IMG/VR virus record: IMGVR_UViG_3300050821_006637
Span: 25,067-89,066 of that record
Direction: 5' to 3' (one strand)
From: a virus
DNA length: 64,000 bases
Under the pieces are notes generated by a model. That model was not told the origin of the DNA and did no database searches. It was given only the letters and a program-made list of their open reading frames with translations. Position numbers and translations under genes: made by a program. Of this stretch, positions 1-64,000 are shown in pieces; position 1 is the first letter of the stretch, and each line of letters starts with the position of its first letter.

Positions 1-123
1 GAACGTGCTTTGACAAAGGAGATGTTGAACAAGGGAGAATTGTGCAAGTTGTGTGAAGGACACGGAGGTTCACTACTCTATCCCTGTCCAACCTGTCACA
101 ATAGTGGAGGATTGTTAGAATGA
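1..123 (+). CDS. 3' end of a small zinc-finger protein (partial)
   Basis: The frame is open from base 1 to a TGA at 121-123, so the start lies outside the window. The 40 visible residues contain CKLCEGHGG and CPTCHNSGG. These are two CxxCxGxG-type knuckles, as in DnaJ-like zinc-binding domains, and could hold one zinc ion. The stop overlaps the next start (ATGA), which suggests translational coupling. Small proteins with a single pair of knuckles are common in phages and their partners are usually unknown, so no chaperone role is claimed. Confidence 0.6.
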   Translation, partial: ERALTKEMLNKGELCKLCEGHGGSLLYPCPTCHNSGGLLE

Positions 124-323
124 CTTCCATTCCCTCGCCTCTATTTTGGATGTGGCAAATCCCAGACTTCCTGCGTGAAATAGATAGAGTGAAAGAAGCA
201 CTCCAAACAGATGAAATCAAAGATTTCCGTCTCTGGCTGGCAGAAAGATGGGGAGTGAATTTAAATAGAGAAGAGATGAAGGACGGAATAAGAATAAAAT
301 CATGCACGAAGCGCATCAGTTAA
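120..323 (+). CDS. Small hypothetical protein, 67 aa
   Basis: It starts at the ATG that overlaps the upstream stop (ATGA) and ends 22 bases inside the following glycosyltransferase gene, so it lies within a tightly coupled operon. The product is amphipathic and Trp-rich near its N-terminus, with a charged middle (FLREIDRVKEAL) and no recognised domain or membrane span. The function is unknown. Support comes from the packing with its neighbours rather than from homology. Confidence 0.5.
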   Translation: MTSIPSPLFWMWQIPDFLREIDRVKEALQTDEIKDFRLWLAERWGVNLNREEMKDGIRIKSCTKRIS

Positions 324-1042
324 CTTTTCCAAGAACCAGTAATCCCTTGGTTTCTGTCCTCCTTCCCACTAGAGGACGAAGTGAATGGTTATTGAAGTCC
401 GTAGATAGTTTGCATAGTCAAGCCGTCCACAAGGATAAGATAGAATATCTCTTTCGTGCCGACCCAGATGACTTGGAAACGATTTCTACTTGTTCTAGGT
501 TAGTCAATACTCTCCCCAATGCGGTTCTTAATGTAGAGCCACGGGGAAGAGGTTATTTGGATATGCACTTTTGGATTTCCAAACTCGCTAGCATGGCTCG
601 CGGAGATTGGCTACTAATTTGGAATGATGATGCGATGATGAAGACACCCCATTGGGATGACCTGTTGCTCAATGGCTCTGTTCAATGTTGGCACAAGTGC
701 CCAGATGTTTATATGTATGTCTTACCGAGTAGAGGGCGTCCTGGTTGTTATGAGTTCATGTTTCTTCGTCGTTCGGTGACACAGATACTCGGGCACTGGT
801 CTCTTTCTCCACATAATGACAATTGGATAATGCGGGTGATGTTAGGAGTGAATTCTGTCTGTGGTATACCGATAGAAGTAGACCATTTAAGTGATAGGAT
901 GACAGATAAGATTAGGGAGGAGACTGTCGCTGCCTATGGAGATGGACAATTGGCGAGGGAAACTTTGGAATCTCCGTGGGCGCAGAAGGCTATAGAAGAA
1001 GATATTAGGAAGTTAGCAGAGCACATTCAAAAAAATGTCTAA
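302..1042 (+). CDS. Glycosyltransferase, family 2-like (GT-A fold)
   Basis: The 246-residue protein opens with VSVLLPTRGR (about residues 18-27), the typical first strand of GT-A glycosyltransferases. WNDDA follows at 107-111 and fits the metal- and nucleotide-binding DxD region. GRGYLDMHFWISKLASMARGD before it resembles the family segment that precedes the acidic motif. It would transfer a sugar from a nucleotide-sugar donor to an unknown acceptor in the cytoplasm. It overlaps the next gene, a radical SAM protein, and is followed by a nucleotide-sugar dehydrogenase, so it probably belongs to a glycan-building set. It is short for a complete GT2 enzyme and has no membrane span. Confidence 0.7.
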   Translation: MHEAHQLTFPRTSNPLVSVLLPTRGRSEWLLKSVDSLHSQAVHKDKIEYLFRADPDDLETISTCSRLVNTLPNAVLNVEPRGRGYLDMHFWISKLASMARGDWLLIWNDDAMMKTPHWDDLLLNGSVQCWHKCPDVYMYVLPSRGRPGCYEFMFLRRSVTQILGHWSLSPHNDNWIMRVMLGVNSVCGIPIEVDHLSDRMTDKIREETVAAYGDGQLARETLESPWAQKAIEEDIRKLAEHIQKNV

Positions 1043-2834
1043 GCTCAAATTAGCTCTGGCACAATTTGGAAACTCCTACGGAGGACAGCAGGCGTTGCCC
1101 TTGAGCGTAGGGTGTCTGTGGTCTTACGCCAAGAAGGAAGGTTTGAGCACGGAATATGAAAATCCTGTCTTCCTATACAAAAAGGAAGCAGTTTCCAAGG
1201 TAGTGGCTAGAATACCTGAGGATGTAGATATAGTAGCCTTTTCGGCTTATATTTGGAACTGGAGGTTTTCAAGGGCTGTAGCGGAGGCGATTCTTGAAAA
1301 GTCACCCAAAGCGGCTATCGTCTATGGCGGCGTTCATGTACCAGACTCACCGACAGAGGAGTGGTGGCAACAACATATAGAATGTGACTATGTGCTGCGA
1401 GGAGAGGGGGAACTCTCCTTTGCTTCTTTTCTACAACAATTCGCAGCAAAGGATTCACAGAGAGACTGGAGCAAGGTGCCAGGGCTGTCCATACGGGGAT
1501 TAAATACAGAGAGGAAACAACCACCAGTAAATGATTTAACTAGTCCCTATTTGGACGGAACGTTTGACAGTCTTCTTCCCTTGGAAGAGAAATGGACAGG
1601 CTTGCAAGAATCCGATCGTGGATGTCCCTACTTTTGTTCTTTCTGTATGTGGGGCGATTCTGCTCTCAACAAAATACGCCAGTTTCCTATGAATAGAGTA
1701 ACGGAAGAGATAACTTGGTTCGGCAAGAATCGTGTGGAATTTGTTGAGGGAGCGAATGCTAACTTTGGAATCTTACCCAGGGATGTACAGATAGCCGAGC
1801 ACCTGGCTAAGACGAAAGAGAAGTACGGATTCCCACAGAAATACAGAGCCGCCTTCGCCAAGTATTCCAATAAGAGAATAATGGACCAAGTCTTTTCTGT
1901 CGCCTCTATTCTCAATAAGAGCGGACAACTCAAAGCCGTCACCCTCGCTCTGCAAAGTACAGATGATGGAGTATTGGAATCTATTGATAGAAAAAACATC
2001 TCAATGTCTGGTTTCCAAGAGTTGCAGGAAAGATATAAGAAAGATGGAATCCCCACTTATATAGAATTAATCATGGGTCTGCCTGGGGAAACTTACTCCT
2101 CCTTCAAGGCAGGTATAGATAAAATCCTCAATGCAGGAGGACATGAAGGACTCTCTATCTACCAGTGTGTGATTCTTCCTAATTCTGAGATGGACAACCC
2201 AGAATATATTAAGAAGCACGGGCTCCAATCTGTCCCTATGCGGGCGATGCTCCTCCACGGAACTCCAAATAAAGAGTGTCCAGATGAGGTGCAGGAGACT
2301 GTCATCGCCACGAATTCTATGCCACACGAGGATTGGAAGAAGACGTGGTTTCTGTCCTGGGCTTTACAGACCTTTCACTCTACTCACTTAACCCAGTGGT
2401 GGGCAAAGGAGCAGAGTGCCCTTGGCACGCCCTATTCGTGCTTCTACGAGCGTTTGATAAGGACAGCCGAGCAGTGGCCCGAGTCGGTGCTCGGGCGTGT
2501 CTATGCCCATACCAGTGCGTTGCTTGAGGCGGCGATTCAAGGAGGTAGTTGGGACAACGTCCTTCCTGGATTTGGGGACATAAGTTGGCCTCCGGACGAG
2601 GGAGCCTTCCTTATGATTGCCAAAGAACTCCATCTATTCTACAGCCAGATGAAACTTCTAAAAGATATGCCTGTCCAGCAGTGGGAATATGGACCTCCCG
2701 AGATTCCCCAAGGGAAGGAAGAGGCATATGGAAAGGTATTCTGGTACTCACGTAAAGGTGACTTGATTGGAAGTTTGAGAAAGTTCATTGAGGAATGTAA
2801 AGAGGAAAGTAAGAGGAGACTCTGTGATGACTAA
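1035..2834 (+). CDS. B12-binding-domain radical SAM protein
   Basis: The 599-residue protein has an N-terminal Rossmann-like region with features of B12-binding radical SAM proteins (IVYGGVHVPDSPTEE and CDYVLRGEGE near residues 95-125). A radical SAM core follows, with C197-x3-C201-x2-C204 in GCPYFCSFCMWGD, which holds the 4Fe-4S cluster that cleaves S-adenosylmethionine. The later segment YIELIMGLPGET is typical of the same barrel. A clear DxHxxG cobalamin motif is not visible, so B12 may be bound base-off in another way or not at all. The substrate cannot be deduced. Its position between a glycosyltransferase and a nucleotide-sugar dehydrogenase suggests modification of a sugar or glycan. 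The start overlaps the upstream gene by 8 bases. Confidence 0.85.
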   Translation: MSKLKLALAQFGNSYGGQQALPLSVGCLWSYAKKEGLSTEYENPVFLYKKEAVSKVVARIPEDVDIVAFSAYIWNWRFSRAVAEAILEKSPKAAIVYGGVHVPDSPTEEWWQQHIECDYVLRGEGELSFASFLQQFAAKDSQRDWSKVPGLSIRGLNTERKQPPVNDLTSPYLDGTFDSLLPLEEKWTGLQESDRGCPYFCSFCMWGDSALNKIRQFPMNRVTEEITWFGKNRVEFVEGANANFGILPRDVQIAEHLAKTKEKYGFPQKYRAAFAKYSNKRIMDQVFSVASILNKSGQLKAVTLALQSTDDGVLESIDRKNISMSGFQELQERYKKDGIPTYIELIMGLPGETYSSFKAGIDKILNAGGHEGLSIYQCVILPNSEMDNPEYIKKHGLQSVPMRAMLLHGTPNKECPDEVQETVIATNSMPHEDWKKTWFLSWALQTFHSTHLTQWWAKEQSALGTPYSCFYERLIRTAEQWPESVLGRVYAHTSALLEAAIQGGSWDNVLPGFGDISWPPDEGAFLMIAKELHLFYSQMKLLKDMPVQQWEYGPPEIPQGKEEAYGKVFWYSRKGDLIGSLRKFIEECKEESKRRLCDD

Positions 2835-4548
2835 ACCGATTATCGGGTTCCTTGGCGTCGGCAAATTAGGTTTGCCTCTGGCTGTCTCTATCGCTATGAA
2901 GGGACACAAGGTTCTGGCTTATGATGTGAATCCAGGCTTGATGAAGAAGCAAATCTGGCCTCATAGAGAGACTGGACCCGACGGAACTGGAGACTTCCAA
3001 CCTTACTTGGATTCTGCAGATATTACTTTCTGTCCGTTAAAAGAGGTCGTGCAGGGAAGTGACATTATTTTCTTGTGTGTGCAGACGCCACACGGAGCGG
3101 AATATGAAGGCATTACGAGGTTGCCGTTTTCTAGGGCAGACTTTGACTATAAGTATCTAAGAGAAGTCGCCCAGCAGGTATCTGAGTATGTTACGCCTCA
3201 ACAAGCTGTATCTGTCATCTCTACGGTACTTCCAGGTACGATGAGGAGAGAAGTTCTTCCCTTTTTGCCAGAGGCAGTCTATAATCCTGCTTTCCCTGCT
3301 ATGGGGACTGTGATGAGGGATTTTTTAGAGCCGGAGTTCATCCTCTTGGGTGGGACACCTGGTCCGTCTGTCACAAAGCTCAAGGACTTCTATTTCCATC
3401 TACTCAATAGGTTCTGTACTGTGATAAGTATTGAAAGTGCAGAATTGTCCAAGTGTGCGTACAATACTTTCGTATCTATGAAAGTGACAGTCACCAATAT
3501 GCTGGCAGAGGTAGCCCATAAGATACCTGGGTGCAATATAGATGAAGTGAGTAGGGTTCTCACGTCTGCGACGAGGAGGGTTTGTTCTCCTGCTTATATG
3601 CAAGGAGGGATGGGAGACGGCGGAGCGTGTCTAGCAAAAGGAACCCTTGTTCGGGTACGAGACGGATGGAAAGTAATAGAACAGATACAGCCTGGGGAGT
3701 GGGTTCTGGGTCTAAATGAGAAGACAAATGAGCCAGCTTGGAATTGTGTGGAAAAGGCTATCTGTAAGGGTAAACAGCAAGTCCTTCGTGTCAAGTTTGA
3801 CGACACGGAAGTGAAAGCCACACCAGACCATAAGTTCTTTGTCTCTCTGGGTGCTGCTCCCCATAATTGGATGAAATTGGAGGATACAATCACCAGGAAG
3901 AATGTCGGTGGGCAATATGTAGAAGGACACCGATTTTTGGGGATTAGATTGCTGGATGAACGTCCGTTTCTAATTGAATCTTGCTCTATGAAAAATGACG
4001 TGACAGCGGAGGTGTGGGATTTGTATAATGCATGTCCCCATCATAACTTCTATGCCAATGGTATCTTAGTTTCAAATTGTCATCCCAGAGACAATATCGC
4101 TATGTCCTGGCTCGCAGAAAAGTTGAAACTTTCTTCTAATCTTTTTGACAAAGTGATGGAAGCCAGAGAATGGCAGACGGAGTGGTTGGCAGACCTTTTC
4201 TGTACACACGGAAAAGATATGCCGAAGTATCTCCTCGGCAAAGCCTACAAAGCCGATAGTGCTATCGTTGCTGGTTCTGCATCTGTCCTCCTTGCCAACA
4301 TCCTCTACGAAAGACAAATAGACTTCGCACATTGGGACCCCTATATTGACATAGATGACGAGGATGAGGTAGGGGAGTTCCCAGTTAAGAATCCCTTTGC
4401 AGAAGAGAAAGCGTGCTTCTTCATCGGCACACAGCATTCTATCTTTCGAGAATATAAGTATGCTCCAGGTTCTGTGATTTTAGACCCATTTAGATATATC
4501 CCAGAACAACCAGGAGTAAAGATAATACCAATAGGAGTAGGGAGATGA
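2827..4548 (+). CDS. Nucleotide-sugar (UDP-glucose/GDP-mannose type) dehydrogenase containing a mini-intein
   Basis: The host protein has a GxGxxG NAD-binding loop (G10, G12, G15 in FLGVGKLGLP), STVLPGT, an ESAELSKCAYNTF helix with the family lysine, and a catalytic cysteine in the split motif GGA/CHPRDN. Such enzymes oxidise a nucleotide hexose twice to the uronic acid. A 150-residue intein sits between GGA and the catalytic Cys, so the 573-residue precursor would splice to about 423 residues, normal for the family. ATG 2827 was chosen because AGGAG precedes it and it overlaps the upstream stop; an upstream in-frame TTG at 2788 is less likely. UDP-glucuronate production for the neighbouring glycosyltransferase is a plausible role. 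Confidence 0.88.
   Translation: MTKPIIGFLGVGKLGLPLAVSIAMKGHKVLAYDVNPGLMKKQIWPHRETGPDGTGDFQPYLDSADITFCPLKEVVQGSDIIFLCVQTPHGAEYEGITRLPFSRADFDYKYLREVAQQVSEYVTPQQAVSVISTVLPGTMRREVLPFLPEAVYNPAFPAMGTVMRDFLEPEFILLGGTPGPSVTKLKDFYFHLLNRFCTVISIESAELSKCAYNTFVSMKVTVTNMLAEVAHKIPGCNIDEVSRVLTSATRRVCSPAYMQGGMGDGGACLAKGTLVRVRDGWKVIEQIQPGEWVLGLNEKTNEPAWNCVEKAICKGKQQVLRVKFDDTEVKATPDHKFFVSLGAAPHNWMKLEDTITRKNVGGQYVEGHRFLGIRLLDERPFLIESCSMKNDVTAEVWDLYNACPHHNFYANGILVSNCHPRDNIAMSWLAEKLKLSSNLFDKVMEAREWQTEWLADLFCTHGKDMPKYLLGKAYKADSAIVAGSASVLLANILYERQIDFAHWDPYIDIDDEDEVGEFPVKNPFAEEKACFFIGTQHSIFREYKYAPGSVILDPFRYIPEQPGVKIIPIGVGR
3628..4077 (+). mobile_element. Mini-intein (150 aa, no endonuclease domain) in the dehydrogenase
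   Basis: The segment starts with Cys (CLAKGTLV, block A) and shows block B as TPDH. It has a block F-like stretch (VWDLYNACPHHNFYANG) and ends VSN before a +1 Cys. This is a class 1 splicing arrangement: C1, the TxxH histidine, a terminal Asn and a Cys at +1. The usual penultimate His is Ser, which occurs in some active inteins. At 150 residues there is no room for a homing endonuclease. The +1 residue is the catalytic Cys of the dehydrogenase, so the enzyme cannot work before splicing. Removing the segment restores a continuous GGACHPRDN motif. Confidence 0.9.
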
Positions 4549-4820
4549 GCGCCGAATCCACTAGCCCTGATTGCGGTGAATCCTTTCTACACGTCCATCA
4601 TTGTGAAGGTTGTGGGAAGTGGCGGTGTGAACGTTGCCAAGAGAAACATAATAGCCATTCCTCTTGTTCCATAATCTCGGCAGCCGAGAAACTGCAGAAA
4701 GCCGCTCGTGCCGTTTGTATGGAGGCACATATGTCCATAGAAAGAATTCCAAATTCCCTTCACCGAACGATATACGAATTAGGCATCGCCCACGATGCCT
4801 TTTTAGATGCGCGAGGTTAA
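4545..4820 (+). CDS. Small Cys/His-rich protein, 91 aa
   Basis: The start overlaps the dehydrogenase stop as ATGA. The N-terminal half holds HCEGCGKWRCERCQEKHNSHSSC, several CxxC pairs plus His that resemble a B-box or zinc-ribbon site (residues about 18-42). A helical C-terminal half follows. It is probably a zinc-binding accessory protein, but no family was recognised. The region read on the other strand gives only a shadow frame. Confidence 0.6.
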   Translation: MSAESTSPDCGESFLHVHHCEGCGKWRCERCQEKHNSHSSCSIISAAEKLQKAARAVCMEAHMSIERIPNSLHRTIYELGIAHDAFLDARG

Positions 4821-4821
4821 G

Positions 4822-5001
4822 ATGACCTTCCTACCAGCAGATTTCAATCTTCCAAAATGCGTCACGTGCGGAAAAACGCAACTCTGCGATTTCTGTCTTC
4901 GCTATAAGATTGATAATCGGTTATCATTTTCAAAAGATGCGAAGTGGGAACCGATGAAAGGACATTGCTTGGATGGAGTATCTGTTAAAAAGGTAAGATA
5001 G
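4822..5001 (+). CDS. Small protein with two CxxC pairs, 59 aa
   Basis: CVTC and CDFC near the N-terminus suggest a small zinc ribbon, and the C-terminal half carries one more Cys in GHCLDG. ATG 4822 is preferred because GAGG lies 8 bases upstream. An in-frame ATG at 4807 would overlap the previous gene and lacks a ribosome site. The function is unknown. The gene closes the first operon segment just before a candidate promoter. Confidence 0.55.
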   Translation: MTFLPADFNLPKCVTCGKTQLCDFCLRYKIDNRLSFSKDAKWEPMKGHCLDGVSVKKVR

Positions 5002-5016
5002 CCGCTATACTTAGAG
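5001..5016 (+). promoter_or_regulatory. Candidate promoter, -10 TATACT
   Basis: GCTATACTTAGAG (TATACT at 5006-5011) lies 43 bases before the 937-residue gene. The same GYTATACT core precedes the genes at 23035 and 54568. No -35 hexamer was seen, and here the extended TG of the other two copies is CG. The call rests on recurrence and position only. Confidence 0.3.
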
Positions 5017-5053
5017 TGAGGGAGACCATCTACAGATTCTGTGGGATTCTGCT

Positions 5054-7867
5054 ATGCCTGTTGTCACAGACGTAAGAGACCATTTGAGATTGCCACCGAG
5101 GGTCTCTCCTTCTCTCTTCAAGCCGAAGTTTAAGAAATCCCTTCCTCCAGCCCTTCGATTTACAAAAAGATACTTCAAACCAGTCTATTGGTGGAAGTCT
5201 TTTGACTATAAACGAAAAGCAGCGGATGGCTCTGACGCTAGTGCAGAATCTCTTTCTCCGGAAACTCCGGAACCGATTGAACCGCCGAAAGAGGCACCGA
5301 AAGAGGAGAAGAAACCGAAAGGGTATTCTAAGGCTGAGTTAGCTGACCCCGCTTTGTTGGAAGCGAGGAAACAAGCTAAACGAGAGGCACAGAAGGCAAG
5401 ACAAGAGGCTAAGAAGACCGGAACGTATGTTCCTAAAAAAACTGGTGCTCGTCAAGGTATGACTCCGGAGCAAAAGGCGGAAAGAGAACGGGAAAGAAGA
5501 AGGGCACAGAAAGAAGGAACGGAGTTAACTACTTCCACTGGGGAATCCACCGAGCAACACGCCGAACGTCTTGCCAATACGAATGAGGAATTAAAATTAC
5601 AAGCACGGAAAGTCACCCAGAATCGAAGAGGGTGGGAAACACCGGAGGATTTTAAGGAGCGAGTAGATACAATTGTAGATAGAAGAATGGCTTCCCTGAA
5701 GAGACCAAAGAAACGAGCTATAGTCGAAAAGCAAATTCTAAATGAGATTATCCAATCAGGGGAAAAGAATAGAGGTTATACGGAAGAGCAGTTAGATGAG
5801 GAACTCGGTAAGCGGGTAGATAAAGAAGCTGAAAAGAAGTATGGGAAGCCGCCCTCTGAGATAATGGCTTTGGCTGAGAAGGATGATTATCTGGCTCTTG
5901 AACTAGCTGAACTGATAGACAGAGTCCGTTCCCAAATCAAACGAGAGTGGTCCTATAAAAAGAAACCTACTCTCGCTCCCAAAGGTACAGACAAAGCCAG
6001 AGCGTGGCAAGGACTTGAGCCAGCAGAAAGAGTGGAAGGGGAAGTGAGCCCCCATCCTGAAGAGATGCCTGTCGCTTCTACAGACCAACCCAATAGATTC
6101 GTTCCTTCTACGGAATTATCAAAAGAGGGAGAAGGGACTAAGAAACCTAGCAGGATGCCCCCCTTTATTCCGCCTCCTCTAAAAGGGAAACCAGGCTCAA
6201 AGCCCCGTCGTGGAGAAACACAGCCTCAATTAGACCCATCCGTAAATCCACAGATTCCCCTTGAGGATTTACCTGGAACGACTCCTATTCCTACAGATTT
6301 TGGACGTGGGTCAACAGAGCACGGCACTCCGTTCATTCCCCAACCGGAAAGAGGGAAGCCTGGTTCGAAACCTCGGCACGGAGAAACAATCTCTCATGTC
6401 CCGCAGATTCCTCTTCACGATATTCCTGGAACGGCACGTCCCAATCCACAGGCTGCTTCTGTGGGTTATGGACAAGAGCGGACGCCTTCCAATCAAGGAG
6501 GCAATGTCGCCACCTCTATTCCACCAGAATCTGAAGACCCTCTGGCTATGGAGAAGATGCCCGAATACAGAGCCAATAAAAGAAAGTTAGAATCGGCATT
6601 CCAAGGTGGTGGGGAGTCTGGTTGGGGTTTCTCCGTTCCTTTCACAGAAAGAACAGCCTTCCCCCAGAGAATTAGACCAAAAGAAGGCGGAGGAATGGAA
6701 CGAGTCCCCTTGAACGAATTTCCCAATGTTCAAGCACAGACACCAGAGAATCTAGAGGCCATAAAAGAAAGATATAGAACAGAATACCCTCCCCACCCTG
6801 TCGATCCTATATCTGGGAAGCCAATAACTCCTTTGAAACCACCTGAAATTAGAAGGAAACGCACTGCTTCCAGAGAGACAGAATACATTCCATTCAATGC
6901 TTCACCCAAAGATTTACCATTGGAAGTCCGTGAAGCATTAGGAGTGGATTGGAATAAGCCTCTTGGACGACAAAGTAAAGAAGCCAAAGACAATGAAGAT
7001 ACCTTTCTTTCTTTACTTAGTACAGAAGGAATGCCACAGGGATTGGTGGAAGGACCACCAGAGTCCAATGGTGATGTTACAGAAGGTGTTCAATATGCAA
7101 TAAATAAGAAGTGGGGGAAACAAGTTTCCTTCTCTTATGTTATCCATAAGACGAAAGTAGAACCAGGAGAACCCCAACCTCCAGAGACGATGTCTGCAAG
7201 AGAGTTGAGAGAGACACTTCTGGGTATGAATCCAGAATATCCGATTGAGATGCTCCCAGATATTATTTCAGTTAAGAGGAGGAATGTCTTCGTTGCTACA
7301 GGTGGAATGGGTAAGAAGAAACGGGGGAAGCCTACGGAAGCCCTTGTGATGAAGATGCCTGCCGGTAGCCGCGAAAGATATATGGATGGTGTTGCTTCTG
7401 AATTGGGACTTAATGTAGAAAGAGAAGACATTCGTCAGAAGATACAAGCCCAATTGGCGAATGAAGACCCGATGCTTTTCCAGTATCTGCTACGGAAAAT
7501 GGGAGCCAGTGCAGAGGAAGCAGCGAAAGCGACAGCACAATACATAGGTGAGGCAGAAACCAATAAACTCTTCCGTGCCTACAGACAACGGACAGGGGAT
7601 ACGTCAAGATGGTTTAGCTCCCGTCGTGGAGCTGGGGAAGAGAACGCAGCTAAGAAACGACGAATGGCTGCTGCTCAACAAGCACATGAAACAGGTGAAG
7701 AGAATGCAGAACGTCTGCGACGTATGCAAGCTGGACAAGTTGGTGGAATGGAACGCAGACGAGACCAGGCAGAGATAGATAGACGCAAGGAAGCTGAAAG
7801 GATTTATCAGCAGAAGGAAGCCCAGGAAAGATTGAAACGTGAACAAGGGTTAAGTGGGGGTCTTTAA
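5054..7867 (+). CDS. Large low-complexity protein with tandem repeat, 937 aa, unknown
   Basis: The protein is rich in Lys, Glu, Pro, Arg and Gln. Residues about 60-340 are charged and predicted helical. Two copies of a roughly 56-residue unit follow, at about 370 and 426 (PFIPxPxxGKPGSKPRxGET then PQIPLxDxPGT). A more globular stretch at about 690-790 (PIEMLPDIISVKRRNVFVATGG) comes next, then an Arg/Glu/Gln coiled-coil tail. A TGGGA ribosome site precedes the ATG. No enzyme motif was found. Size, composition and place ahead of the giant proteins would suit an internal virion or portal-associated protein, but that is inference. Confidence 0.6.
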   Translation: MPVVTDVRDHLRLPPRVSPSLFKPKFKKSLPPALRFTKRYFKPVYWWKSFDYKRKAADGSDASAESLSPETPEPIEPPKEAPKEEKKPKGYSKAELADPALLEARKQAKREAQKARQEAKKTGTYVPKKTGARQGMTPEQKAERERERRRAQKEGTELTTSTGESTEQHAERLANTNEELKLQARKVTQNRRGWETPEDFKERVDTIVDRRMASLKRPKKRAIVEKQILNEIIQSGEKNRGYTEEQLDEELGKRVDKEAEKKYGKPPSEIMALAEKDDYLALELAELIDRVRSQIKREWSYKKKPTLAPKGTDKARAWQGLEPAERVEGEVSPHPEEMPVASTDQPNRFVPSTELSKEGEGTKKPSRMPPFIPPPLKGKPGSKPRRGETQPQLDPSVNPQIPLEDLPGTTPIPTDFGRGSTEHGTPFIPQPERGKPGSKPRHGETISHVPQIPLHDIPGTARPNPQAASVGYGQERTPSNQGGNVATSIPPESEDPLAMEKMPEYRANKRKLESAFQGGGESGWGFSVPFTERTAFPQRIRPKEGGGMERVPLNEFPNVQAQTPENLEAIKERYRTEYPPHPVDPISGKPITPLKPPEIRRKRTASRETEYIPFNASPKDLPLEVREALGVDWNKPLGRQSKEAKDNEDTFLSLLSTEGMPQGLVEGPPESNGDVTEGVQYAINKKWGKQVSFSYVIHKTKVEPGEPQPPETMSARELRETLLGMNPEYPIEMLPDIISVKRRNVFVATGGMGKKKRGKPTEALVMKMPAGSRERYMDGVASELGLNVEREDIRQKIQAQLANEDPMLFQYLLRKMGASAEEAAKATAQYIGEAETNKLFRAYRQRTGDTSRWFSSRRGAGEENAAKKRRMAAAQQAHETGEENAERLRRMQAGQVGGMERRRDQAEIDRRKEAERIYQQKEAQERLKREQGLSGGL

Positions 7868-7889
7868 GAAGTTTTAGGAGACGCACATC

Positions 7890-8114
7890 ATGGATTCTGT
7901 TCCAGACTCGTGCTTCTGCACGAATCCTATCCAATTCATCGCTAGTCCTACCGAATCTGCTCTACGACAGCAGGTTTACGATGAGACGAAGCAATCCGTC
8001 ATCCAATTCATCACAAAAGTAGCCGCCTGTTGGACGGATGATGTCATCGTGTCCAATGTATTGGATTCCTTGATTTGGGAACTTAATAATGAAGTAGAAG
8101 GAGATGAGAAATGA
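7890..8114 (+). CDS. Hypothetical protein, 74 aa
   Basis: A strong AGGAGACGCACATC leader precedes the ATG, which marks this as a real gene. The product has three Cys near the N-terminus (SCFCTNP) and a helical acidic C-terminus. Its stop overlaps the next start (ATGA). The function is unknown. Confidence 0.6.
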   Translation: MDSVPDSCFCTNPIQFIASPTESALRQQVYDETKQSVIQFITKVAACWTDDVIVSNVLDSLIWELNNEVEGDEK

Positions 8115-8431
8115 AACGAATGATTTTGACTGTTGTCTTCAAGCACGCTTCTCAACCATTACAGATAATGTTGCCAGATGGAGAGGCACAGAGTCTCGTC
8201 CGTGCTTTCACGTCTGGTGCGAAGGCAGGTTATGCTCATGGCTATGTGAAAGAGGAGGACTTCACTTATTCTTTTGATTGGAGTGAAGTCGCTGCTCTTT
8301 ATTTGAATAATTTGGAACTTTTGCAGAAGGCACACGCAGAAGCACAGAAGCAACAGATGGCGGGAAAGCCGAGTCTTCCCCCTGGAAAGGGTTTTGGACC
8401 AGATTACTTTGGACAGAGTGGGAGGAATTAG
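8111..8431 (+). CDS. Hypothetical protein, 106 aa
   Basis: It is translationally coupled to the gene before it through an ATGA overlap. The sequence begins with a beta-strand-like segment (MILTVVFKHASQPLQIML) and has a helical middle. The tail is Gly/Pro/Gln-rich (KPSLPPGKGFGPDYFG). No recognised domain or catalytic motif is present. Confidence 0.55.
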   Translation: MKRMILTVVFKHASQPLQIMLPDGEAQSLVRAFTSGAKAGYAHGYVKEEDFTYSFDWSEVAALYLNNLELLQKAHAEAQKQQMAGKPSLPPGKGFGPDYFGQSGRN

Positions 8432-8433
8432 AG

Positions 8434-8856
8434 ATGAGTGATTTCAAACCAGGTGACGTAGTTAGATTGAAGAGTGGTGGCCCGAAGATGACTTTGGGGA
8501 ACTTTGTCGAGATGGGTGGCAACCCTAGAACAGCCTATTGTTCTTGGTTTGATGGTGGAAAGATGGATACTGCTGCGATATTTCTCCATTGTTTGGAAAA
8601 GGTAGAGGAAGAAAGGAGTTGTGAGCCTAGAGTAGAATATCGTGCTCTTCCCTATGGTGGCAAGTTGTTGGAAGGAGCCAAAGGAACACACGTAAGCGAT
8701 GTGATTGCCTATACTCTGCAGGAAGGTTATGATGGTTTCGTTTTCAATGATGTCATCGTCCGTGTGTGGAAAGATTGTACTATCGGAGAATTGATGGAAG
8801 AATATAATCGACTCCACAAATTGAAGTACGAACAGATGTATGGAAAAGGAAAGTAG
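8434..8856 (+). CDS. YodC-like (DUF2158) protein with C-terminal extension
   Basis: Residues 1-60 match the small DUF2158/YodC pattern: FKPGDVVRLKSGGPKMT, then CSWFDGGKM and a hydrophobic F..L end. This is an SH3-like barrel of unknown molecular role, common in proteobacteria and phages. Residues about 70-140 form an extra alpha/beta domain (VSDVIAYTLQEGYDGFVFND) ending in a Tyr/Lys-rich helix, which is not usual for YodC. GGAGG precedes the start. The assignment of the N-domain is fairly firm; the function is not known. Confidence 0.7.
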   Translation: MSDFKPGDVVRLKSGGPKMTLGNFVEMGGNPRTAYCSWFDGGKMDTAAIFLHCLEKVEEERSCEPRVEYRALPYGGKLLEGAKGTHVSDVIAYTLQEGYDGFVFNDVIVRVWKDCTIGELMEEYNRLHKLKYEQMYGKGK

Positions 8857-8874
8857 AAAGAATAGGAGACGAAG

Positions 8875-9648
8875 ATGAAACAGATAGACGTAGGCACGTT
8901 TGAAACGACCCTCCACGGACTCCCCTTCCTCTGTAGTGACGATGCTGCTGTAGGCAGGGTAATCAAAAAGAATGAATATGAATTGAGTGAAATCTACACC
9001 ATCACTCAAGCTATCAAGCCTGGAGATGTTTTCGTTGATGCTGGAGCAAACGTCGGCATCTTTACAACCCTCGCTGCCAAACTCGTTGGCTCTACTGGCA
9101 GAGTGTTCTCTTTTGAACCAGACCCCTTCAATCAAAAGATTCTTCGTACCAACGTAGAAAAGAATGGTTTTGGGGATAGAGTGCATATTCATAACGCCGC
9201 TGCTGGTGCGAAACAAGGATGGAAGTTCCTCTATCAAAGCATCAACAATACTGGTGACCACAGAACCTGGAACGACGGGAAAGAGGAACGACCGACGGCT
9301 TCTGTAGAAGTACAATCCATTGATGATGTTTTGAAGGATTGGCAGAGGATTGATGTTCTCAAGGTTGATGTCCAAGGGGATGAGATGAATGTGCTTCGGG
9401 GAGCAGAGCAAGTGATTGACCGCTCCCTCGGTATGTTTTTATCCATAGAATATTGGCCTTACGGATTAACACAGAATGGAAGTTCCCCAGTTGAGTTTGC
9501 CGACTGGCTGTTCTCTCGCTTCGTCTGTTATGTGATGTATCCACAGCAAGCTGGGATGATGCAATCTTGCACGAAGGAAGCCTTGTTGAATGTTTTTGGA
9601 CATAACGATGACCAAGTATTGAATCTTTGGTGTGTTAGAAGGCGATAA
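8875..9648 (+). CDS. FkbM-family SAM-dependent methyltransferase
   Basis: The 257-residue protein carries the FkbM core: VFVDAGANVGIFT (about 53-65, SAM-binding loop), VFSFEPDPFNQKILRTN (the acidic residue that binds the SAM ribose), and LKVDVQGDEMNVLRGAE near residue 160. Family members usually O-methylate sugars or small molecules. A GGAGACGAAG ribosome site precedes the ATG. With the glycosyltransferase, sugar dehydrogenase and three-domain methyltransferase nearby, it may cap or decorate a phage-made glycan. The acceptor is not identifiable. Confidence 0.85.
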   Translation: MKQIDVGTFETTLHGLPFLCSDDAAVGRVIKKNEYELSEIYTITQAIKPGDVFVDAGANVGIFTTLAAKLVGSTGRVFSFEPDPFNQKILRTNVEKNGFGDRVHIHNAAAGAKQGWKFLYQSINNTGDHRTWNDGKEERPTASVEVQSIDDVLKDWQRIDVLKVDVQGDEMNVLRGAEQVIDRSLGMFLSIEYWPYGLTQNGSSPVEFADWLFSRFVCYVMYPQQAGMMQSCTKEALLNVFGHNDDQVLNLWCVRRR

Positions 9649-9674
9649 TAAAGTAGGAAAGAGGAGACGCTAAG

Positions 9675-11402
9675 ATGTTGAATTTCGTTAAGCAAGATGG
9701 TTGGAAGGTACTTGAACTAGGTAATGGAGGAGCTTCTCTCCCCAATATTGATGTAAGAGTGGATAAGAACCCTGTGGAGGGAGTCACTCACTTCTCTGCT
9801 AACTTAGATGCGGACGAGTGGCTGGAAATCGGCAGTGATGCCTTTGACCTCGTTGTCTGCCAGTGCTTTACAGAAGTAGCCACTCATCCTCTCTCTTTCC
9901 TCAAGCAAGTCCTCCGTATCCTCAAGCCAGGAGGGAATATTCTCTTTGAGGCGGAATATAGGAATGAAGTGGAGGAGGGTTCTTCTGTCCTCACTCCTTC
10001 TAAAGCCTCCAAGTTATTCACCTCTGCTGGATTCAAAGATGTCCTCCTTATGCCTGTTAGTGAAACGAGGATGAGCATAGAGGCGGAGAAGGGTTTGGGG
10101 GGGAAGCCTGTCGCCCAAGTGCCCGTAAACCCCCTAGAAAATGCACCAAACGTGCGAGGAGACACTCAAACACCCCAAGGGGTGTCAACCACCACCTTGC
10201 CTGTTGAGGCTGTTTCACAGCCTCCTACGCAACCGAGTAAGCCAGCGAGTGAGATTTACAACAGAAAGTATTTTGAGAGCTACCAAGGAGGAGGCTTTCT
10301 ATGGGATTTTCCTTCCAATGAACTCATCGCACGGAAACTCGTATCCACTTACTCTCCACAAAGTGTCCTTGAACTCGGTTGCTCACGCGGATATGTAATC
10401 AAGCGTCTCCAGGATAGAGGAATCCGTGTCCAAGGAGTGGACGTTAGCAAGCACGCTTGGATGACGAGGGTCTGCGACCCGATTATTATCCATGACTTAT
10501 TGGAATCGCCGTGGCCTCTCGGAAAGCAGGAATTTGATTTATGCTTTACGCAGAATCTGTTAGAGCACATTCCGGAAGCAAAGTTAGAAGTATTCGTAGA
10601 AGAGCTAAAGCGGGTTTCCAAGAGAGGCGTCCACGCTATCGTCTTCCAAGGAACCCCAGCTCAATTGGATTCCACACGCTGCACACTCAAAACCAAGGAT
10701 TGGTGGAAACGAATATTACCAGAGACGCATGAGGTAGTTGACCCGACGGAATTGACTGGTGATGGGACTCTGCCAGAGGACTATGTGAAGGGAGACGGGA
10801 AGATAAAGTTGAATCTCGGATGTGCCTTCACTATGTATCATAACGGGTGGCAGAGTCTGGACGTGATAGATGCCATTGGATTTTCGCAGGCTTTTGGATA
10901 CAACTTCAAGCGGCACGATATCAATCAAGGTCTCCCGTACTCCACTGGGGTAGTTGACTGCATCCAACTTCATCACGTGTTGGAGCACTTTTCTTACGCA
11001 GATGGTTTGAAGTTGTTAAGGGAGTGCAGAAGGGTGATACGGACAGACGGAGCGATGAGGATAGTAGTGCCTTCGACAAAGAAATTGTGTGAACTTTACG
11101 CCAGTGTATCTACCCATTTGCGAAAACTGGAAGAGTTTGATGAAGTAAATGAAGGTTGTTCTAAATCAGTTACAGACTCACAGCGTCTTTGGTCTGTATT
11201 AGGAGAAGGGCATCGTGCGTTTTATGATTTGGAAACAGCAGAGTATTTACTCAAGGAAAGTGGCTGGACTCCTTACTTATCTGCTTTCCGGTCCTCTTCG
11301 TCATCTGGGCACATTGCTCTCCAACAGATACAGAGAGAATGTGTGGAGTATGATTACGGCGGATTGAGCCTCTTCGTCAATGCTCTTCCTTCTGTGGGTT
11401 GA
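9675..11402 (+). CDS. Three-domain methyltransferase-like protein, 575 aa
   Basis: Three class I methyltransferase-like domains lie in series. Domain 1 (about 1-125) has VLELGNGGASLP and FDLVVCQ...LRILKPGGNILFE. Domain 2 (about 222-335) has VLELGCSRGYVIKRL and FDLCFTQNLLEHIP. Domain 3 (about 375-490) has INLGC-like KLNLGCAFTMYHNGW and VDCIQLHHVLEHF...CRRVIRTDGAM. A Pro/Thr/Gln linker joins domains 1 and 2. Only domain 2 keeps a full GxxxG-type SAM loop; domains 1 and 3 look divergent and could be structural. Type-11 methyltransferases of this kind often act in glycan or lipid pathways. The start follows GAGGAGACGCTAAG. Confidence 0.8.
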   Translation: MLNFVKQDGWKVLELGNGGASLPNIDVRVDKNPVEGVTHFSANLDADEWLEIGSDAFDLVVCQCFTEVATHPLSFLKQVLRILKPGGNILFEAEYRNEVEEGSSVLTPSKASKLFTSAGFKDVLLMPVSETRMSIEAEKGLGGKPVAQVPVNPLENAPNVRGDTQTPQGVSTTTLPVEAVSQPPTQPSKPASEIYNRKYFESYQGGGFLWDFPSNELIARKLVSTYSPQSVLELGCSRGYVIKRLQDRGIRVQGVDVSKHAWMTRVCDPIIIHDLLESPWPLGKQEFDLCFTQNLLEHIPEAKLEVFVEELKRVSKRGVHAIVFQGTPAQLDSTRCTLKTKDWWKRILPETHEVVDPTELTGDGTLPEDYVKGDGKIKLNLGCAFTMYHNGWQSLDVIDAIGFSQAFGYNFKRHDINQGLPYSTGVVDCIQLHHVLEHFSYADGLKLLRECRRVIRTDGAMRIVVPSTKKLCELYASVSTHLRKLEEFDEVNEGCSKSVTDSQRLWSVLGEGHRAFYDLETAEYLLKESGWTPYLSAFRSSSSSGHIALQQIQRECVEYDYGGLSLFVNALPSVG

Positions 11403-11426
11403 GAGTTAACTAGAAAAGGAGATGAA

Positions 11427-11861
11427 ATGATTCATTCTATTCAAGTTGGATGTGATGAGGATGGAGACAGAGGAGTGGTTCTTTACGAAGGTCCAGAATT
11501 CGTTAATCTGTCTAAGTTGAGTGATGATTTCTACAAAAGATTCGTCGTGCCTGAATCTGACTATCCTGAATGTGATGCTCCACTCCTCCCTCAAGAACCT
11601 CGGAATGACAATTCTGTTTCTTGTTGTTCTGGTTTCTTTACTGGATTCGAATTTAAGAATTACGATCACCAGTCAAAGGAATACAAGGCATACGAAAAGG
11701 AATGTAATAGAATAAGGAATGCCTGGGTTAAGGAACGAGAAGACAGAATAAAAGAGGCGAAGAAGACCTATCCTGGAAAGGAACTTTTTGATATGTTCCT
11801 TTCCTACTTGGAAATTGAGCACGGATTCAAAAAAGTTCCGTGTAGGGAGTGGAACCTCTAA
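11427..11861 (+). CDS. Hypothetical protein, 144 aa
   Basis: The ATG follows AAAAGGAGATGAA, a strong ribosome site. The product is acidic, with a Cys-Cys pair in SCCSGFF and a long charged helix (YEKECNRIRNAWVKEREDRIKEA) near the C-terminus. No family was recognised. It is the last gene before a terminator-like hairpin. Confidence 0.6.
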   Translation: MIHSIQVGCDEDGDRGVVLYEGPEFVNLSKLSDDFYKRFVVPESDYPECDAPLLPQEPRNDNSVSCCSGFFTGFEFKNYDHQSKEYKAYEKECNRIRNAWVKEREDRIKEAKKTYPGKELFDMFLSYLEIEHGFKKVPCREWNL

Positions 11862-11881
11862 ATCCATCACAGATTGACCCC

Positions 11882-11921
11882 TACCCCACTCTATCCATAA
11901 ACTAGAGTGGGGTATTTTATT
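11882..11921 (+). terminator. Intrinsic terminator-like hairpin
   Basis: A 12-bp perfect stem (TACCCCACTCTA at 11882-11893 with TAGAGTGGGGTA at 11903-11914) and a 9-base loop precede TTTTATTT. This is a textbook intrinsic terminator. It ends only about 16 bases before the next start codon, so the downstream gene would depend on read-through. Confidence 0.85.
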
Positions 11922-11937
11922 TACTGGGGTCTCTTTC

Positions 11938-14900
11938 ATGTCTCCCAAACCTCTTCCTCGCTTACCTAGTGTCCGTCCCTCTCCATATCGAACCAAATCC
12001 CTCTCTAAAGCCTGGGGACATTCCAGCGAATATTCCCCCGACCTCTATTCTGCGATGGATTTTGATGGTGATGTGAAACGAGGCTTGATACCAGTAAAGA
12101 ACATCGCCCAACCGAATGACTTCTGGTGTCATCCCTGCTGTGTGGCGATGATTTGTCACTACTGGGGAGTAGGACCGAAAAACGTCGCCTCTATCGCCAA
12201 AGCCCTCGGCACGACAAGGAAGTATTCCACAGACCCCAGAAAAGAAGTTCAATTCTACAAATCTCTCGGATTACAAGTAGAAGATAAGCATGAGATGACT
12301 TTGGAGCATCTCATGCACTATTGGAAGATTGGATGGCCTTGTCAAATACTTTTACAAGAATATGGAGACCCGACAGAGGAGGAGAAACATCCCGACGCCA
12401 AGAAACACGGAGCTACGAGTAAGGATGACGAGGCTGCCTATGACTACGGACACTCTGTCGTCTATGTGGGAGGACCAGCTCTTGGTCTCATCTTTTGCCA
12501 AGATCCCAGCCTCGAAAATATTATGAGTAACGAAGGGGGTGACGAGGCGAAGGGGTTGATGCCCATTCCTGTTTTGAAGTTCCTCAAGGTATGGCACGAC
12601 AGAGACCAGTGGGGTCATCAATATGTGCGATATGGAATCGCCGTCGGTCCTCCTCGTTGTGTTTCAACTAAAGGACTCAAGTCTCAAGTCGTTGCCGTCC
12701 CTGGTCGCTCTAACCAGCAGATAGCCAAGACACCATTGAGCGGAGGAAATCTTTTTGGGCAGACTCCTGAGACGGAGGAAATGCGTCCTGTCTGGTACGG
12801 AACTGGAGAGGGGAGGAATCCAAAGAACCCAGAATTGACGGAAGACCACCCAAAGCACAGATTGAAGAGTTTAGAGAAGAGTGATGGACATAAGCCTACT
12901 CTTGCTGTTGACTTAGATGGAACCCTCGCCGAGTATGATGGATGGAAGGGAGAGGAGCACTTTGGAAAACCTCGTCAAGGTGCCAAAGATGCGATGCAAG
13001 CCTTCAAGCAAAGAGGCTACGAAATCATCATCTTTACGACACGAGGCAACACAGAATTAGTCCGTCAATGGTTGAATGAGAATGGAATAGTCTTTGATTA
13101 CATAAATGAGAATCCCCACCAGCCAGAAGGTTCCAACGACGGAAAGCCGATTGCCGACCTTTATATAGATGACAGAGCAGTGGATGCCAGAGGCGAGTGG
13201 AGTAAGATAGTCTCCGAAGTTGAAAGAAGGCTACGAAGTAAGCCAGAGGAAAAGAAATCAAAGTTCTCCTCCACGCAGTTCAACCTCGCAGAAGCAGGCT
13301 ATCCCCGCTCCCAAGGTTCTCCCCTTGAAAAGATAAAAGAACTCCAAGATAGAATCTCGGATGACGATTTGGCGGATGATGGTAAAGAGAAGGAGCACCA
13401 CGTCACCTGTCTCTATGGTATTCATTCTGAGAACCCAGAAGAAGTGAAGAAGGTGGTAGAGCACTGGGTGAGGCATCATTCAAGGACTATCTATGCCAAG
13501 TTAGGTGAAGTCTCCATCTTTGCAGGTGGTGAGGATAAAGATTACGATGTGATTAAGATTGACGTGGAGAGTGAGGATTTGCACTCTTTGAATAAGATAC
13601 TCAAAGAAAGTTTAGAGCACACGGACACCCATCCTACTTATCATCCACACTTGACGCTTGCCTATGTGAAGAAGGGGATGGGAGAGCAGTACGCTCAAGG
13701 TTTGAATGGGATGTGGAGTCCTGGGCACGAACTCCTCTTCCACAAACTCCATTTCTCAGATAAGGATAGAAAGCACACGATAATTGACCTTTGGGACTTG
13801 GCGAAGAATGAAGTCCCTTCCAAGTGTCTCCTCTGCGGCAGTCATAAAATCAAGGCTTTCCAAGATGGTGAGCCAGGATGGAGATGCACAGAAGCTCCTT
13901 GTGAGTGGTCGTTGACTCAAGCGGGAGCACCGAATGACCATATGGAGGCTCCTGGCGGGATGACTGTCATCCAAAACCAGGAACCTTGGGAACGGAGCGG
14001 AGGAGAGAATCAACACTGGGAGAGGGACGGACAACTCTTTTACTTCGGTCCCTCATTCCAAAATCCTTCGTATCCAAACTATCCTAGAAAGAAGGATTTG
14101 GATGAAGCCGAGGGTACACAGCAGCCGAAAACAGAGGAACCGAAGCAAGTAGAACAGCCAGAACAGGCAAGACAACCAGAGCAACAACCATCTGTTCCAG
14201 TTGAAAGGTCAAATCAATCTATAGAACCACTACAACAGGATAAAGTAGAATCTGCCCCAGTGCAACAGGATGACTCGGAAGAAATTCATCATACCATTGG
14301 AAAATGGATAGATGACAGATATGCGGATAAATTTGCTGAATATGCGTCGGCTGTTCCACAGGTTCGTAACTGGTTGAAATGGGTTGGACAGCAACCAGCT
14401 TCTGGAGAAAGCGGTATTAATGAGGCTGTTTGGGTAGAGGATGCAGATGTAGTTTCCAATATGGTGATGGCATCCCAACAGAATCCAGCCATCCTTAATG
14501 AAATCCGTCCTGGCTTTGGGCATATGAAGATAAGAGAGGAAAAACAGAAACAGCAGCAGGCAACCCTTCCACTTCTCGTCCCAATAAAAGACCCTAAGAA
14601 CTTCGGACAGATTTTGAATAGAGGACAAACGGCTGGAGGATTGGCGATTCCTCTAAACATTAGTATGGAGAAGCGTTCCTATCCTCCAGAGATTGGGCAG
14701 TTCGTTGTTTTTAGAAACCCAGAAGGAGAAACCATTCAACTTGGCAGGATAAAAGATGTCCAGCCAAGAGAGAACAAGTGGGATATTAAGATAGAGCCGC
14801 AGTATAGACAAGAGTTTGAAAAGGATGAACTGGAGGCTTATGAAAATGGGCTCAATGCAGGGTACTCCCCAACTGACGAACTACCATTCCCAAAGGAACC

Positions 14901-17900
14901 TAAACTTGCTCAACTCTTTTATGCAGGGGTGTATGACCGACGGAACTATCGTATTCCGGGTTCTGCCCTCGGTACACCTGCTTGGGGAGGTGACGTAAGA
15001 GAGTTTTGGGATGGATGGTATGCTTTGGAATCACATCGTTCCATTTTTTCCTATCTAAAACATTATAGACCAGATATCCTAGATGAAAGTGACCCTAGTT
15101 CTGCTAATACATTGGCAACCCAATTAAATCCAATAGTAGAAGAATCATGGTTTCAGGAATTAAGAAAGAATCCTTATGCTGGGAAATTAGATTACGAACG
15201 GATAGTAGAAGGAGTCATCAACACTAGATTCCCAAAAGCCTCTAAATCCCTCCATATCAAATCTCAACAGACTTGTCCCGACGGCACTCCTCGCGACAGA
15301 AACACGAATAGTTGTGACGGACATAATGTTCCTATCGTCACAGAAATGGGAATAGAGCAGGGAGACCATCACATTGGTGGGGAGATCCCCTCAAGTGGCA
15401 AAGGTTATATTCAGCCAGGATTAGATGCCTCTGCGGGCATTCCCAATGATTATCCACAAGAATGGGTCTTCTACCTCCAAGCCTATAACCGATGGCGAGT
15501 GAAGCCTGATATATTAGGTGAGAGAAGATTGCGGATGGGGTATGAGAGGAGAAAGTCTCCGCAGGATATGGCATTACAGAATGATGAGGAGTGGAGATTA
15601 AAGGAGCAGAATAATACCTTTGAAAGCCAGATGGAATTAGTTAAGAACCCGATGGGGAATGCTTTAGAGCAGGTGATGGAAAAGAGAATCACTTGTCCCA
15701 ATGGCACTCCTCGTCCTTATGGCAGTGACACCTGTTCTGGCAGACAAGCAGATTCATGGGATGGAGTAGTAGATAAGAATAACAAGCCTGGATGGGCAGA
15801 ATATCCAGACTATGCTCCTGTCTCTGGTGTTGATACACGGAAGCCAAAGGACAGAGAAGAACCTGTCGTTGGACGAAGAAGATTCTTTAATAAAAAGGAT
15901 ATGGAGGAAGGACAATCTGCACAGCCAGCAGAACCGAAGGTAGAAGAACCCAGCACTCCTCATGGATGGGGAACTGCGGGGGATGAGCCTGTTGCTCCTA
16001 TTCCACACGAGATACCGGAAGATGAGAATCCTCCTTCTCCAGCACAAGGGATGAGGAGGATGTATAGAGGAACTAGAGGGGGTGAACTGCCACACGAACA
16101 CGCCTACTTCTCAGACGAAAGAGGGCTTCCAGGCGTCGCTCGTGCCTTCGCTAAAGTTCCTGGCAGACGATTAGTCTATGTGGATGTGCCAGAAGAGATA
16201 GCACAGCAAGGATTACAGACAGGAGCAGTGACAGAGGGAGAATATAAATTACCAGAGGAGTACAGACGCCAAGTTCGGTATATGAAGTTCTTTAGTACGA
16301 AACGTGCGCCATATCCGAATCAACATCTCTGCCCCGATGGAACTCCTATGCCTCCAGGCACTGGGACGTGTGCTGGAAGAGAAGGTTGGGTTCCGTGGAC
16401 AGAAGAGCAGAGGCAGCAGTTCACTTTGCAGGAGCCACCGAAAGGACCGAAGCCTTATCAACAAGCACCGATGAGGGGGAAGTACCCAAACAATCCTTCT
16501 GTTCGTCTGTCTCCCTACTCTACGAAACATTTGGATGAGCAGGGTGGAGAAGTTCCACCCAGAGGACAGATGAAGGAAGCGGAGAAGTATGACTTCGTCA
16601 CCCTGCCTAAAGATGTTTCTGGGACGAACTGCGGAAATTGTCTATTCGTCAAGGAGAAAGGGGAGGGACACATCTGTGGTCATCCCAAGCTCTATGGCTT
16701 GCCAGTGAATGAGAACAACTGCTGTGCGTTATGGGATGCGAAGAGTACGATGCGAGCGTGGGAAAAGAAACTCTGTCCCAACGGCACTCCTCTTCCTCGT
16801 GGCATTGGCACTTGTGCAGGACGTGGATTGCCAATGCACTTTCACGATAACGAAAATTATAATTCCGTTGCAGCAGGACCAGACCACGTAGAAAGTCCCG
16901 AAGTGCTTGAGGGACAGGATTGGAAGTCTTTAGAGAAAGCGATGTCCTGGCTCGCCTCCGGGAGCGGAGGTGATTTAGTAGATGAACCAGAATGGAAAGG
17001 TCCTCGTCCCAAGAAAGTCAAGTCCTCTCCTTATTCAAAGATGCTTTACAGAACCAAGGCAGAACCTCCGTATACGGGTGTATTCAAAGATTCATTGGGA
17101 CGGAATACCTGTTATCAAAACGGAGTCAAAGTTTCCTGCGTCCAAATGGGCATAGAGGAAGACCCAGAGCCAGAACAAAGTAATTCCCTCTTGGCAGGCA
17201 CTCAACACGCGGGAGGGGCAGCGAGTAATGAATCCCCGACGATGTATGGAGGGGCCGGAGGTTCCGTCACTCAAGTAAGATACGCTTTGATATTTGATAG
17301 TAAGGGTAGGCTGTTGGTGAATGAGGAGGATATGGAGTTGGGAGGATTCGTTTGGCAGATTCCAGGCACCACGGAACAGGAGGTAGAGAAGGGGATAAAA
17401 GAGCAGACGGATTTGAAAGTGAACTTATTTGGAAAGTTGGGAGATGCTGGTAGTGGACAAGGGTATTATCTATTTGAAGTGAAGGAACAGAAGAGACAGG
17501 GACGAAAGGCACTTGAGCCAATAGAGCCTGCGGAACCAGAGGAGCCCAAAGAGACGGAGACAGAATCGCCGAAAGAACAAAAGACAGAGGAGCCATCTTC
17601 TTTCTCTCCACCTGTGCAGAATGAACCAGTAGAAAGGGACTGGGGTGATGATTTTCCAGAAGAGGGGTCATATGGTCTAAGGATGCCCGAGCCTAAACCT
17701 TCTCAACTAGAAGTTCAACAAGAGATAGATGCAGAGCCATCTTGGGGCGAATCCCCACGGACGGAGGAATTACAGTTAATCTATCAACACGCTGAGCAGT
17801 ATAAAACACAAAGAGCACAAACAAGTAATTATGATATTGAATTACCAAGTGACGAGGAAATAGCTACAGGACAGTACGAGTCATTTGGAACTGGAAGTCT

Positions 17901-18642
17901 CCATCAACTAGAAATCGGTAAGCTAATCATTAATGGGGCGTCTTATTTTACGAAAGGATTGCCAAAAGACAAGACTGTTAATGAGATAATGGCTAATAGA
18001 TTAGGTCACATTGCTGGGGTTCCTGTCCCGTCTGTCCGGCAAGTTAATTTGATGCATCTGCCTCGAGAATCTGAAGCACCCGATATAGCTATTCTAACGC
18101 CGTGGCTAGAGGGACAGACAGTAGAAGAGATAATGACTGGGGTTTCTACTCTAACAGAAGAAATGGGCAGTGATAGAAGTTATGGAATGGATTTCCTAGA
18201 ACAAATCGTCCAACCAGGAGATGTAGACTTACAGATACTCTTTTCCTTTTTAGCAGGATTACAAGATAGGCATTTGGGAAATTATATGGTTTCTGGAGGT
18301 AGATTAATCTCCATTGACCATGAATGGATGAGACGGGATGACACTCAAGAAAAGTTCCATAGCATTGGAGAAGATGACTTGTTATTCCTTTTATCCCAAC
18401 AGATGTATGGTTCACCTCCTTATAGGGTAGATGACATTCCTTTGAGTCAAGATATTGCTAAGATACTAGCTTCTAAAAAGGAGGAATATATTGCAGCGTG
18501 GAAAGAGGTAGACCCAACAGAATTAGGATTAGATTCTTTCTTAAAACGACTAGAGGTACTTGAGAGATTTAGCGAATCTGAGGATAATACCTATAAGACC
18601 CTATCCTCAATCTCTAGACAGATATTCGGAATACCAAAATGA
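11938..18642 (+). CDS. Giant polyvalent protein, 2,234 aa, with several enzyme domains
   Basis: The domains visible in order are as follows. C39-like cysteine peptidase (about 50-200; C64, H172). HAD-type phosphatase with DLDGT (D325, D327). 2H phosphoesterase with HVT (H488) and HLT (H571). A zinc ribbon (about 629-655). A Pro/Gln/Glu linker, then an ADP-ribosyltransferase-like module (R1377, S1392, E1433-x-E1435). A Cys-rich segment (about 1562-1600), a degenerate Nudix-like fold (about 1779-1830), and a C-terminal PI3/4-kinase- or HipA-like end (DRHLGN at 2110-2115, D2127). Four CPxGTP...C motifs punctuate the middle. Such 'polyvalent' proteins are thought to enter the cell with phage DNA and disarm defences. 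Its place before the protease fits a virion component. Individual activities are inferred from motifs only. Confidence 0.8.
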   Translation: MSPKPLPRLPSVRPSPYRTKSLSKAWGHSSEYSPDLYSAMDFDGDVKRGLIPVKNIAQPNDFWCHPCCVAMICHYWGVGPKNVASIAKALGTTRKYSTDPRKEVQFYKSLGLQVEDKHEMTLEHLMHYWKIGWPCQILLQEYGDPTEEEKHPDAKKHGATSKDDEAAYDYGHSVVYVGGPALGLIFCQDPSLENIMSNEGGDEAKGLMPIPVLKFLKVWHDRDQWGHQYVRYGIAVGPPRCVSTKGLKSQVVAVPGRSNQQIAKTPLSGGNLFGQTPETEEMRPVWYGTGEGRNPKNPELTEDHPKHRLKSLEKSDGHKPTLAVDLDGTLAEYDGWKGEEHFGKPRQGAKDAMQAFKQRGYEIIIFTTRGNTELVRQWLNENGIVFDYINENPHQPEGSNDGKPIADLYIDDRAVDARGEWSKIVSEVERRLRSKPEEKKSKFSSTQFNLAEAGYPRSQGSPLEKIKELQDRISDDDLADDGKEKEHHVTCLYGIHSENPEEVKKVVEHWVRHHSRTIYAKLGEVSIFAGGEDKDYDVIKIDVESEDLHSLNKILKESLEHTDTHPTYHPHLTLAYVKKGMGEQYAQGLNGMWSPGHELLFHKLHFSDKDRKHTIIDLWDLAKNEVPSKCLLCGSHKIKAFQDGEPGWRCTEAPCEWSLTQAGAPNDHMEAPGGMTVIQNQEPWERSGGENQHWERDGQLFYFGPSFQNPSYPNYPRKKDLDEAEGTQQPKTEEPKQVEQPEQARQPEQQPSVPVERSNQSIEPLQQDKVESAPVQQDDSEEIHHTIGKWIDDRYADKFAEYASAVPQVRNWLKWVGQQPASGESGINEAVWVEDADVVSNMVMASQQNPAILNEIRPGFGHMKIREEKQKQQQATLPLLVPIKDPKNFGQILNRGQTAGGLAIPLNISMEKRSYPPEIGQFVVFRNPEGETIQLGRIKDVQPRENKWDIKIEPQYRQEFEKDELEAYENGLNAGYSPTDELPFPKEPKLAQLFYAGVYDRRNYRIPGSALGTPAWGGDVREFWDGWYALESHRSIFSYLKHYRPDILDESDPSSANTLATQLNPIVEESWFQELRKNPYAGKLDYERIVEGVINTRFPKASKSLHIKSQQTCPDGTPRDRNTNSCDGHNVPIVTEMGIEQGDHHIGGEIPSSGKGYIQPGLDASAGIPNDYPQEWVFYLQAYNRWRVKPDILGERRLRMGYERRKSPQDMALQNDEEWRLKEQNNTFESQMELVKNPMGNALEQVMEKRITCPNGTPRPYGSDTCSGRQADSWDGVVDKNNKPGWAEYPDYAPVSGVDTRKPKDREEPVVGRRRFFNKKDMEEGQSAQPAEPKVEEPSTPHGWGTAGDEPVAPIPHEIPEDENPPSPAQGMRRMYRGTRGGELPHEHAYFSDERGLPGVARAFAKVPGRRLVYVDVPEEIAQQGLQTGAVTEGEYKLPEEYRRQVRYMKFFSTKRAPYPNQHLCPDGTPMPPGTGTCAGREGWVPWTEEQRQQFTLQEPPKGPKPYQQAPMRGKYPNNPSVRLSPYSTKHLDEQGGEVPPRGQMKEAEKYDFVTLPKDVSGTNCGNCLFVKEKGEGHICGHPKLYGLPVNENNCCALWDAKSTMRAWEKKLCPNGTPLPRGIGTCAGRGLPMHFHDNENYNSVAAGPDHVESPEVLEGQDWKSLEKAMSWLASGSGGDLVDEPEWKGPRPKKVKSSPYSKMLYRTKAEPPYTGVFKDSLGRNTCYQNGVKVSCVQMGIEEDPEPEQSNSLLAGTQHAGGAASNESPTMYGGAGGSVTQVRYALIFDSKGRLLVNEEDMELGGFVWQIPGTTEQEVEKGIKEQTDLKVNLFGKLGDAGSGQGYYLFEVKEQKRQGRKALEPIEPAEPEEPKETETESPKEQKTEEPSSFSPPVQNEPVERDWGDDFPEEGSYGLRMPEPKPSQLEVQQEIDAEPSWGESPRTEELQLIYQHAEQYKTQRAQTSNYDIELPSDEEIATGQYESFGTGSLHQLEIGKLIINGASYFTKGLPKDKTVNEIMANRLGHIAGVPVPSVRQVNLMHLPRESEAPDIAILTPWLEGQTVEEIMTGVSTLTEEMGSDRSYGMDFLEQIVQPGDVDLQILFSFLAGLQDRHLGNYMVSGGRLISIDHEWMRRDDTQEKFHSIGEDDLLFLLSQQMYGSPPYRVDDIPLSQDIAKILASKKEEYIAAWKEVDPTELGLDSFLKRLEVLERFSESEDNTYKTLSSISRQIFGIPK

Positions 18643-18839
18643 AGATAGAAGTTCACTTTCGAGACCAAATTATCGGCACAGGCACCAGCCGAGGGAATGA
18701 AGTCTTTTGGGAAGGTGAAGGCTCCAACCGAATAAAAATGATTGCCGCCCATTATGAACGACAAGGGTTCAAAGGAGACGTTCTACTCCAAAAGATGTTA
18801 GAAAGACTCCAAGGAATGTGGTGGGCTCAAGAAATATGA
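18639..18839 (+). CDS. Small hypothetical protein, 66 aa
   Basis: It is wedged between the two giant proteins with ATGA overlaps at both ends, which strongly supports translation. The product starts with a beta-hairpin-like segment (MKIEVHFRDQIIGTG) and continues as a basic helix (LLQKMLERLQGMWW). No family was recognised. It may be an accessory to one of the giant proteins. Confidence 0.6.
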   Translation: MKIEVHFRDQIIGTGTSRGNEVFWEGEGSNRIKMIAAHYERQGFKGDVLLQKMLERLQGMWWAQEI

Positions 18840-21800
18840 ACTTCCTCTCCCTCAAAGAAATTGAATTTCGTCTAAAAGAAACCGACAATCCCGAATGGAT
18901 TGAACGGGCTACTCCCCTTTTGAAAGAAGCCTTCCGCCAATGGCGTCATCTTCACTCAAAATCTGCGAGTCGCTCTCCACAAGGGAAGGAAATGGCTTCT
19001 GTCCATCCTTCTCCTTACTCAAAGATGCTTTATTCTAAGAAAGCCCGTCCAAAAGTCACTTTTACTGGCAGACAGACGGATGCACAAGGACGGCAGACTT
19101 GCTTTAGAGGTGGAAAACACGCTCCATGCGAGGAATTTGGCGGACAGAATCAAGGATGGACGGGAGTAGAGCAAGAGCACTTACAGAAGGAGGGAGAAAA
19201 GGACTTAGAAACGACGGAAATAGAGCAGAAGAAGCCAAAACTACCTGAAAAAGTGGGCGAAAATCCGCAGATACAGCAACCAGAACAGCCAGAAGCAGAA
19301 GAAAGGGCGAAAATACAGCCAAATCCGTCAAAAGTAGAAGGATTTACGGAGGAACAGCCAGAACAGGTGAAAACCACAGAGGAGCCGAAGAAACCGCTTC
19401 CAAGTTCTCCGTCTACGAAACCTATTTCCAAATTTAAGATATCTTCGGAAAACGCCAAGTTAAATCCTTATTTTGATGATGGGTATTGGGAGGAGATTAA
19501 GGAGTCCATACGGGGTTTAATTTCGAGTGGAAGTGAATCTTCTATACAAACTCAAGATATAACACAGGACCAAACGGCTGGTATCCTCGCTTCATTTGTT
19601 GGGGCTCCTCCTAATTCTACTATACAAGTGTTCGATGTTAGCCAGAAGAGTGGGGGACGTTACACTACCCTTGATGTGACGAATCCTATGTTTAAGAATT
19701 GTGTAAGAACTCTACTCGTCCGTTCAAATGGCACTAAGGAGATAAGGAATGAAGAATTAGTCCTAAAGCCGCAATACAGAAACAATGGCGAGGGGTCTAA
19801 CATCTTTTATGCTCAAGTGCAAAATGCGGCTGCTTATGGGTTCTCGGAAATATCTACTTCAGCGGGTAGTGGACGAGATATGAACGGGGTTACTACATGG
19901 CCACTGCTGGGTTATGATGCTTCTATCCAAGAACTTTTTGATGGGTTAAGAAATCCTGAATCCTATGACTATTTTAAAAGAATTTTCCCAAACGCATACA
20001 GCATAAGTGAAATTATTGAGTCGCCCGAGGTGCCTTTATCTAAAGACCAGTTGCGTCAGGTTAATTATTCACTGGCTTCCTTGGCACAATGGCGGGGTTT
20101 GCCTTACACTAAGAAAAATGTTGTGAATGGAAGGGATTGGTGGAAGGCTTTTATACAGCAAAGTCGTCATCTTACTATTTCTGTTGATATGACATTTAAC
20201 CTACATGAAGGCTCTACCTCCCGTAGGATTTTAGAAGCCTATATGAAACAACGTCAAAGGAGAACCAAGGCAATGGATATGCCGAAAGAAGATTATGAGG
20301 ACATTAACTTAGCCCCGTGGGAGGAAGAAGCCTTAGAACGTGCGTGGGATAGTTTGGATAAGCAAACTTACGGACAGAAAGGTCTTCCTCCACTCCCCGA
20401 CCAGACAGAAACTACTCTTAAATCTCCTCCCAAGGTTCCTCAATCTCGCTTCCATTCCTTCTTCCACGAACATAAAGCACTCGGAGAACGGAAAGCACCT
20501 CCTGCTCCAGGCAAGTATCCCAGTGACCTCAATGTCTCTAAGGTCACTTCCAATCCCTTACCCAATGCCCATCCGCCAGGAGAGCAACCACCCCCAGTTC
20601 CAGAGAATTCCGTCCAACACGGAGCACCAGATACGGCTGCTCTCCAACAGATAGAACGATTGGTTGGAGAAAGGGGACAGGGGACTGGATTAGCACACGA
20701 AATCCGTGCCCATCAAGTGGATGCGTCTATCCTCCAGCAATTCCAAGCACACGGAGTTGCCTCACTCACGGACTTATCTAGCTTTCTAAGACAGCAAGGA
20801 GAAGCGGATTCTGCGAACTTAACAGAATTCCACGATGATGAGTCTCCTTTCGTGGTTTTGAGTCAACCTCAACAGCAGATAAGTGGACAGAATGCGCCTT
20901 CCGTGGTAGTGGGGAAGCCATATGATAGAGTTATCCATCTTTTAGAGGAGGCATTCCCTGGAGTTCACTTCTTGCCAGTGGAAGAGGCGGCGAATCAGTT
21001 GAAAGAGGCGGCTCAGAGCAATCCGTTGCCAGCAGCGAAAAGTTTTGGACAGAAGTCTAACTCTGTTGTTGACAACACGAACACGAAGTTGCCGCGGATG
21101 CCGAGTCACCAGACACAGAGTACGAGCAAGCCGGGAGGTGCCCAGCAACAGCCCCAGCAAGCCCCTACACAAGCCCCACAAGCTGTTCAACCAGTGCAAC
21201 AGGCTATACCAGCACCTTTGGCACAGACGCAGTCTACAACACATTTCCAGCCCCAAATACAGCAACCTGTTGAACAATCTGCTCAACCACTAAACCAAGC
21301 GTCAGTTGAGCCAATTCAACAAATCGAAGCTCCACTCACTGGGACACAAGATTCCGGTGCTCTAAATCTTTCTCCAGAAGGACCGAATGCTTATTATGAC
21401 TATGCGTCTGCTTCACTCTACGGAGAAAAGATGGCAGAGCAGGCGCAGAAACTTTATGAACAACAAGGACTGCCTTATGAAGAAGCTGCCTCTCTAGCAA
21501 AGGATGCTTATAATCAAGCAGTGGACGAATGGAATCAAGCACGATGGAACGAAAAGGGAATGAATGAAGCCCCCCTCCCAGAAGGAGAAACCCTAACTTC
21601 TCTTACTACAGAAATAGGACGTTTTCTTAGTACGGCACCAGAAGTGAAGAAAGAAAAACTTGGGAAAGGCGAGAATGGTGCTTGGAACGTAGAAGTAGAA
21701 GGTGGTTATCGTGGTGTGCAGAAATTAGGGAGAGATGAAGCTTTTGATGCCGAAAGAACCACTGGGATTAAAAGTGGAACTATGTATCGCAGAGAAATTG

Positions 21801-22399
21801 CAACGAGTTCCGTAGCTAAAGCCATCCTTGGAGATAAATTTAATCTAGTACCGGAAACCGTCCTCCGTCTCCAGAATGGAGCTCCAGGCAGTATGCAGAG
21901 TTATGTTGAAAACTTTAGAGCAGCGAGTGAAGTTGACTCAAAAATAGCTTATGGCAATAATCGAGAAGCCCTCCAATGGGCTTGGGTTTTGGATTACTTG
22001 ACAGGAAACACAGATAGACATTTAGGTAATCACGGAATAAATGAATCTGGAGAATTAGTGTTGATAGACAATGGTTTGAGTATGCCGAGCAGAACAGCAC
22101 GATTTGAAAGAATGTTTGAGTACCGAGCGGCGAATATCCTTGCCCAAGGTATTACTAAAGATATAAAGCTGCCCGATGTCGCTTCCATCAAAGATAAATG
22201 GGCGACACTTGAAAAGATATTCATAGAATGTGGAATAGATGAAAGGGCGATAAATTTGGCTAAATATAGATGGAACGATTTAGTTCTATTCTCTGGTCGT
22301 GCGTGTAGAGACGTTCCGTCTCTTTCTGGTAATACGACTATGTACGGAATGTATACGAAACAGATAGACCTATTGAAAGCAAGAGGGATAAATGCTTAA
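18836..22399 (+). CDS. Large polyvalent protein with GNAT-like and kinase-like domains, about 1,187 aa
   Basis: The ATG at 18836 overlaps the upstream stop and is preferred to the in-frame GTG at 18818. Near residue 60 there is a VHPSPYSKML motif shared with the neighbouring giant protein. An acidic Glu/Pro linker follows. Residues about 300-350 look like a GNAT acetyltransferase (QYRNNGEG, AAAYGF, LLGYD). A long Gln/Pro-rich linker leads to a C-terminal kinase-like domain (about 930-1170) with DRHLGN at 1060-1065 and LIDNGLS at D1078. These match the catalytic loop and metal site of PI3/4-kinase- or HipA-like kinases. The target could be protein or lipid. It is probably a virion-delivered effector, by analogy with other polyvalent proteins. 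Confidence 0.75.
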   Translation: MNFLSLKEIEFRLKETDNPEWIERATPLLKEAFRQWRHLHSKSASRSPQGKEMASVHPSPYSKMLYSKKARPKVTFTGRQTDAQGRQTCFRGGKHAPCEEFGGQNQGWTGVEQEHLQKEGEKDLETTEIEQKKPKLPEKVGENPQIQQPEQPEAEERAKIQPNPSKVEGFTEEQPEQVKTTEEPKKPLPSSPSTKPISKFKISSENAKLNPYFDDGYWEEIKESIRGLISSGSESSIQTQDITQDQTAGILASFVGAPPNSTIQVFDVSQKSGGRYTTLDVTNPMFKNCVRTLLVRSNGTKEIRNEELVLKPQYRNNGEGSNIFYAQVQNAAAYGFSEISTSAGSGRDMNGVTTWPLLGYDASIQELFDGLRNPESYDYFKRIFPNAYSISEIIESPEVPLSKDQLRQVNYSLASLAQWRGLPYTKKNVVNGRDWWKAFIQQSRHLTISVDMTFNLHEGSTSRRILEAYMKQRQRRTKAMDMPKEDYEDINLAPWEEEALERAWDSLDKQTYGQKGLPPLPDQTETTLKSPPKVPQSRFHSFFHEHKALGERKAPPAPGKYPSDLNVSKVTSNPLPNAHPPGEQPPPVPENSVQHGAPDTAALQQIERLVGERGQGTGLAHEIRAHQVDASILQQFQAHGVASLTDLSSFLRQQGEADSANLTEFHDDESPFVVLSQPQQQISGQNAPSVVVGKPYDRVIHLLEEAFPGVHFLPVEEAANQLKEAAQSNPLPAAKSFGQKSNSVVDNTNTKLPRMPSHQTQSTSKPGGAQQQPQQAPTQAPQAVQPVQQAIPAPLAQTQSTTHFQPQIQQPVEQSAQPLNQASVEPIQQIEAPLTGTQDSGALNLSPEGPNAYYDYASASLYGEKMAEQAQKLYEQQGLPYEEAASLAKDAYNQAVDEWNQARWNEKGMNEAPLPEGETLTSLTTEIGRFLSTAPEVKKEKLGKGENGAWNVEVEGGYRGVQKLGRDEAFDAERTTGIKSGTMYRREIATSSVAKAILGDKFNLVPETVLRLQNGAPGSMQSYVENFRAASEVDSKIAYGNNREALQWAWVLDYLTGNTDRHLGNHGINESGELVLIDNGLSMPSRTARFERMFEYRAANILAQGITKDIKLPDVASIKDKWATLEKIFIECGIDERAINLAKYRWNDLVLFSGRACRDVPSLSGNTTMYGMYTKQIDLLKARGINA

Positions 22400-22646
22400 A
22401 GTTCCTTTCTATAAGAATGCAAACTTCGCCCAGGAACTAATAGGATGGATTGTCCTTCGAGATAATCACCTCTCTGTCTATCCGTCTGATGCCCTGTCTC
22501 TGAAAGCCATCTTAGAGGGTCCTGTCATCAATAAAGATAACGAAGTTATCCTGTCGACAGAGGACCCCGAAGCCTGGTTGAAGGCACTTCCTCTCTTCTA
22601 TCGCGGTTCGTACTTCTGGGCTGGCAAAGCCGAAGAGGAAGAGTGA
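22392..22646 (+). CDS. Hypothetical protein, 84 aa
   Basis: The start overlaps the end of the kinase-like gene by 8 bases. The sequence is a compact mix of strands and one helix (ELIGWIVLRDNHLSVYPSDALSLKAILEG) without Cys or a membrane segment. The function is unknown. It ends the polyvalent-protein operon segment. Confidence 0.55.
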   Translation: MLKVPFYKNANFAQELIGWIVLRDNHLSVYPSDALSLKAILEGPVINKDNEVILSTEDPEAWLKALPLFYRGSYFWAGKAEEEE

Positions 22647-22736
22647 TGAAGACTAAACATTTCTTGCCTTAAACATCACATCTAATCTATCGTTCCTATA
22701 GGGTCTTTCTTTTCTTCCTATTAGGAGACTATAGCC

Positions 22737-22961
22737 GTGCCTCAAATTAATCCACAGACTGGAATCCCAGAACCTTTGTCGCAGACTCCGGAGGAGAGTT
22801 TTCGAGCGACTTTGGACGACGTGATTCTGGTTATTCAAAAGTTGGCTCCACTCAGTGCCGATTTGGATAGTTTGGTTGAAACTCTTCAATTCGCACTGAA
22901 GAATGATTCTCAGTTGAATATGATTCTTCATTTGGTTCGTCCGGTGGGGTTGAAAAGGTAA
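22737..22961 (+). CDS. Hypothetical protein, 74 aa (GTG start)
   Basis: GTG 22737 was chosen because TTAGGAGACTATAGCC stands directly before it. The product begins PQINPQTGIPEPLSQTP and continues as a helical segment (DDVILVIQKLAPLSADLDSLVETLQFALKN). It has no catalytic residues and is probably a small head-associated or assembly protein. The 90 bases before it hold no gene. Confidence 0.6.
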   Translation: MPQINPQTGIPEPLSQTPEESFRATLDDVILVIQKLAPLSADLDSLVETLQFALKNDSQLNMILHLVRPVGLKR

Positions 22962-22983
22962 ATTACTAATAGAGGGGTGCTTG

Positions 22984-23000
22984 GTTGCTATACTATAGTA
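22984..23000 (+). promoter_or_regulatory. Candidate extended -10 promoter
   Basis: TTGCTATACTATAGTA contains TG-n-TATACT (TATACT at 22989-22994), an extended -10 element, 41 bases before the GIY-YIG gene. No convincing -35 is present. The same TGnTATACT core recurs at 54529-54537. Confidence 0.4.
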
Positions 23001-23034
23001 GGGTTTCAGCAATTTCCTATTATAGGAGACAATC

Positions 23035-24096
23035 ATGCAGGCAACAAAGAGAACTGGTGTTTATCTTTGGAAGTGCTTAGTGTCTGGGAAATGTTATGTT
23101 GGAAGTGCTTCTATCTCTTTTAAGGACAGGAAGAAGAGTCATTTAAGTGATTTACGAAGGGGAATTCATTATAATCGGTATTTTCAGGCTGCTTGGAATA
23201 AGTATGGTGAAGACACGTTTGAGTATTGGGAATTAGAAGTATGTCCTCCAGACCAGTGTATTGAAAGGGAGCAGTATTGGCTAGATTTGTATCAGGCAGC
23301 TGATTCTAGATATGGGTACAATTTATCCCCAACTGCTGGAAACTGCCGTGGCGTCATAAAAAGTGAGGAGGCAAGAGCCAAGCATTCCGTATTGATGAAG
23401 AAAAGATATGAAGACCAAGAAGAAAGAGAAAAAACAAGGCTCTGCACAAAAGAGGCATATGACGACCCTGGGTTAAGGGGAAAGATTTCTCAAGCAGTAA
23501 GAGCAGCAAATGAACGACCAGGGATTGTAGAGAAAAGGGCTGCTGCGGTTAAAAAGTCTTATGAGGACTTCCCTCTTCGTAAGAAAAAGAAGGCTGAAGA
23601 AGGTCTAGAGAATTGGAATAAGGCAACAGAAGAGGAGAAGAAAAGTCGGTTATCTGGTCTTGTTGCTTGTTGCACGGATCCAGAACTCAAGAAGAAGAAA
23701 ACTGAAGCCGTTCGTGCTGCTTGGGAAAATAAAACAGATGAAGAGAAAGCGGCTTACGCAGAAAAGAAAAGAAAAGATTTATCCAGTCCAGAGGTAAGGA
23801 AGAGGATTTCTGAAGGATGTAAGAAAGGCTGTGCTATACCAGGACAAAAGGAACGGAAATCTAAAGCCACTGCCGAAGGATGGAAAGACCCTGAGAGTAG
23901 GGCGAAGAGGATAGAAGGGCTTAAAAGAGCCGCTGCCACTAATAAGAAAGCGGCGGAAAAGCGTGTCGCAGGGATTAAAGCAGCCTGGGCAGACCCTGAG
24001 AAACGAGCGAAGCGGTTAGCGGCTATTAAAGAAGGTTGGGCGAGAAGAAGAGAAAGATTAAAAGAAGAGAAAACCAAGGTTCCAAAGGATGAATAA
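23035..24096 (+). CDS. GIY-YIG homing endonuclease with repeated NUMOD-like DNA-binding motifs
   Basis: The N-terminal 95 residues form a GIY-YIG nuclease: TGVYLWKC then CYVGSAS, a conserved Arg in SFKDRKKSH, a Tyr in NRYFQAAWNKYG, and the catalytic Glu in CIEREQYWLDLY. The rest (about 110-353) is a basic chain of roughly 25-30-residue repeats of the type W-x-D-P-E-x-R-A-K-R. These resemble NUMOD3 motifs that read DNA in homing enzymes. It starts after TATAGGAGACAATC. The end overlaps the protease gene by 8 bases. It is free-standing, with no intron visible around it, so it probably spreads by cutting phages that lack it at this site. Confidence 0.88.
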   Translation: MQATKRTGVYLWKCLVSGKCYVGSASISFKDRKKSHLSDLRRGIHYNRYFQAAWNKYGEDTFEYWELEVCPPDQCIEREQYWLDLYQAADSRYGYNLSPTAGNCRGVIKSEEARAKHSVLMKKRYEDQEEREKTRLCTKEAYDDPGLRGKISQAVRAANERPGIVEKRAAAVKKSYEDFPLRKKKKAEEGLENWNKATEEEKKSRLSGLVACCTDPELKKKKTEAVRAAWENKTDEEKAAYAEKKRKDLSSPEVRKRISEGCKKGCAIPGQKERKSKATAEGWKDPESRAKRIEGLKRAAATNKKAAEKRVAGIKAAWADPEKRAKRLAAIKEGWARRRERLKEEKTKVPKDE

Positions 24097-27000
24097 AGAA
24101 GTTCTATCTCTGTTAGATGCAAGGGAAAAGGATTTCCCTTTCCTCGACTCGAGTCAATATAGTTACAAATTAGCAGGAGGATCATACGGGCATGACGTCC
24201 CAGTCGCCATTCGAGATTTGGATATAGATGAAAAAACGATGAGCCTGTGGATTCCCGTTTGTGACGGCAATCGCAGAGATGGAGTAGGAGATTTGCTCGA
24301 TGTCCTTGGAATTGACACTTCTAGGCATAAAAAGAACCCCATATGTTTATTAGATCATGGGAAACAGATTCCACTTCCAATTGCAAGAGCCAGAGAAGAC
24401 CCCAAAGATGAGGAATCTTACACCTTTCGAATAAATCCTGGGGAAAAGACGGCAGGATGTAGGGCATATTTTTATCAAGGAAAAGAGAATTGTGATGAAG
24501 TATTAGGATGCAAACAATTTGAGCACGGGATTCTATGTCACCAATTGTTCCATATGGCGGCAAACGGGTTTTTGAACTCAGGTTCCATAGGCTACCAAAT
24601 AATTTCTGCCGACCCACTTCCAGAAGATCCATATCGTGGCATACCACGAGGGATGCATCTACAAAGGATACTTGCCCTCGAGAATTCTTTAGTCGTTTTG
24701 CCGGCCTCTCAGGATACTGTAGGAAAGTCCACTAATACAGATGTATACCCCTACTCCGCCAAGCACTTGGAGGCTTGGGAATACACCCAAAAATCTCGCA
24801 TCTGTGGCTCCCCTCCCTCCCCCTACTTAATCAAAGCCTTCAGTTCCTTCGCTCCTCCTCATAAGGCACAAGTGGTAGGTGGCTATGATTCTAAAGGAAT
24901 GAGAACTATTATAGAAGATAGTTCTGGTAATCCTAGAGTCACTTCTAAACCATTAGGGAAAGGAGGAGTTGAAGATACTGCAAAGGATTTGTCTATTCAT
25001 ACAAAGTCGGCAGAAGCAATATTACACGGAAAACCACACCCCCCAGGATGTAAATGTGCCAAGTGTATCAAGGAACTCCCATCCAAAAAGTCCTGTTCTT
25101 GTGATTCCTGCTCCAAAGGTCACTCGTGTCCTTGCGACACGAAAACCAAGGGAGTGAAGGACTTAGAGAATCAACCTGCTTCTGCTCTTCCTGAGAAGCC
25201 GACGACGAAGCCTGTTCCCACGTCACAATCTGCTCCGGGTTCTCCGCAACCAGCACAGCAGACGAAAACACCGAAACAGGCTGCGAATGTAGGACAACAG
25301 ACTCCTCGTAACTTAACTCCTGCTCCTGCTCCAGTTCCTTCTCAACAGCAAGGACAGGCATCGCAGCAAGCGTCCGTTCAAAATACTCCACAAGGACAGA
25401 TAATAAATCCAGTTACGCCTAATGCCGCTCTCTCTGGCCTAAGTACTGGAGCAGTGGAGATACCACAAGGGCAGCAGATTCCTCTCGCTCCGGTTCCTAC
25501 TTTCAATCCTGCTCAACCTCAAAGAAATCCTGTCCAAAACACACCGCAAGGACAGACCCCTCCGCCTCTACCGAAACCAAAGTATCCCTACTCTCTACCT
25601 GTTCCCCCTGGTCAGCAAGCTGAACAAGCTCCACAAACCTCTGGTCCTCCTCCACTTACGCCTGAAAGACTTGCGGCTACGCAAAGAACGAATTTCAACC
25701 CCAAGAATCTTCATCTGAAGAAAGTCGATTACTCCAAGTTAACACCAGAGCAAGCGACGAAGAAAGCCACGCAAGCGGCTCTAGCTGCTGGTGCGAATAA
25801 AAAGCAAGCACAACAGATTGCGAAGCAAGTCGTAGAACAGATGAAGAGGATGGGGAATAGACAACATCGTCAACAGCGGAATGCTAGATGGACGCCCCAA
25901 GGACCGAAATCCTTGGATATGAATTTCCATATCAAGTCTCTCCGCTCTAAATATGGAAAGAAGTCCTTACCGAATACAGGTAGGAAGTTTGAGGCGACGC
26001 CAGATGGGTCTTCACTTACACCGAAACTTCGTGGTGCCCCCAAGGTTCCTGGTCCCAAGCCAGTTGGAGAAGGTGCTTCACAGACACCTCCTGTCACTCC
26101 TAAACAAGACCCTACTTTCAAACCAGTGAAAGAAACACCACCAGGAAATATTGAGGCGTATAGAAACGTCGGTGACGCCTCCAGTGGTGCATCAAATAAC
26201 GAATCTAGAGAACCTCTCACGGAAGGAAGTATTCTGCCAGAGGAAGGATTTGAAGAATACCAGGAATGGACTCCAGAGAGTAATGAAGTAGGAGAGGAAG
26301 GAAGTGGAGAAGCACAAGAATATTTAGAACCAGACCACATTGATTTATGGATAGGAAATCACGTAGCCAATCTTGTGGATTCTGGTGCCTTAGAAAATTG
26401 GAATAAGGAAGATGGTTTTGATGCCTCTATTACAGAAATAATGGATCAAATTAGTGACGAGGCAAGAGCAGAAGGGTTTGAGGGTGAAGAATATATCAAG
26501 ATTATGGATGGGGTAATAGAAAACCTTCGGCTCGTATGGCTTGATACATTTGGAGATTGGGGTGGTGAAGGAATCGGACCTTTTGAAAAATCCCTCCGCT
26601 CCAAATATGTGAACAAAGATTCAAAGAAAGAAAAGAACCCTCCAGCCAGACGAAATAAGAAGACTGCCAATCGTCATATGGCAGCAGGAATAAATTCTGC
26701 TTTGGATAAAAGTGCTGGACTTAAACATCTGGGAGTTCCTAGTATGAACATAGGGAACATAGGAATCAAATGGTTAGATAAAAAAAGTCTTCTGGGACTA
26801 CGAGACAAGTATAAGACGGCGAAGGGAAGACTGAAGCGACACAGGAAAGGTTCCCCTTCCAAGGCTTCTGTCCACGTATCCAGTAAAGACCTTGATAAAT
26901 TAAGAAAAGACGCCGAATCTAAAGGCGTTGCCGTCAAGTGGAGAAGTGATGATGGAAAAGGGATGGCGAAAGTCCTTTTAGAAGGTGATGGCGGCGTCAT

Positions 27001-29932
27001 AGAAAAGTTGGCGAATGCTCACGGGAAACTGAGGAAGAAGAGTCTTATGGGTAGTGAAGCCAAAGACTTTACTGATACGAAGAAGCCTTTGGGACCGATT
27101 GGAACCCTTCCAGGTACTACTCCAAGCCGTGAAAGAGAAACCCTCCAGGAAGCTCCTCTCACCGAAGGTGAGTTAAGTACGGAAAGACCTGGCGAGCCAG
27201 AAGCAACGGATGTATTGACAGCCCATAAAGAGGAAAAGAATATGAAGGTGAAGACGAAGGCTGCCGACCCGTTGACGGACCCCAATATGCCTCTCCCAGA
27301 AGAAGGAACGGAAGATTCCCTCCCCCTTGAGGGAAACCCAGACCTCGGTGCCACAGATGAGATGGGTGGAGACCTTGGTGATGAAGAAGACTTAGGTGAT
27401 ATGGGTGGTGATGAGTTTGATATGGGTGGACTGGATGAAGGTCCCGAAGCTGGTGGATTAGGCGAAGAGGGTTCTGGCGAAGAACCCTACGGAATGCAGG
27501 TGATGCGTCGTCTGTGGGATGACACCGCTGGTCTCCTCCACGAGTATGACCAGTTTATGGAACACTTGGAAGACGAAGCCACTCGTGGTCTCCTCCAGTC
27601 AATGCTTGAGTATCTGTCTTCCCACTTGGAACGATTGGAAAGCCACGTAGCCAGTCATCCTCGCTACGGAGAATTTCCGGGTCTTGGTGGTGAAGAGGGT
27701 GAAGAAGGAGCCGAAGGGGAGATGGGTGAGGAGGCTCCTGGCTTGGAACCAGAAGAAGGTGAAGACGTAGAAGCCTCCAGTGGACAGAGAGAAGAGCCGA
27801 CACCAGAAGAAGCTTTGATGGGAATGGCACCAGATGCCGCTCAAGGTATTCCTGGTCCTTTTAAGAGTTTAGGAAGCGTGAAGGGTCGCTTAACGAAAGA
27901 GCAATACTTCGCTCGTGTCAAGGCTTTGAAAGGTCTTCACAAGACGAAAGCCATTGATGGCGGAGAGATGCCGCACGATGACGCCTCTTCAACCCAAGGT
28001 GAAATCCAAGGGATGAATGAAGAGGCGACGAATGGAGCCGAGACTCCTCCTGGCTTTGACCACGAGCATAAGAACCTCACCACTCTCGCTACGCTCGCTC
28101 GTCTCCGTAAGGATTTGATGGGAATGGGCGCTGGCGACCAGGAGGGTGAAGAAGAATTGCAGAAGCGACTGTCTCTCATCTCTAAGATTAAAAAGATTGA
28201 GTCCTTGGTGACAGACAAGGCGGAAGAGATTCCTGGTAAAGAGAGTGAGATTATCACTGGGCAGACTGGAAAGAAGTCACAGCCTAGTGAGCATACGGAT
28301 TTGACTCCTGAAAAAGCGGGACGAATGTTAGAAGAGAATGAAGCTAACGGAGAACCTTTAACCAAGAAGCAACGCGGCTTCTTTGGAGCGGTACGCGGGA
28401 AGAAGGATAAAAAAATGAGTAAGAAGTCTTTGCTGCAAGAGCGGGTCTCCCTGCGTAACCGCTGGAAGGCCATCAAACAACTCCACGCCAAACATCTTGA
28501 TGAAGTTAATCAAGAGAAATCCCTCATCTCCTCTATGTATAAAGGACTTGAATCCAAACAGGATATGAAGTCCGTGCAAGAGAAGCAATGGCTCCATAAA
28601 AGATTCAAGGCTCTTGAAAAGAACCTTGACCCGTATTCTCAAGAGAAGACCTACATCGTCTCTCGCTTCAAGGACTTGAACTACTCCTTGAAGAAAGAAT
28701 ACAACTGGGAACCTGGAGCGGAAGACAAGAAGGCGAATGATACCGTCAAGGCTTTCGCCAAGAAGTTCAACTCCAACCACAAGAATCTTTTGGGTGAGGC
28801 GAGGAAGTTTCTCACGGAACTCAAGTCTGTCTCCCCAATGGCTTTCGGTGACCCGCATCGCCAAGAAGCGTACCACCTTTCCAAGTGCTTGCACCAGATT
28901 ATCGGTGATGTTTGTGGGAAAGGTTCCGTCCAGGCTGGATTGCAGAACTTGGCTAAGACGCTCGTCACAGAAGAGATGCCTGCGGAAGTTGGGAATAAGC
29001 CGAAGGGACCTTCCAAATACAATCCTAACGGCGAGCCGATGCAGCAGTGGGAAGAGTCGGAATCCGTCGTCAAGGGTAAGAAGAATGTTTCTTACGAATT
29101 CCCAGAACTTGCCAAAGAGAGGGAAGAAGTAAACGTAGAGCACCCGAACTCCAATCCACAGGCGAAGCCACACGATGAGCATATGCCATACCACGAGGGA
29201 GAGCATCTTCCCATCGGTGGTGTGAATGCGAAGGGAATTGGCGAGCGAGGTAGCTTCCCTGAGATGTGTGAGGAAGATGGTGTTGTCAACCTCACCGACC
29301 CGAAGGGACCTTCCAAATACTCTCCAGGCAAAGAACCCCTCCAGCAGTGGAAGGAAACCCTCGTCAAAGGTCTCCAGTCCATCGGTCAAACCGCCAACTT
29401 CTTTAAGATGCTGTCGTATAAGAAGGACTTCGGCGACGATGACCAGGAGATGGCTGGGAAGTTCGTCCTCATCCTTGCCCCCATTGAATCCCTCGCTGGT
29501 CATCTCGGTATGGAAGCCGAGGAAGGACTTGAGGGATTAGAAGAAGGTCCCTTCGGTATGGATGAAGGGTTAGAAGGTGAGTGGATGGAAGAGGAGATGG
29601 AAGAGCCAGAGCACGCTGACATCGCTAATGAAATGGGCGAAGAGATGGGTGGAGAGGGAACTCCTGGCGAGTTGATGGAGGAAGAAGAGGGTGAAGAGGA
29701 AAATGAAGAGGAGGCTGCACACCCAGAGGCTCCTGGTGAGATAGGTGAGAAGAAACAGAAGAGCCTCGCTCACGCAACTACGAAGGAAGGTTCCAATGGC
29801 AAGATGCCTAAAAGGGGTGGAATGAGTGAGAAAGATTTGAATGGTGTGATGACGGACAATATGCACCAGACACAGACGCTTTTGAATCTGCAACAGAGTT
29901 TACAGAACCTGTTGTCGAGATTACCGAATTAA
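24089..29932 (+). CDS. Prohead protease fused to a giant scaffold-like region, 1,947 aa
   Basis: Residues about 25-215 match the HK97-type prohead serine protease: LLDHGKQ (H90), GFLNSGSIGYQ (S166) and LENSLVVLPAS. An SPYS-type motif (VYPYSAKHL) follows near 218, then a Cys knot (CSCDSCSKGHSCPC). Next come long Pro/Gln-rich, acidic and coiled-coil regions. KSLRSKY occurs near residues 613 and 830, and GPSKYxPxxxPxQQW near 1639 and 1739. The acidic, helical body suits a scaffold that the protease removes during head maturation. Protease-scaffold fusions are known, but this length is exceptional. The major capsid gene follows directly. The ATG overlaps the nuclease stop and its ribosome site (AAAGG) is modest. 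Confidence 0.82.
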   Translation: MNKEVLSLLDAREKDFPFLDSSQYSYKLAGGSYGHDVPVAIRDLDIDEKTMSLWIPVCDGNRRDGVGDLLDVLGIDTSRHKKNPICLLDHGKQIPLPIARAREDPKDEESYTFRINPGEKTAGCRAYFYQGKENCDEVLGCKQFEHGILCHQLFHMAANGFLNSGSIGYQIISADPLPEDPYRGIPRGMHLQRILALENSLVVLPASQDTVGKSTNTDVYPYSAKHLEAWEYTQKSRICGSPPSPYLIKAFSSFAPPHKAQVVGGYDSKGMRTIIEDSSGNPRVTSKPLGKGGVEDTAKDLSIHTKSAEAILHGKPHPPGCKCAKCIKELPSKKSCSCDSCSKGHSCPCDTKTKGVKDLENQPASALPEKPTTKPVPTSQSAPGSPQPAQQTKTPKQAANVGQQTPRNLTPAPAPVPSQQQGQASQQASVQNTPQGQIINPVTPNAALSGLSTGAVEIPQGQQIPLAPVPTFNPAQPQRNPVQNTPQGQTPPPLPKPKYPYSLPVPPGQQAEQAPQTSGPPPLTPERLAATQRTNFNPKNLHLKKVDYSKLTPEQATKKATQAALAAGANKKQAQQIAKQVVEQMKRMGNRQHRQQRNARWTPQGPKSLDMNFHIKSLRSKYGKKSLPNTGRKFEATPDGSSLTPKLRGAPKVPGPKPVGEGASQTPPVTPKQDPTFKPVKETPPGNIEAYRNVGDASSGASNNESREPLTEGSILPEEGFEEYQEWTPESNEVGEEGSGEAQEYLEPDHIDLWIGNHVANLVDSGALENWNKEDGFDASITEIMDQISDEARAEGFEGEEYIKIMDGVIENLRLVWLDTFGDWGGEGIGPFEKSLRSKYVNKDSKKEKNPPARRNKKTANRHMAAGINSALDKSAGLKHLGVPSMNIGNIGIKWLDKKSLLGLRDKYKTAKGRLKRHRKGSPSKASVHVSSKDLDKLRKDAESKGVAVKWRSDDGKGMAKVLLEGDGGVIEKLANAHGKLRKKSLMGSEAKDFTDTKKPLGPIGTLPGTTPSRERETLQEAPLTEGELSTERPGEPEATDVLTAHKEEKNMKVKTKAADPLTDPNMPLPEEGTEDSLPLEGNPDLGATDEMGGDLGDEEDLGDMGGDEFDMGGLDEGPEAGGLGEEGSGEEPYGMQVMRRLWDDTAGLLHEYDQFMEHLEDEATRGLLQSMLEYLSSHLERLESHVASHPRYGEFPGLGGEEGEEGAEGEMGEEAPGLEPEEGEDVEASSGQREEPTPEEALMGMAPDAAQGIPGPFKSLGSVKGRLTKEQYFARVKALKGLHKTKAIDGGEMPHDDASSTQGEIQGMNEEATNGAETPPGFDHEHKNLTTLATLARLRKDLMGMGAGDQEGEEELQKRLSLISKIKKIESLVTDKAEEIPGKESEIITGQTGKKSQPSEHTDLTPEKAGRMLEENEANGEPLTKKQRGFFGAVRGKKDKKMSKKSLLQERVSLRNRWKAIKQLHAKHLDEVNQEKSLISSMYKGLESKQDMKSVQEKQWLHKRFKALEKNLDPYSQEKTYIVSRFKDLNYSLKKEYNWEPGAEDKKANDTVKAFAKKFNSNHKNLLGEARKFLTELKSVSPMAFGDPHRQEAYHLSKCLHQIIGDVCGKGSVQAGLQNLAKTLVTEEMPAEVGNKPKGPSKYNPNGEPMQQWEESESVVKGKKNVSYEFPELAKEREEVNVEHPNSNPQAKPHDEHMPYHEGEHLPIGGVNAKGIGERGSFPEMCEEDGVVNLTDPKGPSKYSPGKEPLQQWKETLVKGLQSIGQTANFFKMLSYKKDFGDDDQEMAGKFVLILAPIESLAGHLGMEAEEGLEGLEEGPFGMDEGLEGEWMEEEMEEPEHADIANEMGEEMGGEGTPGELMEEEEGEEENEEEAAHPEAPGEIGEKKQKSLAHATTKEGSNGKMPKRGGMSEKDLNGVMTDNMHQTQTLLNLQQSLQNLLSRLPN

Positions 29933-30015
29933 TTTTCACGGAAGCAAGTTCGAACGGAGACGGAATGTCGGTCCCAACTTAGAGGCCGGGGCCGGAACAG
30001 AAAGAGAAGAAGAAG

Positions 30016-31482
30016 ATGGCTGCTCCTACTTTTGAGACGGTAGCCCTGGCCACCCAGCAGAACGGCGAGGCTATCCAGTCGTTGAATAAAACCCTCGGGA
30101 CTGTTGTTGATAAACTCTCCCGTATGCCAATGCCCGGACAACCGACGCCGGAACAAGCATTCGGTACTCCTTGGATTCGTAATGGTGAGAGTTCTTTGGA
30201 TGACTCCAGAGGCTTCTCCTACCTCAAAATGATTGGGCACATCGCTGGCTTCGTCCCAGACGAGCAGTGCAAGCATGAGCGGAACCTCGCCATGAGAATG
30301 GCGAAGTGCCTCTATGCGGATGCTGGCAACGACGGCTATCAGTGGGCTTCTCAGAATCGCCTTGGTGAGAAGAAATTCCTCGCTCCACTCGCTCCTAACT
30401 TCCTCCAGGACAACTTCGTTGACCGGAGCTTCCGTCGTGAGATGAAGCAGATGGTCGCCGCAGGGACGGACGGAGCCGACCTGGGAGAAGCGAGCTGGAT
30501 TAAGCGAAAGATGCTTTCCCAGCAATATGGGACGAAAGCCCTTTCTTGGTTGAATGAACTCACTGGTGGTGCTATCGTCGCTCCGCCTGAGATGGGTGAG
30601 TTGATTGAACTTCTGAGAAATAAAGAGGCTCTGGTCAATGCAGGAGCCAGAGTTGTTCCTCTACCTCCACAGGGTAGATTAAAGTATCCTCGCCAGACTT
30701 CTCCATCCAATACCTTCTGGGTTGGTGAGAACTCTCCTATCACAGAATCCATCGTCGGTACTGGTGAGATTACTCTGCAAGCTAAGAAGCTCGCAGTCCT
30801 CATCAAGGCACCGAACGAGTTGATTCGTTTTGCCTCACCTGCGGCAGAGGCGTTGCTCCGAGACGATATGACGAAGAGTTTGGCTCTTGGTTTGGATTTG
30901 GCTGGATTAGAGGGACAGGGGAGTGACGTCAAGCCTCGCGGTGTGATTAACTATCCTGGAATCAACAGAATCCAGTCCTCTCAGATTGGTGTTAACTCTG
31001 GTGGTGTGGTAGTTGGACAGGACATCTACCGAATGATTGCTGCGGTAGAGGAAAGTGACGCGGAGTTCGAAGCGTACATCATGCGTCCGAAGACTCTGTA
31101 TAAGTATTATCAGCTGCGAGCTGATGCCGTCGTGGCGGGTGATGCGGCTGGTCCGTATCTGTTCAACCTGATTAGAGAGGCACAGGATGACACGCCCGCT
31201 TCGTTGGCTGGTTATCCCGTGGTGAAGTCGACTCAGGTTTCTCAGACTCGTTCCTATGCGGCTGCGACAAATCTGACCTATGTGGTTGGTGGAATGTGGA
31301 GTGATATGCTCATCGGTATGTTCGGTGCGATTGAGTTCGCGGCGACCACGATGGGTGACACCGCTTTCGTCAATGACCAGACGTGGGTGCGTGGTATTCT
31401 GTCGGCGGACGTGCAGTTGAGGCACGAGGCGGCGTTCGTTTTACTTGACAATCTCAACACTCTAGTTACGGCGGCAAGCTAA
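30016..31482 (+). CDS. Major capsid protein, HK97 fold
   Basis: The 488-residue protein follows the protease/scaffold gene, as expected. The C-terminal half shows HK97-gp5-like landmarks: AEFEAYIMRPKTLYKY (P-domain spine), SLAGYPVVKSTQVS, WSDMLIGMFGAIEF, and a terminal strand DVQLRHEAAFVLLDNL. The first 130 residues (helical, ending near FLQDNFVDRSF) could be a delta-domain removed by the protease. A 138-base spacer with a long hairpin separates it from the homing nuclease gene. The assignment is from fold-level sequence pattern and position. Confidence 0.85.
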   Translation: MAAPTFETVALATQQNGEAIQSLNKTLGTVVDKLSRMPMPGQPTPEQAFGTPWIRNGESSLDDSRGFSYLKMIGHIAGFVPDEQCKHERNLAMRMAKCLYADAGNDGYQWASQNRLGEKKFLAPLAPNFLQDNFVDRSFRREMKQMVAAGTDGADLGEASWIKRKMLSQQYGTKALSWLNELTGGAIVAPPEMGELIELLRNKEALVNAGARVVPLPPQGRLKYPRQTSPSNTFWVGENSPITESIVGTGEITLQAKKLAVLIKAPNELIRFASPAAEALLRDDMTKSLALGLDLAGLEGQGSDVKPRGVINYPGINRIQSSQIGVNSGGVVVGQDIYRMIAAVEESDAEFEAYIMRPKTLYKYYQLRADAVVAGDAAGPYLFNLIREAQDDTPASLAGYPVVKSTQVSQTRSYAAATNLTYVVGGMWSDMLIGMFGAIEFAATTMGDTAFVNDQTWVRGILSADVQLRHEAAFVLLDNLNTLVTAAS

Positions 31483-31500
31483 CTCAGTGTTTGAGTTGGG

Positions 31501-31526
31501 AACTGACGCAGCCTTATGTGTCAGTT
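31501..31526. other. Short hairpin after the capsid gene
   Basis: AACTGAC (31501-31507) can pair with GTCAGTT (31520-31526), a 7-bp stem with a 12-base loop. There is no T-run, so it is not a classic terminator. It may protect the 3' end of the capsid mRNA. Confidence 0.4.
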
Positions 31527-31537
31527 GTACATCTGCG

Positions 31538-31591
31538 GTCTTCAGGTTGATAAGCGATAATAATATGTGTATCTCTTACCAGCCTGAAGAC
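31538..31591. other. Long imperfect hairpin (17-bp stem) between capsid and LAGLIDADG genes
   Basis: Bases 31538-31554 (GTCTTCAGGTTGATAAG) pair with 31575-31591 (CTTACCAGCCTGAAGAC). There is one G-U pair and one A-C mismatch, and the loop is 20 bases. No U-tract follows. It lies 30 bases before the homing nuclease start. It could be an RNA processing or attenuation site, or a trace of the nuclease insertion site. Confidence 0.55.
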
Positions 31592-31620
31592 AAGCAGCAG
31601 AAACACAAAGGGAGACTGAA

Positions 31621-32508
31621 ATGAGTTCTATTACAGGGACGCTTTCTAAGGAACTTTGGAATCACAGACGGGACGTCATTATTTCTCGTTTCCAAACAGA
31701 CGACCCGAAGGATATTGCTAGAGACCTTGGTATGGATTGGACGAGTGTATATCGTTGGGCACGAAAACTAGGTATTGCTCCTAAAGGCAATGTCCGTCGC
31801 GCCCATCGCAATCAGTCCTGCAACATCCATTACTTTGACCAGTGGTCGCCAAATATGGCATATATCCTGGGGTATCTTTTTGCAGATGGCTCAGTTACGG
31901 AAGCTGGTGTAACGGCAGATGCTACTGAAAGTGACAAAGGTATTTTAGAATTCATCAAGGCGGAAACTAATTCGGTTTTGTCTATCAAAACATATGCCGG
32001 TACAAACGGGACGAAGACTTATTGTAGGATTCATCTTAATAGTAAGGTTATAAGAAATAAGCTGGTTGAGTTAGGAATGAAGCCCTCTAAAACATACTTA
32101 GATGATCCGTATCCAAATGTTCCAGAAGAATTAAATGGACACTTTGTTCGGGGATTCTTTGATGGAGATGGGAGTGCTAGTAAAGACGGAACTGAGATTA
32201 AATTTATAGGAACCATTAAATTTATCCGGGGTCTAATTGGCTCTCTTGTTCAATTAGCTGGTATGAAAGAAGCCAAAATCACTAAGTTTCTAGGAGAAAG
32301 AGCTACTTGGTGTGTTGTTCATTGGCACCACCGAGATGATATTGAAAGATTTTACCGTCACATTTATCCTGTAGACGGTTACGGGTTCTGTTTGGAACGT
32401 AAGCGGGCTAGGTTGGCGGGACGGCTCGCGAGACCTTATCGTGTCAATTGTGTTCCGCCGGCTTTTAGACGCAAAGGAGGGATGGCTGAATGTCAGCAAA
32501 TCTCTTAA
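31621..32508 (+). CDS. LAGLIDADG homing endonuclease, 295 aa
   Basis: Two LAGLIDADG helices are present: YILGYLFADGSV (81-92) and HFVRGFFDGDGSA (about 177-189). The acidic residue at the end of each coordinates metal in the cleavage site. The N-terminus carries a helix-turn-helix (DIARDLGMDWTSVYRWARKLGI, 31-52). A double-motif protein of this length acts as a monomer. GGGAGACTGAA precedes the ATG, and the 3' end overlaps the next gene by 19 bases. It is free-standing beside the major capsid gene, a frequent site for phage homing nucleases. Confidence 0.9.
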   Translation: MSSITGTLSKELWNHRRDVIISRFQTDDPKDIARDLGMDWTSVYRWARKLGIAPKGNVRRAHRNQSCNIHYFDQWSPNMAYILGYLFADGSVTEAGVTADATESDKGILEFIKAETNSVLSIKTYAGTNGTKTYCRIHLNSKVIRNKLVELGMKPSKTYLDDPYPNVPEELNGHFVRGFFDGDGSASKDGTEIKFIGTIKFIRGLIGSLVQLAGMKEAKITKFLGERATWCVVHWHHRDDIERFYRHIYPVDGYGFCLERKRARLAGRLARPYRVNCVPPAFRRKGGMAECQQIS

Positions 32509-33182
32509 TAGATTTGGGTAATACGGGTCATTTTAACCCGTCCCTAATCGCAGTCAATGGCCCGCAGTCTGGTACGGTTATTGGTCTACCTATTGATTTG
32601 GGTGACGCCAATACCTTTACCAATGTCTGGGTCGTTGCCAACGTTGCCAGCGGTCCTATTACGTTGCAAGTCCAGTGTAGTGATAGCCCTTCGGGCTTTA
32701 TCCCCTGGGGTGGAGGAGTCCCCCCTAGTGGAACCTTCACAGACCCCACCAGCGGTGCGGCTCAGTTGCCGACAAACTTTAATTCTGGTGGGCTTCTAAT
32801 TATTAATTCTGGGACTTATGCCATTCCTGGAGGAGGAGCTCCATTTTCCGGTCAGCCTGGTGTTCCCGGTGGCTATGTGGCTGGCTATGCTCCGGCCTCC
32901 TATCCGTTCGGTGCCACTCCAGTTATAAATGGTATGGGAGGAACTGCTTTCCTATTTAGTGGTTTGTTCCCAGAATTTGCCTCTGGTGGGATTGGTTTCG
33001 GAGGCTTCCAAAGAACCGGACAGTATGCCAGATTAAACCTGCTGGTTGGTTCTGGTGGCGGTAGTACAAGTGGTGGACAAGTCGTTGTCATCGGGGGATT
33101 CCTCTCTCAGAAACGCACCACGGGTTCTGGTGGCGGTTTCACGTGGCTTCCTCAATCCGGACCCAATGTCGCCAACGTGTAA
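32490..33182 (+). CDS. Beta-rich virion protein, paralogue 1 (candidate capsid decoration), 230 aa
   Basis: This is one of three related genes after the capsid gene. Shared features are an N-terminal LIDLGN..F.PS pattern, SG.VIGLPIDLGDANTFTNVWVV, a QVQCSDSPSG strand, and a C-terminal block with ASGGIGFGGFQRTGQYARLN then GFLSQ...GGGFTWLP. The sequence is Gly/Ser/Pro-rich with alternating hydrophobics, as in beta-sandwich head or decoration proteins. A decoration or head-fibre role is inferred from position and copy number. The start lies inside the homing nuclease gene (19-base overlap), with GGAGGGATGGCTGA upstream. Confidence 0.65.
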   Translation: MSANLLIDLGNTGHFNPSLIAVNGPQSGTVIGLPIDLGDANTFTNVWVVANVASGPITLQVQCSDSPSGFIPWGGGVPPSGTFTDPTSGAAQLPTNFNSGGLLIINSGTYAIPGGGAPFSGQPGVPGGYVAGYAPASYPFGATPVINGMGGTAFLFSGLFPEFASGGIGFGGFQRTGQYARLNLLVGSGGGSTSGGQVVVIGGFLSQKRTTGSGGGFTWLPQSGPNVANV

Positions 33183-33194
33183 GGAAGGGGAAAC

Positions 33195-33947
33195 ATGAGC
33201 GCTAATCTTATTGTTGATGTAACGAATACCGCAAACTATGAAGTTTCGGCATTTGCTAATACGAACAACCTCTCTGGTGCTACTACTATCGGGCAGATAG
33301 TAGACCTGTTGAATAGTGACACGTACTGCAACCTGTTCGTTGTAGCACCAGGAGTATCTGGCGTCATCCAGGTGCAGGTTCAATGCACAAACCAGTTGAA
33401 TGACGCTGGGTCTGGGTCATTCTGGTCGGGTGGTGGTTTCCCTGTGTCGGGAGCTTTTACTGACCCAACGAGTGGGCTGCCACAACTGCCGACTGTCTTC
33501 CAGTCTGGTGGTAACGTCTACTTTAATAGTGGAGTTTATCAACTTCCAGGTGGGGGATTTCCTCCTACTTCGGGAGGTAATATCCAACCATTGGTTGGTG
33601 GTTATCCTGCTGGTTCTGTCCCATTTGGTCTTACGCCGATTTATAATGCCCAGGGCGGGGCGTATCCTATTCCAGTTCTTTCTGGTGGTGGGACTGGTGG
33701 CACTAGCGGCGGTGTGCTGAGTGGCTTCTTCCCTGTCTTCGCTTCTGGTGGAATTGGCTTCGCTGCCTTCCAGCGGACGGGACGATGGGCAAGAGCTAAC
33801 ATCATAACGACTGCACTTACAGCAGTTTCCGGTACAGCGACTACTCCAATCTTTGCCGGTTTTATCAGTCAATTGGACACAACTGGTTCTGGAGGAGGTT
33901 TCAGCTGGCTTCCTCAATCTGGTGGTGGGAACACCGCCTCTGTCTAA
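33195..33947 (+). CDS. Beta-rich virion protein, paralogue 2, 250 aa
   Basis: It shares the family pattern: LIVDVTNTANYEVS, IGQIVDLLNSDTYCNLFVV, IQVQVQCTNQ, and a C-terminal GIGFAAFQRTGRWAR...GFISQ...GGGFSWLP. It has a longer Gly-rich central loop than paralogue 1. AAGGGGAAAC precedes the ATG. A terminator-like hairpin follows within 15 bases of the stop, consistent with a highly expressed capsid-linked transcript that is trimmed here. Confidence 0.65.
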   Translation: MSANLIVDVTNTANYEVSAFANTNNLSGATTIGQIVDLLNSDTYCNLFVVAPGVSGVIQVQVQCTNQLNDAGSGSFWSGGGFPVSGAFTDPTSGLPQLPTVFQSGGNVYFNSGVYQLPGGGFPPTSGGNIQPLVGGYPAGSVPFGLTPIYNAQGGAYPIPVLSGGGTGGTSGGVLSGFFPVFASGGIGFAAFQRTGRWARANIITTALTAVSGTATTPIFAGFISQLDTTGSGGGFSWLPQSGGGNTASV

Positions 33948-33961
33948 GAAGTGTTTATCCA

Positions 33962-34008
33962 AGAGGGAGTGTGTGCTCACTGCCCAAGGGCACCACTCCC
34001 TTCTTTTT
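33962..34008 (+). terminator. Intrinsic terminator-like hairpin inside the head operon
   Basis: AGGGAGTG (33964-33971) pairs with CACTCCCT (33994-34001), with a nested TGCCC/GGGCA hairpin inside, followed by TCTTTTT. It ends 15 bases before the next start codon. The 34023 gene then needs read-through, so the element may set the ratio of head proteins. Confidence 0.8.
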
Positions 34009-34022
34009 AAGAGGGATGTGAT

Positions 34023-34340
34023 ATGAGTGCCTATAATGCACCTGTGATTCCAACACAGACGACACGCAGTATCAATATCGGTTGGGTTGGATTGCCGATG
34101 AATACCGCCAATCAGATTTTATCAGCCAATGCTAATCGTGAGAAGGTCATTCTCAATGCTCCAATTGTTGGTGGTTGTAATATTTATCTAGATACCAGTA
34201 ATACTGTTAGTCCCACCACGAGTTTCCTTATTACTCCTCTTCCCGCTGGTGGTTTGGAGCTAGATTGGCCTACAGATATATGGGCTTATGCAGAAGCAGC
34301 TAATAACCACATAACATTTGCTGAGAGTGTTCTCAGTTAA
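34023..34340 (+). CDS. Hypothetical head-region protein, 105 aa
   Basis: AAGAGGGATGTGAT stands before the ATG. The protein is beta-rich with few charges (SINIGWVGLPMNTANQILSANANREKVIL and TSFLITPLPAGGLELDW). Its size and place between decoration-like genes suggest a small capsid-associated or trimeric stabilising protein. No sequence family was recognised. Confidence 0.55.
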   Translation: MSAYNAPVIPTQTTRSINIGWVGLPMNTANQILSANANREKVILNAPIVGGCNIYLDTSNTVSPTTSFLITPLPAGGLELDWPTDIWAYAEAANNHITFAESVLS

Positions 34341-34350
34341 GGGGACAAAG

Positions 34351-35112
34351 ATGGCTCAGCAGATTGTAGACCTCGGATCACGGGCACAATTCGTGCCTTC
34401 CATAGTTGGTGCCAGTCCGTCCTCTGGTACTCTGGTCGGCTTTCCTGTGGATATGAAGGATGCTGATTCATACTGCAATGTTTGGGTCGTTACGACGTCA
34501 TGTAGTGGTCCATTCCAAATCCAAGTACAGACAACAGACACATTAAGTGGTTTGTTAGTTTCTGGTGGTGGAGTTGTTTCAGGCGCTTTCACCGACCCCA
34601 CATCTGGACTGGCTTCCGTCTCAGTAGGAACTACTTTTCCTACATGGTTCCAGTCTGGTGCAATCTTAACTATTAATTCTGGTTTATGGCCGACTATTGG
34701 TGGGGGGATGGCTCAATCGGCTGTCAGTGGTTTTCCGCTTAGTGGCGGAGTCACACAAGCCTATATGGGAGGATTCCCTCAAGGAACTTTCCCATACGGA
34801 TTGACACCTACCATCCAGTTCATGGGCGGTACGGCTTTTGTACCGAACACACCGGGAATATCTGGTGTGGGGGCTGGTATCCCCCGCTTTAATTCTGGTG
34901 GTATGGCTGTTGCCGGATTTCAGAGGGTTGGTCAATATGCTAGACTGCTCCTCCTCTCAGGTGGTACAAGCACCACGGTAATCGCTGGTTTCCTGTCTCA
35001 ACTTATGGGCGGAGGCGGCGGGTTTTCCTGGAGTCCTGGCTCTGGTCTCTCTGGCGGTGTGGGAGGAACGGGATTCGTCGGTAATGGTGCAATTGGAATG
35101 CCACTTGTTTAG
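34351..35112 (+). CDS. Beta-rich virion protein, paralogue 3, 253 aa
   Basis: ATG 34351 is chosen because AAGGGGACAAAG precedes it and the family pattern begins right there (QQIVDLGSRAQFVPS). An earlier in-frame ATG at 34318 would overlap the preceding gene. Family features include LVGFPVDMKDADSYCNVWVV, FQIQVQTTD, and AGFQRVGQYARLLLL...GFLSQLMGGGGGFSW. The Gly-rich tail is longer than in the other copies. The three copies are diverged enough to suggest distinct positions in the particle. Confidence 0.65.
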   Translation: MAQQIVDLGSRAQFVPSIVGASPSSGTLVGFPVDMKDADSYCNVWVVTTSCSGPFQIQVQTTDTLSGLLVSGGGVVSGAFTDPTSGLASVSVGTTFPTWFQSGAILTINSGLWPTIGGGMAQSAVSGFPLSGGVTQAYMGGFPQGTFPYGLTPTIQFMGGTAFVPNTPGISGVGAGIPRFNSGGMAVAGFQRVGQYARLLLLSGGTSTTVIAGFLSQLMGGGGGFSWSPGSGLSGGVGGTGFVGNGAIGMPLV

Positions 35113-35128
35113 ACGAAAATTCAAGTAA

Positions 35129-35199
35129 ATTCCGCTTTCGTCTCCGGCGGAATAACACTCCCGGTGAGTCCCGCTCGTTGCGGAGGCAAGCCGGGAGTG
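35129..35199. other. Two consecutive hairpins before the connector gene
   Basis: ATTCCGC (35129-35135) pairs with GCGGAAT (35147-35153). Immediately after, CACTCCCGG (35156-35164) pairs with CCGGGAGTG (35191-35199). No U-tract follows. The pair fills most of the 105-base gap between paralogue 3 and the connector gene and may mark an mRNA processing or attenuation site. Confidence 0.55.
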
Positions 35200-35217
35200 A
35201 GTTTGAGGGAAGAATAA

Positions 35218-35919
35218 ATGCTGTGGACTAACCTCACCAACTTGAAAAGTTTACTGGAGATAGACCAGAATGATAACAGCCAAAACTGGCTCCTCAATCA
35301 TTTTAATGAGTGGGTGACGGATATATTAGAAACTTTACTCAACAGAAAATTCACCTATGCGACGAGGACGAGGTATCTGCAAGGCTCTGGTATCATCAAA
35401 CTCCTCTACCCCTTCCGTCCCCTCTACCCCTTGGCACCGCCACCCCAAGCAGCGAGTATGCCCTTTAGCACGCTTACAGTAGCCATAGACCAGCAGGGAA
35501 ACTTTGGGGAAGCCGTTGGTGCCTTTGCAGGCACTCCCCTTATCTATGGCACAGATTACTGCCTTAAAATAGACCGAGATGATGGGGGAAGTGATGAGGC
35601 AATCCTCTATATGGTCGGTGGTTACTGGCCTCGTCCCGTCTGTCGTCAACCAGGACTCCTTTCCTCTTTCATCGGAACGGATTTAGGAAGTATTCAAGTA
35701 ACGGCGACAGCGGGGTATACGATTGACACTCTCCCTGCTCAATTGAAGATGGCAGCGGAAATGATGGTTGCTAGATTGGCGTATATTATGCCGTTAGGAA
35801 TGGAGACTACTTCCGAGAGTTACATAGATAGAAGCATTGCTTTGAGTCCCGAGGACAGGGACTATCTATATGGGATGGTGAAACACTTAGTTTGGCAGTT
35901 TCGGAATTGGAAGTTTTAG
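35218..35919 (+). CDS. Head-tail connector (gp6-like adaptor), 233 aa
   Basis: The N-terminal helices (LTNLKSLLEIDQNDNSQNWLLNHFNEWVTDILETLLNRKF) match the layout of gp6-like adaptors: a short helical bundle that counts residues 'LK..L.I...D..D..L...I..A...IE..L.R'. The C-terminal segment (LPAQLKMAAEMMVARLAY) is the second typical helix. A long loop lies between them. Such adaptors form a ring below the portal. Position after head genes and before tail genes supports the role. GAGGGAAGAATAA precedes the ATG. Confidence 0.65.
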   Translation: MLWTNLTNLKSLLEIDQNDNSQNWLLNHFNEWVTDILETLLNRKFTYATRTRYLQGSGIIKLLYPFRPLYPLAPPPQAASMPFSTLTVAIDQQGNFGEAVGAFAGTPLIYGTDYCLKIDRDDGGSDEAILYMVGGYWPRPVCRQPGLLSSFIGTDLGSIQVTATAGYTIDTLPAQLKMAAEMMVARLAYIMPLGMETTSESYIDRSIALSPEDRDYLYGMVKHLVWQFRNWKF

Positions 35920-35940
35920 TTTTATTGTTGGGATGGTAAG

Positions 35941-36366
35941 ATGCCTCTTAAAAAAAGAAACCAACACGTATTTCATCGTCGCCTGTATGCAGGTGAATTA
36001 GAGAAGGTCATCCTCCTGAAGCGGCTTGATGACCAGAATGAGGGGAGTGTAACGGCTTATCAACTTTTCCAATGTAGGAGAGGGAATATCACTAAGAGCG
36101 GTGAAGCCATTTACAAGGACACGGGTGCCTTCACTTATCTTCAATGGTTGATACCTTGCACAGAGCTGAGAAGGGTTGGAGTCAACTACCTCAATGTGTT
36201 GGATAGAATAGTAGACCAATTTGGGATGTTCTGGCAATCGGAAAGCCCTGAAACAATCACCCTGGCAATCTTTGACAATTATTATGTTATCCCAGCAAGG
36301 AGGGTTGACCCATATCCAAATGAAATTTTAGTTGGCATCCCTGGCATTGAGCTTCCGTTACCTTAA
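35941..36366 (+). CDS. Probable head-closure or tail-completion protein, 141 aa
   Basis: The protein starts with a basic patch (PLKKRNQHVFHRRLYAGELE) and continues as a small beta-rich fold (KVILLKRLDD, LFQCRRGNI, ITLAIFDNYYVIPARRVDP). Its length, charge and place directly after the adaptor resemble head-closure proteins. No firm family motif is visible. Its last 4 bases overlap the end of the opposite-strand GIY-YIG gene. Confidence 0.5.
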   Translation: MPLKKRNQHVFHRRLYAGELEKVILLKRLDDQNEGSVTAYQLFQCRRGNITKSGEAIYKDTGAFTYLQWLIPCTELRRVGVNYLNVLDRIVDQFGMFWQSESPETITLAIFDNYYVIPARRVDPYPNEILVGIPGIELPLP

Positions 36367-37313
36367 TCTGGTAGTGGTCGTTTCTTTTTCTTTCGCATCC
36401 ACGGCTTCAAAGAAGGGGTAGTAAGTGCTTCCAGCATATCCCAACCTGCTACTCGAACTCGATACCATACGTTGTCGTAATTAACCTTGTAGATTTCACA
36501 CCATTCTTTCAAACACTTTGTTTCTCCATTAATAGTATATTGAGCGGCACTCTTCTTTCTATGAGAATCCTTCACTTTTTGGCTTCTTTTGGTTTCGTAT
36601 TCTTGGTATGCTTCCGGGTTCTCTTTCAATTTGTCACGCCATTTGTGTTTACTAGAACCTTCCCCACCAAAAGGAGTTGTTAATGCTCGCTTTAAATCCC
36701 ATTTCATCCATAGCCTCCACTTTACCAAACCAAAATCTAATCCATAGGCTTCACACCATTCTGGTAGCGTTTTAGTTACTCCGTCTATCGTATAAGGTTT
36801 AGATAGAAATCTTTTCTTTCTATTCTCCAACATTGCCTTTCGTTTAATCGGGTCTTGCCAAGCCTTTTTAAGCCCTTCTGATAGAGACTCACTTGCCTTT
36901 CTTCTATTTTCAGGGTTAGAAAAGCGTTTTGCGGCTGCTTCATTTGACTTTTTTAATCTGATTTCCGTCCAAAGGTGGTTTTGATTAGTCCGCACTAAAT
37001 CCAAATCAGAATTGAGAATAAATCCTCTGCCCAACTCTTTTAAGAATTTCTGCTTACAAAGGAATTCTTGAAACTCCACTACATTGGGATGACATCTTCT
37101 ATATATGATAGGAGAGAATGACTCACTATACTCATTCCACATCTTTTGTAGACGTGGGGTTGTGTGCTTGTTCCTTCTCAATTTAGACAGATGCTCATTC
37201 CACCTATCTCGAAATCCTCTCTCAAAGAAGACCCCACCAATATAAACATATCTCTCACCTTCCACCCAAAACTCAAGCAAATATACCCCTGTTTCAAATA
37301 GTCTCATTGCCAT
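36363..37313 (-). CDS. GIY-YIG-type homing endonuclease on the opposite strand, 316 aa
   Basis: The N-terminus reads TGVYLLEF...YVYIGGVFFERGF with RWNEHL downstream, the GIY-YIG core. A helical linker with an SNPENRRKASES repeat follows. Two copies of a DNA-binding repeat come next (YTIDGVTKTLPEWCEAY... and YTINGETKCLKEWCEIY..., each ending in W...AL.TP). This repeat is frequent in phage-borne nucleases. GGAGAAA precedes the ATG. The gene is inserted head-on into the structural operon, abutting the 3' end of the previous gene, which is typical of a free-standing homing element. Confidence 0.82.
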   Translation of the reverse strand: MAMRLFETGVYLLEFWVEGERYVYIGGVFFERGFRDRWNEHLSKLRRNKHTTPRLQKMWNEYSESFSPIIYRRCHPNVVEFQEFLCKQKFLKELGRGFILNSDLDLVRTNQNHLWTEIRLKKSNEAAAKRFSNPENRRKASESLSEGLKKAWQDPIKRKAMLENRKKRFLSKPYTIDGVTKTLPEWCEAYGLDFGLVKWRLWMKWDLKRALTTPFGGEGSSKHKWRDKLKENPEAYQEYETKRSQKVKDSHRKKSAAQYTINGETKCLKEWCEIYKVNYDNVWYRVRVAGWDMLEALTTPSLKPWMRKKKKRPLPD

Positions 37314-37480
37314 TTTCTCCGTAAGTGTTGTAGTACAATATCAAATAATTATCGCTTGTGCTAAAATCAATCATCTCAGATTTCATGGTGGATAAGAACT
37401 CTCTCTAATCCTTACACTACCAGTGGTGGGTTCCCACATCTATGTGAGAGGGCCTAGACTAAAAGAGTGGATAAAATATT

Positions 37481-39982
37481 ATGTTAATCGGTCCCTTTCA
37501 ACTACTTTCCGGCTCTGTACAGAGTGGCAATACAGGGAATTCTGCCATTCTGTCGGGGAATCTCGGCAGTGGGCAGATAGGAAGTTTCCATCTGGCCAAC
37601 GGAGCCGTATTGAGTGGAGATGTTGGACTCTTAGCTATCTCCAGTGGGAATCTCGGCACCCAAATCATCGGTGTCGTCCACATCCAATCTGGGGGACTAG
37701 GAAGCGGAGCACTCGCTTCCGGTGCTATCACCCCACTCCTCTTTAGTGGACTAATCGTCAATCAATCGGGTTCCATCACGTCGGGACTCCTTGCTACGGC
37801 GAGTACGACAGCAGCAGTGGCGAGTGGAAACATTGCTAGTGGCTCTGTCGGTGCCGTACACTTCGCTAGTGGCATCAATTTCCTCTCTTCAGGGAGTGTG
37901 ATAAGTGGCTACCTGGGTTCAGGCTCCGTCAACAGCGGAGCCATATCAAGTGGCATCATCGCTTGGTTTAACTTGTCCTCTGGAGCCGTTCGTTCAGGCA
38001 ATCTGGCTCAAGGCTCCGTCTACAGCGGAATTTATGCCCCTGCCAGCATCGGTACTATTCATGTTATCAGCGGAGGATTCCTGTCCGGGGCATATGGAAG
38101 CGGACAAGTCGGTCCGTTCATCCTTTCGTCAGGGGCGGTACAATCGGGCAATATCAGCAATAATGCCGTTCTGTCAGGGAACATCCAGGCTGGTCAGATA
38201 TCTACGCAACATATCCAATCAGGTGGCTTTGCGAGTGGAGCGTTAGCGAGTGGAACTTTACTCGCCAATCAATTCGGTTCTGGGATTACTTTCGTCGGCA
38301 GTGGGTCGGTAGGCAGTGGAAGTTTAGCTTTCAATTCGGTGTTATCTGGGAATATTGCCAGTGGGCAGATAGGTTCTTTCCATCTGGCGAATTTCTCTGT
38401 TCAAAGTGGAGACATAGCAAGTGGAGCAGTTACATCGTTTGGGATTGCATCTGGTCAAATTTCTACTCTTCTGGTTGTTAGTGGTGGCTTCGGTTCTTCA
38501 GCGTATGGCAGTGGGTCGGTCGGGCGGTTCACACTGGCACCTCTTTCGGTTTGGTCGGGGGCTCTTGGCTCTGGGTCCGTTACCTCCGGTATTATTGCCA
38601 GCGGTTCACTCGGCTTATCCCAAATTGTTAGCGGGGGTATCGGTAGCGGGTTACTATCTTCCGGAAGCGTCGGAAGTATCTTCCTGGGTGTCGGAGCTGT
38701 TCTATCAGGAAATGTTGGCTCAGGTGCAATTACAAATTTCCAAATCGCTTCAGGAACGATTGGAACGCTTTCCATCGTTAGTGGAGGACTCGGCAGTGGT
38801 TCCATCGCTAGTGGAACACTAACAGCTTTCAACTTCGCCAGTGGAGCCACCTTCCTCTCAGGCTCCATCGGTCCTGCTCAACTCTCCAGTGGTTCCGTCG
38901 GTAGCGGCGTCGTCGCCTCTGGTGCAATCCAAGGAGCCTCCGCCTCTGGTGCTAGAAACATCGCCTCTGGCACGATTGGATTCTTTGACTTAGGAAACGG
39001 AGTAATCTTATCTGGAACGATAGGAAGCGGACAACTAACGAACTTCCACATCCAATCCGGTGGCTTTACGAGTGGTGCCTATGCTCTCTCTTCCATTATT
39101 GGATTGAATCTCGCTAGTGGTTCTGTTGGAAGTGGGAAGTTCGGCTCTGGTGCTATCCAGGCTGTGAATCTAGCCAGCGGCATCATCAATATCAATCAAA
39201 TCTCCTCTGGTGGACTCCAGTCTGGGAGTATTGCCAGTGGAACATTGACTCTGCTCAATATGGTGAGTGGATTCTCCATTCCACTTTCTGGTTCTATCAA
39301 CACGACGATGATAGGGTCTGGGGCTATCAATTCTGGGCAGATAGCTCCAGGTGCCGTATTTGGGACGGCTATTTCTGGTTATCCTGCATTGATATTTGCT
39401 GGCTCCATAGGTCCGAATGAACTGGGAAGCGGAGCTGTTACGAGTGGAGCGATTGCCAGTGGACAGGTAGGTCTCTTCGCTCACGCTTCGGGCGTCACCT
39501 TCTCTGGTGGACTACCTCTGGGAGTCATCACTTCCGGCTTACTTGGTTCTGGCATAGTAGGACAGATTCACATTGGGCAGCCTATCTATCCCTATTTTAC
39601 GATGACAGCAGGGGAAACGATTAGTGGCTTTACCTCCGTGGCGATTTTGAGTGGTGGTGTAGCAGGAAACGCCAATGCGGCGAGTGGATTAAGACTCCCT
39701 GCGGTGGGATTCTGTGCAAGTGGTGCAGTTTTCGGTTCTCTAGTTCAAGTCTATACTGCGGGTCTTTTCACTACTTTGAGTGGTGTCCCTTGGAGTGGAA
39801 ATAATGGAAGGACTCTTTACGTCGGCTCTGGTGGGAGTATAGTCCTTGCCAGTGGTTTGACTTCTGGTCAAGGATGGCAGAGGTTCGGTGTCGCCACGAG
39901 TGGTGGCTTAGTCGTAAATATTGACACTAGCGTTACTTCGGGCGGAATCCAGTCACCAATTGCTGGTGGAGGATTCTTCTAA
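37481..39982 (+). CDS. Gly/Ser-repeat fibre-like protein, 833 aa
   Basis: About 700 residues consist of a repeat near 10 residues long with the pattern I-x-S-G-x-hydrophobic-G-S-G (for example SGNIASGQIGSFHL, GSGAVTSGAIASGQ). This strict alternation of small and hydrophobic residues predicts a beta-helix or triple-stranded fibre shaft rather than a collagen helix, since GXY triplets are absent. The last 150 residues lose the repeat and look globular (YFTMTAGETISGF, GRTLYVGSGG), possibly a trimerisation or receptor tip. A stop codon lies 9 bases upstream, so the ATG is fixed within a few codons; the ribosome site is weak. A tail or head fibre is the best guess. Confidence 0.65.
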   Translation: MLIGPFQLLSGSVQSGNTGNSAILSGNLGSGQIGSFHLANGAVLSGDVGLLAISSGNLGTQIIGVVHIQSGGLGSGALASGAITPLLFSGLIVNQSGSITSGLLATASTTAAVASGNIASGSVGAVHFASGINFLSSGSVISGYLGSGSVNSGAISSGIIAWFNLSSGAVRSGNLAQGSVYSGIYAPASIGTIHVISGGFLSGAYGSGQVGPFILSSGAVQSGNISNNAVLSGNIQAGQISTQHIQSGGFASGALASGTLLANQFGSGITFVGSGSVGSGSLAFNSVLSGNIASGQIGSFHLANFSVQSGDIASGAVTSFGIASGQISTLLVVSGGFGSSAYGSGSVGRFTLAPLSVWSGALGSGSVTSGIIASGSLGLSQIVSGGIGSGLLSSGSVGSIFLGVGAVLSGNVGSGAITNFQIASGTIGTLSIVSGGLGSGSIASGTLTAFNFASGATFLSGSIGPAQLSSGSVGSGVVASGAIQGASASGARNIASGTIGFFDLGNGVILSGTIGSGQLTNFHIQSGGFTSGAYALSSIIGLNLASGSVGSGKFGSGAIQAVNLASGIININQISSGGLQSGSIASGTLTLLNMVSGFSIPLSGSINTTMIGSGAINSGQIAPGAVFGTAISGYPALIFAGSIGPNELGSGAVTSGAIASGQVGLFAHASGVTFSGGLPLGVITSGLLGSGIVGQIHIGQPIYPYFTMTAGETISGFTSVAILSGGVAGNANAASGLRLPAVGFCASGAVFGSLVQVYTAGLFTTLSGVPWSGNNGRTLYVGSGGSIVLASGLTSGQGWQRFGVATSGGLVVNIDTSVTSGGIQSPIAGGGFF

Positions 39983-40032
39983 GATAAACGTAAAGTTTGA
40001 TTTCAAGTAAACTAGAAATGGGAGACAGAGGA

Positions 40033-40964
40033 GTGATTCGTCCTCAATCTTCGGTGTATCTACGTGTGCGATATACGGGTGCTTGAGTAGATACATGAAG
40101 GATTAGATAAGGAGGAAGCCTGTGACTCGGCAGTATTTCATTCGCTAAGAGTGCCTTCACACGGCAACGTGTGATGTGAACTTGGCTGTTTGCGGGAAAA
40201 ACCGAGTATCCTAATCTACCAGAACTTGCCACCACGGAGACGGGGTAAAAAAGATTAGGTGCGGTCAATCCGCAGGGAAGACGTGGCTGTCCCCTCAACG
40301 ACTAAACGCCAAGCACCCTTAAACCCGAAGGGTGATGATATAGTCTGGTCTGTATGGCGACATACAGAGATAGGCAGAAATGACCTATCCCCGAAAAGGG
40401 TAACAAGAACGAAACGGCGAAACTATGGTCGCAGTGAAAGGGAATGCCAATTCCCTGATTGCGAATACCACGCAACTGGGACTCTCCCAAGATGCTATTT
40501 CAGTTACTGAATATTGGAATTTGGATGACATCGGTGTCGATGCTTATGGCAATACAGGAAGACCAAATCCACCAGACAGACAGGTTTTCGGTGGCTATGC
40601 TGCCATAGAAATGAATTTAGTCCATTATGATGTAGGCATACTCCAAGAATGTATCCGTCTCTCTTGGGGCGGTGCTCCTGCAGAAGGACAACAAGCACGA
40701 GCAGGAACTCTTTATGGAGGGAATGTTCCCCTCTATAATCCAGGGAATTTCTATATCAGTGTGGGGGTTTCCTCGCCTGTAGGTGGAATACCTTGGACAT
40801 TCTTAGCTTGCACCCTAAGTGAACGTCCTTTCGTGTACCCTCTAGGCACGAAAAGAAGTGTTGTGGTTCTAAGATGGGATGCTATCGCTTATTCTGTTGA
40901 CCCCTGGAATGGTGGAACTGGTTCGCTGGGTGTTCCCGTTTATACACATCAACTTTTGGTCTAA
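40033..40964 (+). CDS. Tail-tube-like protein gene interrupted by a group I intron (exons 40033-40080 and 40428-40964)
   Basis: Exon 1 encodes about 16 residues (VIRPQSSVYLRVRYTG) from a GTG at 40033 that follows GGAGACAGAGGA; an in-frame ATG at 40018 is the alternative. Exon 2 resumes with VAVKGNANS and runs to 40964. Joined, the 194-residue protein aligns with the next gene's product: VYLRVRYTGV with MVLVRFAFGV, QLGLSQDAISV with ELGLTQDPITV, and EMNLVHYD with EFNLVHYD. Two such proteins directly before the tail assembly chaperone are in the canonical place for major tail (tube) proteins. Without splicing the first frame stops at TGA after RYTGA. The exact 3' junction (after G40427) is inferred from this alignment. 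Confidence 0.78.
40081..40427 (+). ncRNA. Self-splicing group I intron without ORF, about 347 nt
   Basis: The conserved helices can be drawn. P1: exon TACGGGT with guide GCCTGTG (40118-40124), ending in a U-G pair at the splice site. P3: CTTGGC 40181 with GCCAAG 40308. P4: GCGG 40192 with CCGC 40270. P5: ACCG with CGGT, extended by CCTAATC 40210 / GATTAGG 40253. P7: GACTA 40300 with TAGTC 40341. P8: CACCCTT 40314 / AAGGGTG 40328. P9: TCTGTATG 40349 / CATACAGA 40361, capped by a GCGA tetraloop. P9.1: GATAGG / CCTATC. CAACGACTA and ATATAGTC are the usual core R and S elements. No reading frame for a nuclease is present. The 3' end (G40427) is less certain than the 5' end. Confidence 0.9.
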
Positions 40965-41651
40965 ATGGGTCGTGCATATCAAATCTTTGGCGAGGCGATG
41001 GTTTTGGTTCGCTTCGCCTTTGGGGTTCCCTATCCTGATGGGACAGACCCTGAATTCATTGGTCCTAATGTCTGGGAACTAGGACTAACACAGGACCCGA
41101 TTACTGTCACTCCAAACTTCTATTACAAAGATATAAATATTGATAGTTTCGGTCCAAACGTCCCTGCTGATGTCCTCTCTCAGATAGCCGATGTGACGAT
41201 AGAGTTCAACTTAGTACATTATGACCCTGATGCTATTGCTTATTATCAAAGAGAGAGTTTAGCGGGTGGCGGTGCAGGGTTTGAAGACACAGATACACAA
41301 GGAAAGGTTACTTATGCAGGAGAGCCTTTGGGTGGGGGGATTCCCCTCTACGAAGCAGGAAATGCTTTTGTAGGATTGGAATTCTCTAATTTGAGTTTAG
41401 ATAGTTCTCCTGTCACATTCCCAGCTACCTATCTAGTTGACCCGCCTGTAAAATATAAAATCGGTACGAAAAGAACGATTTTCGAGTGTAAAGCACGCGC
41501 CCTCCCCTATGCCCCATTAACCCTCCAATCTGGTTCCTATACTAGTTACTCAAATACATCATCGAATCCAATTATCACAAATTTCAATTACTACACTATT
41601 CCTATTAATGGGAATATTTTGGTAACGAGCACAGACCTAGAAGATCTCTAG
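40965..41651 (+). CDS. Tail-tube-like protein, intron-free paralogue, 228 aa
   Basis: It begins right after the stop of the intron-split gene (TAAATGG). It shares with that gene the pattern VRFAFGV, WELGLTQDPITVTPNFYYKDINIDSFGPNVP, IEFNLVHYD, GGGIPLYEAGN and KIGTKRTIFECKARALPYAP. The extra residues lie at the C-terminus (SNPIITNFNYYTIPINGNIL). The duplicated pair ahead of the chaperone gene suggests tube proteins or one tube and one tail-terminator-like subunit. No family name can be given from sequence alone. Confidence 0.65.
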   Translation: MGRAYQIFGEAMVLVRFAFGVPYPDGTDPEFIGPNVWELGLTQDPITVTPNFYYKDINIDSFGPNVPADVLSQIADVTIEFNLVHYDPDAIAYYQRESLAGGGAGFEDTDTQGKVTYAGEPLGGGIPLYEAGNAFVGLEFSNLSLDSSPVTFPATYLVDPPVKYKIGTKRTIFECKARALPYAPLTLQSGSYTSYSNTSSNPIITNFNYYTIPINGNILVTSTDLEDL

Positions 41652-41664
41652 AAAGGAGACTCTT

Positions 41665-42294
41665 ATGTTTTCTGCTATACGTTCCGCAGTTCAGTGGCTT
41701 CTGCGTAAAGTTGGCGTTCTTCCCTCTCCTGGTATTGATCTCTATCGCCCCAAAGAGCGAAAGCTCTACGGATATTGGAATGGATATAAAACAATCTGGG
41801 AAGACCCGATGGTTCTTTGGAAGAGGTTTATGGACGTAGGGCCAGAACTTTCCGCTGACATCCGTGCTTCCAATTTCGTTTTGAATAATAATTACAAAGC
41901 TAGTATTGAAGCTAGTGACAATATCATAGATAAGATTCGCTCTATCTTTGATGTGAAGCCATATGACAAGGAGAACCCTTGTCAAAGTGGATTGACGGAA
42001 ATCCAACTCACAGATTTACTTGGTCACTTTATGATGTATTGTGACTACATAAAAAAAAATGGTCAGGAGAATCCTCCTCCTATGCCGACTGGGGAACCTA
42101 CGCCATCTCCTTCCAACTTGCCTACAGAAGGAAACCCAGCTATGAAGCTAGATTCGGTTTCGACCTCAACCGAAGAACTTCCTTCTATAGACAAGCCCAC
42201 GCTGTCGCCTTCGGTATCGGAGTCGCCCTCGGATTCATCGAACCAGGACTTGATTATTTTAGGTCCAACACAGACGGAGAGGGCGAAGCCCTGA
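41665..42294 (+). CDS. Tail assembly chaperone, unshifted product, 209 aa
   Basis: AAAGGAGACTCTT precedes the ATG. The first 131 residues are well-formed helices (IRSAVQWLLRKVGVLP, KTIWEDPMVLWKRFMDVGPELSADIRASNF, LTEIQLTDLLGHFMMYCDYIKK). After the A9 run at 42051 the unshifted frame turns into a low-complexity Pro/Ser/Thr tail (PPPMPTGEPTPSPSN...), which looks like an overprinted frame. This is the usual design of lambda G / GT-type chaperones, located between tube and tape-measure genes. The short form would wrap the tape measure during tail assembly. Confidence 0.65.
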   Translation: MFSAIRSAVQWLLRKVGVLPSPGIDLYRPKERKLYGYWNGYKTIWEDPMVLWKRFMDVGPELSADIRASNFVLNNNYKASIEASDNIIDKIRSIFDVKPYDKENPCQSGLTEIQLTDLLGHFMMYCDYIKKNGQENPPPMPTGEPTPSPSNLPTEGNPAMKLDSVSTSTEELPSIDKPTLSPSVSESPSDSSNQDLIILGPTQTERAKP

Positions 42295-42335
42295 TGATGA
42301 AAGGACAATTTACTAAGATTTCACGAAGGAAGTAA
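41665..42335 (+). CDS. Tail assembly chaperone, -1 frameshift product, about 223 aa
   Basis: Slipping back one base at A-AAA-AAA (42051-42057) joins residue 131 to a second frame. That frame reads KWSGESSSYADWGTYAISFQL, then YEARFGFDLNRRTSFYRQA and GIGVALGFIEPGLDYFRSN, ending at TAA 42333-42335. It has a normal, folded-protein composition, unlike the unshifted tail. The layout equals the GT product of lambda. An insertion or deletion in the A-run during sequencing is the other explanation. In that case the shifted protein would be the only product. Confidence 0.7.
42051..42059 (+). promoter_or_regulatory. Slippery A-run for -1 ribosomal frameshift
   Basis: Nine A's follow T; in the zero frame they read ATA AAA AAA AAT, giving a canonical A-AAA-AAA heptamer. 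A Gly- and Pro-coding stretch follows, and I do not see a strong downstream stem-loop by eye. The position ahead of the tape measure is as expected for tail chaperones. Confidence 0.65.
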
Positions 42336-42349
42336 TGGAGAACAAGTAA

Positions 42350-43696
42350 GTGGCTGAAGAAGGGAAGAATCTATTTGGGGACTTGCTGAAGAATTTGCAG
42401 CAGACTCTGCGAGGTAATCTCTTAGAATCTCTGACTAAAGGGATAAAGGGTATGATGCCCAATCTCTTTGGTTCGCAGAAGGATAGTACGAAGAGTGGTG
42501 GTGATGGTTTAGCAGGGATGTTCCAAGCCCTCATGGCAAAGATAGACTCTCTCATCTCCAAGTTAGATGCGTCCTTTGGTATTAAAGACGCCCAAGGAGT
42601 TAATCAACAATTTTCTCCTTCTGGCTCTATGCCATCCATAGGAGGGAAGATAGGTTCTAAAGGTGCTTTTGGAGGATTAGAAGGGGAATATGATAAGCAA
42701 TTAGATTCCTTGCTCAAAGGCGGAGCTAATCTCTTTAATTTTGGGAAGAAGTATGAAGGCGTTGGTGATACGAATGTAAAGAATGACACACTCACTTCTC
42801 TGCTTAACCAATTCACTGGAGGAGGGGGAAAAGCGGGTGGAGCGGCAGCGAAAGGAGCTGGAGCGGCAGAAGGTGCTTTAGGAGGTATAGAGGCTGCGGG
42901 AGCAGCAGCAGCACCAGAAACAATGGGCTTAAGTTTAGCTATCCCTGCTATCATAGAATCCGTGAAGATGGGTTTTGAGCACATTTCGGCTATCGCTGGT
43001 CATATAAAAGATGTCGGAGCATCGGGGTTCAATGCTTTTAAGAGTGAAAGAGCAGAAGATATAGGCGGGAATTTACTTGAAGGAGGGAAGTCTACTGTCA
43101 AAGGGGTCGCTCGTGCTGCTGGTGGTCCTTTTTTGGGAGGATTAGCCGAAACTGGTGCAGAGATGGGTATGGCGATAAATCCTTTCATCCAAATGGCTGA
43201 GGTAGGATTCAAAGCCATAGGATTTCTAAGAGATTTCAGTGACCATCTAACTAAAGCCAACCTCCAATTTGCTCAATTCAGTGGCAGTATGGCGATGGTG
43301 CAGGCTAGTTTTGAAGTCCAAAAAATATTTTTAGATATGGCAAGAGGCGAAAGAAGAGCCGCTAGTGCGATGGGATTGGTCAACGCACAGATGGGCACAG
43401 AAAGGATGTTAGCACCATTAGAGGACCAATGGGCTAATATGAAAGCTGACGTGATGTCCTCTTTCCATGATCTATTCCAGGGTTTATTTAAAGATGTTAT
43501 CCCCTCTTTAATGGATTTTATGAAAAGCACCCAAGAAGTATTGACACATCTAATACCACAGGCAGCGAGGGACCTTATTAGAGAAACACGAAGAGGCAGA
43601 GAATTGGATGAACAATTGGAAGGCATCCGTTTCAGACAAGGGAATGAAAGAACTAGAAGAGAATTCCTCAATAGATTTGGAAGAGGAGAGTTGTAA
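42350..43696 (+). CDS. Short tape-measure-like protein, 448 aa (GTG start)
   Basis: GTG 42350 follows GGAGAACAAGTAA. Helical N- and C-terminal parts (LFGDLLKNLQQTLRGNLLESLTKG; MKADVMSSFHDLFQGLFKDVIPSLMDFMKS) flank an Ala/Gly-rich segment (GAAAKGAGAAEGALGGIEAAGAAAAP) and hydrophobic stretches such as TMGLSLAIPAII. This is typical of tape-measure proteins that span the tail and reach the inner membrane. The position after the frameshifted chaperone is the strongest evidence. If it follows the usual length rule, the tail would be short, on the order of 65-70 nm. Confidence 0.65.
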   Translation: MAEEGKNLFGDLLKNLQQTLRGNLLESLTKGIKGMMPNLFGSQKDSTKSGGDGLAGMFQALMAKIDSLISKLDASFGIKDAQGVNQQFSPSGSMPSIGGKIGSKGAFGGLEGEYDKQLDSLLKGGANLFNFGKKYEGVGDTNVKNDTLTSLLNQFTGGGGKAGGAAAKGAGAAEGALGGIEAAGAAAAPETMGLSLAIPAIIESVKMGFEHISAIAGHIKDVGASGFNAFKSERAEDIGGNLLEGGKSTVKGVARAAGGPFLGGLAETGAEMGMAINPFIQMAEVGFKAIGFLRDFSDHLTKANLQFAQFSGSMAMVQASFEVQKIFLDMARGERRAASAMGLVNAQMGTERMLAPLEDQWANMKADVMSSFHDLFQGLFKDVIPSLMDFMKSTQEVLTHLIPQAARDLIRETRRGRELDEQLEGIRFRQGNERTRREFLNRFGRGEL

Positions 43697-45048
43697 TGTC
43701 TGTTGTGATCTATGCAGGAATTCAGCTTCCCTATTCCAATTCTACTCAGTTTGCACAAAGGGCTATCTACGAAGAGAGTAACACAGACAGAATCCTAACT
43801 GAATTTGATATTTCTGTACAATGTCTTATTTCTAGCACGTATGCTGCTTTATTGAATCCTAGATTAGGAAACGTCACTGGCAATCCTGCTGACTTCATGG
43901 CTTGGATAAGACAGAAATTGCTAACTACGAAGCAGAGGCTTCAATTCTTGGTGAATGGAGTAGACTTAATTCCAAATGTGCAGACTGGGAATCCAGGAAT
44001 TGTAGATGCTTATAATGGTCCTTTGCCACAACATTGTGAACTAACCCAATTGACGGATACTCTTTTTGTAATGAATTATCGTATCCTCGCCAAATACTGG
44101 GAGAATAATAATGGAGACCTTCCTTCTGTACCTGTGACAGGAACGAATAATCCTGGTGGTTATATTCTTTATAATAGATGGACGGAATCCATCCGTATCG
44201 ACCAAAATAATTATACTGTGAGGACAAGGAGTGGAAAGTTTGCTATCCGCTCAGATAATGTAGGTGGTTTCATAGCGGACCAGCTACGATCTCAGATGGC
44301 GGTTGTAGGTACACCAGAGAATTTCATTAGAACGAGGAATGAATACAAGGTAGACCCCAGCGGACTTATTCTAGCCTATGTGCAGGAGGACACTGAAGTC
44401 TATAAAATGCCTCCCTTCCCTGCTTTCACCGCGGATGGGTCGATAACTCTGTCTGCTACGAATATCGGAGCACAATGGTTTGCTGATGTCCACGTTCATT
44501 TGGTCGGAAGTGCGATAACAAATCAAATCAGTTTGATTCGTGCTGGTTTCTTCATTTGTACCGATAAGGTAGCTCGTGTTTGTGCCAATCAACCAGGGAA
44601 CCCCAGTTTCATTCCTCTTAGTGCTTCTGTTACAGAGGATTTGTGGAAGAATGAAGTCACATTGGATATGCGATTTAGGATTCCAAAGACTAGTCTTCGA
44701 ATACTTGCAGTGGCTGGGCAACAAGGAGCTCCAAATCCAAATGATATCAACTCGTACTTTTTGGCTTCTTTCGTAGGATTAGATAATTTCACACCGATTT
44801 CTGACCCAGTCCCTCCTCTTATTAATCCTAGACCTAATTATTTGGTTTATGGCACAGCGGGACTTTTACTACGAGCAGCTTCCTATTATGACCCGAGCAT
44901 AGTTGGGGTGCTATTATCTAGTCCTAACGTAGCCATAGAGAATGGAGTTGTCCCAACACAGCCAGGAGCACTCTCTGCCCAACTCGCTACTACCAATCAA
45001 GGTGTTACCACTGAATTACCGGAAGTTGGCACCTTGGGGGCAAGTTAG
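43696..45048 (+). CDS. Tail structural protein, possibly distal tail, 450 aa
   Basis: It starts on the stop of the tape measure (TAATG). The protein is beta-rich with low charge (IYAGIQLPYSN, FDISVQCLISSTYAALLNPRLG, WFADVHVHLVGSAITNQISLIRAGFFICTD). No enzyme motif was seen. The N-terminal segment with a helical insertion (PADFMAWIRQKLLTTKQRLQFLVNGVDLIP) recalls proteins that form the ring at the tail tip. Position directly behind the tape measure suggests a Dit-type or tail-tip role, without a family match. Confidence 0.5.
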   Translation: MSVVIYAGIQLPYSNSTQFAQRAIYEESNTDRILTEFDISVQCLISSTYAALLNPRLGNVTGNPADFMAWIRQKLLTTKQRLQFLVNGVDLIPNVQTGNPGIVDAYNGPLPQHCELTQLTDTLFVMNYRILAKYWENNNGDLPSVPVTGTNNPGGYILYNRWTESIRIDQNNYTVRTRSGKFAIRSDNVGGFIADQLRSQMAVVGTPENFIRTRNEYKVDPSGLILAYVQEDTEVYKMPPFPAFTADGSITLSATNIGAQWFADVHVHLVGSAITNQISLIRAGFFICTDKVARVCANQPGNPSFIPLSASVTEDLWKNEVTLDMRFRIPKTSLRILAVAGQQGAPNPNDINSYFLASFVGLDNFTPISDPVPPLINPRPNYLVYGTAGLLLRAASYYDPSIVGVLLSSPNVAIENGVVPTQPGALSAQLATTNQGVTTELPEVGTLGAS

Positions 45049-45056
45049 GAGCTAAA

Positions 45057-45644
45057 ATGCCACAAGAAGGCCAATTAATCCCGAATCCTGTTTTACCTAC
45101 CTTTACTATTGAAGTTTTAACAGCAGATGATAGTTCGGGTCTCTTCTTCACTCCAATAAAGGGAGTTTGGACAGAATATTATATCAAAAATTCTTATTTT
45201 ACAGATGGGCATCGTTATCAGATGGGGGTAGCTTCGCCTGGTGGTTTTCTAGGTGCCAGTGTGGCTTTTGTGCAGACTACTGCGCCGACTCTTTTATGGC
45301 AGTGTGACTGGATTGCGGCTATGGAGAATCAAAGTCCTGTCATCCCAAGTCCTACTCTATTGAATGACCCTGGTTGGGTATTTTTAGACCAAGATATAGA
45401 GCCGGAACAAATGGAGTTAGGTGTGGATGGTGGCACATATATTTATTCCGTTCGCGGAACTTACTGGTTTGGGCACACGAATCCTAGTGCTGCGCAGTTA
45501 GTGTATTCTATTGCTCCGTGGTTTAATGATGCGGGAGGAGTGGCTCTGCGTATCATCTCCAATTTGCAGACGCAAGGTTACTTAATAGATGCTCCGCAGA
45601 CCATCCCCAATATTCTTCCTCCCAGTGCAGGAGCTTTGAATTAG
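45057..45644 (+). CDS. Tail structural protein, 195 aa
   Basis: TTAGGAGCTAAA precedes the ATG. The product is beta-rich with many aromatic residues (GVWTEYYIKNSYFTDGHRYQMGVASPGGF, APTLLWQCDWIAAMENQ, YIYSVRGTYWFGH). It is likely part of the tail tip between the 450-residue protein and the large tip protein. No known motif or catalytic site was recognised. Its end overlaps the opposite-strand small gene by four bases. Confidence 0.5.
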   Translation: MPQEGQLIPNPVLPTFTIEVLTADDSSGLFFTPIKGVWTEYYIKNSYFTDGHRYQMGVASPGGFLGASVAFVQTTAPTLLWQCDWIAAMENQSPVIPSPTLLNDPGWVFLDQDIEPEQMELGVDGGTYIYSVRGTYWFGHTNPSAAQLVYSIAPWFNDAGGVALRIISNLQTQGYLIDAPQTIPNILPPSAGALN

Positions 45645-45847
45645 AAGTTGATTTTACCAAACTTTCGTCCTATGTCATTCTCCTCCGCCCATTGAGTCCA
45701 ATTCCGTTTCGCTCTTTCCTTCTCCTCTCGTAAGGGTTGCGTAGCACCTTGGAGAAGAGTGAGTATGAGATAGGTGCAAGCTGAATTGAGAGCAAAACTA
45801 TGAAAGTGTCCTTCTAATTTTGTCTGCTCACCAAAGATACTTTTCAT
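45641..45847 (-). CDS. Small opposite-strand protein, 68 aa
   Basis: On the - strand, AGTATAGGAGACTCTT stands directly before the ATG, the same leader as the chaperone gene at 41665, so it is a genuine start. The product has a hydrophobic middle (SFALNSACTYLILTLLQGA) that could be one membrane span, then a basic helix (LREEKERAKRNWTQWAEEND). It interrupts the tail operon from the opposite side and carries its own promoter candidate. Function unknown; a moron-like cargo gene is possible. Confidence 0.6.
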   Translation of the reverse strand: MKSIFGEQTKLEGHFHSFALNSACTYLILTLLQGATQPLREEKERAKRNWTQWAEENDIGRKFGKINF

Positions 45848-45877
45848 AAGAGTCTCCTATACTAGAAAGGGCGAAAC

Positions 45878-45895
45878 CTTAAAGTATATGCTCGG
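45878..45895 (-). promoter_or_regulatory. Candidate promoter for the opposite-strand gene
   Basis: Read on the - strand, GCATATACTTTAAGG contains TATACT (45888-45883) 36 bases before the start of the 68-residue gene. The core equals the other proposed -10 elements, but no TG extension or -35 is visible. Confidence 0.3.
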
Positions 45896-45926
45896 TAAGT
45901 AACCCAGGCAATATGGATTATCGCTT

Positions 45927-46130
45927 ATGTTAACAGAGTATATGCGTCTACTGGATATCTATCACACGGAAATCAATTCCTTCGGCTGGGACCAAAGACT
46001 TCCTGTCCTTACTACCCAAATGGAAAGAGTTTGGAAGAAGTTAAGCAAAGAGGACAGAGAATCTGCTCTCAAATACGCACATAAACTCTATCAAAAGAGA
46101 ATCCAAGATAAGCACTTAGAAAAGGGTTGA
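45927..46130 (+). CDS. Small hypothetical protein, 67 aa (start uncertain)
   Basis: The helical, charged product (MRLLDIYHTEINSF..., LSKEDRESALKYAHKLYQKRIQDKHLE) ends one base before the large tail protein gene. ATG 45927 has no ribosome site because the repeated ATTATCGCTT motif lies directly before it. ATG 45942 (62 residues) is equally possible. Function unknown. Confidence 0.5.
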   Translation: MLTEYMRLLDIYHTEINSFGWDQRLPVLTTQMERVWKKLSKEDRESALKYAHKLYQKRIQDKHLEKG

Positions 46131-46131
46131 A

Positions 46132-49100
46132 ATGAATTACCTATTATCCTACGCAGGCATTCCTCTCTTATCTGACCGCGGACAAGCTATTCGTTTGCCG
46201 ACAAGTGTTCGTCCACGAGGACAAACAGATTCTCAAAGTCCCGGTAATAGACAACAAGTAGAACCAGAATTGATTGACGAAATCAATCGTCTCCTTGAAC
46301 TCGGTCTAATCAAAGACAACGCTTATCCAAATAATTATCCAGGGAAGACTCTTTCCAACTTGGCGAAGAGATGGCCGATTTATCAGTGGCCGGAATTCGG
46401 TGTAAGAATAAACGAGTGGTTCTATCCTCACGGAGCGAACCAGTGGTCTGTCTTCCGTGGCCTCGCCACTTCGAGTATGGTTCAAGCTATGCTCTTGCAG
46501 ACGATGGGGAGCAACCCCGCTTCCTTCATCATGCAAAGTGCTCCTATCTCACCAGACAACCCTACAGGTGACCCCACTTTCTACACCATTGAAACTCCGA
46601 TGTATCTGCTTCCGCCTCGTCCGTTGGCGGAACACGGAGGGTTCTTTAACGGATTGTATTTGATAACTCTAGTGGATTTGAGATACTACTTCCAAGGGTG
46701 CAATTCCACCCTCTGGCCTCTCCTCAATCAAAACACCACCTGGCTTCAATTAATCAATCAACTCGCTACGGATTTAGGGATTACTCTAACTATCCCCACA
46801 CCGATAGAGTCGAGTTACGGACAACCAGAAGTTGATAGTCAACTTTGGACGAACTTGGAAAGTAGTGCCGTCCTCCTAGATTGTGTCGCTGCTAATGTCG
46901 GTCGTACTGTCGTACGGAACTTGGATGGAACCTTCTCTTTTCTCACCACGGCAGAGTCCGTCACTCAAGTTCAATTGAATAGAGGGGAAGATTCGAACGT
47001 AGTGAGATTGGCAGGAGGGGACATCTTTGCCAATGATAATCAATTCGCTGGCAATCTTGGAGTGAGTAGGAACGCAGTTCTCCCTGAATCTGTGGTCGTC
47101 TCTTATCCCAAGTATGTGATTGGAAATGACCCTGTTCCTCACTTTTTGAATACTAGATATGGAGTCACTCCTAGACCGACGGCGTGGGTAGAGGATTCAT
47201 ATGGAGATACTTGGGACACGCAGATATTCTTACTTTCTGGCATCCTAAGTGGCTCCACGGGATTCGGTGTCAGTAGTGGTTTATTCATCTCTGGACAGAC
47301 TTTATCTGGGAATACTTTTAATTCTGGCTTGATTGGAGTGCCTGGATTAAACATCGTCCTTCACGACACGGCGAAAGCGTACTTTTCTGGAGAGGCTCAA
47401 GCCTTCAGTGGAAATCCATTGAATGTTAGTGGATTGACTCTTTTAGCAACTCAGTTAGCCAATGGATATTTCAATAAGCAAGTGGATGTGGCGTTGGATG
47501 AGGTTTATCCTGGGACGTATGAGTGGGAGCCAGAAGGGATTCATAACTTGGTTTGGACGTATAGTGACAGGAAGAGGCTCGCCGCCACTCGTGTCATTCG
47601 TCCTATGTGGAATCAATTAACGAGTCAATATCAGCACGCGATTCCTTTGCAATCGGGTTCTCAGACTATCGTTATTCCTCCTGGGGTTGGGGGACGGAGT
47701 GTTGCTCAGACGTGGAGAGACCAGGGAGGAAATGAAGTCCCTGGAGTCAACTTAGTAACGGTATTGGGTGGGAGTGTTTCTGGTATTCTTTATTCTGGGG
47801 GAGTGCAAGAGGTTATTTTTGCAGTTTCAGGTGGAAGTAGTGTTTCTAGTGGTCCAGATTTGCAATGGGTGGAGACTTTATCTACTACTCTCTATCAACC
47901 TTTGGCTTTGAGTAGAATTGTCAGTGGTGTTAGTTCCGTGTCTGGTTCTACTACTCTCACCACGAATTCTGTTTTCAATAATTCTGGTAATCTCCAAGGG
48001 AGTGATTTTGGTGTCTATGTATGGTCTTCTGGTCTTGGCTTCAACACTAAGATTAGTAGTATCAATACACTCAGTGGAACTTTAACACTGAGCAAAGCAG
48101 CAATAAAGACAACGAGTGGAATCCCTTTGATGGTCAACACCATTTGGGGATACAATGCTAGATTAGCGAACTGGTTTCCTGGTCCAAGTAACTCGGGGAA
48201 TACTACTTATCAACAAGATGAAGGAGTTTGGCAGAATATCGGTAATGTCTCTAATGTTTGGCTGGTCGGTCCTAATGGTGAAAAGCCAGTTCTATATCGG
48301 TCCTTGGGTTTGGCGGTAGGATTTGAGGTTGCAGGAGTTAGATATCAATGTCGTAAATTGGGTGTGGACAGTAGTGGTACAGCTATTTGGGCAATGGCAT
48401 TCCCATTCCCACAGCAAGCCGTATTACAATGTATAAATAATCAAATTCAGGGACTCACTTTAACAGATGGAGCGCAGCTGTCTTCCTGCTTCCTTGCTTC
48501 TGTAATTGGAGAAACAGGGTCTGTTACTGGGAATGCTTTTATAGCGGATGTGAATTTTACGATTCCATCGCAGTTTTCTAACAACACCAGAACATTTGCA
48601 CAAACAAATCAATATCTGGGGAGATTTATTGGAGTAGAGAATGTTTCCGGTATGCCTGTCTATTCTATGGATGCTTGCACAAGACCGCAGTATTTTTCTC
48701 TTTTCAATGGTGTTGCCACTCAGCTTTCAACTATTTCTGGAACTCCTTATTCTGGTTTCATTGGTTACGCAGCTAACGTAGTTGATTGGGCAGGAAATGC
48801 GTGGGCCTCTGAAACTGCATCTATAAATCAAGTCTGGTTGACTTTTGCTAATTTTGATTCCAGTCCAAATTACTCCTTCGTATCAGGGTGGATGAATCCA
48901 TCCGCCGGTGGTGGTTCTGTGTATCAAGGATTTGGGCCTGTGGCACTTGCCAGTGGTGGCGTCCCTATCTATTCAACACATGACGTAGGAGCATCTTTAG
49001 GAGGTTTGAGTCTACCAGTCAGTGGGACAGGATTTTCCGGCGGATTACAGTCTCCTAATTTTAGTGCTGGTGGGGCAATAAATTGTACTGTTCCAGGTAT

Positions 49101-49491
49101 TTCTACGAACGTTAACAGCGGGGCTCTCGTCGAATGTTTAGTCGGTGCAGGTGGTGTAAGTGGTACTGGTGGTCTGCACTTGATAGCTAATTCGAATCCA
49201 ACCGGTGCTCCTCCTCGATATGCAATATATATCGGAAGTAGTGGAGTTATAAATGAGCTTGGTGGCGGCAATTCGCTTCTTGCTGCGGCTGCTGGTTTAT
49301 ATCTTGGAAGGGGAGGAACAAATTTTATTGGAGACAGCTTTATAGGCGGCTTGATTCTTGGTGGTGGAGCGATATCAGGATTCGTTAATGCCCTCAACAG
49401 CATTGGAGGCTACGCTTCTGGTATCCGTCAAGCCCTCGTCCATACCGCTGCCAATACAATGACATGGGCGGCTTGTTCTGGAGTCATATAA
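46132..49491 (+). CDS. Large tail-tip or receptor-binding protein, 1,119 aa
   Basis: AAAAGGGTTGAA precedes the ATG. Residues 1-420 form a compact part (INEWFYPHGANQWSVFRGLATSSMVQ, TTWLQLINQLATDLGITLTIP, CVAANVGRTVVRNLDGTFSFLT) that resembles the baseplate-hub fold region of siphoviral tip proteins. The remaining 700 residues are Gly/Ser/Thr-rich with the same SG-repeats found in the 37481 fibre (SGGSVSSGPDLQW, SGLFISGQTLSGNTFNSG). This points to a tip protein with a fibre-like extension. No peptidoglycan hydrolase motif is visible. The receptor-binding role is inferred. Confidence 0.6.
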   Translation: MNYLLSYAGIPLLSDRGQAIRLPTSVRPRGQTDSQSPGNRQQVEPELIDEINRLLELGLIKDNAYPNNYPGKTLSNLAKRWPIYQWPEFGVRINEWFYPHGANQWSVFRGLATSSMVQAMLLQTMGSNPASFIMQSAPISPDNPTGDPTFYTIETPMYLLPPRPLAEHGGFFNGLYLITLVDLRYYFQGCNSTLWPLLNQNTTWLQLINQLATDLGITLTIPTPIESSYGQPEVDSQLWTNLESSAVLLDCVAANVGRTVVRNLDGTFSFLTTAESVTQVQLNRGEDSNVVRLAGGDIFANDNQFAGNLGVSRNAVLPESVVVSYPKYVIGNDPVPHFLNTRYGVTPRPTAWVEDSYGDTWDTQIFLLSGILSGSTGFGVSSGLFISGQTLSGNTFNSGLIGVPGLNIVLHDTAKAYFSGEAQAFSGNPLNVSGLTLLATQLANGYFNKQVDVALDEVYPGTYEWEPEGIHNLVWTYSDRKRLAATRVIRPMWNQLTSQYQHAIPLQSGSQTIVIPPGVGGRSVAQTWRDQGGNEVPGVNLVTVLGGSVSGILYSGGVQEVIFAVSGGSSVSSGPDLQWVETLSTTLYQPLALSRIVSGVSSVSGSTTLTTNSVFNNSGNLQGSDFGVYVWSSGLGFNTKISSINTLSGTLTLSKAAIKTTSGIPLMVNTIWGYNARLANWFPGPSNSGNTTYQQDEGVWQNIGNVSNVWLVGPNGEKPVLYRSLGLAVGFEVAGVRYQCRKLGVDSSGTAIWAMAFPFPQQAVLQCINNQIQGLTLTDGAQLSSCFLASVIGETGSVTGNAFIADVNFTIPSQFSNNTRTFAQTNQYLGRFIGVENVSGMPVYSMDACTRPQYFSLFNGVATQLSTISGTPYSGFIGYAANVVDWAGNAWASETASINQVWLTFANFDSSPNYSFVSGWMNPSAGGGSVYQGFGPVALASGGVPIYSTHDVGASLGGLSLPVSGTGFSGGLQSPNFSAGGAINCTVPGISTNVNSGALVECLVGAGGVSGTGGLHLIANSNPTGAPPRYAIYIGSSGVINELGGGNSLLAAAAGLYLGRGGTNFIGDSFIGGLILGGGAISGFVNALNSIGGYASGIRQALVHTAANTMTWAACSGVI

Positions 49492-49507
49492 GAATAAAGG
49501 ATAAGCA

Positions 49508-50566
49508 ATGTATAAAACCTTCCTCATCTCCGTCGCCCTCCTTTTCCCCATTGGCTTACTTCTGCTACCCCAAGCACGAAGCCAGCATACCACTAGAAAC
49601 GCACAGAACGCCGTCTATCGCTATGAAGACTATCGAGGCATACAAACTACCCTCTCCACCTGGGCACGCGAATCTAAGGGCTTGGCAAGCGTCTTTACCT
49701 ATGGAACCAGTACGAGAGGACAACCACTCACTGGTATCGCCCTCAAAGGAAAAAATAAGTTCAAGTCCTCCGTCCTCATCCAGGCGTCTATACACGGGAA
49801 CGAGCCATTGAGTTCCACTGTCATCATGTCCTATCTCCAGAACCTCCTGTCGGGGTATGGAAAGGACAAAGAGTTGACAGAGTTGATTGATTCCAGGGAC
49901 ATCTATATCATCCCAGTCCTCTGTCCCGACAGTTTCCCTCACTCAAGGTACAGCGATGGAGTTGACCCAAATAGGAACTTCAACGGAAACTCCGTCACCG
50001 CTATCGCTGCGATAAAGAAGTTCTTTCTTGAAAAGAAACCGAGTGCCTGTTGGAGTGGACACACTTACGGACGACTCTTTATGTATCCATATGGAGATGC
50101 CACACAAAGATGTGTTGATGACGGAAAGATGTTGGACTTGTATACGAGGATGAGTAGATTAGCAGGATACAGAGTATTGAGAGGGTGCCAGATGTACGGA
50201 CACCCGATAATGGGTTCAGAAATTGATTACTACTATCGTCAAAACAGAAGCGTTTCCGTCGTCGTAGAATATGGAAGCCATCAGCGGATTCCGTCGTTGC
50301 AAGATACACAGATAGAATTCAATAAGACGTGGGGGGCTTTCCTCCTCTGGCTGAAAGAAGCCCCTGTGATGTTGAAAGAATCACCTGCCCAGGACATCCT
50401 CAATAAGAGGAGACAGGTTTATCAACGGATGACGTGGAGCCGTGCTCCGTCCTGCGATGAATCCTATGCAATAGATAGTAAGAGAGAAGAGGATTACTCC
50501 TCCAAAGAAGATGAAGGCAGGCCAGATAGGCTTGGATGTGAAGTTAACGTTCATGGGTCTTTCTAA
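49508..50566 (+). CDS. Secreted M14-family zinc carboxypeptidase
   Basis: A signal peptide is clear: MYKTFLISVALLFPIGLLLLP with a possible cut after QARSQ. The M14 zinc site is present as HGNEP (H96, E99) and the downstream H185 in SGHTYG. NRN in DPNRNF supplies the substrate-binding Asn/Arg, and E254 in VVVEYGSH the catalytic Glu. M14 enzymes release C-terminal residues, and in bacteria and phages many trim peptidoglycan stem peptides. With a signal peptide it would act in the cell envelope, fitting lysis or cell-wall remodelling. A tail-linked role is the alternative because it closes the tail operon. Confidence 0.88.
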   Translation: MYKTFLISVALLFPIGLLLLPQARSQHTTRNAQNAVYRYEDYRGIQTTLSTWARESKGLASVFTYGTSTRGQPLTGIALKGKNKFKSSVLIQASIHGNEPLSSTVIMSYLQNLLSGYGKDKELTELIDSRDIYIIPVLCPDSFPHSRYSDGVDPNRNFNGNSVTAIAAIKKFFLEKKPSACWSGHTYGRLFMYPYGDATQRCVDDGKMLDLYTRMSRLAGYRVLRGCQMYGHPIMGSEIDYYYRQNRSVSVVVEYGSHQRIPSLQDTQIEFNKTWGAFLLWLKEAPVMLKESPAQDILNKRRQVYQRMTWSRAPSCDESYAIDSKREEDYSSKEDEGRPDRLGCEVNVHGSF

Positions 50567-50654
50567 TTCCAGATAAGAAAAGAGTTATCAATCCTCGCAT
50601 TCCCCAACCAATAGCAAATCCACCGAGGACGCAGAGAATCTTATCTATGTCCAT
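50544..50654 (-). CDS. Tiny membrane protein, 36 aa
   Basis: ATG 50654 overlaps the stop of the upstream - strand gene as TAATG, and the stop is at 50544-50546. The product is one hydrophobic span (ILCVLGGFAIGWGMRGLITLFLSG) with a basic end (IRKTHER). It overlaps the 3' end of the carboxypeptidase gene by 23 bases in convergent orientation. Its size and topology would fit a small holin-like or regulatory membrane peptide, but this is speculative. Confidence 0.45.
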   Translation of the reverse strand: MDIDKILCVLGGFAIGWGMRGLITLFLSGIRKTHER

Positions 50655-50905
50655 TAGTCCTCCATTTCATTATCTCCATAAGCACTTTCCACGACGTTTA
50701 GGGCTTCCACCTTGGTCCAGTAATGTTTGAACCACGGATAAGTTCCATCGGTGTCTGTAGTATGGAAGTCGATGAGAAGCCATCCTCCTTTAATGGTTTC
50801 CGGTACGAGGCGGAAACGGAGGTCTTCACTTTCCAAACTGCCAGAGAGGTCGTCCTTGCGTAGAGTCCATTCCATCGGTTTCGTCCTTTGAAGTTGAGCG
50901 TCCAT
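50654..50905 (-). CDS. Small hypothetical protein, 83 aa
   Basis: The - strand gene encodes a compact alpha/beta protein (RKDDLSGSLESEDLRFRLV, GGWLLIDFHTTDTDGTYPWFKHYWTKVEALNVVESAYG). It starts two bases after the upstream stop. No known domain was recognised. It lies in a run of early-type genes that all point toward the structural block. Confidence 0.6.
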   Translation of the reverse strand: MDAQLQRTKPMEWTLRKDDLSGSLESEDLRFRLVPETIKGGWLLIDFHTTDTDGTYPWFKHYWTKVEALNVVESAYGDNEMED

Positions 50906-50906
50906 T

Positions 50907-51122
50907 TTATCCTACCTTCCAACTCTTCCTAATGTTTCCTTCCCTATCCACAATCTCTACTGCATCTGCTCCGTCAAAAGACATTCTGTCTCGGTATTTC
51001 TTTTTGACGATACTTTCTGCCTCAGCAAGTGTATCTGCCTCTGCGACGAGGAAAGTATCATATCCAGGGTCTTCAAATGTATCCCAGTGGTAGATACCGA
51101 ATTCTTTCGTATGTGTAATCAT
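50907..51122 (-). CDS. Small hypothetical protein, 71 aa
   Basis: It overlaps the upstream gene as ATGA. The sequence (IYHWDTFEDPGYDTFLVAEADTLAEAESIVKKKY, AVEIVDREGNIRKSWKV) has a ferredoxin-like strand-helix-strand feel, with a final strand pair that resembles small phage proteins of unknown role. No metal site is present. Confidence 0.6.
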   Translation of the reverse strand: MITHTKEFGIYHWDTFEDPGYDTFLVAEADTLAEAESIVKKKYRDRMSFDGADAVEIVDREGNIRKSWKVG

Positions 51123-51304
51123 TCTACTCCCCTTAGGACGAGCAACCCTAACTGCTCACTATGTTCATCAAATCCAAATACACATCTGCCATCCAGTTTC
51201 ACAGGTATCTTTTTCTCTTTGATAATTCGCAACGCAGCGGCACGCATTCCTGCGTAGATAGCCTTGCGATGGTCTACAGTAAGAATATAGTCATCATCCA
51301 TCAC
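51119..51304 (-). CDS. Small hypothetical protein, 61 aa
   Basis: It is coupled to both neighbours by four-base overlaps. It starts with an acidic segment (MMDDDYILTVDHRKAIYAGM) and ends with a strand-rich part (VFGFDEHSEQLGLLVLRGVE). No family match. Expression as part of the - strand operon is well supported by the packing. Confidence 0.55.
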   Translation of the reverse strand: MMDDDYILTVDHRKAIYAGMRAAALRIIKEKKIPVKLDGRCVFGFDEHSEQLGLLVLRGVE

Positions 51305-51546
51305 TCTTTCTCTCCTGCTATCTGTGCTTCTAAGTCCTCACACCTCTCCGCCAAATCATCACATTCACTTTCCTTTTCTGCATACTCTGCTTTCCAATAT
51401 TCCATTTCCTGATTCCTCTTATTCAAAAGCCATTCCAAGGCTTCCATCAATGCCAAGGTATCAACTGGCTGTCCTAGTGCTATCGCTGTCTTGGCAAATT
51501 CAAGTTCTTCGCGAGGGGAACTACCCTTAAGAAATGTATTTCTCAT
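51301..51546 (-). CDS. Coiled-coil protein, 81 aa
   Basis: After a short N-terminal region (FLKGSSPREELEFAKTAIALG) the protein is a long acidic coiled coil (LLNKRNQEMEYWKAEYAEKESECDDLAERCEDLEAQIA). It shares the W-x-x-x-Y...E-rich pattern of the membrane-anchored neighbours but lacks their N-terminal span. It overlaps the 55-residue membrane gene upstream by 20 bases. Confidence 0.6.
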   Translation of the reverse strand: MRNTFLKGSSPREELEFAKTAIALGQPVDTLALMEALEWLLNKRNQEMEYWKAEYAEKESECDDLAERCEDLEAQIAGEKE

Positions 51547-51694
51547 TTTCTAACTCCTTGTATTTCGTATACCAATAATCACAAAGTTTATTCCAATACT
51601 TCGCATCCTTTCTTGCTTGTAGCCATAATCCAAGAAAAACAACTGCAGAACCAAATAACCATAATTCAAGTAAACAATTAAAGAGATTGGTCAT
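51527..51694 (-). CDS. Small membrane protein, 55 aa
   Basis: ATG 51694 is four bases past the upstream stop, with AAAGGATTGAAGG before it. The product has one membrane span (CLLELWLFGSAVVFLGLWL) and then ARKDAKYWNKLCDYWYTKYKELENE, a charged aromatic helix. The same span-plus-helix plan with a Trp after a basic/acidic patch recurs in several neighbours. Its stop lies inside the following gene. Confidence 0.55.
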   Translation of the reverse strand: MTNLFNCLLELWLFGSAVVFLGLWLQARKDAKYWNKLCDYWYTKYKELENEKYIS

Positions 51695-51697
51695 CCT

Positions 51698-51889
51698 TCA
51701 ATCCTTTCTAGGAATAAAAGTATCTAATAAGTCATAATATTCTTGGGATACTTTGTCTCTTTGTTGACAAACCCTCCTCCACGCCCTCTCCCACTCTTTA
51801 GCATTCTTCCGTTCATATTTCCAAACGATGAGGAGGAAGACATTGGCGAGGACACTAAGAGTGAAAGTTATTTCAATCAGATAAGACAT
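51698..51889 (-). CDS. Small membrane protein, 63 aa
   Basis: It has one N-terminal span (IEITFTLSVLANVFLLIVW) followed by KYERKNAKEWERAWRRVCQQRDKVSQEYYDLLD, a charged helix. It overlaps the upstream gene by 17 bases. It belongs to the set of span-plus-helix proteins in this operon. The topology resembles an inner-membrane spanin subunit, but no partner outer-membrane lipoprotein was found. Confidence 0.6.
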   Translation of the reverse strand: MSYLIEITFTLSVLANVFLLIVWKYERKNAKEWERAWRRVCQQRDKVSQEYYDLLDTFIPRKD

Positions 51890-52067
51890 CGTTCATCACC
51901 TTTCTACAGGTGTCCGTAAGAATCTCCTCTCGTTCCTCTTCTGGGAAATTCTCTAATAACTTCTGGATAGCCAACTCCCAAAAAACCATCTTTCCTCTTT
52001 CGTACCAGTAGAGGAAGCCGAAGGCGATTGTAGTAGCGAGGAAAAACCAAGTGAAGAAAGAGTTCAT
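51873..52067 (-). CDS. Small membrane protein, 64 aa
   Basis: The span SFFTWFFLATTIAFGFLYW is followed by YERGKMVFWELAIQKLLENFPEEEREEIL. YERxK-x-x-x-W is shared with the neighbour at 51698. It overlaps the upstream gene by four bases. It is probably a paralogue of the other small membrane proteins here; its function is unknown. Confidence 0.6.
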   Translation of the reverse strand: MNSFFTWFFLATTIAFGFLYWYERGKMVFWELAIQKLLENFPEEEREEILTDTCRKVMNDVLSD

Positions 52068-52234
52068 TCTCCCTCCTCTTTTCTTTCGCCTTCTTTAATT
52101 ATCTTTTCCAAATCTGCTTTAAGTCGCATTCTCTCACTTTCTATTATTGCAGTCATAAATTTGCAGAGGAGGATACAACTACACACTGCCGCAACGGACA
52201 AACATACACACCATTCCCAATTCATCCAGTTCAT
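52064..52234 (-). CDS. Small membrane protein, 56 aa
   Basis: ATG 52234 is chosen because it overlaps the upstream stop (ATGA) and AAGGAAAGGGAA precedes it. An in-frame ATG at 52288 lies inside the neighbour. The product is MNWMNWEW, a Cys-rich span (CVCLSVAAVCSCILLC), then a charged helix (IIESERMRLKADLEKIIKEGER). Confidence 0.55.
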   Translation of the reverse strand: MNWMNWEWCVCLSVAAVCSCILLCKFMTAIIESERMRLKADLEKIIKEGERKEEGE

Positions 52235-52443
52235 TTCCCTTTCCTTCGGTAAGTCGCCTTCAGCATTTCTTCCAAACATTGAACACAATAATTGGCTCTA
52301 CACCAGTTGACAATGCAATAACATTGATGATAAGTATGAACGCCTTTATGTTTCTCATACTCTAATTCACTACGCAACCAGCGGCGAGTGCGATGGTGGG
52401 GAGGTCTCTTTTCCAATTCTTCTCTAGCTTCTTTAGGTGTCAT
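52231..52443 (-). CDS. Small Cys/His-containing protein, 70 aa
   Basis: The N-terminal half is charged (KEAREELEKRPPHHRTRRWLRSEL). The second half has HQCYCIVNWCRANYCVQC, five Cys and a His that could bind zinc or form a compact fold. It starts nine bases after the upstream stop and overlaps the membrane gene that follows. No family was recognised. Confidence 0.6.
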   Translation of the reverse strand: MTPKEAREELEKRPPHHRTRRWLRSELEYEKHKGVHTYHQCYCIVNWCRANYCVQCLEEMLKATYRRKGK

Positions 52444-52452
52444 TTTACTTCT

Positions 52453-52665
52453 TTAGAGATTAGAATTATCTAGTATAGGTTTGACAGGACGACGGACGGA
52501 AAGGTAGTAATAGTCACCGACGTGGTGAATGGAAATCGGTTCCCATCCCAGATTTTCCTTCAACCAACCATTCATCAAATCATCCAAGTCGCCAGTGCGA
52601 TTTTTATGATTATACCACGATGTGAAAGCAGTTCCATAGAAACCAATTGTCTTCACTTCCCACAT
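52453..52665 (-). CDS. Small hypothetical protein, 70 aa
   Basis: ATG 52665 is preferred because AAAGGAGG lies 7 bases upstream; two earlier in-frame starts are too close to it or lack one. The sequence (VKTIGFYGTAFTSWYNHKN, LDDLMNGWLKENLGWEPISIHHVGDYYYLSVRR) looks like a short alpha/beta fold with a terminal strand pair. Function unknown. Confidence 0.6.
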   Translation of the reverse strand: MWEVKTIGFYGTAFTSWYNHKNRTGDLDDLMNGWLKENLGWEPISIHHVGDYYYLSVRRPVKPILDNSNL

Positions 52666-52689
52666 AATCATTCCTCCTTTAATCAACCT

Positions 52690-53598
52690 CTAACCCAAGT
52701 AACTATCGTCCTCATAACCATCATCGTACTCCCTCGCTACCTCTTTCAAATACATCAAATTCGTATAGATTATCTGCCTCATCCTCTCCCTCGTCACTGC
52801 CCTCTCTACAAATCCCTCAAACACCAAAGCACTCGCTACCTCATCCAATGTCAATCCTTCCAAGTAATACATCTCAATCGCCCGACGAGGAACCCTCTGC
52901 AAGTGGGAGAGGATTCTATCCAAATCTATCTGTGCATCCATCTTCTCATATAACCGAGTAGTCTGCTTATCTACTATAGACTCTGCCAACGGACAACCCA
53001 TATCCTCATTTCCATTCAACTTCTGCCCGAGCCTCTTTATCTTTCTCACTGCCTTGGCTTGACGACGACAATGCTTCTGTCCTAACGTCACATCGTCCGT
53101 CGGTCCCGTCCTCAATATCCATTCTGGGACTGGAATAATGCTATCTTTCTGCAGAAGACGATTCAAGGCTTGACGAATCCAATACATCGCATAGGTGGAG
53201 AACTTCCATTTCCGAGAAACATCAAATAAATCTGCTGCCCTTGTCAAAGACATGATGCCTTCTTGCATCGCATCTTCAAGTGGTATTCCAGCACTGATGA
53301 GGAGTTGACGATATTTTTGGTGGACGAGTTGACCGACGAGTCCTTCATTGTTCACCACCAAGTTATTTCGATAAGTTAATAGATTAGCCTTTGCAACGCA
53401 CAGGTAAGCGTCTAAGGCGTTTTGAATAGGGGAAGGGAGGTTTGGACCAAGCCAGCATAACCACGTAGTCAAAGCGTTAATTTGGTCTAGTGCCCGTTCC
53501 AGGCTGATGGCATTGGGAGACTCACGGAGTCGTCGGGCTTTGTAATAAGCAGCAGGACCAGTGGGTACTTGAGAGACTTGAGGAATGGAGCTTTCCAT
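52690..53598 (-). CDS. Phage sigma-70 family RNA polymerase sigma factor
   Basis: Numbering below counts from the in-frame ATG at 53610. Region 2 spans about 83-153 (LVGQLVHQKY, EDAMQEGIMSL, WKFSTYAMYWIRQALNRLL), the -10-binding and melting module. Region 4 spans about 226-293 (LDRILSHLQRVPRRAIEMYYLEGLTLDEVASAL, VTRERMRQI), a -35-binding helix-turn-helix. The YW-IRQA string is typical of primary-like sigma factors. Start 53598 is chosen for GGAGTTTGAG before it. Such factors redirect host polymerase to phage genes, here probably the TATACT promoters or the late block. It sits at the centre of the - strand early cluster. Confidence 0.88.
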   Translation of the reverse strand: MESSIPQVSQVPTGPAAYYKARRLRESPNAISLERALDQINALTTWLCWLGPNLPSPIQNALDAYLCVAKANLLTYRNNLVVNNEGLVGQLVHQKYRQLLISAGIPLEDAMQEGIMSLTRAADLFDVSRKWKFSTYAMYWIRQALNRLLQKDSIIPVPEWILRTGPTDDVTLGQKHCRRQAKAVRKIKRLGQKLNGNEDMGCPLAESIVDKQTTRLYEKMDAQIDLDRILSHLQRVPRRAIEMYYLEGLTLDEVASALVFEGFVERAVTRERMRQIIYTNLMYLKEVAREYDDGYEDDSYLG

Positions 53599-53611
53599 CT
53601 CAAACTCCATT

Positions 53612-53809
53612 CTATGCTGCTTGAGTAGATTTTCGTTTTTTAGGAAGGGGTAGTAGTTCTTGGAGGAGGTTTTCTAATTCCTCTAATTCTTGCAGAATTG
53701 CTTGGTTTTGAGCAGTGGGTACAGATTGGAGAGATGATTGAGCTTGGAGGAAGAGGACACTCCTACTTAGATAACCAGAAGTGAAAGACATTGATGTAAG
53801 TGGCAGCAT
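53612..53809 (-). CDS. Possible small protein, 65 aa
   Basis: The frame is open and ends two bases before the sigma-factor region. It encodes a Ser/Thr-rich front (LTSMSFTSGYLSRSVLFLQAQSSL) and a Glu/Leu-rich helix (AILQELEELENLLQELLPL). No ribosome site is visible before either possible ATG, so translation is uncertain. It might instead be a spacer with chance coding potential. Confidence 0.35.
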   Translation of the reverse strand: MLPLTSMSFTSGYLSRSVLFLQAQSSLQSVPTAQNQAILQELEELENLLQELLPLPKKRKSTQAA

Positions 53810-53872
53810 AACTCATAATTCTCCGCTGATAGTGAAGGAGGATTGGCTTCATTGCCACAAGAAATTTCAACT

Positions 53873-54061
53873 TTAGATGTCTTTTTCTAGTTCTTCTAAA
53901 TATCTTTTTAGATGATGATATTCTTTATCCCTAAAATCCCAGATTTCGTGCCAGACTTGGTCATCTTCCTTCCAATGTATCCAAAGTAGCCAACAGACGA
54001 CCCAACCAGAGAAACCGAAGATAGTAGAAAGGATGAGGAAGGCTAGATTAGCTGTTGTCAT
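53873..54061 (-). CDS. Small membrane protein, 62 aa
   Basis: The ATG at 54061 lies within the upstream gene's end (14-base overlap). The product has one or two spans (LAFLILSTIFGFSGWVVCWLLW) and then a charged helix (HWKEDDQVWHEIWDFRDKEYHHLKRYLEELEKD) with the same D-x-x-W pattern seen in the other small membrane proteins of this cluster. Confidence 0.6.
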   Translation of the reverse strand: MTTANLAFLILSTIFGFSGWVVCWLLWIHWKEDDQVWHEIWDFRDKEYHHLKRYLEELEKDI

Positions 54062-54284
54062 CAACCCACTCTCCCTTCCACTCCTCTCCCTCGTAGGCGT
54101 CTCTTAGTTGAGCTTCCAAGTCTTCAACTTCCTCTTCTAAGTTTTCCATCTCTTCACGGGCATCGGCGTATTTTCCTTGCCAGAATCGGATGTCTTTTTC
54201 TTTTCTGTGAATGATGAATGTGAGGAAGACTACCCAGAAGAGATAGGCAGCAGTGATACACCAGAAGAGAGTGTCTTTATCCAT
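54048..54284 (-). CDS. Small membrane protein with coiled coil, 78 aa
   Basis: The N-terminal span is LFWCITAAYLFWVVFLTFII, followed by HRKEKDIRFWQGKYADAREEMENLEEEVEDLEAQLRDA, a long acidic coiled coil. It starts on the stop of the preceding gene. It is the clearest example of the span-plus-coiled-coil family in this region, and the topology is what an i-spanin would show. Confidence 0.6.
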   Translation of the reverse strand: MDKDTLFWCITAAYLFWVVFLTFIIHRKEKDIRFWQGKYADAREEMENLEEEVEDLEAQLRDAYEGEEWKGEWVDDNS

Positions 54285-54517
54285 TAGTCGTCATATCTCC
54301 CATAAGGCATTGCTTGGTCTATTAGTTCTTCTAATTCCTTCACTCTGGCTTCAAGTTCTTCAACCTTAGATTCAGAATGGACGGCTCGTCGAATCCAGGA
54401 GTGGAGAGCAAAGATGCAATAGGCTCTGTAAACGGAACTGGATAGTCCATAGTTGGTAGCCATTTGCATATCCCGTCTGGCATCCCTTTTCATGTCCAAT
54501 TCTGTCGGTGGTTCCAT
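54284..54517 (-). CDS. Helical hypothetical protein, 77 aa
   Basis: This is the first gene of the - strand operon, with AAGGAATTAAGA before the ATG and a divergent promoter region upstream. It is mostly helical: MKRDARRDMQMATNYGLSSSVYRAYCIFALHSWIRRAV then a coiled coil (KVEELEARVKELEELIDQA). No membrane span is clear. Function unknown. Confidence 0.6.
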   Translation of the reverse strand: MEPPTELDMKRDARRDMQMATNYGLSSSVYRAYCIFALHSWIRRAVHSESKVEELEARVKELEELIDQAMPYGRYDD

Positions 54518-54528
54518 TCTTAATTCCT

Positions 54529-54549
54529 TGTTATACTTCTAGTATACTC
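54529..54549. promoter_or_regulatory. Bidirectional promoter region
   Basis: On the + strand, TG-T-TATACT (54529-54537) is an extended -10 element 31 bases before the GTG of the 54568 gene. A palindromic AGTATACT (54541-54548) puts a second TATACT on each strand, the - strand copy 24 bases before the 54517 start. The 50-base gap between the divergent genes has room for nothing else. Confidence 0.45.
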
Positions 54550-54567
54550 TTTTTGGAGGGTGCCAGT

Positions 54568-54912
54568 GTGCCTGCCGTATTCTCTCAGTTCTCACTTCCA
54601 CTTCAAAATGACGGGACACTTACTATCGCTTTACAGCCACCGAATCCCATATCTGGGTGGCAGATACAATGTGACCTGTTGCAAAACTTCGGTGGCAATC
54701 CTATCTATAGTGCCTACGTCTCCTCTGGCTTCAATAACGTTAGCGGAATCAATGTCATTGACGGAATAAACGGAGTCTTTACCATCACATTCCCTTCGCT
54801 CATTTTGAGTGGATTTCAAGAAGGAAATTATCCTTTCGACGCGTATAGACTGAGTGGCGGAGTGAGGATGACAGACCTCGCATTCGGTTTCCGTTGTGCC
54901 CAGCTCAATTAG
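54568..54912 (+). CDS. Beta-rich hypothetical protein, 114 aa (GTG start)
   Basis: GTG 54568 follows TTTGGAGGGTGCCA. The product (FSQFSLPLQNDGTLTIALQPPNPISGWQIQCDL, SSGFNNVSGINVIDGINGVFTITFPSLILSG) is beta-sandwich-like with the SG-rich style of the structural proteins. It is one of only two + strand genes in the right part of the window and starts from the bidirectional promoter. It could be a small virion or fibre-associated protein. Confidence 0.6.
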   Translation: MPAVFSQFSLPLQNDGTLTIALQPPNPISGWQIQCDLLQNFGGNPIYSAYVSSGFNNVSGINVIDGINGVFTITFPSLILSGFQEGNYPFDAYRLSGGVRMTDLAFGFRCAQLN

Positions 54913-54923
54913 GAGAAACTTAG

Positions 54924-55247
54924 ATGGGTAGGATTAGGGGCTTACTGGCTAGAGGAATTGAGGCTGCTAAGAATTTCTTAAACTTGCCTGGTTCTAAGGT
55001 TTCTGATTGGACAATAGGACGGGATGATTGGGTTCAAGGTGGAATGTGGGTTGATGTTTCTAGCAGTTGTGTGGAAGCAATCAGATATAGCAAAGAGGAT
55101 AGAGTTTTATATGTGAGGTTCAAAAAGACTGGAGTTTATAAAGCCGAAGGCATCCAGCCCCAAGCGGCTATCAATATGTTTTCCAGTTCTTCTATGGGCA
55201 AGTTCGTCTGGCACCAGGGTCTAAGAAGTATTCTTAAGAAAGTTTGA
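54924..55247 (+). CDS. KTSC-domain protein, 107 aa
   Basis: The C-terminal 65 residues match the KTSC domain: VDVSSSCVEAIRYSKEDRVLYVRFKKTG, then VY followed by IQPQAAINMFSSSSMGKFVWHQ. The closing S-x-G-K pattern is the one that names the family. KTSC domains are small, possibly nucleic-acid-binding modules, often found in phages and beside lysyl-tRNA synthetase-like proteins. The N-terminus is a basic helix (GRIRGLLARGIEAAKNFLNL). AGGAGAAACTTAG precedes the ATG. Confidence 0.75.
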   Translation: MGRIRGLLARGIEAAKNFLNLPGSKVSDWTIGRDDWVQGGMWVDVSSSCVEAIRYSKEDRVLYVRFKKTGVYKAEGIQPQAAINMFSSSSMGKFVWHQGLRSILKKV

Positions 55248-55290
55248 AAACGGGCGTCCGTGCCCCCTCACGCGGTCTTAGCATCCCAGC

Positions 55291-55473
55291 CTATTCCTTC
55301 TTTTCCTTTTCTTTCAATTTCCTCATCTTATGTGCCCAGTTGAGCATATAGCAGAAGTCCTCTGCTAGTTCTTGTTTATAGAATGGAATGGGCAGACCTG
55401 AAATCTCCCAATATTCATTTGGTCTTAACCATCCCACAGGGGCGTGATACTTAACTTGATAAGGACCTTCCAT
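55291..55473 (-). CDS. Small hypothetical protein, 60 aa
   Basis: CTAGGAGAATTGA precedes the ATG, a strong phage-style ribosome site. The sequence (PYQVKYHAPVGWLRPNEYWEISGLPIPFYKQELAEDFCYMLNWAHKMRKL) is compact, aromatic and ends in a Lys/Glu tail. It is transcribed downstream of the tRNA genes. Function unknown. Confidence 0.6.
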   Translation of the reverse strand: MEGPYQVKYHAPVGWLRPNEYWEISGLPIPFYKQELAEDFCYMLNWAHKMRKLKEKEKKE

Positions 55474-55506
55474 TCAATTCTCCTAGCAGATGGGGTTTGA
55501 AGTAAG

Positions 55507-55579
55507 AGTAGGTGGCGGGATTTGAACCCGCAACATCCAGCTTGGAAGGCTGGAACTCTGCCAATTGAGTTACACCTAC
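55507..55579 (-). tRNA. tRNA-Gly (anticodon TCC)
   Basis: On the - strand, a 73-base cloverleaf fits. The acceptor is GTAGGTG / CACCTAC, the D stem ACTC / GAGT, the anticodon arm CCAGC-CTTCCAA-GCTGG, and the T arm GCGGG-TTCAAAT-CCCGC. The discriminator is T; CCA is not encoded. It decodes GGA (and GGG by wobble), codons that are frequent in the Gly-rich fibre and structural genes here. Confidence 0.9.
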
Positions 55580-55583
55580 AGGG

Positions 55584-55650
55584 TGCCATTCTTGGCAGAA
55601 CTACCTCTGCTGTCGTACACCTCTTGGTGCTTTAGAGTTCAAGAATGGCA
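55584..55650. ncRNA. Structured 67-nt element between the tRNAs (unassigned)
   Basis: An 11-bp perfect inverted repeat (TGCCATTCTTG 55584-55594 with CAAGAATGGCA 55640-55650) closes two internal hairpins, GCAGA/TCTGC and CACC/GGTG. This predicts a three-way-junction RNA on either strand. It lacks a T-loop and an anticodon arm, so it is not a tRNA. The remaining about 107 bases up to the next tRNA hold a CAGGGA/TCCCTG hairpin and no gene. Confidence 0.45.
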
Positions 55651-55757
55651 GTTGCATCCATCTCACGTAGCTTATGAGGACGATTGTTCGACAGGGATTT
55701 TACTCCCTGGCACGGACCTGGCTATCCGCTGTTCCGTGGCTAACGACACTTTCTAAA

Positions 55758-55833
55758 TGCCGGGAACTGGATTTGAACCAGTGACCTTCTGCTTATGAGG
55801 CAGACGAGCTAAACCAGACTGCTCCATCCCGGT
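55758..55833 (-). tRNA. Initiator-like tRNA-Met (anticodon CAT)
   Basis: On the - strand, GGAGCAG...TAGCTCG forms the D arm, TCTGC-CTCATAA-GCAGA the anticodon arm, and CTGG-TTCAAAT-CCAG the T arm. The acceptor has an A1/C72 mismatch followed by six pairs, the hallmark of a bacterial initiator (E. coli has C1/A72). The A11-U24 pair and the variable loop AGGTC also match initiators. However, the three G-C pairs of the anticodon stem are replaced by TCTGC/GCAGA. An elongator Met or a lysidine-modified Ile tRNA cannot be excluded. Confidence 0.85.
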
Positions 55834-55863
55834 CAAAAAGTGCTAGGGTTTTATCCCTAGCAC
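55834..55863 (-). terminator. Intrinsic terminator upstream of the tRNAs
   Basis: Read on the - strand, a perfect 9-bp stem (GTGCTAGGG / CCCTAGCAC, 55863-55840) with an ATAAAA loop is followed by TTTTT. It ends the transcript from the - strand genes to its right. The tRNAs then need read-through, processing or their own promoter. Confidence 0.85.
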
Positions 55864-55905
55864 CGCGATTGCTACTCTACTATCGCTTACAGCAAAAGTC
55901 AAGGT

Positions 55906-56652
55906 CTAGTCGGCAGTTTTCTCTTTAACATATAGAACGCCGTTCTTGGCTGTGTACTCGCCATCAAGAATCCGACTCGTCTTCTCCGTGCTCTCTGTCA
56001 AAGAGTTCGCCGTCACTTTACGAAGGCACTTGCGAGCCGCCTCGTTAATGGCTCGGCAGTCACTCCAGCCAAACTCTTCATTCGCTTTCGTGCCGTTGAC
56101 ACGGATGGAGGCAAGATTACAGGTCCGCCAGGTTTTTGCTGTAACAGAAACACCTCCCTTCGTCAAAGTGCCAGGACCATCCTTTCCCTCCTTGGCTTCC
56201 CAACCCTCCGCACTATTCAAACTGGCAATCAACTTCTGTGCCTCTGCACTGGGGGGAGGAGGAGCGTCCGCAAACCAGTGATAAGTCTTGGAGATGAAAC
56301 CCGTCTCCAGGACACCATACCACAGAGCACCTTGGAGGAGAAACATAAAAATTCGCCGCTTCATCAGAAAAACTCCTTCGGTTAAAACAGAACTGAAAAG
56401 AGGTTGAACACTTTTGGACAGGTTCTTTGTTAAGTGAAAGAGACCCATTAGAGTGAGGACAGGAAAGATAGTTGGAATGAAGACACAGGCGATTTGGAGG
56501 GGATTTTCTGGAACATCAGGGTACGTCCATACTTTGATTCTCTTTAACCAGTCATCTGTCATCACACAGAATCCAAAACAGAAAAACCACCACACAAAGG
56601 AACCGAGAATAGAACTAAGGAGGCTCAAACCGATGATTTCTCTTCCTGACAT
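55906..56652 (-). CDS. Membrane protein with soluble C-terminal domain, 248 aa
   Basis: Residues 1-95 hold two spans (LLSSILGSFVWWFFCFGFCVM; IACVFIPTIFPVLTLMGLFHL). Residue 97 is a Met preceded by GAAGGAG in the mRNA and followed by a signal-like span (KRRIFMFLLQGALWYGVLETG). The last 120 residues are soluble (SAEAQKLIASLNSAEGWEA..., CLRKVTANSLTESTEK) with two Cys. Either the full protein is made, or the internal start at 56364 yields a separate 152-residue exported protein; both are possible in one frame. No known family. Confidence 0.6.
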   Translation of the reverse strand: MSGREIIGLSLLSSILGSFVWWFFCFGFCVMTDDWLKRIKVWTYPDVPENPLQIACVFIPTIFPVLTLMGLFHLTKNLSKSVQPLFSSVLTEGVFLMKRRIFMFLLQGALWYGVLETGFISKTYHWFADAPPPPSAEAQKLIASLNSAEGWEAKEGKDGPGTLTKGGVSVTAKTWRTCNLASIRVNGTKANEEFGWSDCRAINEAARKCLRKVTANSLTESTEKTSRILDGEYTAKNGVLYVKEKTAD

Positions 56653-56981
56653 TTCTTCCTCCTCGTAAGAGAGTTGATAGCAGTGTCTAACACTTCAATC
56701 ACTTCCTTGTGGGTATGAGAGTCATTGAAGTCTATTACAGCGCAGTTTTTTATCACTTCTTTCACTTTACGATGAGCTTTGGTGTAAGCATCGTTCCCAG
56801 GATATTTTTTATCAATACATCTCATCGCTCCTCCAAGACACCAGCGACGGGCTTCTGGGTGATCTGGCTGTACTCCTATTCCTCTCTTCGTCTTTGCCCA
56901 CGCATTCTTACACCAATAGCAGGGACTTTTAATCAGTTCTTTCACTTCCACCAAAAACTGCCGAGCGGATATCTTTTTCAT
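56625..56981 (-). CDS. Hypothetical protein resembling DUF6197-type phage proteins, 118 aa
   Basis: The pattern WCLGGAMRCI...IDFNDSHTHKEVIEVLDTAI resembles a family of small phage and actinobacterial proteins (W-C-GA, then ND-x-x-H-T-x-x-E-V-I). The N-terminal segment has an extra CYWCKNAW pair, possibly a metal site. Function of the family is unknown. It overlaps the next gene by 28 bases and the previous one by four. Confidence 0.55.
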   Translation of the reverse strand: MKKISARQFLVEVKELIKSPCYWCKNAWAKTKRGIGVQPDHPEARRWCLGGAMRCIDKKYPGNDAYTKAHRKVKEVIKNCAVIDFNDSHTHKEVIEVLDTAINSLTRRKKCQEEKSSV

Positions 56982-57169
56982 TTCTTCTCCTTCGCTGCTT
57001 TTATCTTATCTCGCATAATTCTTATCATCTGTTCTAATAACTCAGCTTCATATTCTGCAAATTCTTCACCTGGGGTTCTTTCTACGTGGTCAATAACCGC
57101 CTGTAGGATTTGACTCCAAGAGATATATGCAACGCCACCGACAGAGACGTGATGAGGGAAGCGAGACAT
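56978..57169 (-). CDS. Small hypothetical protein, 63 aa
   Basis: The product has a short N-terminal part (SRFPHHVSVGGVAYISWSQIL) and a long charged helix (VIDHVERTPGEEFAEYEAELLEQMIRIMRDKIKAAKE). It overlaps the SbcC C-half gene stop (TAATG) and is probably expressed with the repair genes. No known domain. Confidence 0.6.
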   Translation of the reverse strand: MSRFPHHVSVGGVAYISWSQILQAVIDHVERTPGEEFAEYEAELLEQMIRIMRDKIKAAKEKK

Positions 57170-57756
57170 TAATCCATCCCCTCCAAATTAATGACTTTTC
57201 CAACCTTCATCCACGAGTGACCAGAGCTAAGGATAATCTGCACACCCATCTCTTTGGACAGAACTAAGAGTAGTTGAGCAAAACGCTTCCTGTTCTCATC
57301 CCCATTCAAACCCCTCATCGGTTCATCCAGGCAGAGTAATTTTCTAGGCGTTGGTTTAGTGAGGACGAGCGATGCCAGTCTAAGAGCCAGAGCCGCGACA
57401 TCTATGGCTCCTCCCTCTACCTCTCTCCTTGGGTTATCGTAAACTTCTCCATCTTTGGCAAAGCACAAAGAGGCTTCTGTCTTCCCTCTCTTCTGGGCGA
57501 ATTGGATAAGAAACTCATGTGCCTCTTCCTCTCCAAATACTGCTTGCAAAGACTTCGTAACCACGGAAGCGAGCTGTCTATGGGCAGATTGCTGAACTTT
57601 TTCTGCGACTGCTTGGACCAACTTCTGTCCTTCAAGCACTTGGGACAGGTGTTCTTTGGCATCTTCATAATCCATTGCAGATTGTTTGACTTGTTTCTTA
57701 GCTTGGGCATATTCTAAGAGTTTGCCGTCTAACTGACGTCGGAGTTGGAGGAGCAT
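57169..57756 (-). CDS. Split SbcC/Rad50-like ATPase, C-terminal half, 195 aa
   Basis: The N-terminal 70 residues are a coiled coil (LLEYAQAKKQVKQSAMDYEDAKEHLSQVLE). Then come the ABC signature in VEGGAIDVAALALRLASL, Walker B LLCLDEPMRGL (D144, E145) and a switch-region His (SSGH, H180). This is the C-lobe of an SMC/Rad50-type head. It lacks Walker A, which is found 3 kb away in the 60867 gene. Together they would form one ATP-binding head beside the SbcD nuclease. The ATG at 57756 overlaps the upstream stop as TGATG. Nothing in between suggests a recent gene break. Confidence 0.85.
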   Translation of the reverse strand: MLLQLRRQLDGKLLEYAQAKKQVKQSAMDYEDAKEHLSQVLEGQKLVQAVAEKVQQSAHRQLASVVTKSLQAVFGEEEAHEFLIQFAQKRGKTEASLCFAKDGEVYDNPRREVEGGAIDVAALALRLASLVLTKPTPRKLLCLDEPMRGLNGDENRKRFAQLLLVLSKEMGVQIILSSGHSWMKVGKVINLEGMD

Positions 57757-57962
57757 CAATCCCTGTCCGTGGTTGGCAGTCCTTTAGATGTTGGAACAGA
57801 TTCCCACAAGTCCTCCATCATTTTCCTCTTCCTCAAGTGCTCAATCACTATCTTAGCGGCTTCGCCGCTGGCAAAGGTATCCGCTTCCGTGTGTTCAATC
57901 TCCAGTGGAGAGGTAGAGAGGAGGCTCCAGCCATAGTATTCCAAGATTTCTTTGTCACTCAT
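57756..57962 (-). CDS. Hypothetical protein, 68 aa
   Basis: The start at 57962 lies one base after the upstream stop, with GGGGGA before it; an in-frame ATG at 57977 overlaps the previous gene. The product is acidic (DKEILEYYGWSLLSTSPLEIEHTEADTFASGEAAKIVIEHLRKRKM). Located between the two SbcC parts, it may be a partner of the complex, but no domain is known. Confidence 0.55.
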   Translation of the reverse strand: MSDKEILEYYGWSLLSTSPLEIEHTEADTFASGEAAKIVIEHLRKRKMMEDLWESVPTSKGLPTTDRD

Positions 57963-57963
57963 A

Positions 57964-58203
57964 TCATTTTCCCCCAAAATTCTTTTGGTACGCTGTTATT
58001 TTATCGCTTATCTCCGTTTCAAGGGCGTCCTTCTGTTTCATCAACTTGGCGTAAAGTTTCTGGGCTTCCTCACTCCGTACACATCCAAATTCATTCTGTA
58101 GTTGAGTGAGGAGAGCGTCACGTTCTCCTTGTGCTCTGTCAAGGGCACGCCTCTTAGATTGGGCTAAATCTTTGAGGCGGAGGAATTCTTTGAGGTCAAA
58201 CAT
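57964..58203 (-). CDS. Coiled-coil protein between the SbcC halves, 79 aa
   Basis: The protein is a long charged coiled coil (FLRLKDLAQSKRRALDRAQGERDALLTQLQNEFG, AQKLYAKLMKQKDALETEISDKITAYQ). It follows the SbcD gene with an eight-base overlap. The heptad-like pattern could be a detached part of the SbcC arm or an unrelated scaffold. A CxxC zinc hook is missing; only one Cys is present. Confidence 0.6.
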   Translation of the reverse strand: MFDLKEFLRLKDLAQSKRRALDRAQGERDALLTQLQNEFGCVRSEEAQKLYAKLMKQKDALETEISDKITAYQKNFGGK

Positions 58204-59119
58204 TACTCACATCCAACGCTCTTAATATTATCGCCTTCACCTCGTCACCTACCTTCTCTCTTTTCAAGAGATGATGGATGGAGGCAGAAAAGTCCAACGC
58301 CACATCCCCAAGGTGGAGGAGTTCTTCAACGAAAGAGTTAGCTCCAATCTGCTCTGACGCCTCTTGCACCCACTTTTCAAAGTCAATCCATTTATCTTTG
58401 CTGGTATCCAAGTAATGACGTTTGATAGTTCCGTCATGGTAAAGGATACCAACGGAAGGTTGATGAGTTATCTCATCCCTCCTTCTTCTTTGAAAGCCGC
58501 CGCAGTTGAAAATCTTATAGGCATCAAATGGGATGTGATTATCTCCAAAGATAGCCATATCATACCCATAGAGTTGACCTTGTTTGGCGAGCGTCCTTTT
58601 TTCCTCTGGGGCACCAGGATAGGATGTATTAGAATCCTTCCAAATGTAGTCGTGGACGACGGCGACTTGGAAAACTCCTTTCCTTTCGACTGGATTCGCT
58701 CTTACTTCATAGCCACAAGGGAAGCCGTGGAGAAGCAGTTTGCAGTCTCCATTTGCATAAGTGACGTGTCCAGGCTTCAAATCCGTTATCACACCACTCT
58801 CTACCAAGGCTCCATATCCGCTTCGGTGCATATCTGCTAGATTGTGAGCAGGGAGGTCATGATTGCCAGCGACGGCATAGACACCACCTGTGAATTGATT
58901 GAACATTCGCATCGCAAAGGTGACTAATTCCAGCGGTGGAATGGCGCGGTCATAGATATCTCCTGCCAGGAGTAGCGGCAGTCGTTTCTCTGTCAATGAT
59001 AAGACTTGTTCAATGTATCCTTGTTGCACTCCATACCAATCCTCCTCCTCACTGCGAGCGATAGGGGGCTTGTGGGAAAGGTGCCAGTCCGCGGAGACGA
59101 TAGCGAGTGGGATGGTCAT
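58196..59119 (-). CDS. SbcD/Mre11-like metallophosphoesterase nuclease
   Basis: The 307-residue protein shows the calcineurin-like motifs of Mre11/SbcD: DWH (D11, H13), GDIYDR (D54, D57), GNHD (N86, H87, D88), the later His in VVHDYIW (H156) and FGDNH (H195). These bind two metal ions for endo- and exonuclease action on DNA ends. The C-terminal 80 residues are the capping and SbcC-contact region. Phage homologues (T4 gp47, T5 D12) act in recombination-dependent replication. Its neighbours are the split SbcC halves, so a nuclease complex is very likely. Confidence 0.9.
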   Translation of the reverse strand: MTIPLAIVSADWHLSHKPPIARSEEEDWYGVQQGYIEQVLSLTEKRLPLLLAGDIYDRAIPPLELVTFAMRMFNQFTGGVYAVAGNHDLPAHNLADMHRSGYGALVESGVITDLKPGHVTYANGDCKLLLHGFPCGYEVRANPVERKGVFQVAVVHDYIWKDSNTSYPGAPEEKRTLAKQGQLYGYDMAIFGDNHIPFDAYKIFNCGGFQRRRRDEITHQPSVGILYHDGTIKRHYLDTSKDKWIDFEKWVQEASEQIGANSFVEELLHLGDVALDFSASIHHLLKREKVGDEVKAIILRALDVSNV

Positions 59120-59877
59120 TCCTTTATCCTTTTGAGGCAGTCTTTTAACATAGAAATCAATTCATTGTCTTCTGCTTGATTGATAGCGGGAGATTTTTCC
59201 AAATCGTGTACTCTTTCCTCTAGCAACTTGATAATTCGTTTCCTCTCCTCCTCTTTCGCTTTCTTAATAATCGTGTCCGCAGTGGCGAATTTAGCTGTCA
59301 CTTTCACCTCATCTCCGTACAATGTCTTTTCATATTCGGTATGCCAACAAGTCATAGTAGGAAGATTTGAGATAAAAGAACCCCACCCCATCTGTTTCAA
59401 ATGTGTCTCACTCTTCTCTTTCTCATCTTCGGGAGATTTCTTATGTGTACAGAGTAGATTGAGAATTCCTGTTCGTACTGCTTTTGCTGTAATCTTAAGA
59501 TTAGAAAGGACTTCATTGGCTCCGCCTTCACTACGGAGGAGACCGAGGAGGAGGTGCTCTGTGCCTACATAATTGTGATTGAGATTCCTCGATTCCTCTA
59601 GGGCATATTGAATGGATTGTTTGACGTGTTCCGTTTGAGGCAGTTTCCCCATGAAGACAGGGTCTTTTTTAGGTGGAACAAGTCTTTCCGTCTCCTCTCG
59701 TAGTTTCTTCAAGTCAACATCCAAATTCCTTAGCACGTTGGCAGCGACACCAGAACCTTCCTTACAGAGACCGATGAGGACGTGCTCTGTGGAGATGTGA
59801 GTGTGATTGAGCCTCTGGGCTTCTTGGTTCGCCAGTTGTATCACTTTACGTGCGCGATCTGTAAATTTTTCAAACAT
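59116..59877 (-). CDS. Stand-alone ClpC-type N-domain protein, 253 aa
   Basis: Two Clp-N repeats are evident: FTDRARKVIQLANQEAQRLNH..ISTEHVLIGL (about 1-66) and VKQSIQYALEESRNLNH..VGTEHLLLGLLR (about 77-140). They match the doublet at the front of ClpC/ClpA. The AAA+ ATPase modules are absent. The remaining 110 residues are helical and charged (KAKEEERKRIIKLLEERVHDLEK). A free N-domain could occupy host adaptors or ClpC partners and redirect or block ClpCP proteolysis. This is inference. It starts four bases inside the SbcD-side gene order with an ATGA overlap. Confidence 0.85.
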   Translation of the reverse strand: MFEKFTDRARKVIQLANQEAQRLNHTHISTEHVLIGLCKEGSGVAANVLRNLDVDLKKLREETERLVPPKKDPVFMGKLPQTEHVKQSIQYALEESRNLNHNYVGTEHLLLGLLRSEGGANEVLSNLKITAKAVRTGILNLLCTHKKSPEDEKEKSETHLKQMGWGSFISNLPTMTCWHTEYEKTLYGDEVKVTAKFATADTIIKKAKEEERKRIIKLLEERVHDLEKSPAINQAEDNELISMLKDCLKRIKE

Positions 59878-59880
59878 CGT

Positions 59881-60057
59881 TTATTCCTTTCTAAGAACTT
59901 CTGCATTAGGACACGCTTTATCGCAAGACGTCCACATCCATCTTGGAAGGGATAAATATTTCCCATCTACGCGAACGAACCAAATTCCATTTTCATTCTT
60001 ACAAAGAAGGAAGTGGAGGAGGTCTCCTGGTGTGTTTATATCTGGGGGCTTTTCCAT
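59881..60057 (-). CDS. Small hypothetical protein, 58 aa
   Basis: ATG 60057 is preferred, one base past the upstream stop with GGAAAGAATTAGA before it; an in-frame GTG at 60072 overlaps the neighbour. The product (PGDLLHFLLCKNENGIWFVRVDGKYLSLPRWMWTSCDKACPN) is short, aromatic and has three Cys. No family known. Confidence 0.55.
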   Translation of the reverse strand: MEKPPDINTPGDLLHFLLCKNENGIWFVRVDGKYLSLPRWMWTSCDKACPNAEVLRKE

Positions 60058-60058
60058 T

Positions 60059-60820
60059 CTAATTCTTTCCACGTAGTAAATCTAAGACCCAGCAACCGCG
60101 GACGTGGGTTACTTCGCTGGCTCGTGCTTGTTCCAAACAATCACAAGCCATATAATCTGCGTGTCTGTCACAGCATCCTATTATCGAATCCTTTGATGCA
60201 ATAACTTCTTTCTCTGTTGGACCTGGAGGATGCGTGAAGCGGCAGTGAGCTAAGGTTTCCTCATCTGTACATCCTGCTTCCTCAAGTGCATCCGCCAATA
60301 TCGGCATCTCCTCCCATCTACGTTCTTGGTAGATAGTTTGAGCCATTGAGGGGATGAGACCAGAGTGCCATTGCAACACATCTTCAAGAATCACATCATC
60401 TTGTTGATAGTTTTCTGCTTTGTTTTCTAATACAATTCCAATGTCTCTCGGTAGTACAACACGCATACGAAACGGGTTGCCGAAGATGTCGCGGAGGAGA
60501 TTGGCACGGAGGGAAAGACGAGGTCTATTACTACCCCTCTCCGTCCATCCTTTCGCCCATATTTTATCTTCTACTTTGCTTAGACCATTAGGATATTCTT
60601 TCATTCCTTCTTTTTCGTACTTTTCCACTATTTCTATATCTGTGCCTCTAGCAAGGCAACAGGCACACGCATAGAGCCTCGCCTTCCTATCTGTAAGAAC
60701 AGGATGAGGAGTAGAGTAGATAACAGGGTAGGAAATCGAAACTCTACCTTTCCCACCAGTTTGGAGGAAGTGAAACATCGCCGCAGGGTCTTTACTCGTC
60801 AACCATTCTTGTTCTGTCAT
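60059..60820 (-). CDS. Planctomycete-type 'ACACC...GCWVLDLLRGK' family protein, 253 aa
   Basis: Starting at ATG 60820 the protein begins TEQEWLTSKDPAAMFHFL and then DRKARLYACACCL. The second half shows LLRDIFGNPFR, MAQTIYQERRWEEMPILADALEEAGCTDEETLAHCR and finally HVRGCWVLDLLRGK. This string of motifs is the signature of a large paralogous family of unknown function that I know mainly from Gemmata-like Planctomycetota. The extra Cys/His stretch before the end (GCCDRHADYMACDC) may be a metal site not seen in all members. It probably came from a host by transfer. The role in the phage is unknown. A longer in-frame extension upstream overlaps the Rad50 gene and is unlikely. Confidence 0.75.
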   Translation of the reverse strand: MTEQEWLTSKDPAAMFHFLQTGGKGRVSISYPVIYSTPHPVLTDRKARLYACACCLARGTDIEIVEKYEKEGMKEYPNGLSKVEDKIWAKGWTERGSNRPRLSLRANLLRDIFGNPFRMRVVLPRDIGIVLENKAENYQQDDVILEDVLQWHSGLIPSMAQTIYQERRWEEMPILADALEEAGCTDEETLAHCRFTHPPGPTEKEVIASKDSIIGCCDRHADYMACDCLEQARASEVTHVRGCWVLDLLRGKN

Positions 60821-60866
60821 AATCGTGCCGAAGTGTCTCTCATAGAGTTCATTTAGAAATTCATCC

Positions 60867-61760
60867 CTAGTTAAGCGTCTGCCCGCAGATGGGGCAGTTT
60901 TCTTTCGTGTAATCTGCAAGTCTTTCTTGGATTTCTGTCCATTCTTTATTGATGCCATCCAAATACCCCTCCCCCCTCTCCAAAGCAGATATCTTCTGTT
61001 TCAAATCACTCAATTGTTGATTGACGAATACCAATCTGTCACCCACATCCAAAATCTTCAGTAACCTCCTCATTTCTTTCTCCCCGTTGAGAAGCAAATG
61101 CTCTTTTTCCTCCAATCTATCTAAGATAGAAGAGAGGACGGAGAGGTCTTTTTCTGTCTTCCCTCTTTTCTCCTCTGCTTCCTCAATTTCTTTGAGTTTG
61201 GTATCAGCATCTTTGACCCAAGCGAGGTCATCTCTCTTCTGTTTGGCTGCTACTAAGTTATCGCTGCTCTCCGTTACTCTGTCCTTCGCTCTCCTCGCAC
61301 TTAGAGAAAGACTTTCCAAAGTTCTATCTATCAAATCTAAGTTGACGATGGAGTTGAGTTGACGGGCGACTTCTGGTTTGGAGAGGAGGAGCCAGTAAGG
61401 TCCGTCGAACTGGTCTGAGAAAGAGGAAGGATTTAAACGGAGGAGATTGGAGATAGCAGACGGAACATCCCCATTCAAAGCCTCATAGATTTGTCCATCA
61501 TACTCATATCCATTAGAAGTGGGGGTTCTATATCTCTTTATCGTCTGTCCATCTAATGTGAGAGAGGAGGAGCACTCCTTCGTTCCTCTCCTTATGTATC
61601 TATCTCCTCGTGGTTCATTTAGACAGACCCAAGTAAGACCACGGAGGGCACAGGACTTGCCTAAGCCCGATTTTCCATAGAGAATCGTCAAATAAGGGTC
61701 AAAGTCAATTTCCAGAGTTCCCCACTTCTGGAAATTGTGGAGGAGGAGTTTTTCAATCAC
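60867..61760 (-). CDS. Split SbcC/Rad50-like protein, N-terminal half with zinc hook, 297 aa
   Basis: The N-terminus is an SMC/Rad50 N-lobe: LLLHNFQKWGTLEIDFDP, then Walker A GKSGLGKS (29-36). From about 130 on it is a coiled coil (LESLSLSARRAKDRVTESSDNLVAAKQKRDDL). The chain ends with CPICG at C289/C292, the half zinc hook that normally sits at the apex of the Rad50 arm. A full Rad50 would continue back down to signature and Walker B, which are instead encoded at 57169-57756. The GTG start overlaps the previous gene; its GGAG is unusually close, leaving some doubt on the exact start. Confidence 0.85.
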   Translation of the reverse strand: MIEKLLLHNFQKWGTLEIDFDPYLTILYGKSGLGKSCALRGLTWVCLNEPRGDRYIRRGTKECSSSLTLDGQTIKRYRTPTSNGYEYDGQIYEALNGDVPSAISNLLRLNPSSFSDQFDGPYWLLLSKPEVARQLNSIVNLDLIDRTLESLSLSARRAKDRVTESSDNLVAAKQKRDDLAWVKDADTKLKEIEEAEEKRGKTEKDLSVLSSILDRLEEKEHLLLNGEKEMRRLLKILDVGDRLVFVNQQLSDLKQKISALERGEGYLDGINKEWTEIQERLADYTKENCPICGQTLN

Positions 61761-61971
61761 CTCTCCAGGGCTCCTTGTTCTTTTGCTGTTCCAGCAATTC
61801 TATAACTGCTTGAGATTCATCTTCCTCTAGGGTGGTTTCACCACTAGAGGTGTGAACTTCTACTCCGTGTTGACTGATATGGATGTGACTAAGGTCCAGT
61901 AGATTGAACCAGTAGGAACCGACGGCGAGGAAGGTGGTGTCCTCACCGATTTGGATGAATTGAGCCTTCAT
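61753..61971 (-). CDS. Small hypothetical protein, 72 aa
   Basis: It overlaps ThyX by ATGA and the SbcC half by eight bases. The sequence (FIQIGEDTTFLAVGSYWFNLLDLSHIHISQHGVEVHTSSGETTLEEDESQAVIELLEQQ) is a small beta-sheet plus one helix with several His. No known domain. It is likely cotranscribed with the thymidylate synthase and repair genes. Confidence 0.6.
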   Translation of the reverse strand: MKAQFIQIGEDTTFLAVGSYWFNLLDLSHIHISQHGVEVHTSSGETTLEEDESQAVIELLEQQKNKEPWRGD

Positions 61972-62849
61972 TCTGCACTCCTTTCATTTCTATCGGCAAG
62001 TTCTTGGGCAAGTTCGTCCGTGGTAAAATCACTCAAAAATTTCTTCTTTCGTCCATTAGCGAATAAGTCCCAAGTATGAGGGAAGATTTCGGCGATGAAG
62101 GAGCCGAGGGTATTAGCATATTGACGAATCTCATATTGAGCATTAGGAGCCATACGGAGTTTTAGAAACTTCAGCCAATTGAGTAGATTGGCACTTGCTC
62201 TCATCCGTGAGTAGCGACCGACGGGAAGGTGGACTCTGGCTAATTCTTTGGGGACTCCGTGTTTGAGGCCGTCTTGATATACTCTCTCTTGAGAACGATA
62301 CTCTTGTCCTACCATTTCTTGGAATAACCGAGCGTTCATATCGGTCAGTTCTTCAGCCCCTTTTATCGTCCCCGCCTGCTTATTCGTCTTACTATTAATG
62401 AGGAGCCGTTCTGTTGTAGGGATGTAATTGACGTCTGGGAGTGGAATGTACCGAGCACTCATTTCGTTGTATGATTGAGTTCGATGACGGTGCCATTCCC
62501 GGAAGACCATAATAGGAGCTTGAACTTCTATGACTAGACCCGCCATCTCAAAAGGTGTGGAGTGTTCATTCTCCCATAGATAGCGAAGGAGTTTCTCATC
62601 CCCAGGTTCAGTCACTCTTTCATGTTGACAAAGCATCCGTTCTTGAGTGACATACGAATGCCATTCTTCTGGTTTATGAGGATGAGGGGGTAGTCCACAT
62701 TTCTTACATTTCGTAATCGGTCCCCATCCCAGGAATCCTTTACCAGTGGACATCCTGGCTGCCTCTACAATCGCCTCGTCACTCCCCCACGCTTCCACAA
62801 ATTCAAGGTATCCGTAGTCTAAAATAGCTACTCTATGTCCTCTTTGCAT
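61968..62849 (-). CDS. thyX: FAD-dependent thymidylate synthase ThyX with a zinc-binding insertion
   Basis: The ThyX signature RHRx7S is at R121-H122-R123...S131 (RHRTQSYNEMS), followed by ARY. The second conserved region reads HLPVGRYSRMRASANLLNWLKFLKLR. ThyX makes dTMP from dUMP using methylene-tetrahydrofolate, NADPH and FAD, supplying phage DNA synthesis. Residues about 48-76 contain an insertion with C48, C51, C74 and H76, a probable zinc ribbon, between the AARMSTGKG motif and the DEKLLRYLWENEHSTPFEM motif. The usual enzyme lacks it. Total length (293) exceeds the typical 220-250 for this reason. Confidence 0.92.
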   Translation of the reverse strand: MQRGHRVAILDYGYLEFVEAWGSDEAIVEAARMSTGKGFLGWGPITKCKKCGLPPHPHKPEEWHSYVTQERMLCQHERVTEPGDEKLLRYLWENEHSTPFEMAGLVIEVQAPIMVFREWHRHRTQSYNEMSARYIPLPDVNYIPTTERLLINSKTNKQAGTIKGAEELTDMNARLFQEMVGQEYRSQERVYQDGLKHGVPKELARVHLPVGRYSRMRASANLLNWLKFLKLRMAPNAQYEIRQYANTLGSFIAEIFPHTWDLFANGRKKKFLSDFTTDELAQELADRNERSAE

Positions 62850-62863
62850 CTTTCAACCTTTCT

Positions 62864-63064
62864 TCAAACCTTTTTGACACCAACCATCTTATCACCAATC
62901 CGCACGCGGGAACCCAATCCCTTCACCCACTTCAACTGCAACTTGGCGTCTTCTAAAGTTCTTCCTTCCAAGAGCCATAGGGAGAGGAACTCCTCTTCAT
63001 CTACATCAATCTCAGGGAGACCTTGTGCCTCTTCTCTCATTTTAAGATAGTCTCGTCTTTTCAT
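62864..63064 (-). CDS. Small hypothetical protein, 66 aa
   Basis: It is a charged helical product (RRDYLKMREEAQGLPEIDVDEEEFLSLWLLEGRTLEDAKLQLKWVKG) with a short strand pair at the end. It overlaps the upstream gene by four bases (ATGA) and lies 14 bases before ThyX. No recognised domain. Confidence 0.6.
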   Translation of the reverse strand: MKRRDYLKMREEAQGLPEIDVDEEEFLSLWLLEGRTLEDAKLQLKWVKGLGSRVRIGDKMVGVKKV

Positions 63065-63294
63065 ATATCAATTCCTCTTTCATCATAAAAGTAGAAAAGT
63101 CCGTCTAATCTCACATCTTGTAAATCATCGCTCTTTAACTCTTTTAATTTCTCTTGGAGTTCTTTAGGCAAAGAGGCGAGGAATTGTCCTGGCTTTGAAC
63201 CTTTATTCCTCGCCTCTCTCTCCCTAGGAGATAAACAACCCCAATAAGAATGAACTTGGACTGCCAAATCTAAGAAGATTTGCTTGGCACTCAT
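63061..63294 (-). CDS. Small hypothetical protein, 77 aa
   Basis: It is coupled to both neighbours by four-base overlaps. The sequence (KQIFLDLAVQVHSYWGCLSPREREARNKGSKPGQFLASLPKELQEKLKEL) is mixed helix with a basic centre; the end (RLDGLFYFYDERGIDI) is strand-like. No family known. Confidence 0.6.
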   Translation of the reverse strand: MSAKQIFLDLAVQVHSYWGCLSPREREARNKGSKPGQFLASLPKELQEKLKELKSDDLQDVRLDGLFYFYDERGIDI

Positions 63295-63689
63295 TCTGGC
63301 ATCTCCTCATCTTCATCATAAAGAAGATAACTTTCACTGCATAAATCACACAAGGGATAGAAAGCAGGTAAATCCCTCACCTCCGTGCTCTCTGGCAAGC
63401 CGAACCACGTCTCACTAAGGAGATGAGCGACTTTGCGATTTCTATCTTCAACCATTCTGTCAAAAGCCGACAGAGGGTCTTCCTCCGTGTGGCTTTCAAT
63501 GCTTTCTCTAATAGTATCACACATCAATTCTGCTGCGTGGGCGGTGATGCGGGCAGGAGGTGCCCATCGACCATAGACAGGATGGTAGGTGGCGATGAGG
63601 TTTCTTAACGCTCCCTTATAGTAATCCAAAGTCATCCACCACTCTTCACGTGTTTTAGGATAATCATTTGGAGGGGCTTTCCTGTTCAT
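63291..63689 (-). CDS. Hypothetical protein, 132 aa
   Basis: ATG 63689 is chosen because GAAGGAGATAAAA precedes it; an in-frame GTG at 63704 overlaps that ribosome site. The product is mostly helical (REEWWMTLDYYKGALRNLIATYHPVYG, ITAHAAELMCDTIRESIESH) and ends in an acidic tail with two Cys (LCDLCSESYLLYDEDEE). No known domain. Confidence 0.6.
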   Translation of the reverse strand: MNRKAPPNDYPKTREEWWMTLDYYKGALRNLIATYHPVYGRWAPPARITAHAAELMCDTIRESIESHTEEDPLSAFDRMVEDRNRKVAHLLSETWFGLPESTEVRDLPAFYPLCDLCSESYLLYDEDEEMPE

Positions 63690-63876
63690 TTTTATCTCCT
63701 TCACCAGCGATGAGGAACAATTCCCACATAGTTTCAGCTGCTTTCAAAGCTTCCTGGTCTTCCACTACGCCATCAAGGGCGTGCCACTTGGGAACGGAAA
63801 TGGTGACGGCTTCTTTATTAGGAAAAATTACGAAGTAATTCGTTGGGATGAGAGGGTGGTAGTCGGCTTCCCTCAT
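63664..63876 (-). CDS. Small hypothetical protein, 70 aa
   Basis: The start is an ATG at 63876 with only a weak ribosome site. The sequence (HPLIPTNYFVIFPNKEAVTISVPKWHALDGVVEDQEALKAAETMWELFLIAGEGDKNE) is a plausible small alpha/beta protein. It overlaps the next gene by 26 bases. Function unknown. Confidence 0.5.
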   Translation of the reverse strand: MREADYHPLIPTNYFVIFPNKEAVTISVPKWHALDGVVEDQEALKAAETMWELFLIAGEGDKNEQESPSK

Positions 63877-63901
63877 CAAAGTAAGGTCTTTATACTTTTC
63901 A

Positions 63902-64000
63902 CTAGTTATCAGTTGTGGGACTGACAGAAAGACTCACCCCCTTTTTCGATTCATCTAAGTTTTGTAAGATAAGTAGAATATCCTTCGGTTTTACAGCACG
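63902..64000 (-). CDS. 3' end of a - strand gene (partial)
   Basis: The frame is open from the window edge and reads RAVKPKDILLILQNLDESKK and a Ser/Thr-rich end before TAG at 63902-63904. It is the C-terminal tail of a gene that lies mostly outside the window; no domain can be called from 32 residues. Confidence 0.45.
   Translation of the reverse strand, partial: RAVKPKDILLILQNLDESKKGVSLSVSPTTDN

What the first reader, a model, noticed from the sequence alone, without database searches (positions are those of the whole stretch)
40033..40964. Group I intron splits a tail-tube-like gene
A compact intron with all main helices (P1, P3-P5, P7, P8, P9 with a GNRA loop) interrupts a tail gene after codon 16 (or 21). 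Splicing restores a protein that aligns end to end with the intron-free paralogue next to it. Without splicing the first exon runs into a TGA, and exon 2 looks like a gene with an arbitrary internal start. Automated annotation would almost surely miscall exon 2 as a complete gene and leave 40000-40425 empty. The intron has no ORF, so it depends on another nuclease for mobility or is an immobile relic.
Basis: partly seen in the sequence, partly recalled or inferred. Interest (0 to 1): 0.82.

Follow-up and report, generated by a model that had tools for sequence, protein, structure and literature searches.

The report
Group I intron in phage tail-module gene

Summary
The intron is real. Rfam's group I model scores 88 bits (cut-off 50, E 4e-21) at 40125-40367. 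P1, P3-P9, the G-binding pair, a GNRA-capped P9 and an ORF-less body are all present. The 3' site (40427/40428) is probably wrong. A 23-nt P9.1 element is shared exactly with 26 other loci, and in these relatives the last intron base lies about 11-14 nt after GUAACA. The dinucleotide before it covaries with the P9.0 partner (15 of 21 loci; 0 of 5000 shuffles reach this). The RT-PCR-tested Baka tail-gene intron follows the same spacing (PMC3706429). That puts the 3' site after G40411, giving an intron of 40081-40411 (331 nt). In the exon-2 frame the only ordinary start codon is then GTG40064, whose Shine-Dalgarno is weak, so the gene's N-terminus stays open. 'Tail-tube' is not shown: no family, PDB or usable fold match, only position and a 33%-identical neighbour. 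Precedents are Baka/Minerva minor tail genes and Twort orf142. Verdict: new member of a known kind.

The parts
40064..40080 (+). Exon 1 coding part under the preferred model (GTG start, MCDIR + GT of Val).
   Evidence: Only canonical start in the frame that joins 40080 to 40412; weak Shine-Dalgarno GGUG (-3.0 kcal/mol); GTG40033 has a better one (-7.3) but is in frame only with a 3' site at 40427
40081..40411 (+). Group I intron, 331 nt, no ORF (preferred boundaries)
   Evidence: RF00028 hit, P1, family rule for the last intron base
40125..40367 (+). Catalytic core matched by Rfam RF00028 (P2 to P9)
   Evidence: 88.0 bits, cut-off 50, E 4.2e-21
40074..40080 (+). P1, exon strand UACGGGU; the last U is the 5' splice site
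   Evidence: 7 contiguous pairs with 40118-40124, U.G at the site; best of all U/G pairings scanned
40118..40124 (+). Internal guide sequence GCCUGUG
40181..40186 (+). P3 5' strand CUUGGC (pairs with 40308-40313 GCCAAG)
   Evidence: Rfam alignment and sequence
40191..40274 (+). P4 (UGCGG 40191-40195 / CCGCA 40270-40274) with P5 and a 60-nt P5 extension
   Evidence: Rfam alignment
40300..40345 (+). P7 (GACUA 40300-40304 / UAGUC 40341-40345, with the guanosine-binding G-C pair) around P3' and P8 (40314-40320/40328-40334)
   Evidence: Rfam alignment; no P7.1/P7.2 insert between P7 and P3'
40349..40368 (+). P9, UCUGUAUG-GCGA-CAUACAGA, GNRA loop
   Evidence: sequence and Rfam alignment
40369..40391 (+). 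P9.1 element GAUAGGCAGAAAUGACCUAUCCC
   Evidence: identical in 21 viral and 5 bacterial-genome loci and in the LysYB1 phage capsid-gene intron
40390..40411 (+). P9.2 (CCC/GGG), GUAACA motif (40400-40405), P9.0 3' strand AC (40409-40410) and the last intron G (40411)
   Evidence: spacing rule 11-14 nt; P9.0 covariation 15/21, 0 of 5000 shuffles reach it; P9.2 covaries across 22 sequences
40412..40964 (+). Exon 2 (reads NGETMVAVKG...THQLLV, stop TAA)
   Evidence: ORF 40425-40964 extended to 40412 in the same frame
40965..41651 (+). Intron-free paralogue, 228 aa
40054..40096 (+). 10-bp hairpin pairing exon 1 (40054-40063) with the first intron bases (40087-40096), covering the GTG40064 ribosome-binding region in unspliced RNA
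   Evidence: about 1-5% expected by chance (own estimate); no conservation test possible
36363..37313 (-). Free-standing I-TevI-like GIY-YIG homing endonuclease gene, 2.8 kb upstream; possible but untested mobility partner
   Evidence: 28.8% identical to a phage I-TevI-like endonuclease over residues 9-161; phrog_3377

Best explanation
A compact, ORF-less, self-splicing group I intron (40081-40411, 331 nt) sits within the first few codons of a tail-module gene of an uncultured tailed phage. The RNA folds into the standard ribozyme. A guanosine bound at P7 attacks after U40080, which the guide sequence at 40118-40124 holds in P1. The freed exon then attacks after G40411, which P9.0 positions, and the joined message encodes about 189 aa related to the next gene. 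Until splicing, ribosomes that enter the intron stop within a few codons (TGA 40084 or TAG 40088), which keeps them off the ribozyme. Shown: fold, conserved core, family membership, P1, P9.0 and the 3'-end rule. Inferred: actual splicing, the start codon, and the protein's role. The intron carries no endonuclease; it is either immobile or moved by one of the phage's free-standing homing endonucleases.
For: RF00028 88 bits, E 4e-21. Seven-pair P1 with U.G at 40080/40118, best in a scan of all U/G positions. P9.1 identical in 26 other loci, several in recognisable interrupted genes: NrdE-like in L042 and L044, an NrdJ-like gene in L043, phage LysYB1 major capsid. In LysYB1 the junction GT|A reproduces SPO1 gp6.1 (YGVPVMYAPKK) without a gap, with the last intron base 12 nt after the GUAACA start. 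In Baka the last intron base (28450), in a tail-gene intron whose splicing RT-PCR confirmed, lies 11 nt after it (PMC3706429). P9.0 covariation 15/21, and the window gives a Watson-Crick GU/AC at 12 nt. P9.2 covaries. Exon 2 from 40412 reads NGETMV against the paralogue's IFGEAMV (VNGET p 0.0026 against random window peptides).
Against: Joining 40080 to 40412 puts exon 2 in the frame of GTG40064, whose Shine-Dalgarno is weak (-3.0 kcal/mol). The better GTG40033 (-7.3) is in frame only with 40427. Whole-length alignment to the paralogue does not separate the two models (160.5 against 159.5-165) and the preferred one needs a 9-residue gap. No intron-free relative of the gene was found. No clear P10. 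No expression data.
Confidence: 0.72

Rival explanations
1. One reading: the same intron but with the 3' splice site after G40427 (ATG|GTC), exon 1 starting at GTG40033 or ATG40018 and reading MIRPQSSVYLRVRYTG|VAVKGN.
For: The only in-frame choice for GTG40033, which has a good Shine-Dalgarno (-7.3). Aligns to the paralogue without the 9-residue gap (score 165 with ATG40018). P9.0 GU/AU wobble is possible.
Against: The last intron base would lie 28 nt after the GUAACA start, against 11-14 nt wherever P9.0 fixed it and in the Baka intron. Only a wobble P9.0 pair. The exon-1 similarity to the paralogue is weak (p 0.02-0.06). It would make the GGCGAAACTATGG / GGCGAGGCGATGG match to the paralogue a coincidence.
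Confidence: 0.2
2. 5' splice site after U40037 with ATG40018, giving MGDRGVI|NGETMV, the same length as the paralogue's N-terminus, with 40038-40117 as a long P1 extension.
For: Equal-length, ungapped N-terminus against MGRAYQIFGEAMV; 40031-40128 folds as a long hairpin (z -2.5 for 40028-40130).
Against: No P1 of even 3 contiguous pairs with a U.G at 40037, whereas the calibrated relatives have 5-6 pairs and the window has 7 at 40080.
Confidence: 0.05
3. Immobile or dead intron: the ribozyme no longer splices and the gene is translated from ATG40425 alone.
For: ATG40425 opens a 179-aa ORF that a gene caller would accept. No RNA data.
Against: All core helices and the G-binding site are intact, and the score is in the range of other phage and bacterial introns scored here (58-91 bits). 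ATG40425 has almost no Shine-Dalgarno (-2.1).
Confidence: 0.03

Closest known systems
Mycobacterium phage Baka/Optimus/Minerva minor-tail-gene group I intron (PMC3706429; JF937090, NC_026584)
   Same: ORF-less group I intron in a tail-module gene. P7-P9-P9.1 domain similar by sequence, same GUAACA 3' end, last intron base 11 nt from the GUAACA start, no insert between P7 and P3'.
   Different: Different gene and different site (internal, not at the start codon), high-GC host; 265 nt against 331; splicing shown by RT-PCR there.
Lysinibacillus phage LysYB1/LysYB2 major-capsid-gene intron (OP628075, OP628076)
   Same: Best DNA match in the phage collection (86.6% over 77 nt), identical P9.1, 12-nt GUAACA-to-last-G spacing, U at the 5' site in ACGGG(G)U, GT|A junction.
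   Different: Capsid gene, near its 3' end; has an insert between P7 and P3'; a feature annotated as similar to an HNH nuclease lies just downstream.
Staphylococcus phage Twort orf142 introns (stated in PMC11878797 to be a tail tube gene, with exon skipping)
   Same: Group I introns in a tail structural gene.
   Different: Exon skipping between introns is reported there; not compared by sequence here.
Introns in NrdE- or NrdJ-like genes of Metabacillus, Lederbergia and Filobacillus (L042, L044, L043)
   Same: Identical P9.1 element and 3'-end architecture; L042 and L043 match RF00028.
   Different: Bacterial-genome contigs, reductase-like genes; gene names are my reading of the translations.

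Membership tests
Group I catalytic intron (RF00028) | Conserved core P3-P8 with sequence and structure match above the curated cut-off | tested here: met
   88.0 bits against cut-off 50, model positions 1-253 of 253
Group I catalytic intron (RF00028) | P1 between the end of exon 1 and an internal guide sequence, with U.G at the 5' splice site | tested here: met
   UACGGGU/GCCUGUG, 7 pairs, U40080.G40118
Group I catalytic intron (RF00028) | G-binding site in P7 and a terminal G | tested here: met
   GACUA/UAGUC; last base G40411 by family rule and P9.0 covariation
Group I catalytic intron (RF00028) | Self-splicing with guanosine | not testable with these tools
   needs in-vitro splicing or RT-PCR
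Group I subgroup IA | P7.1/P7.2 insert between P7 and P3' | tested here: not met
   only AAC lies between GACUA (40300-40304) and P3' (40308)
Mobile (homing) group I intron | Encoded homing endonuclease | tested here: not met
   no endonuclease ORF inside 40081-40411
Collaborative homing with a free-standing endonuclease | A free-standing endonuclease that cuts the intron-free site | not testable with these tools
   GIY-YIG gene at 36363-37313 is a candidate; no intron-free allele found
Phage tail tube protein | Sequence or fold match to a tail tube family | tested here: inconclusive
   no PHROGs, Pfam or PDB match; AlphaFold2 model unusable, pLDDT 34. Gene order (after connector and fibre-like genes) is compatible only

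The most novel reading that the evidence does not exclude
The intron sits so close to the start codon that splicing gates translation. In unspliced RNA the first intron bases pair with exon 1 (40087-40096 with 40054-40063) over the ribosome-binding region of GTG40064, and removing the intron frees it. Alternative use of the two possible 3' sites (40411, 40427) would also switch between two N-termini and start codons.
Probability: 0.08. Interest if true: 0.5.

Novelty: new member of a known kind. Interest (0 to 1): 0.25.

Why it matters
It adds one well-supported case to a known pattern: group I introns in phage virion genes that gene callers miss. The useful by-product is a rule for this intron family: last base G, about 11-14 nt after the start of GUAACA, with its two preceding bases pairing to bases 3-4 after P7'. 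The rule places 3' splice sites without an intron-free relative and here corrects the predicted junction by 16 nt.

Tried and rejected
Homologues of the gene or its paralogue: none in viral contigs (single proteins and profile), genome contigs or phages. Neighbouring proteins as bait: none. Major capsid bait found relatives, but the contigs of the same virus group are too short to reach the tail genes. AlphaFold2 with two sequences: pLDDT 34, not used for a fold search. PDB profile search: nothing. Near-identical intron core elsewhere: none. Intron in plasmids: none. Plain folding of the region does not recover the ribozyme fold, as is usual for pseudoknotted ribozymes. The 5' site at 40037 was rejected for lack of P1. 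Protein similarity and exon-1 codon usage were tried as tie-breakers between 3' sites and were not decisive. A literature search for Twort orf142 did not give the primary text, so that precedent rests on the statement in PMC11878797.

Full report
Observation. cmscan of the whole window gives one group I intron match, full length for the RF00028 model, at 40125-40367 on the plus strand (88.0 bits, cut-off 50, E 4.2e-21). It is the only one in the 89,066-base virus record the window comes from. The sequence shows P3 (40181-40186/40308-40313), P4, P5 with a 60-nt extension, P6, P7 with the G-binding pair (40300-40304/40341-40345), P8 and P9 with a GCGA tetraloop. There is no endonuclease reading frame inside. 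There is no insert between P7 and P3', so it is not a subgroup IA intron in the usual sense.

5' splice site. Scanning every U from 40020 to 40130 against every downstream G for a P1 helix gives one outstanding candidate: UACGGGU (40074-40080) with GCCUGUG (40118-40124), seven contiguous pairs with U.G at the site. An alternative at 40037, attractive at protein level, has no P1 at all.

3' splice site. The closest phage hit is the major-capsid-gene intron of Lysinibacillus phages LysYB1/2. The P9.1 element GATAGGCAGAAATGACCTATCCC, shared exactly with it, was then searched in two collections and found in 21 viral and 5 bacterial-genome contigs. In nearly all of them P9.1 is followed by a variable hairpin (P9.2, which covaries), then GUAACA and a short run ending in G. 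Two cases can be calibrated. In LysYB1, joining ...TACGGGGT to ACCAGTT... after GTAACAAACCTG gives RWMILLYGVPVLYAPKK, co-linear without gaps with intron-free SPO1 gp6.1 RWMILMYGVPVMYAPKK. In phage Baka, splicing of the tail-gene intron was confirmed by RT-PCR, and the published junction puts the last intron base at 28,450 (PMC3706429, section read); that base lies 11 nt after the start of GUAACA. Moreover, the two bases before the last G pair with bases 3-4 after the P7 3' strand (P9.0). Among 21 other loci, 15 have a Watson-Crick match with the last G 9-14 nt after the motif start; reshuffling the partners gives 3.9 on average and never reaches 15 in 5000 trials. In the six others the fixed-offset test fails: in L035 the pair is a G-U wobble at 11 nt, and in Baka itself the two C bases pair one base earlier (GG); L023, L024, L028 and L043 have no match in range. 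The window has GU after P7 and GUAACAAGAAC-G, so AC pairs with GU and the last intron base is G40411, 12 nt from the motif. I therefore place the intron at 40081-40411 (331 nt).

What this does to the gene. Exon 2 then begins AAACGGCGAAACTATGG and reads (V)NGETMVAVKGN; the paralogue reads IFGEAMVLVRF, and the DNA match GGCGA..C.ATGGT supports homology up to the junction (VNGET p 0.0026). Exon 1 in that frame has a single ordinary start codon, GTG40064, with a weak Shine-Dalgarno. Whole-protein alignment to the paralogue does not separate the models. Alternative 3' splicing is not excluded.

The protein. The gene lies downstream of a major capsid protein (30016-31482, Pfam Phage_capsid), a head-tail adaptor-like protein (35218-35919, phrog_442) and a fibre-like 'SG'-repeat protein (37481-39982), next to its paralogue and before further unassigned genes. 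A tail structural role is likely; which one is open. No relative of the gene itself was found in any collection searched.

Mechanism and mobility. Ordinary two-step guanosine-initiated splicing is the best explanation; activity itself is inferred. Stop codons just inside the intron in both candidate frames (TGA 40084, TAG 40088) would stop ribosomes before the core. With no internal endonuclease, spread would need a separate nuclease; a free-standing I-TevI-like GIY-YIG gene lies 2.8 kb upstream, but no link to the intron site could be tested. A 10-bp hairpin between exon 1 and the first intron bases might couple splicing to translation; predicted pairing of the ribosome-binding region falls after splicing. 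A match of this size is expected by chance in roughly 1-5% of such sites (own estimate), and no relatives exist to test it.

Comparison with the known. [quoted passage not shown] A capsid-gene intron of phage LittleE is proven too (PMC3706429). [quoted passage not shown] The window's intron is a new member of that known kind, in a previously undescribed gene and at an early position in it.

Noticed in passing
window 31621-32508 (+); L002: LAGLIDADG homing endonuclease gene between the major capsid gene and the next gene. In the near relative L002 (91% DNA identity over the capsid gene) the two flanks (window 31475 and 32490) lie about 50 nt apart, so the roughly 1-kb insert is absent there: presence/absence of a free-standing HEG next to a capsid gene.
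   Followed up: partly
window 2788-4548 (+): UDP-glucose dehydrogenase-like protein interrupted by an intein-like stretch (roughly residues 287-440, CLAKGTLVRV...NGILVSN), without an obvious endonuclease domain (sub-cut-off Pfam Intein_splicing match).
   Followed up: no
window 23035-24096 (+): GIY-YIG homing endonuclease gene (Pfam GIY-YIG, phrog_314); with the others this makes three free-standing HEGs, an intein-like insert and an intron in one 64-kb stretch.
   Followed up: no
L020-L045: The exact P9.1 element GATAGGCAGAAATGACCTATCCC marks what look like group I introns in many unrelated phages and in some Bacillaceae- and Clostridia-type contigs; most of these loci score below Rfam's RF00028 cut-off, so the standard model misses them.
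   Followed up: partly
L015 2252-2539: Lysinibacillus phage LysYB1 (OP628075): the annotated major capsid CDS ends inside an unannotated group I intron, so its likely true C-terminus (VLYAPKKWMRFRNIKAELYNGVI) is missing from the record.
   Followed up: yes
window 37481-39982 (+): 833-aa protein made of degenerate SG-rich repeats (SGAIASGxIGS...), similar to phage tail-fibre families (phrog_892, phrog_13518), directly upstream of the intron-bearing gene.
   Followed up: no
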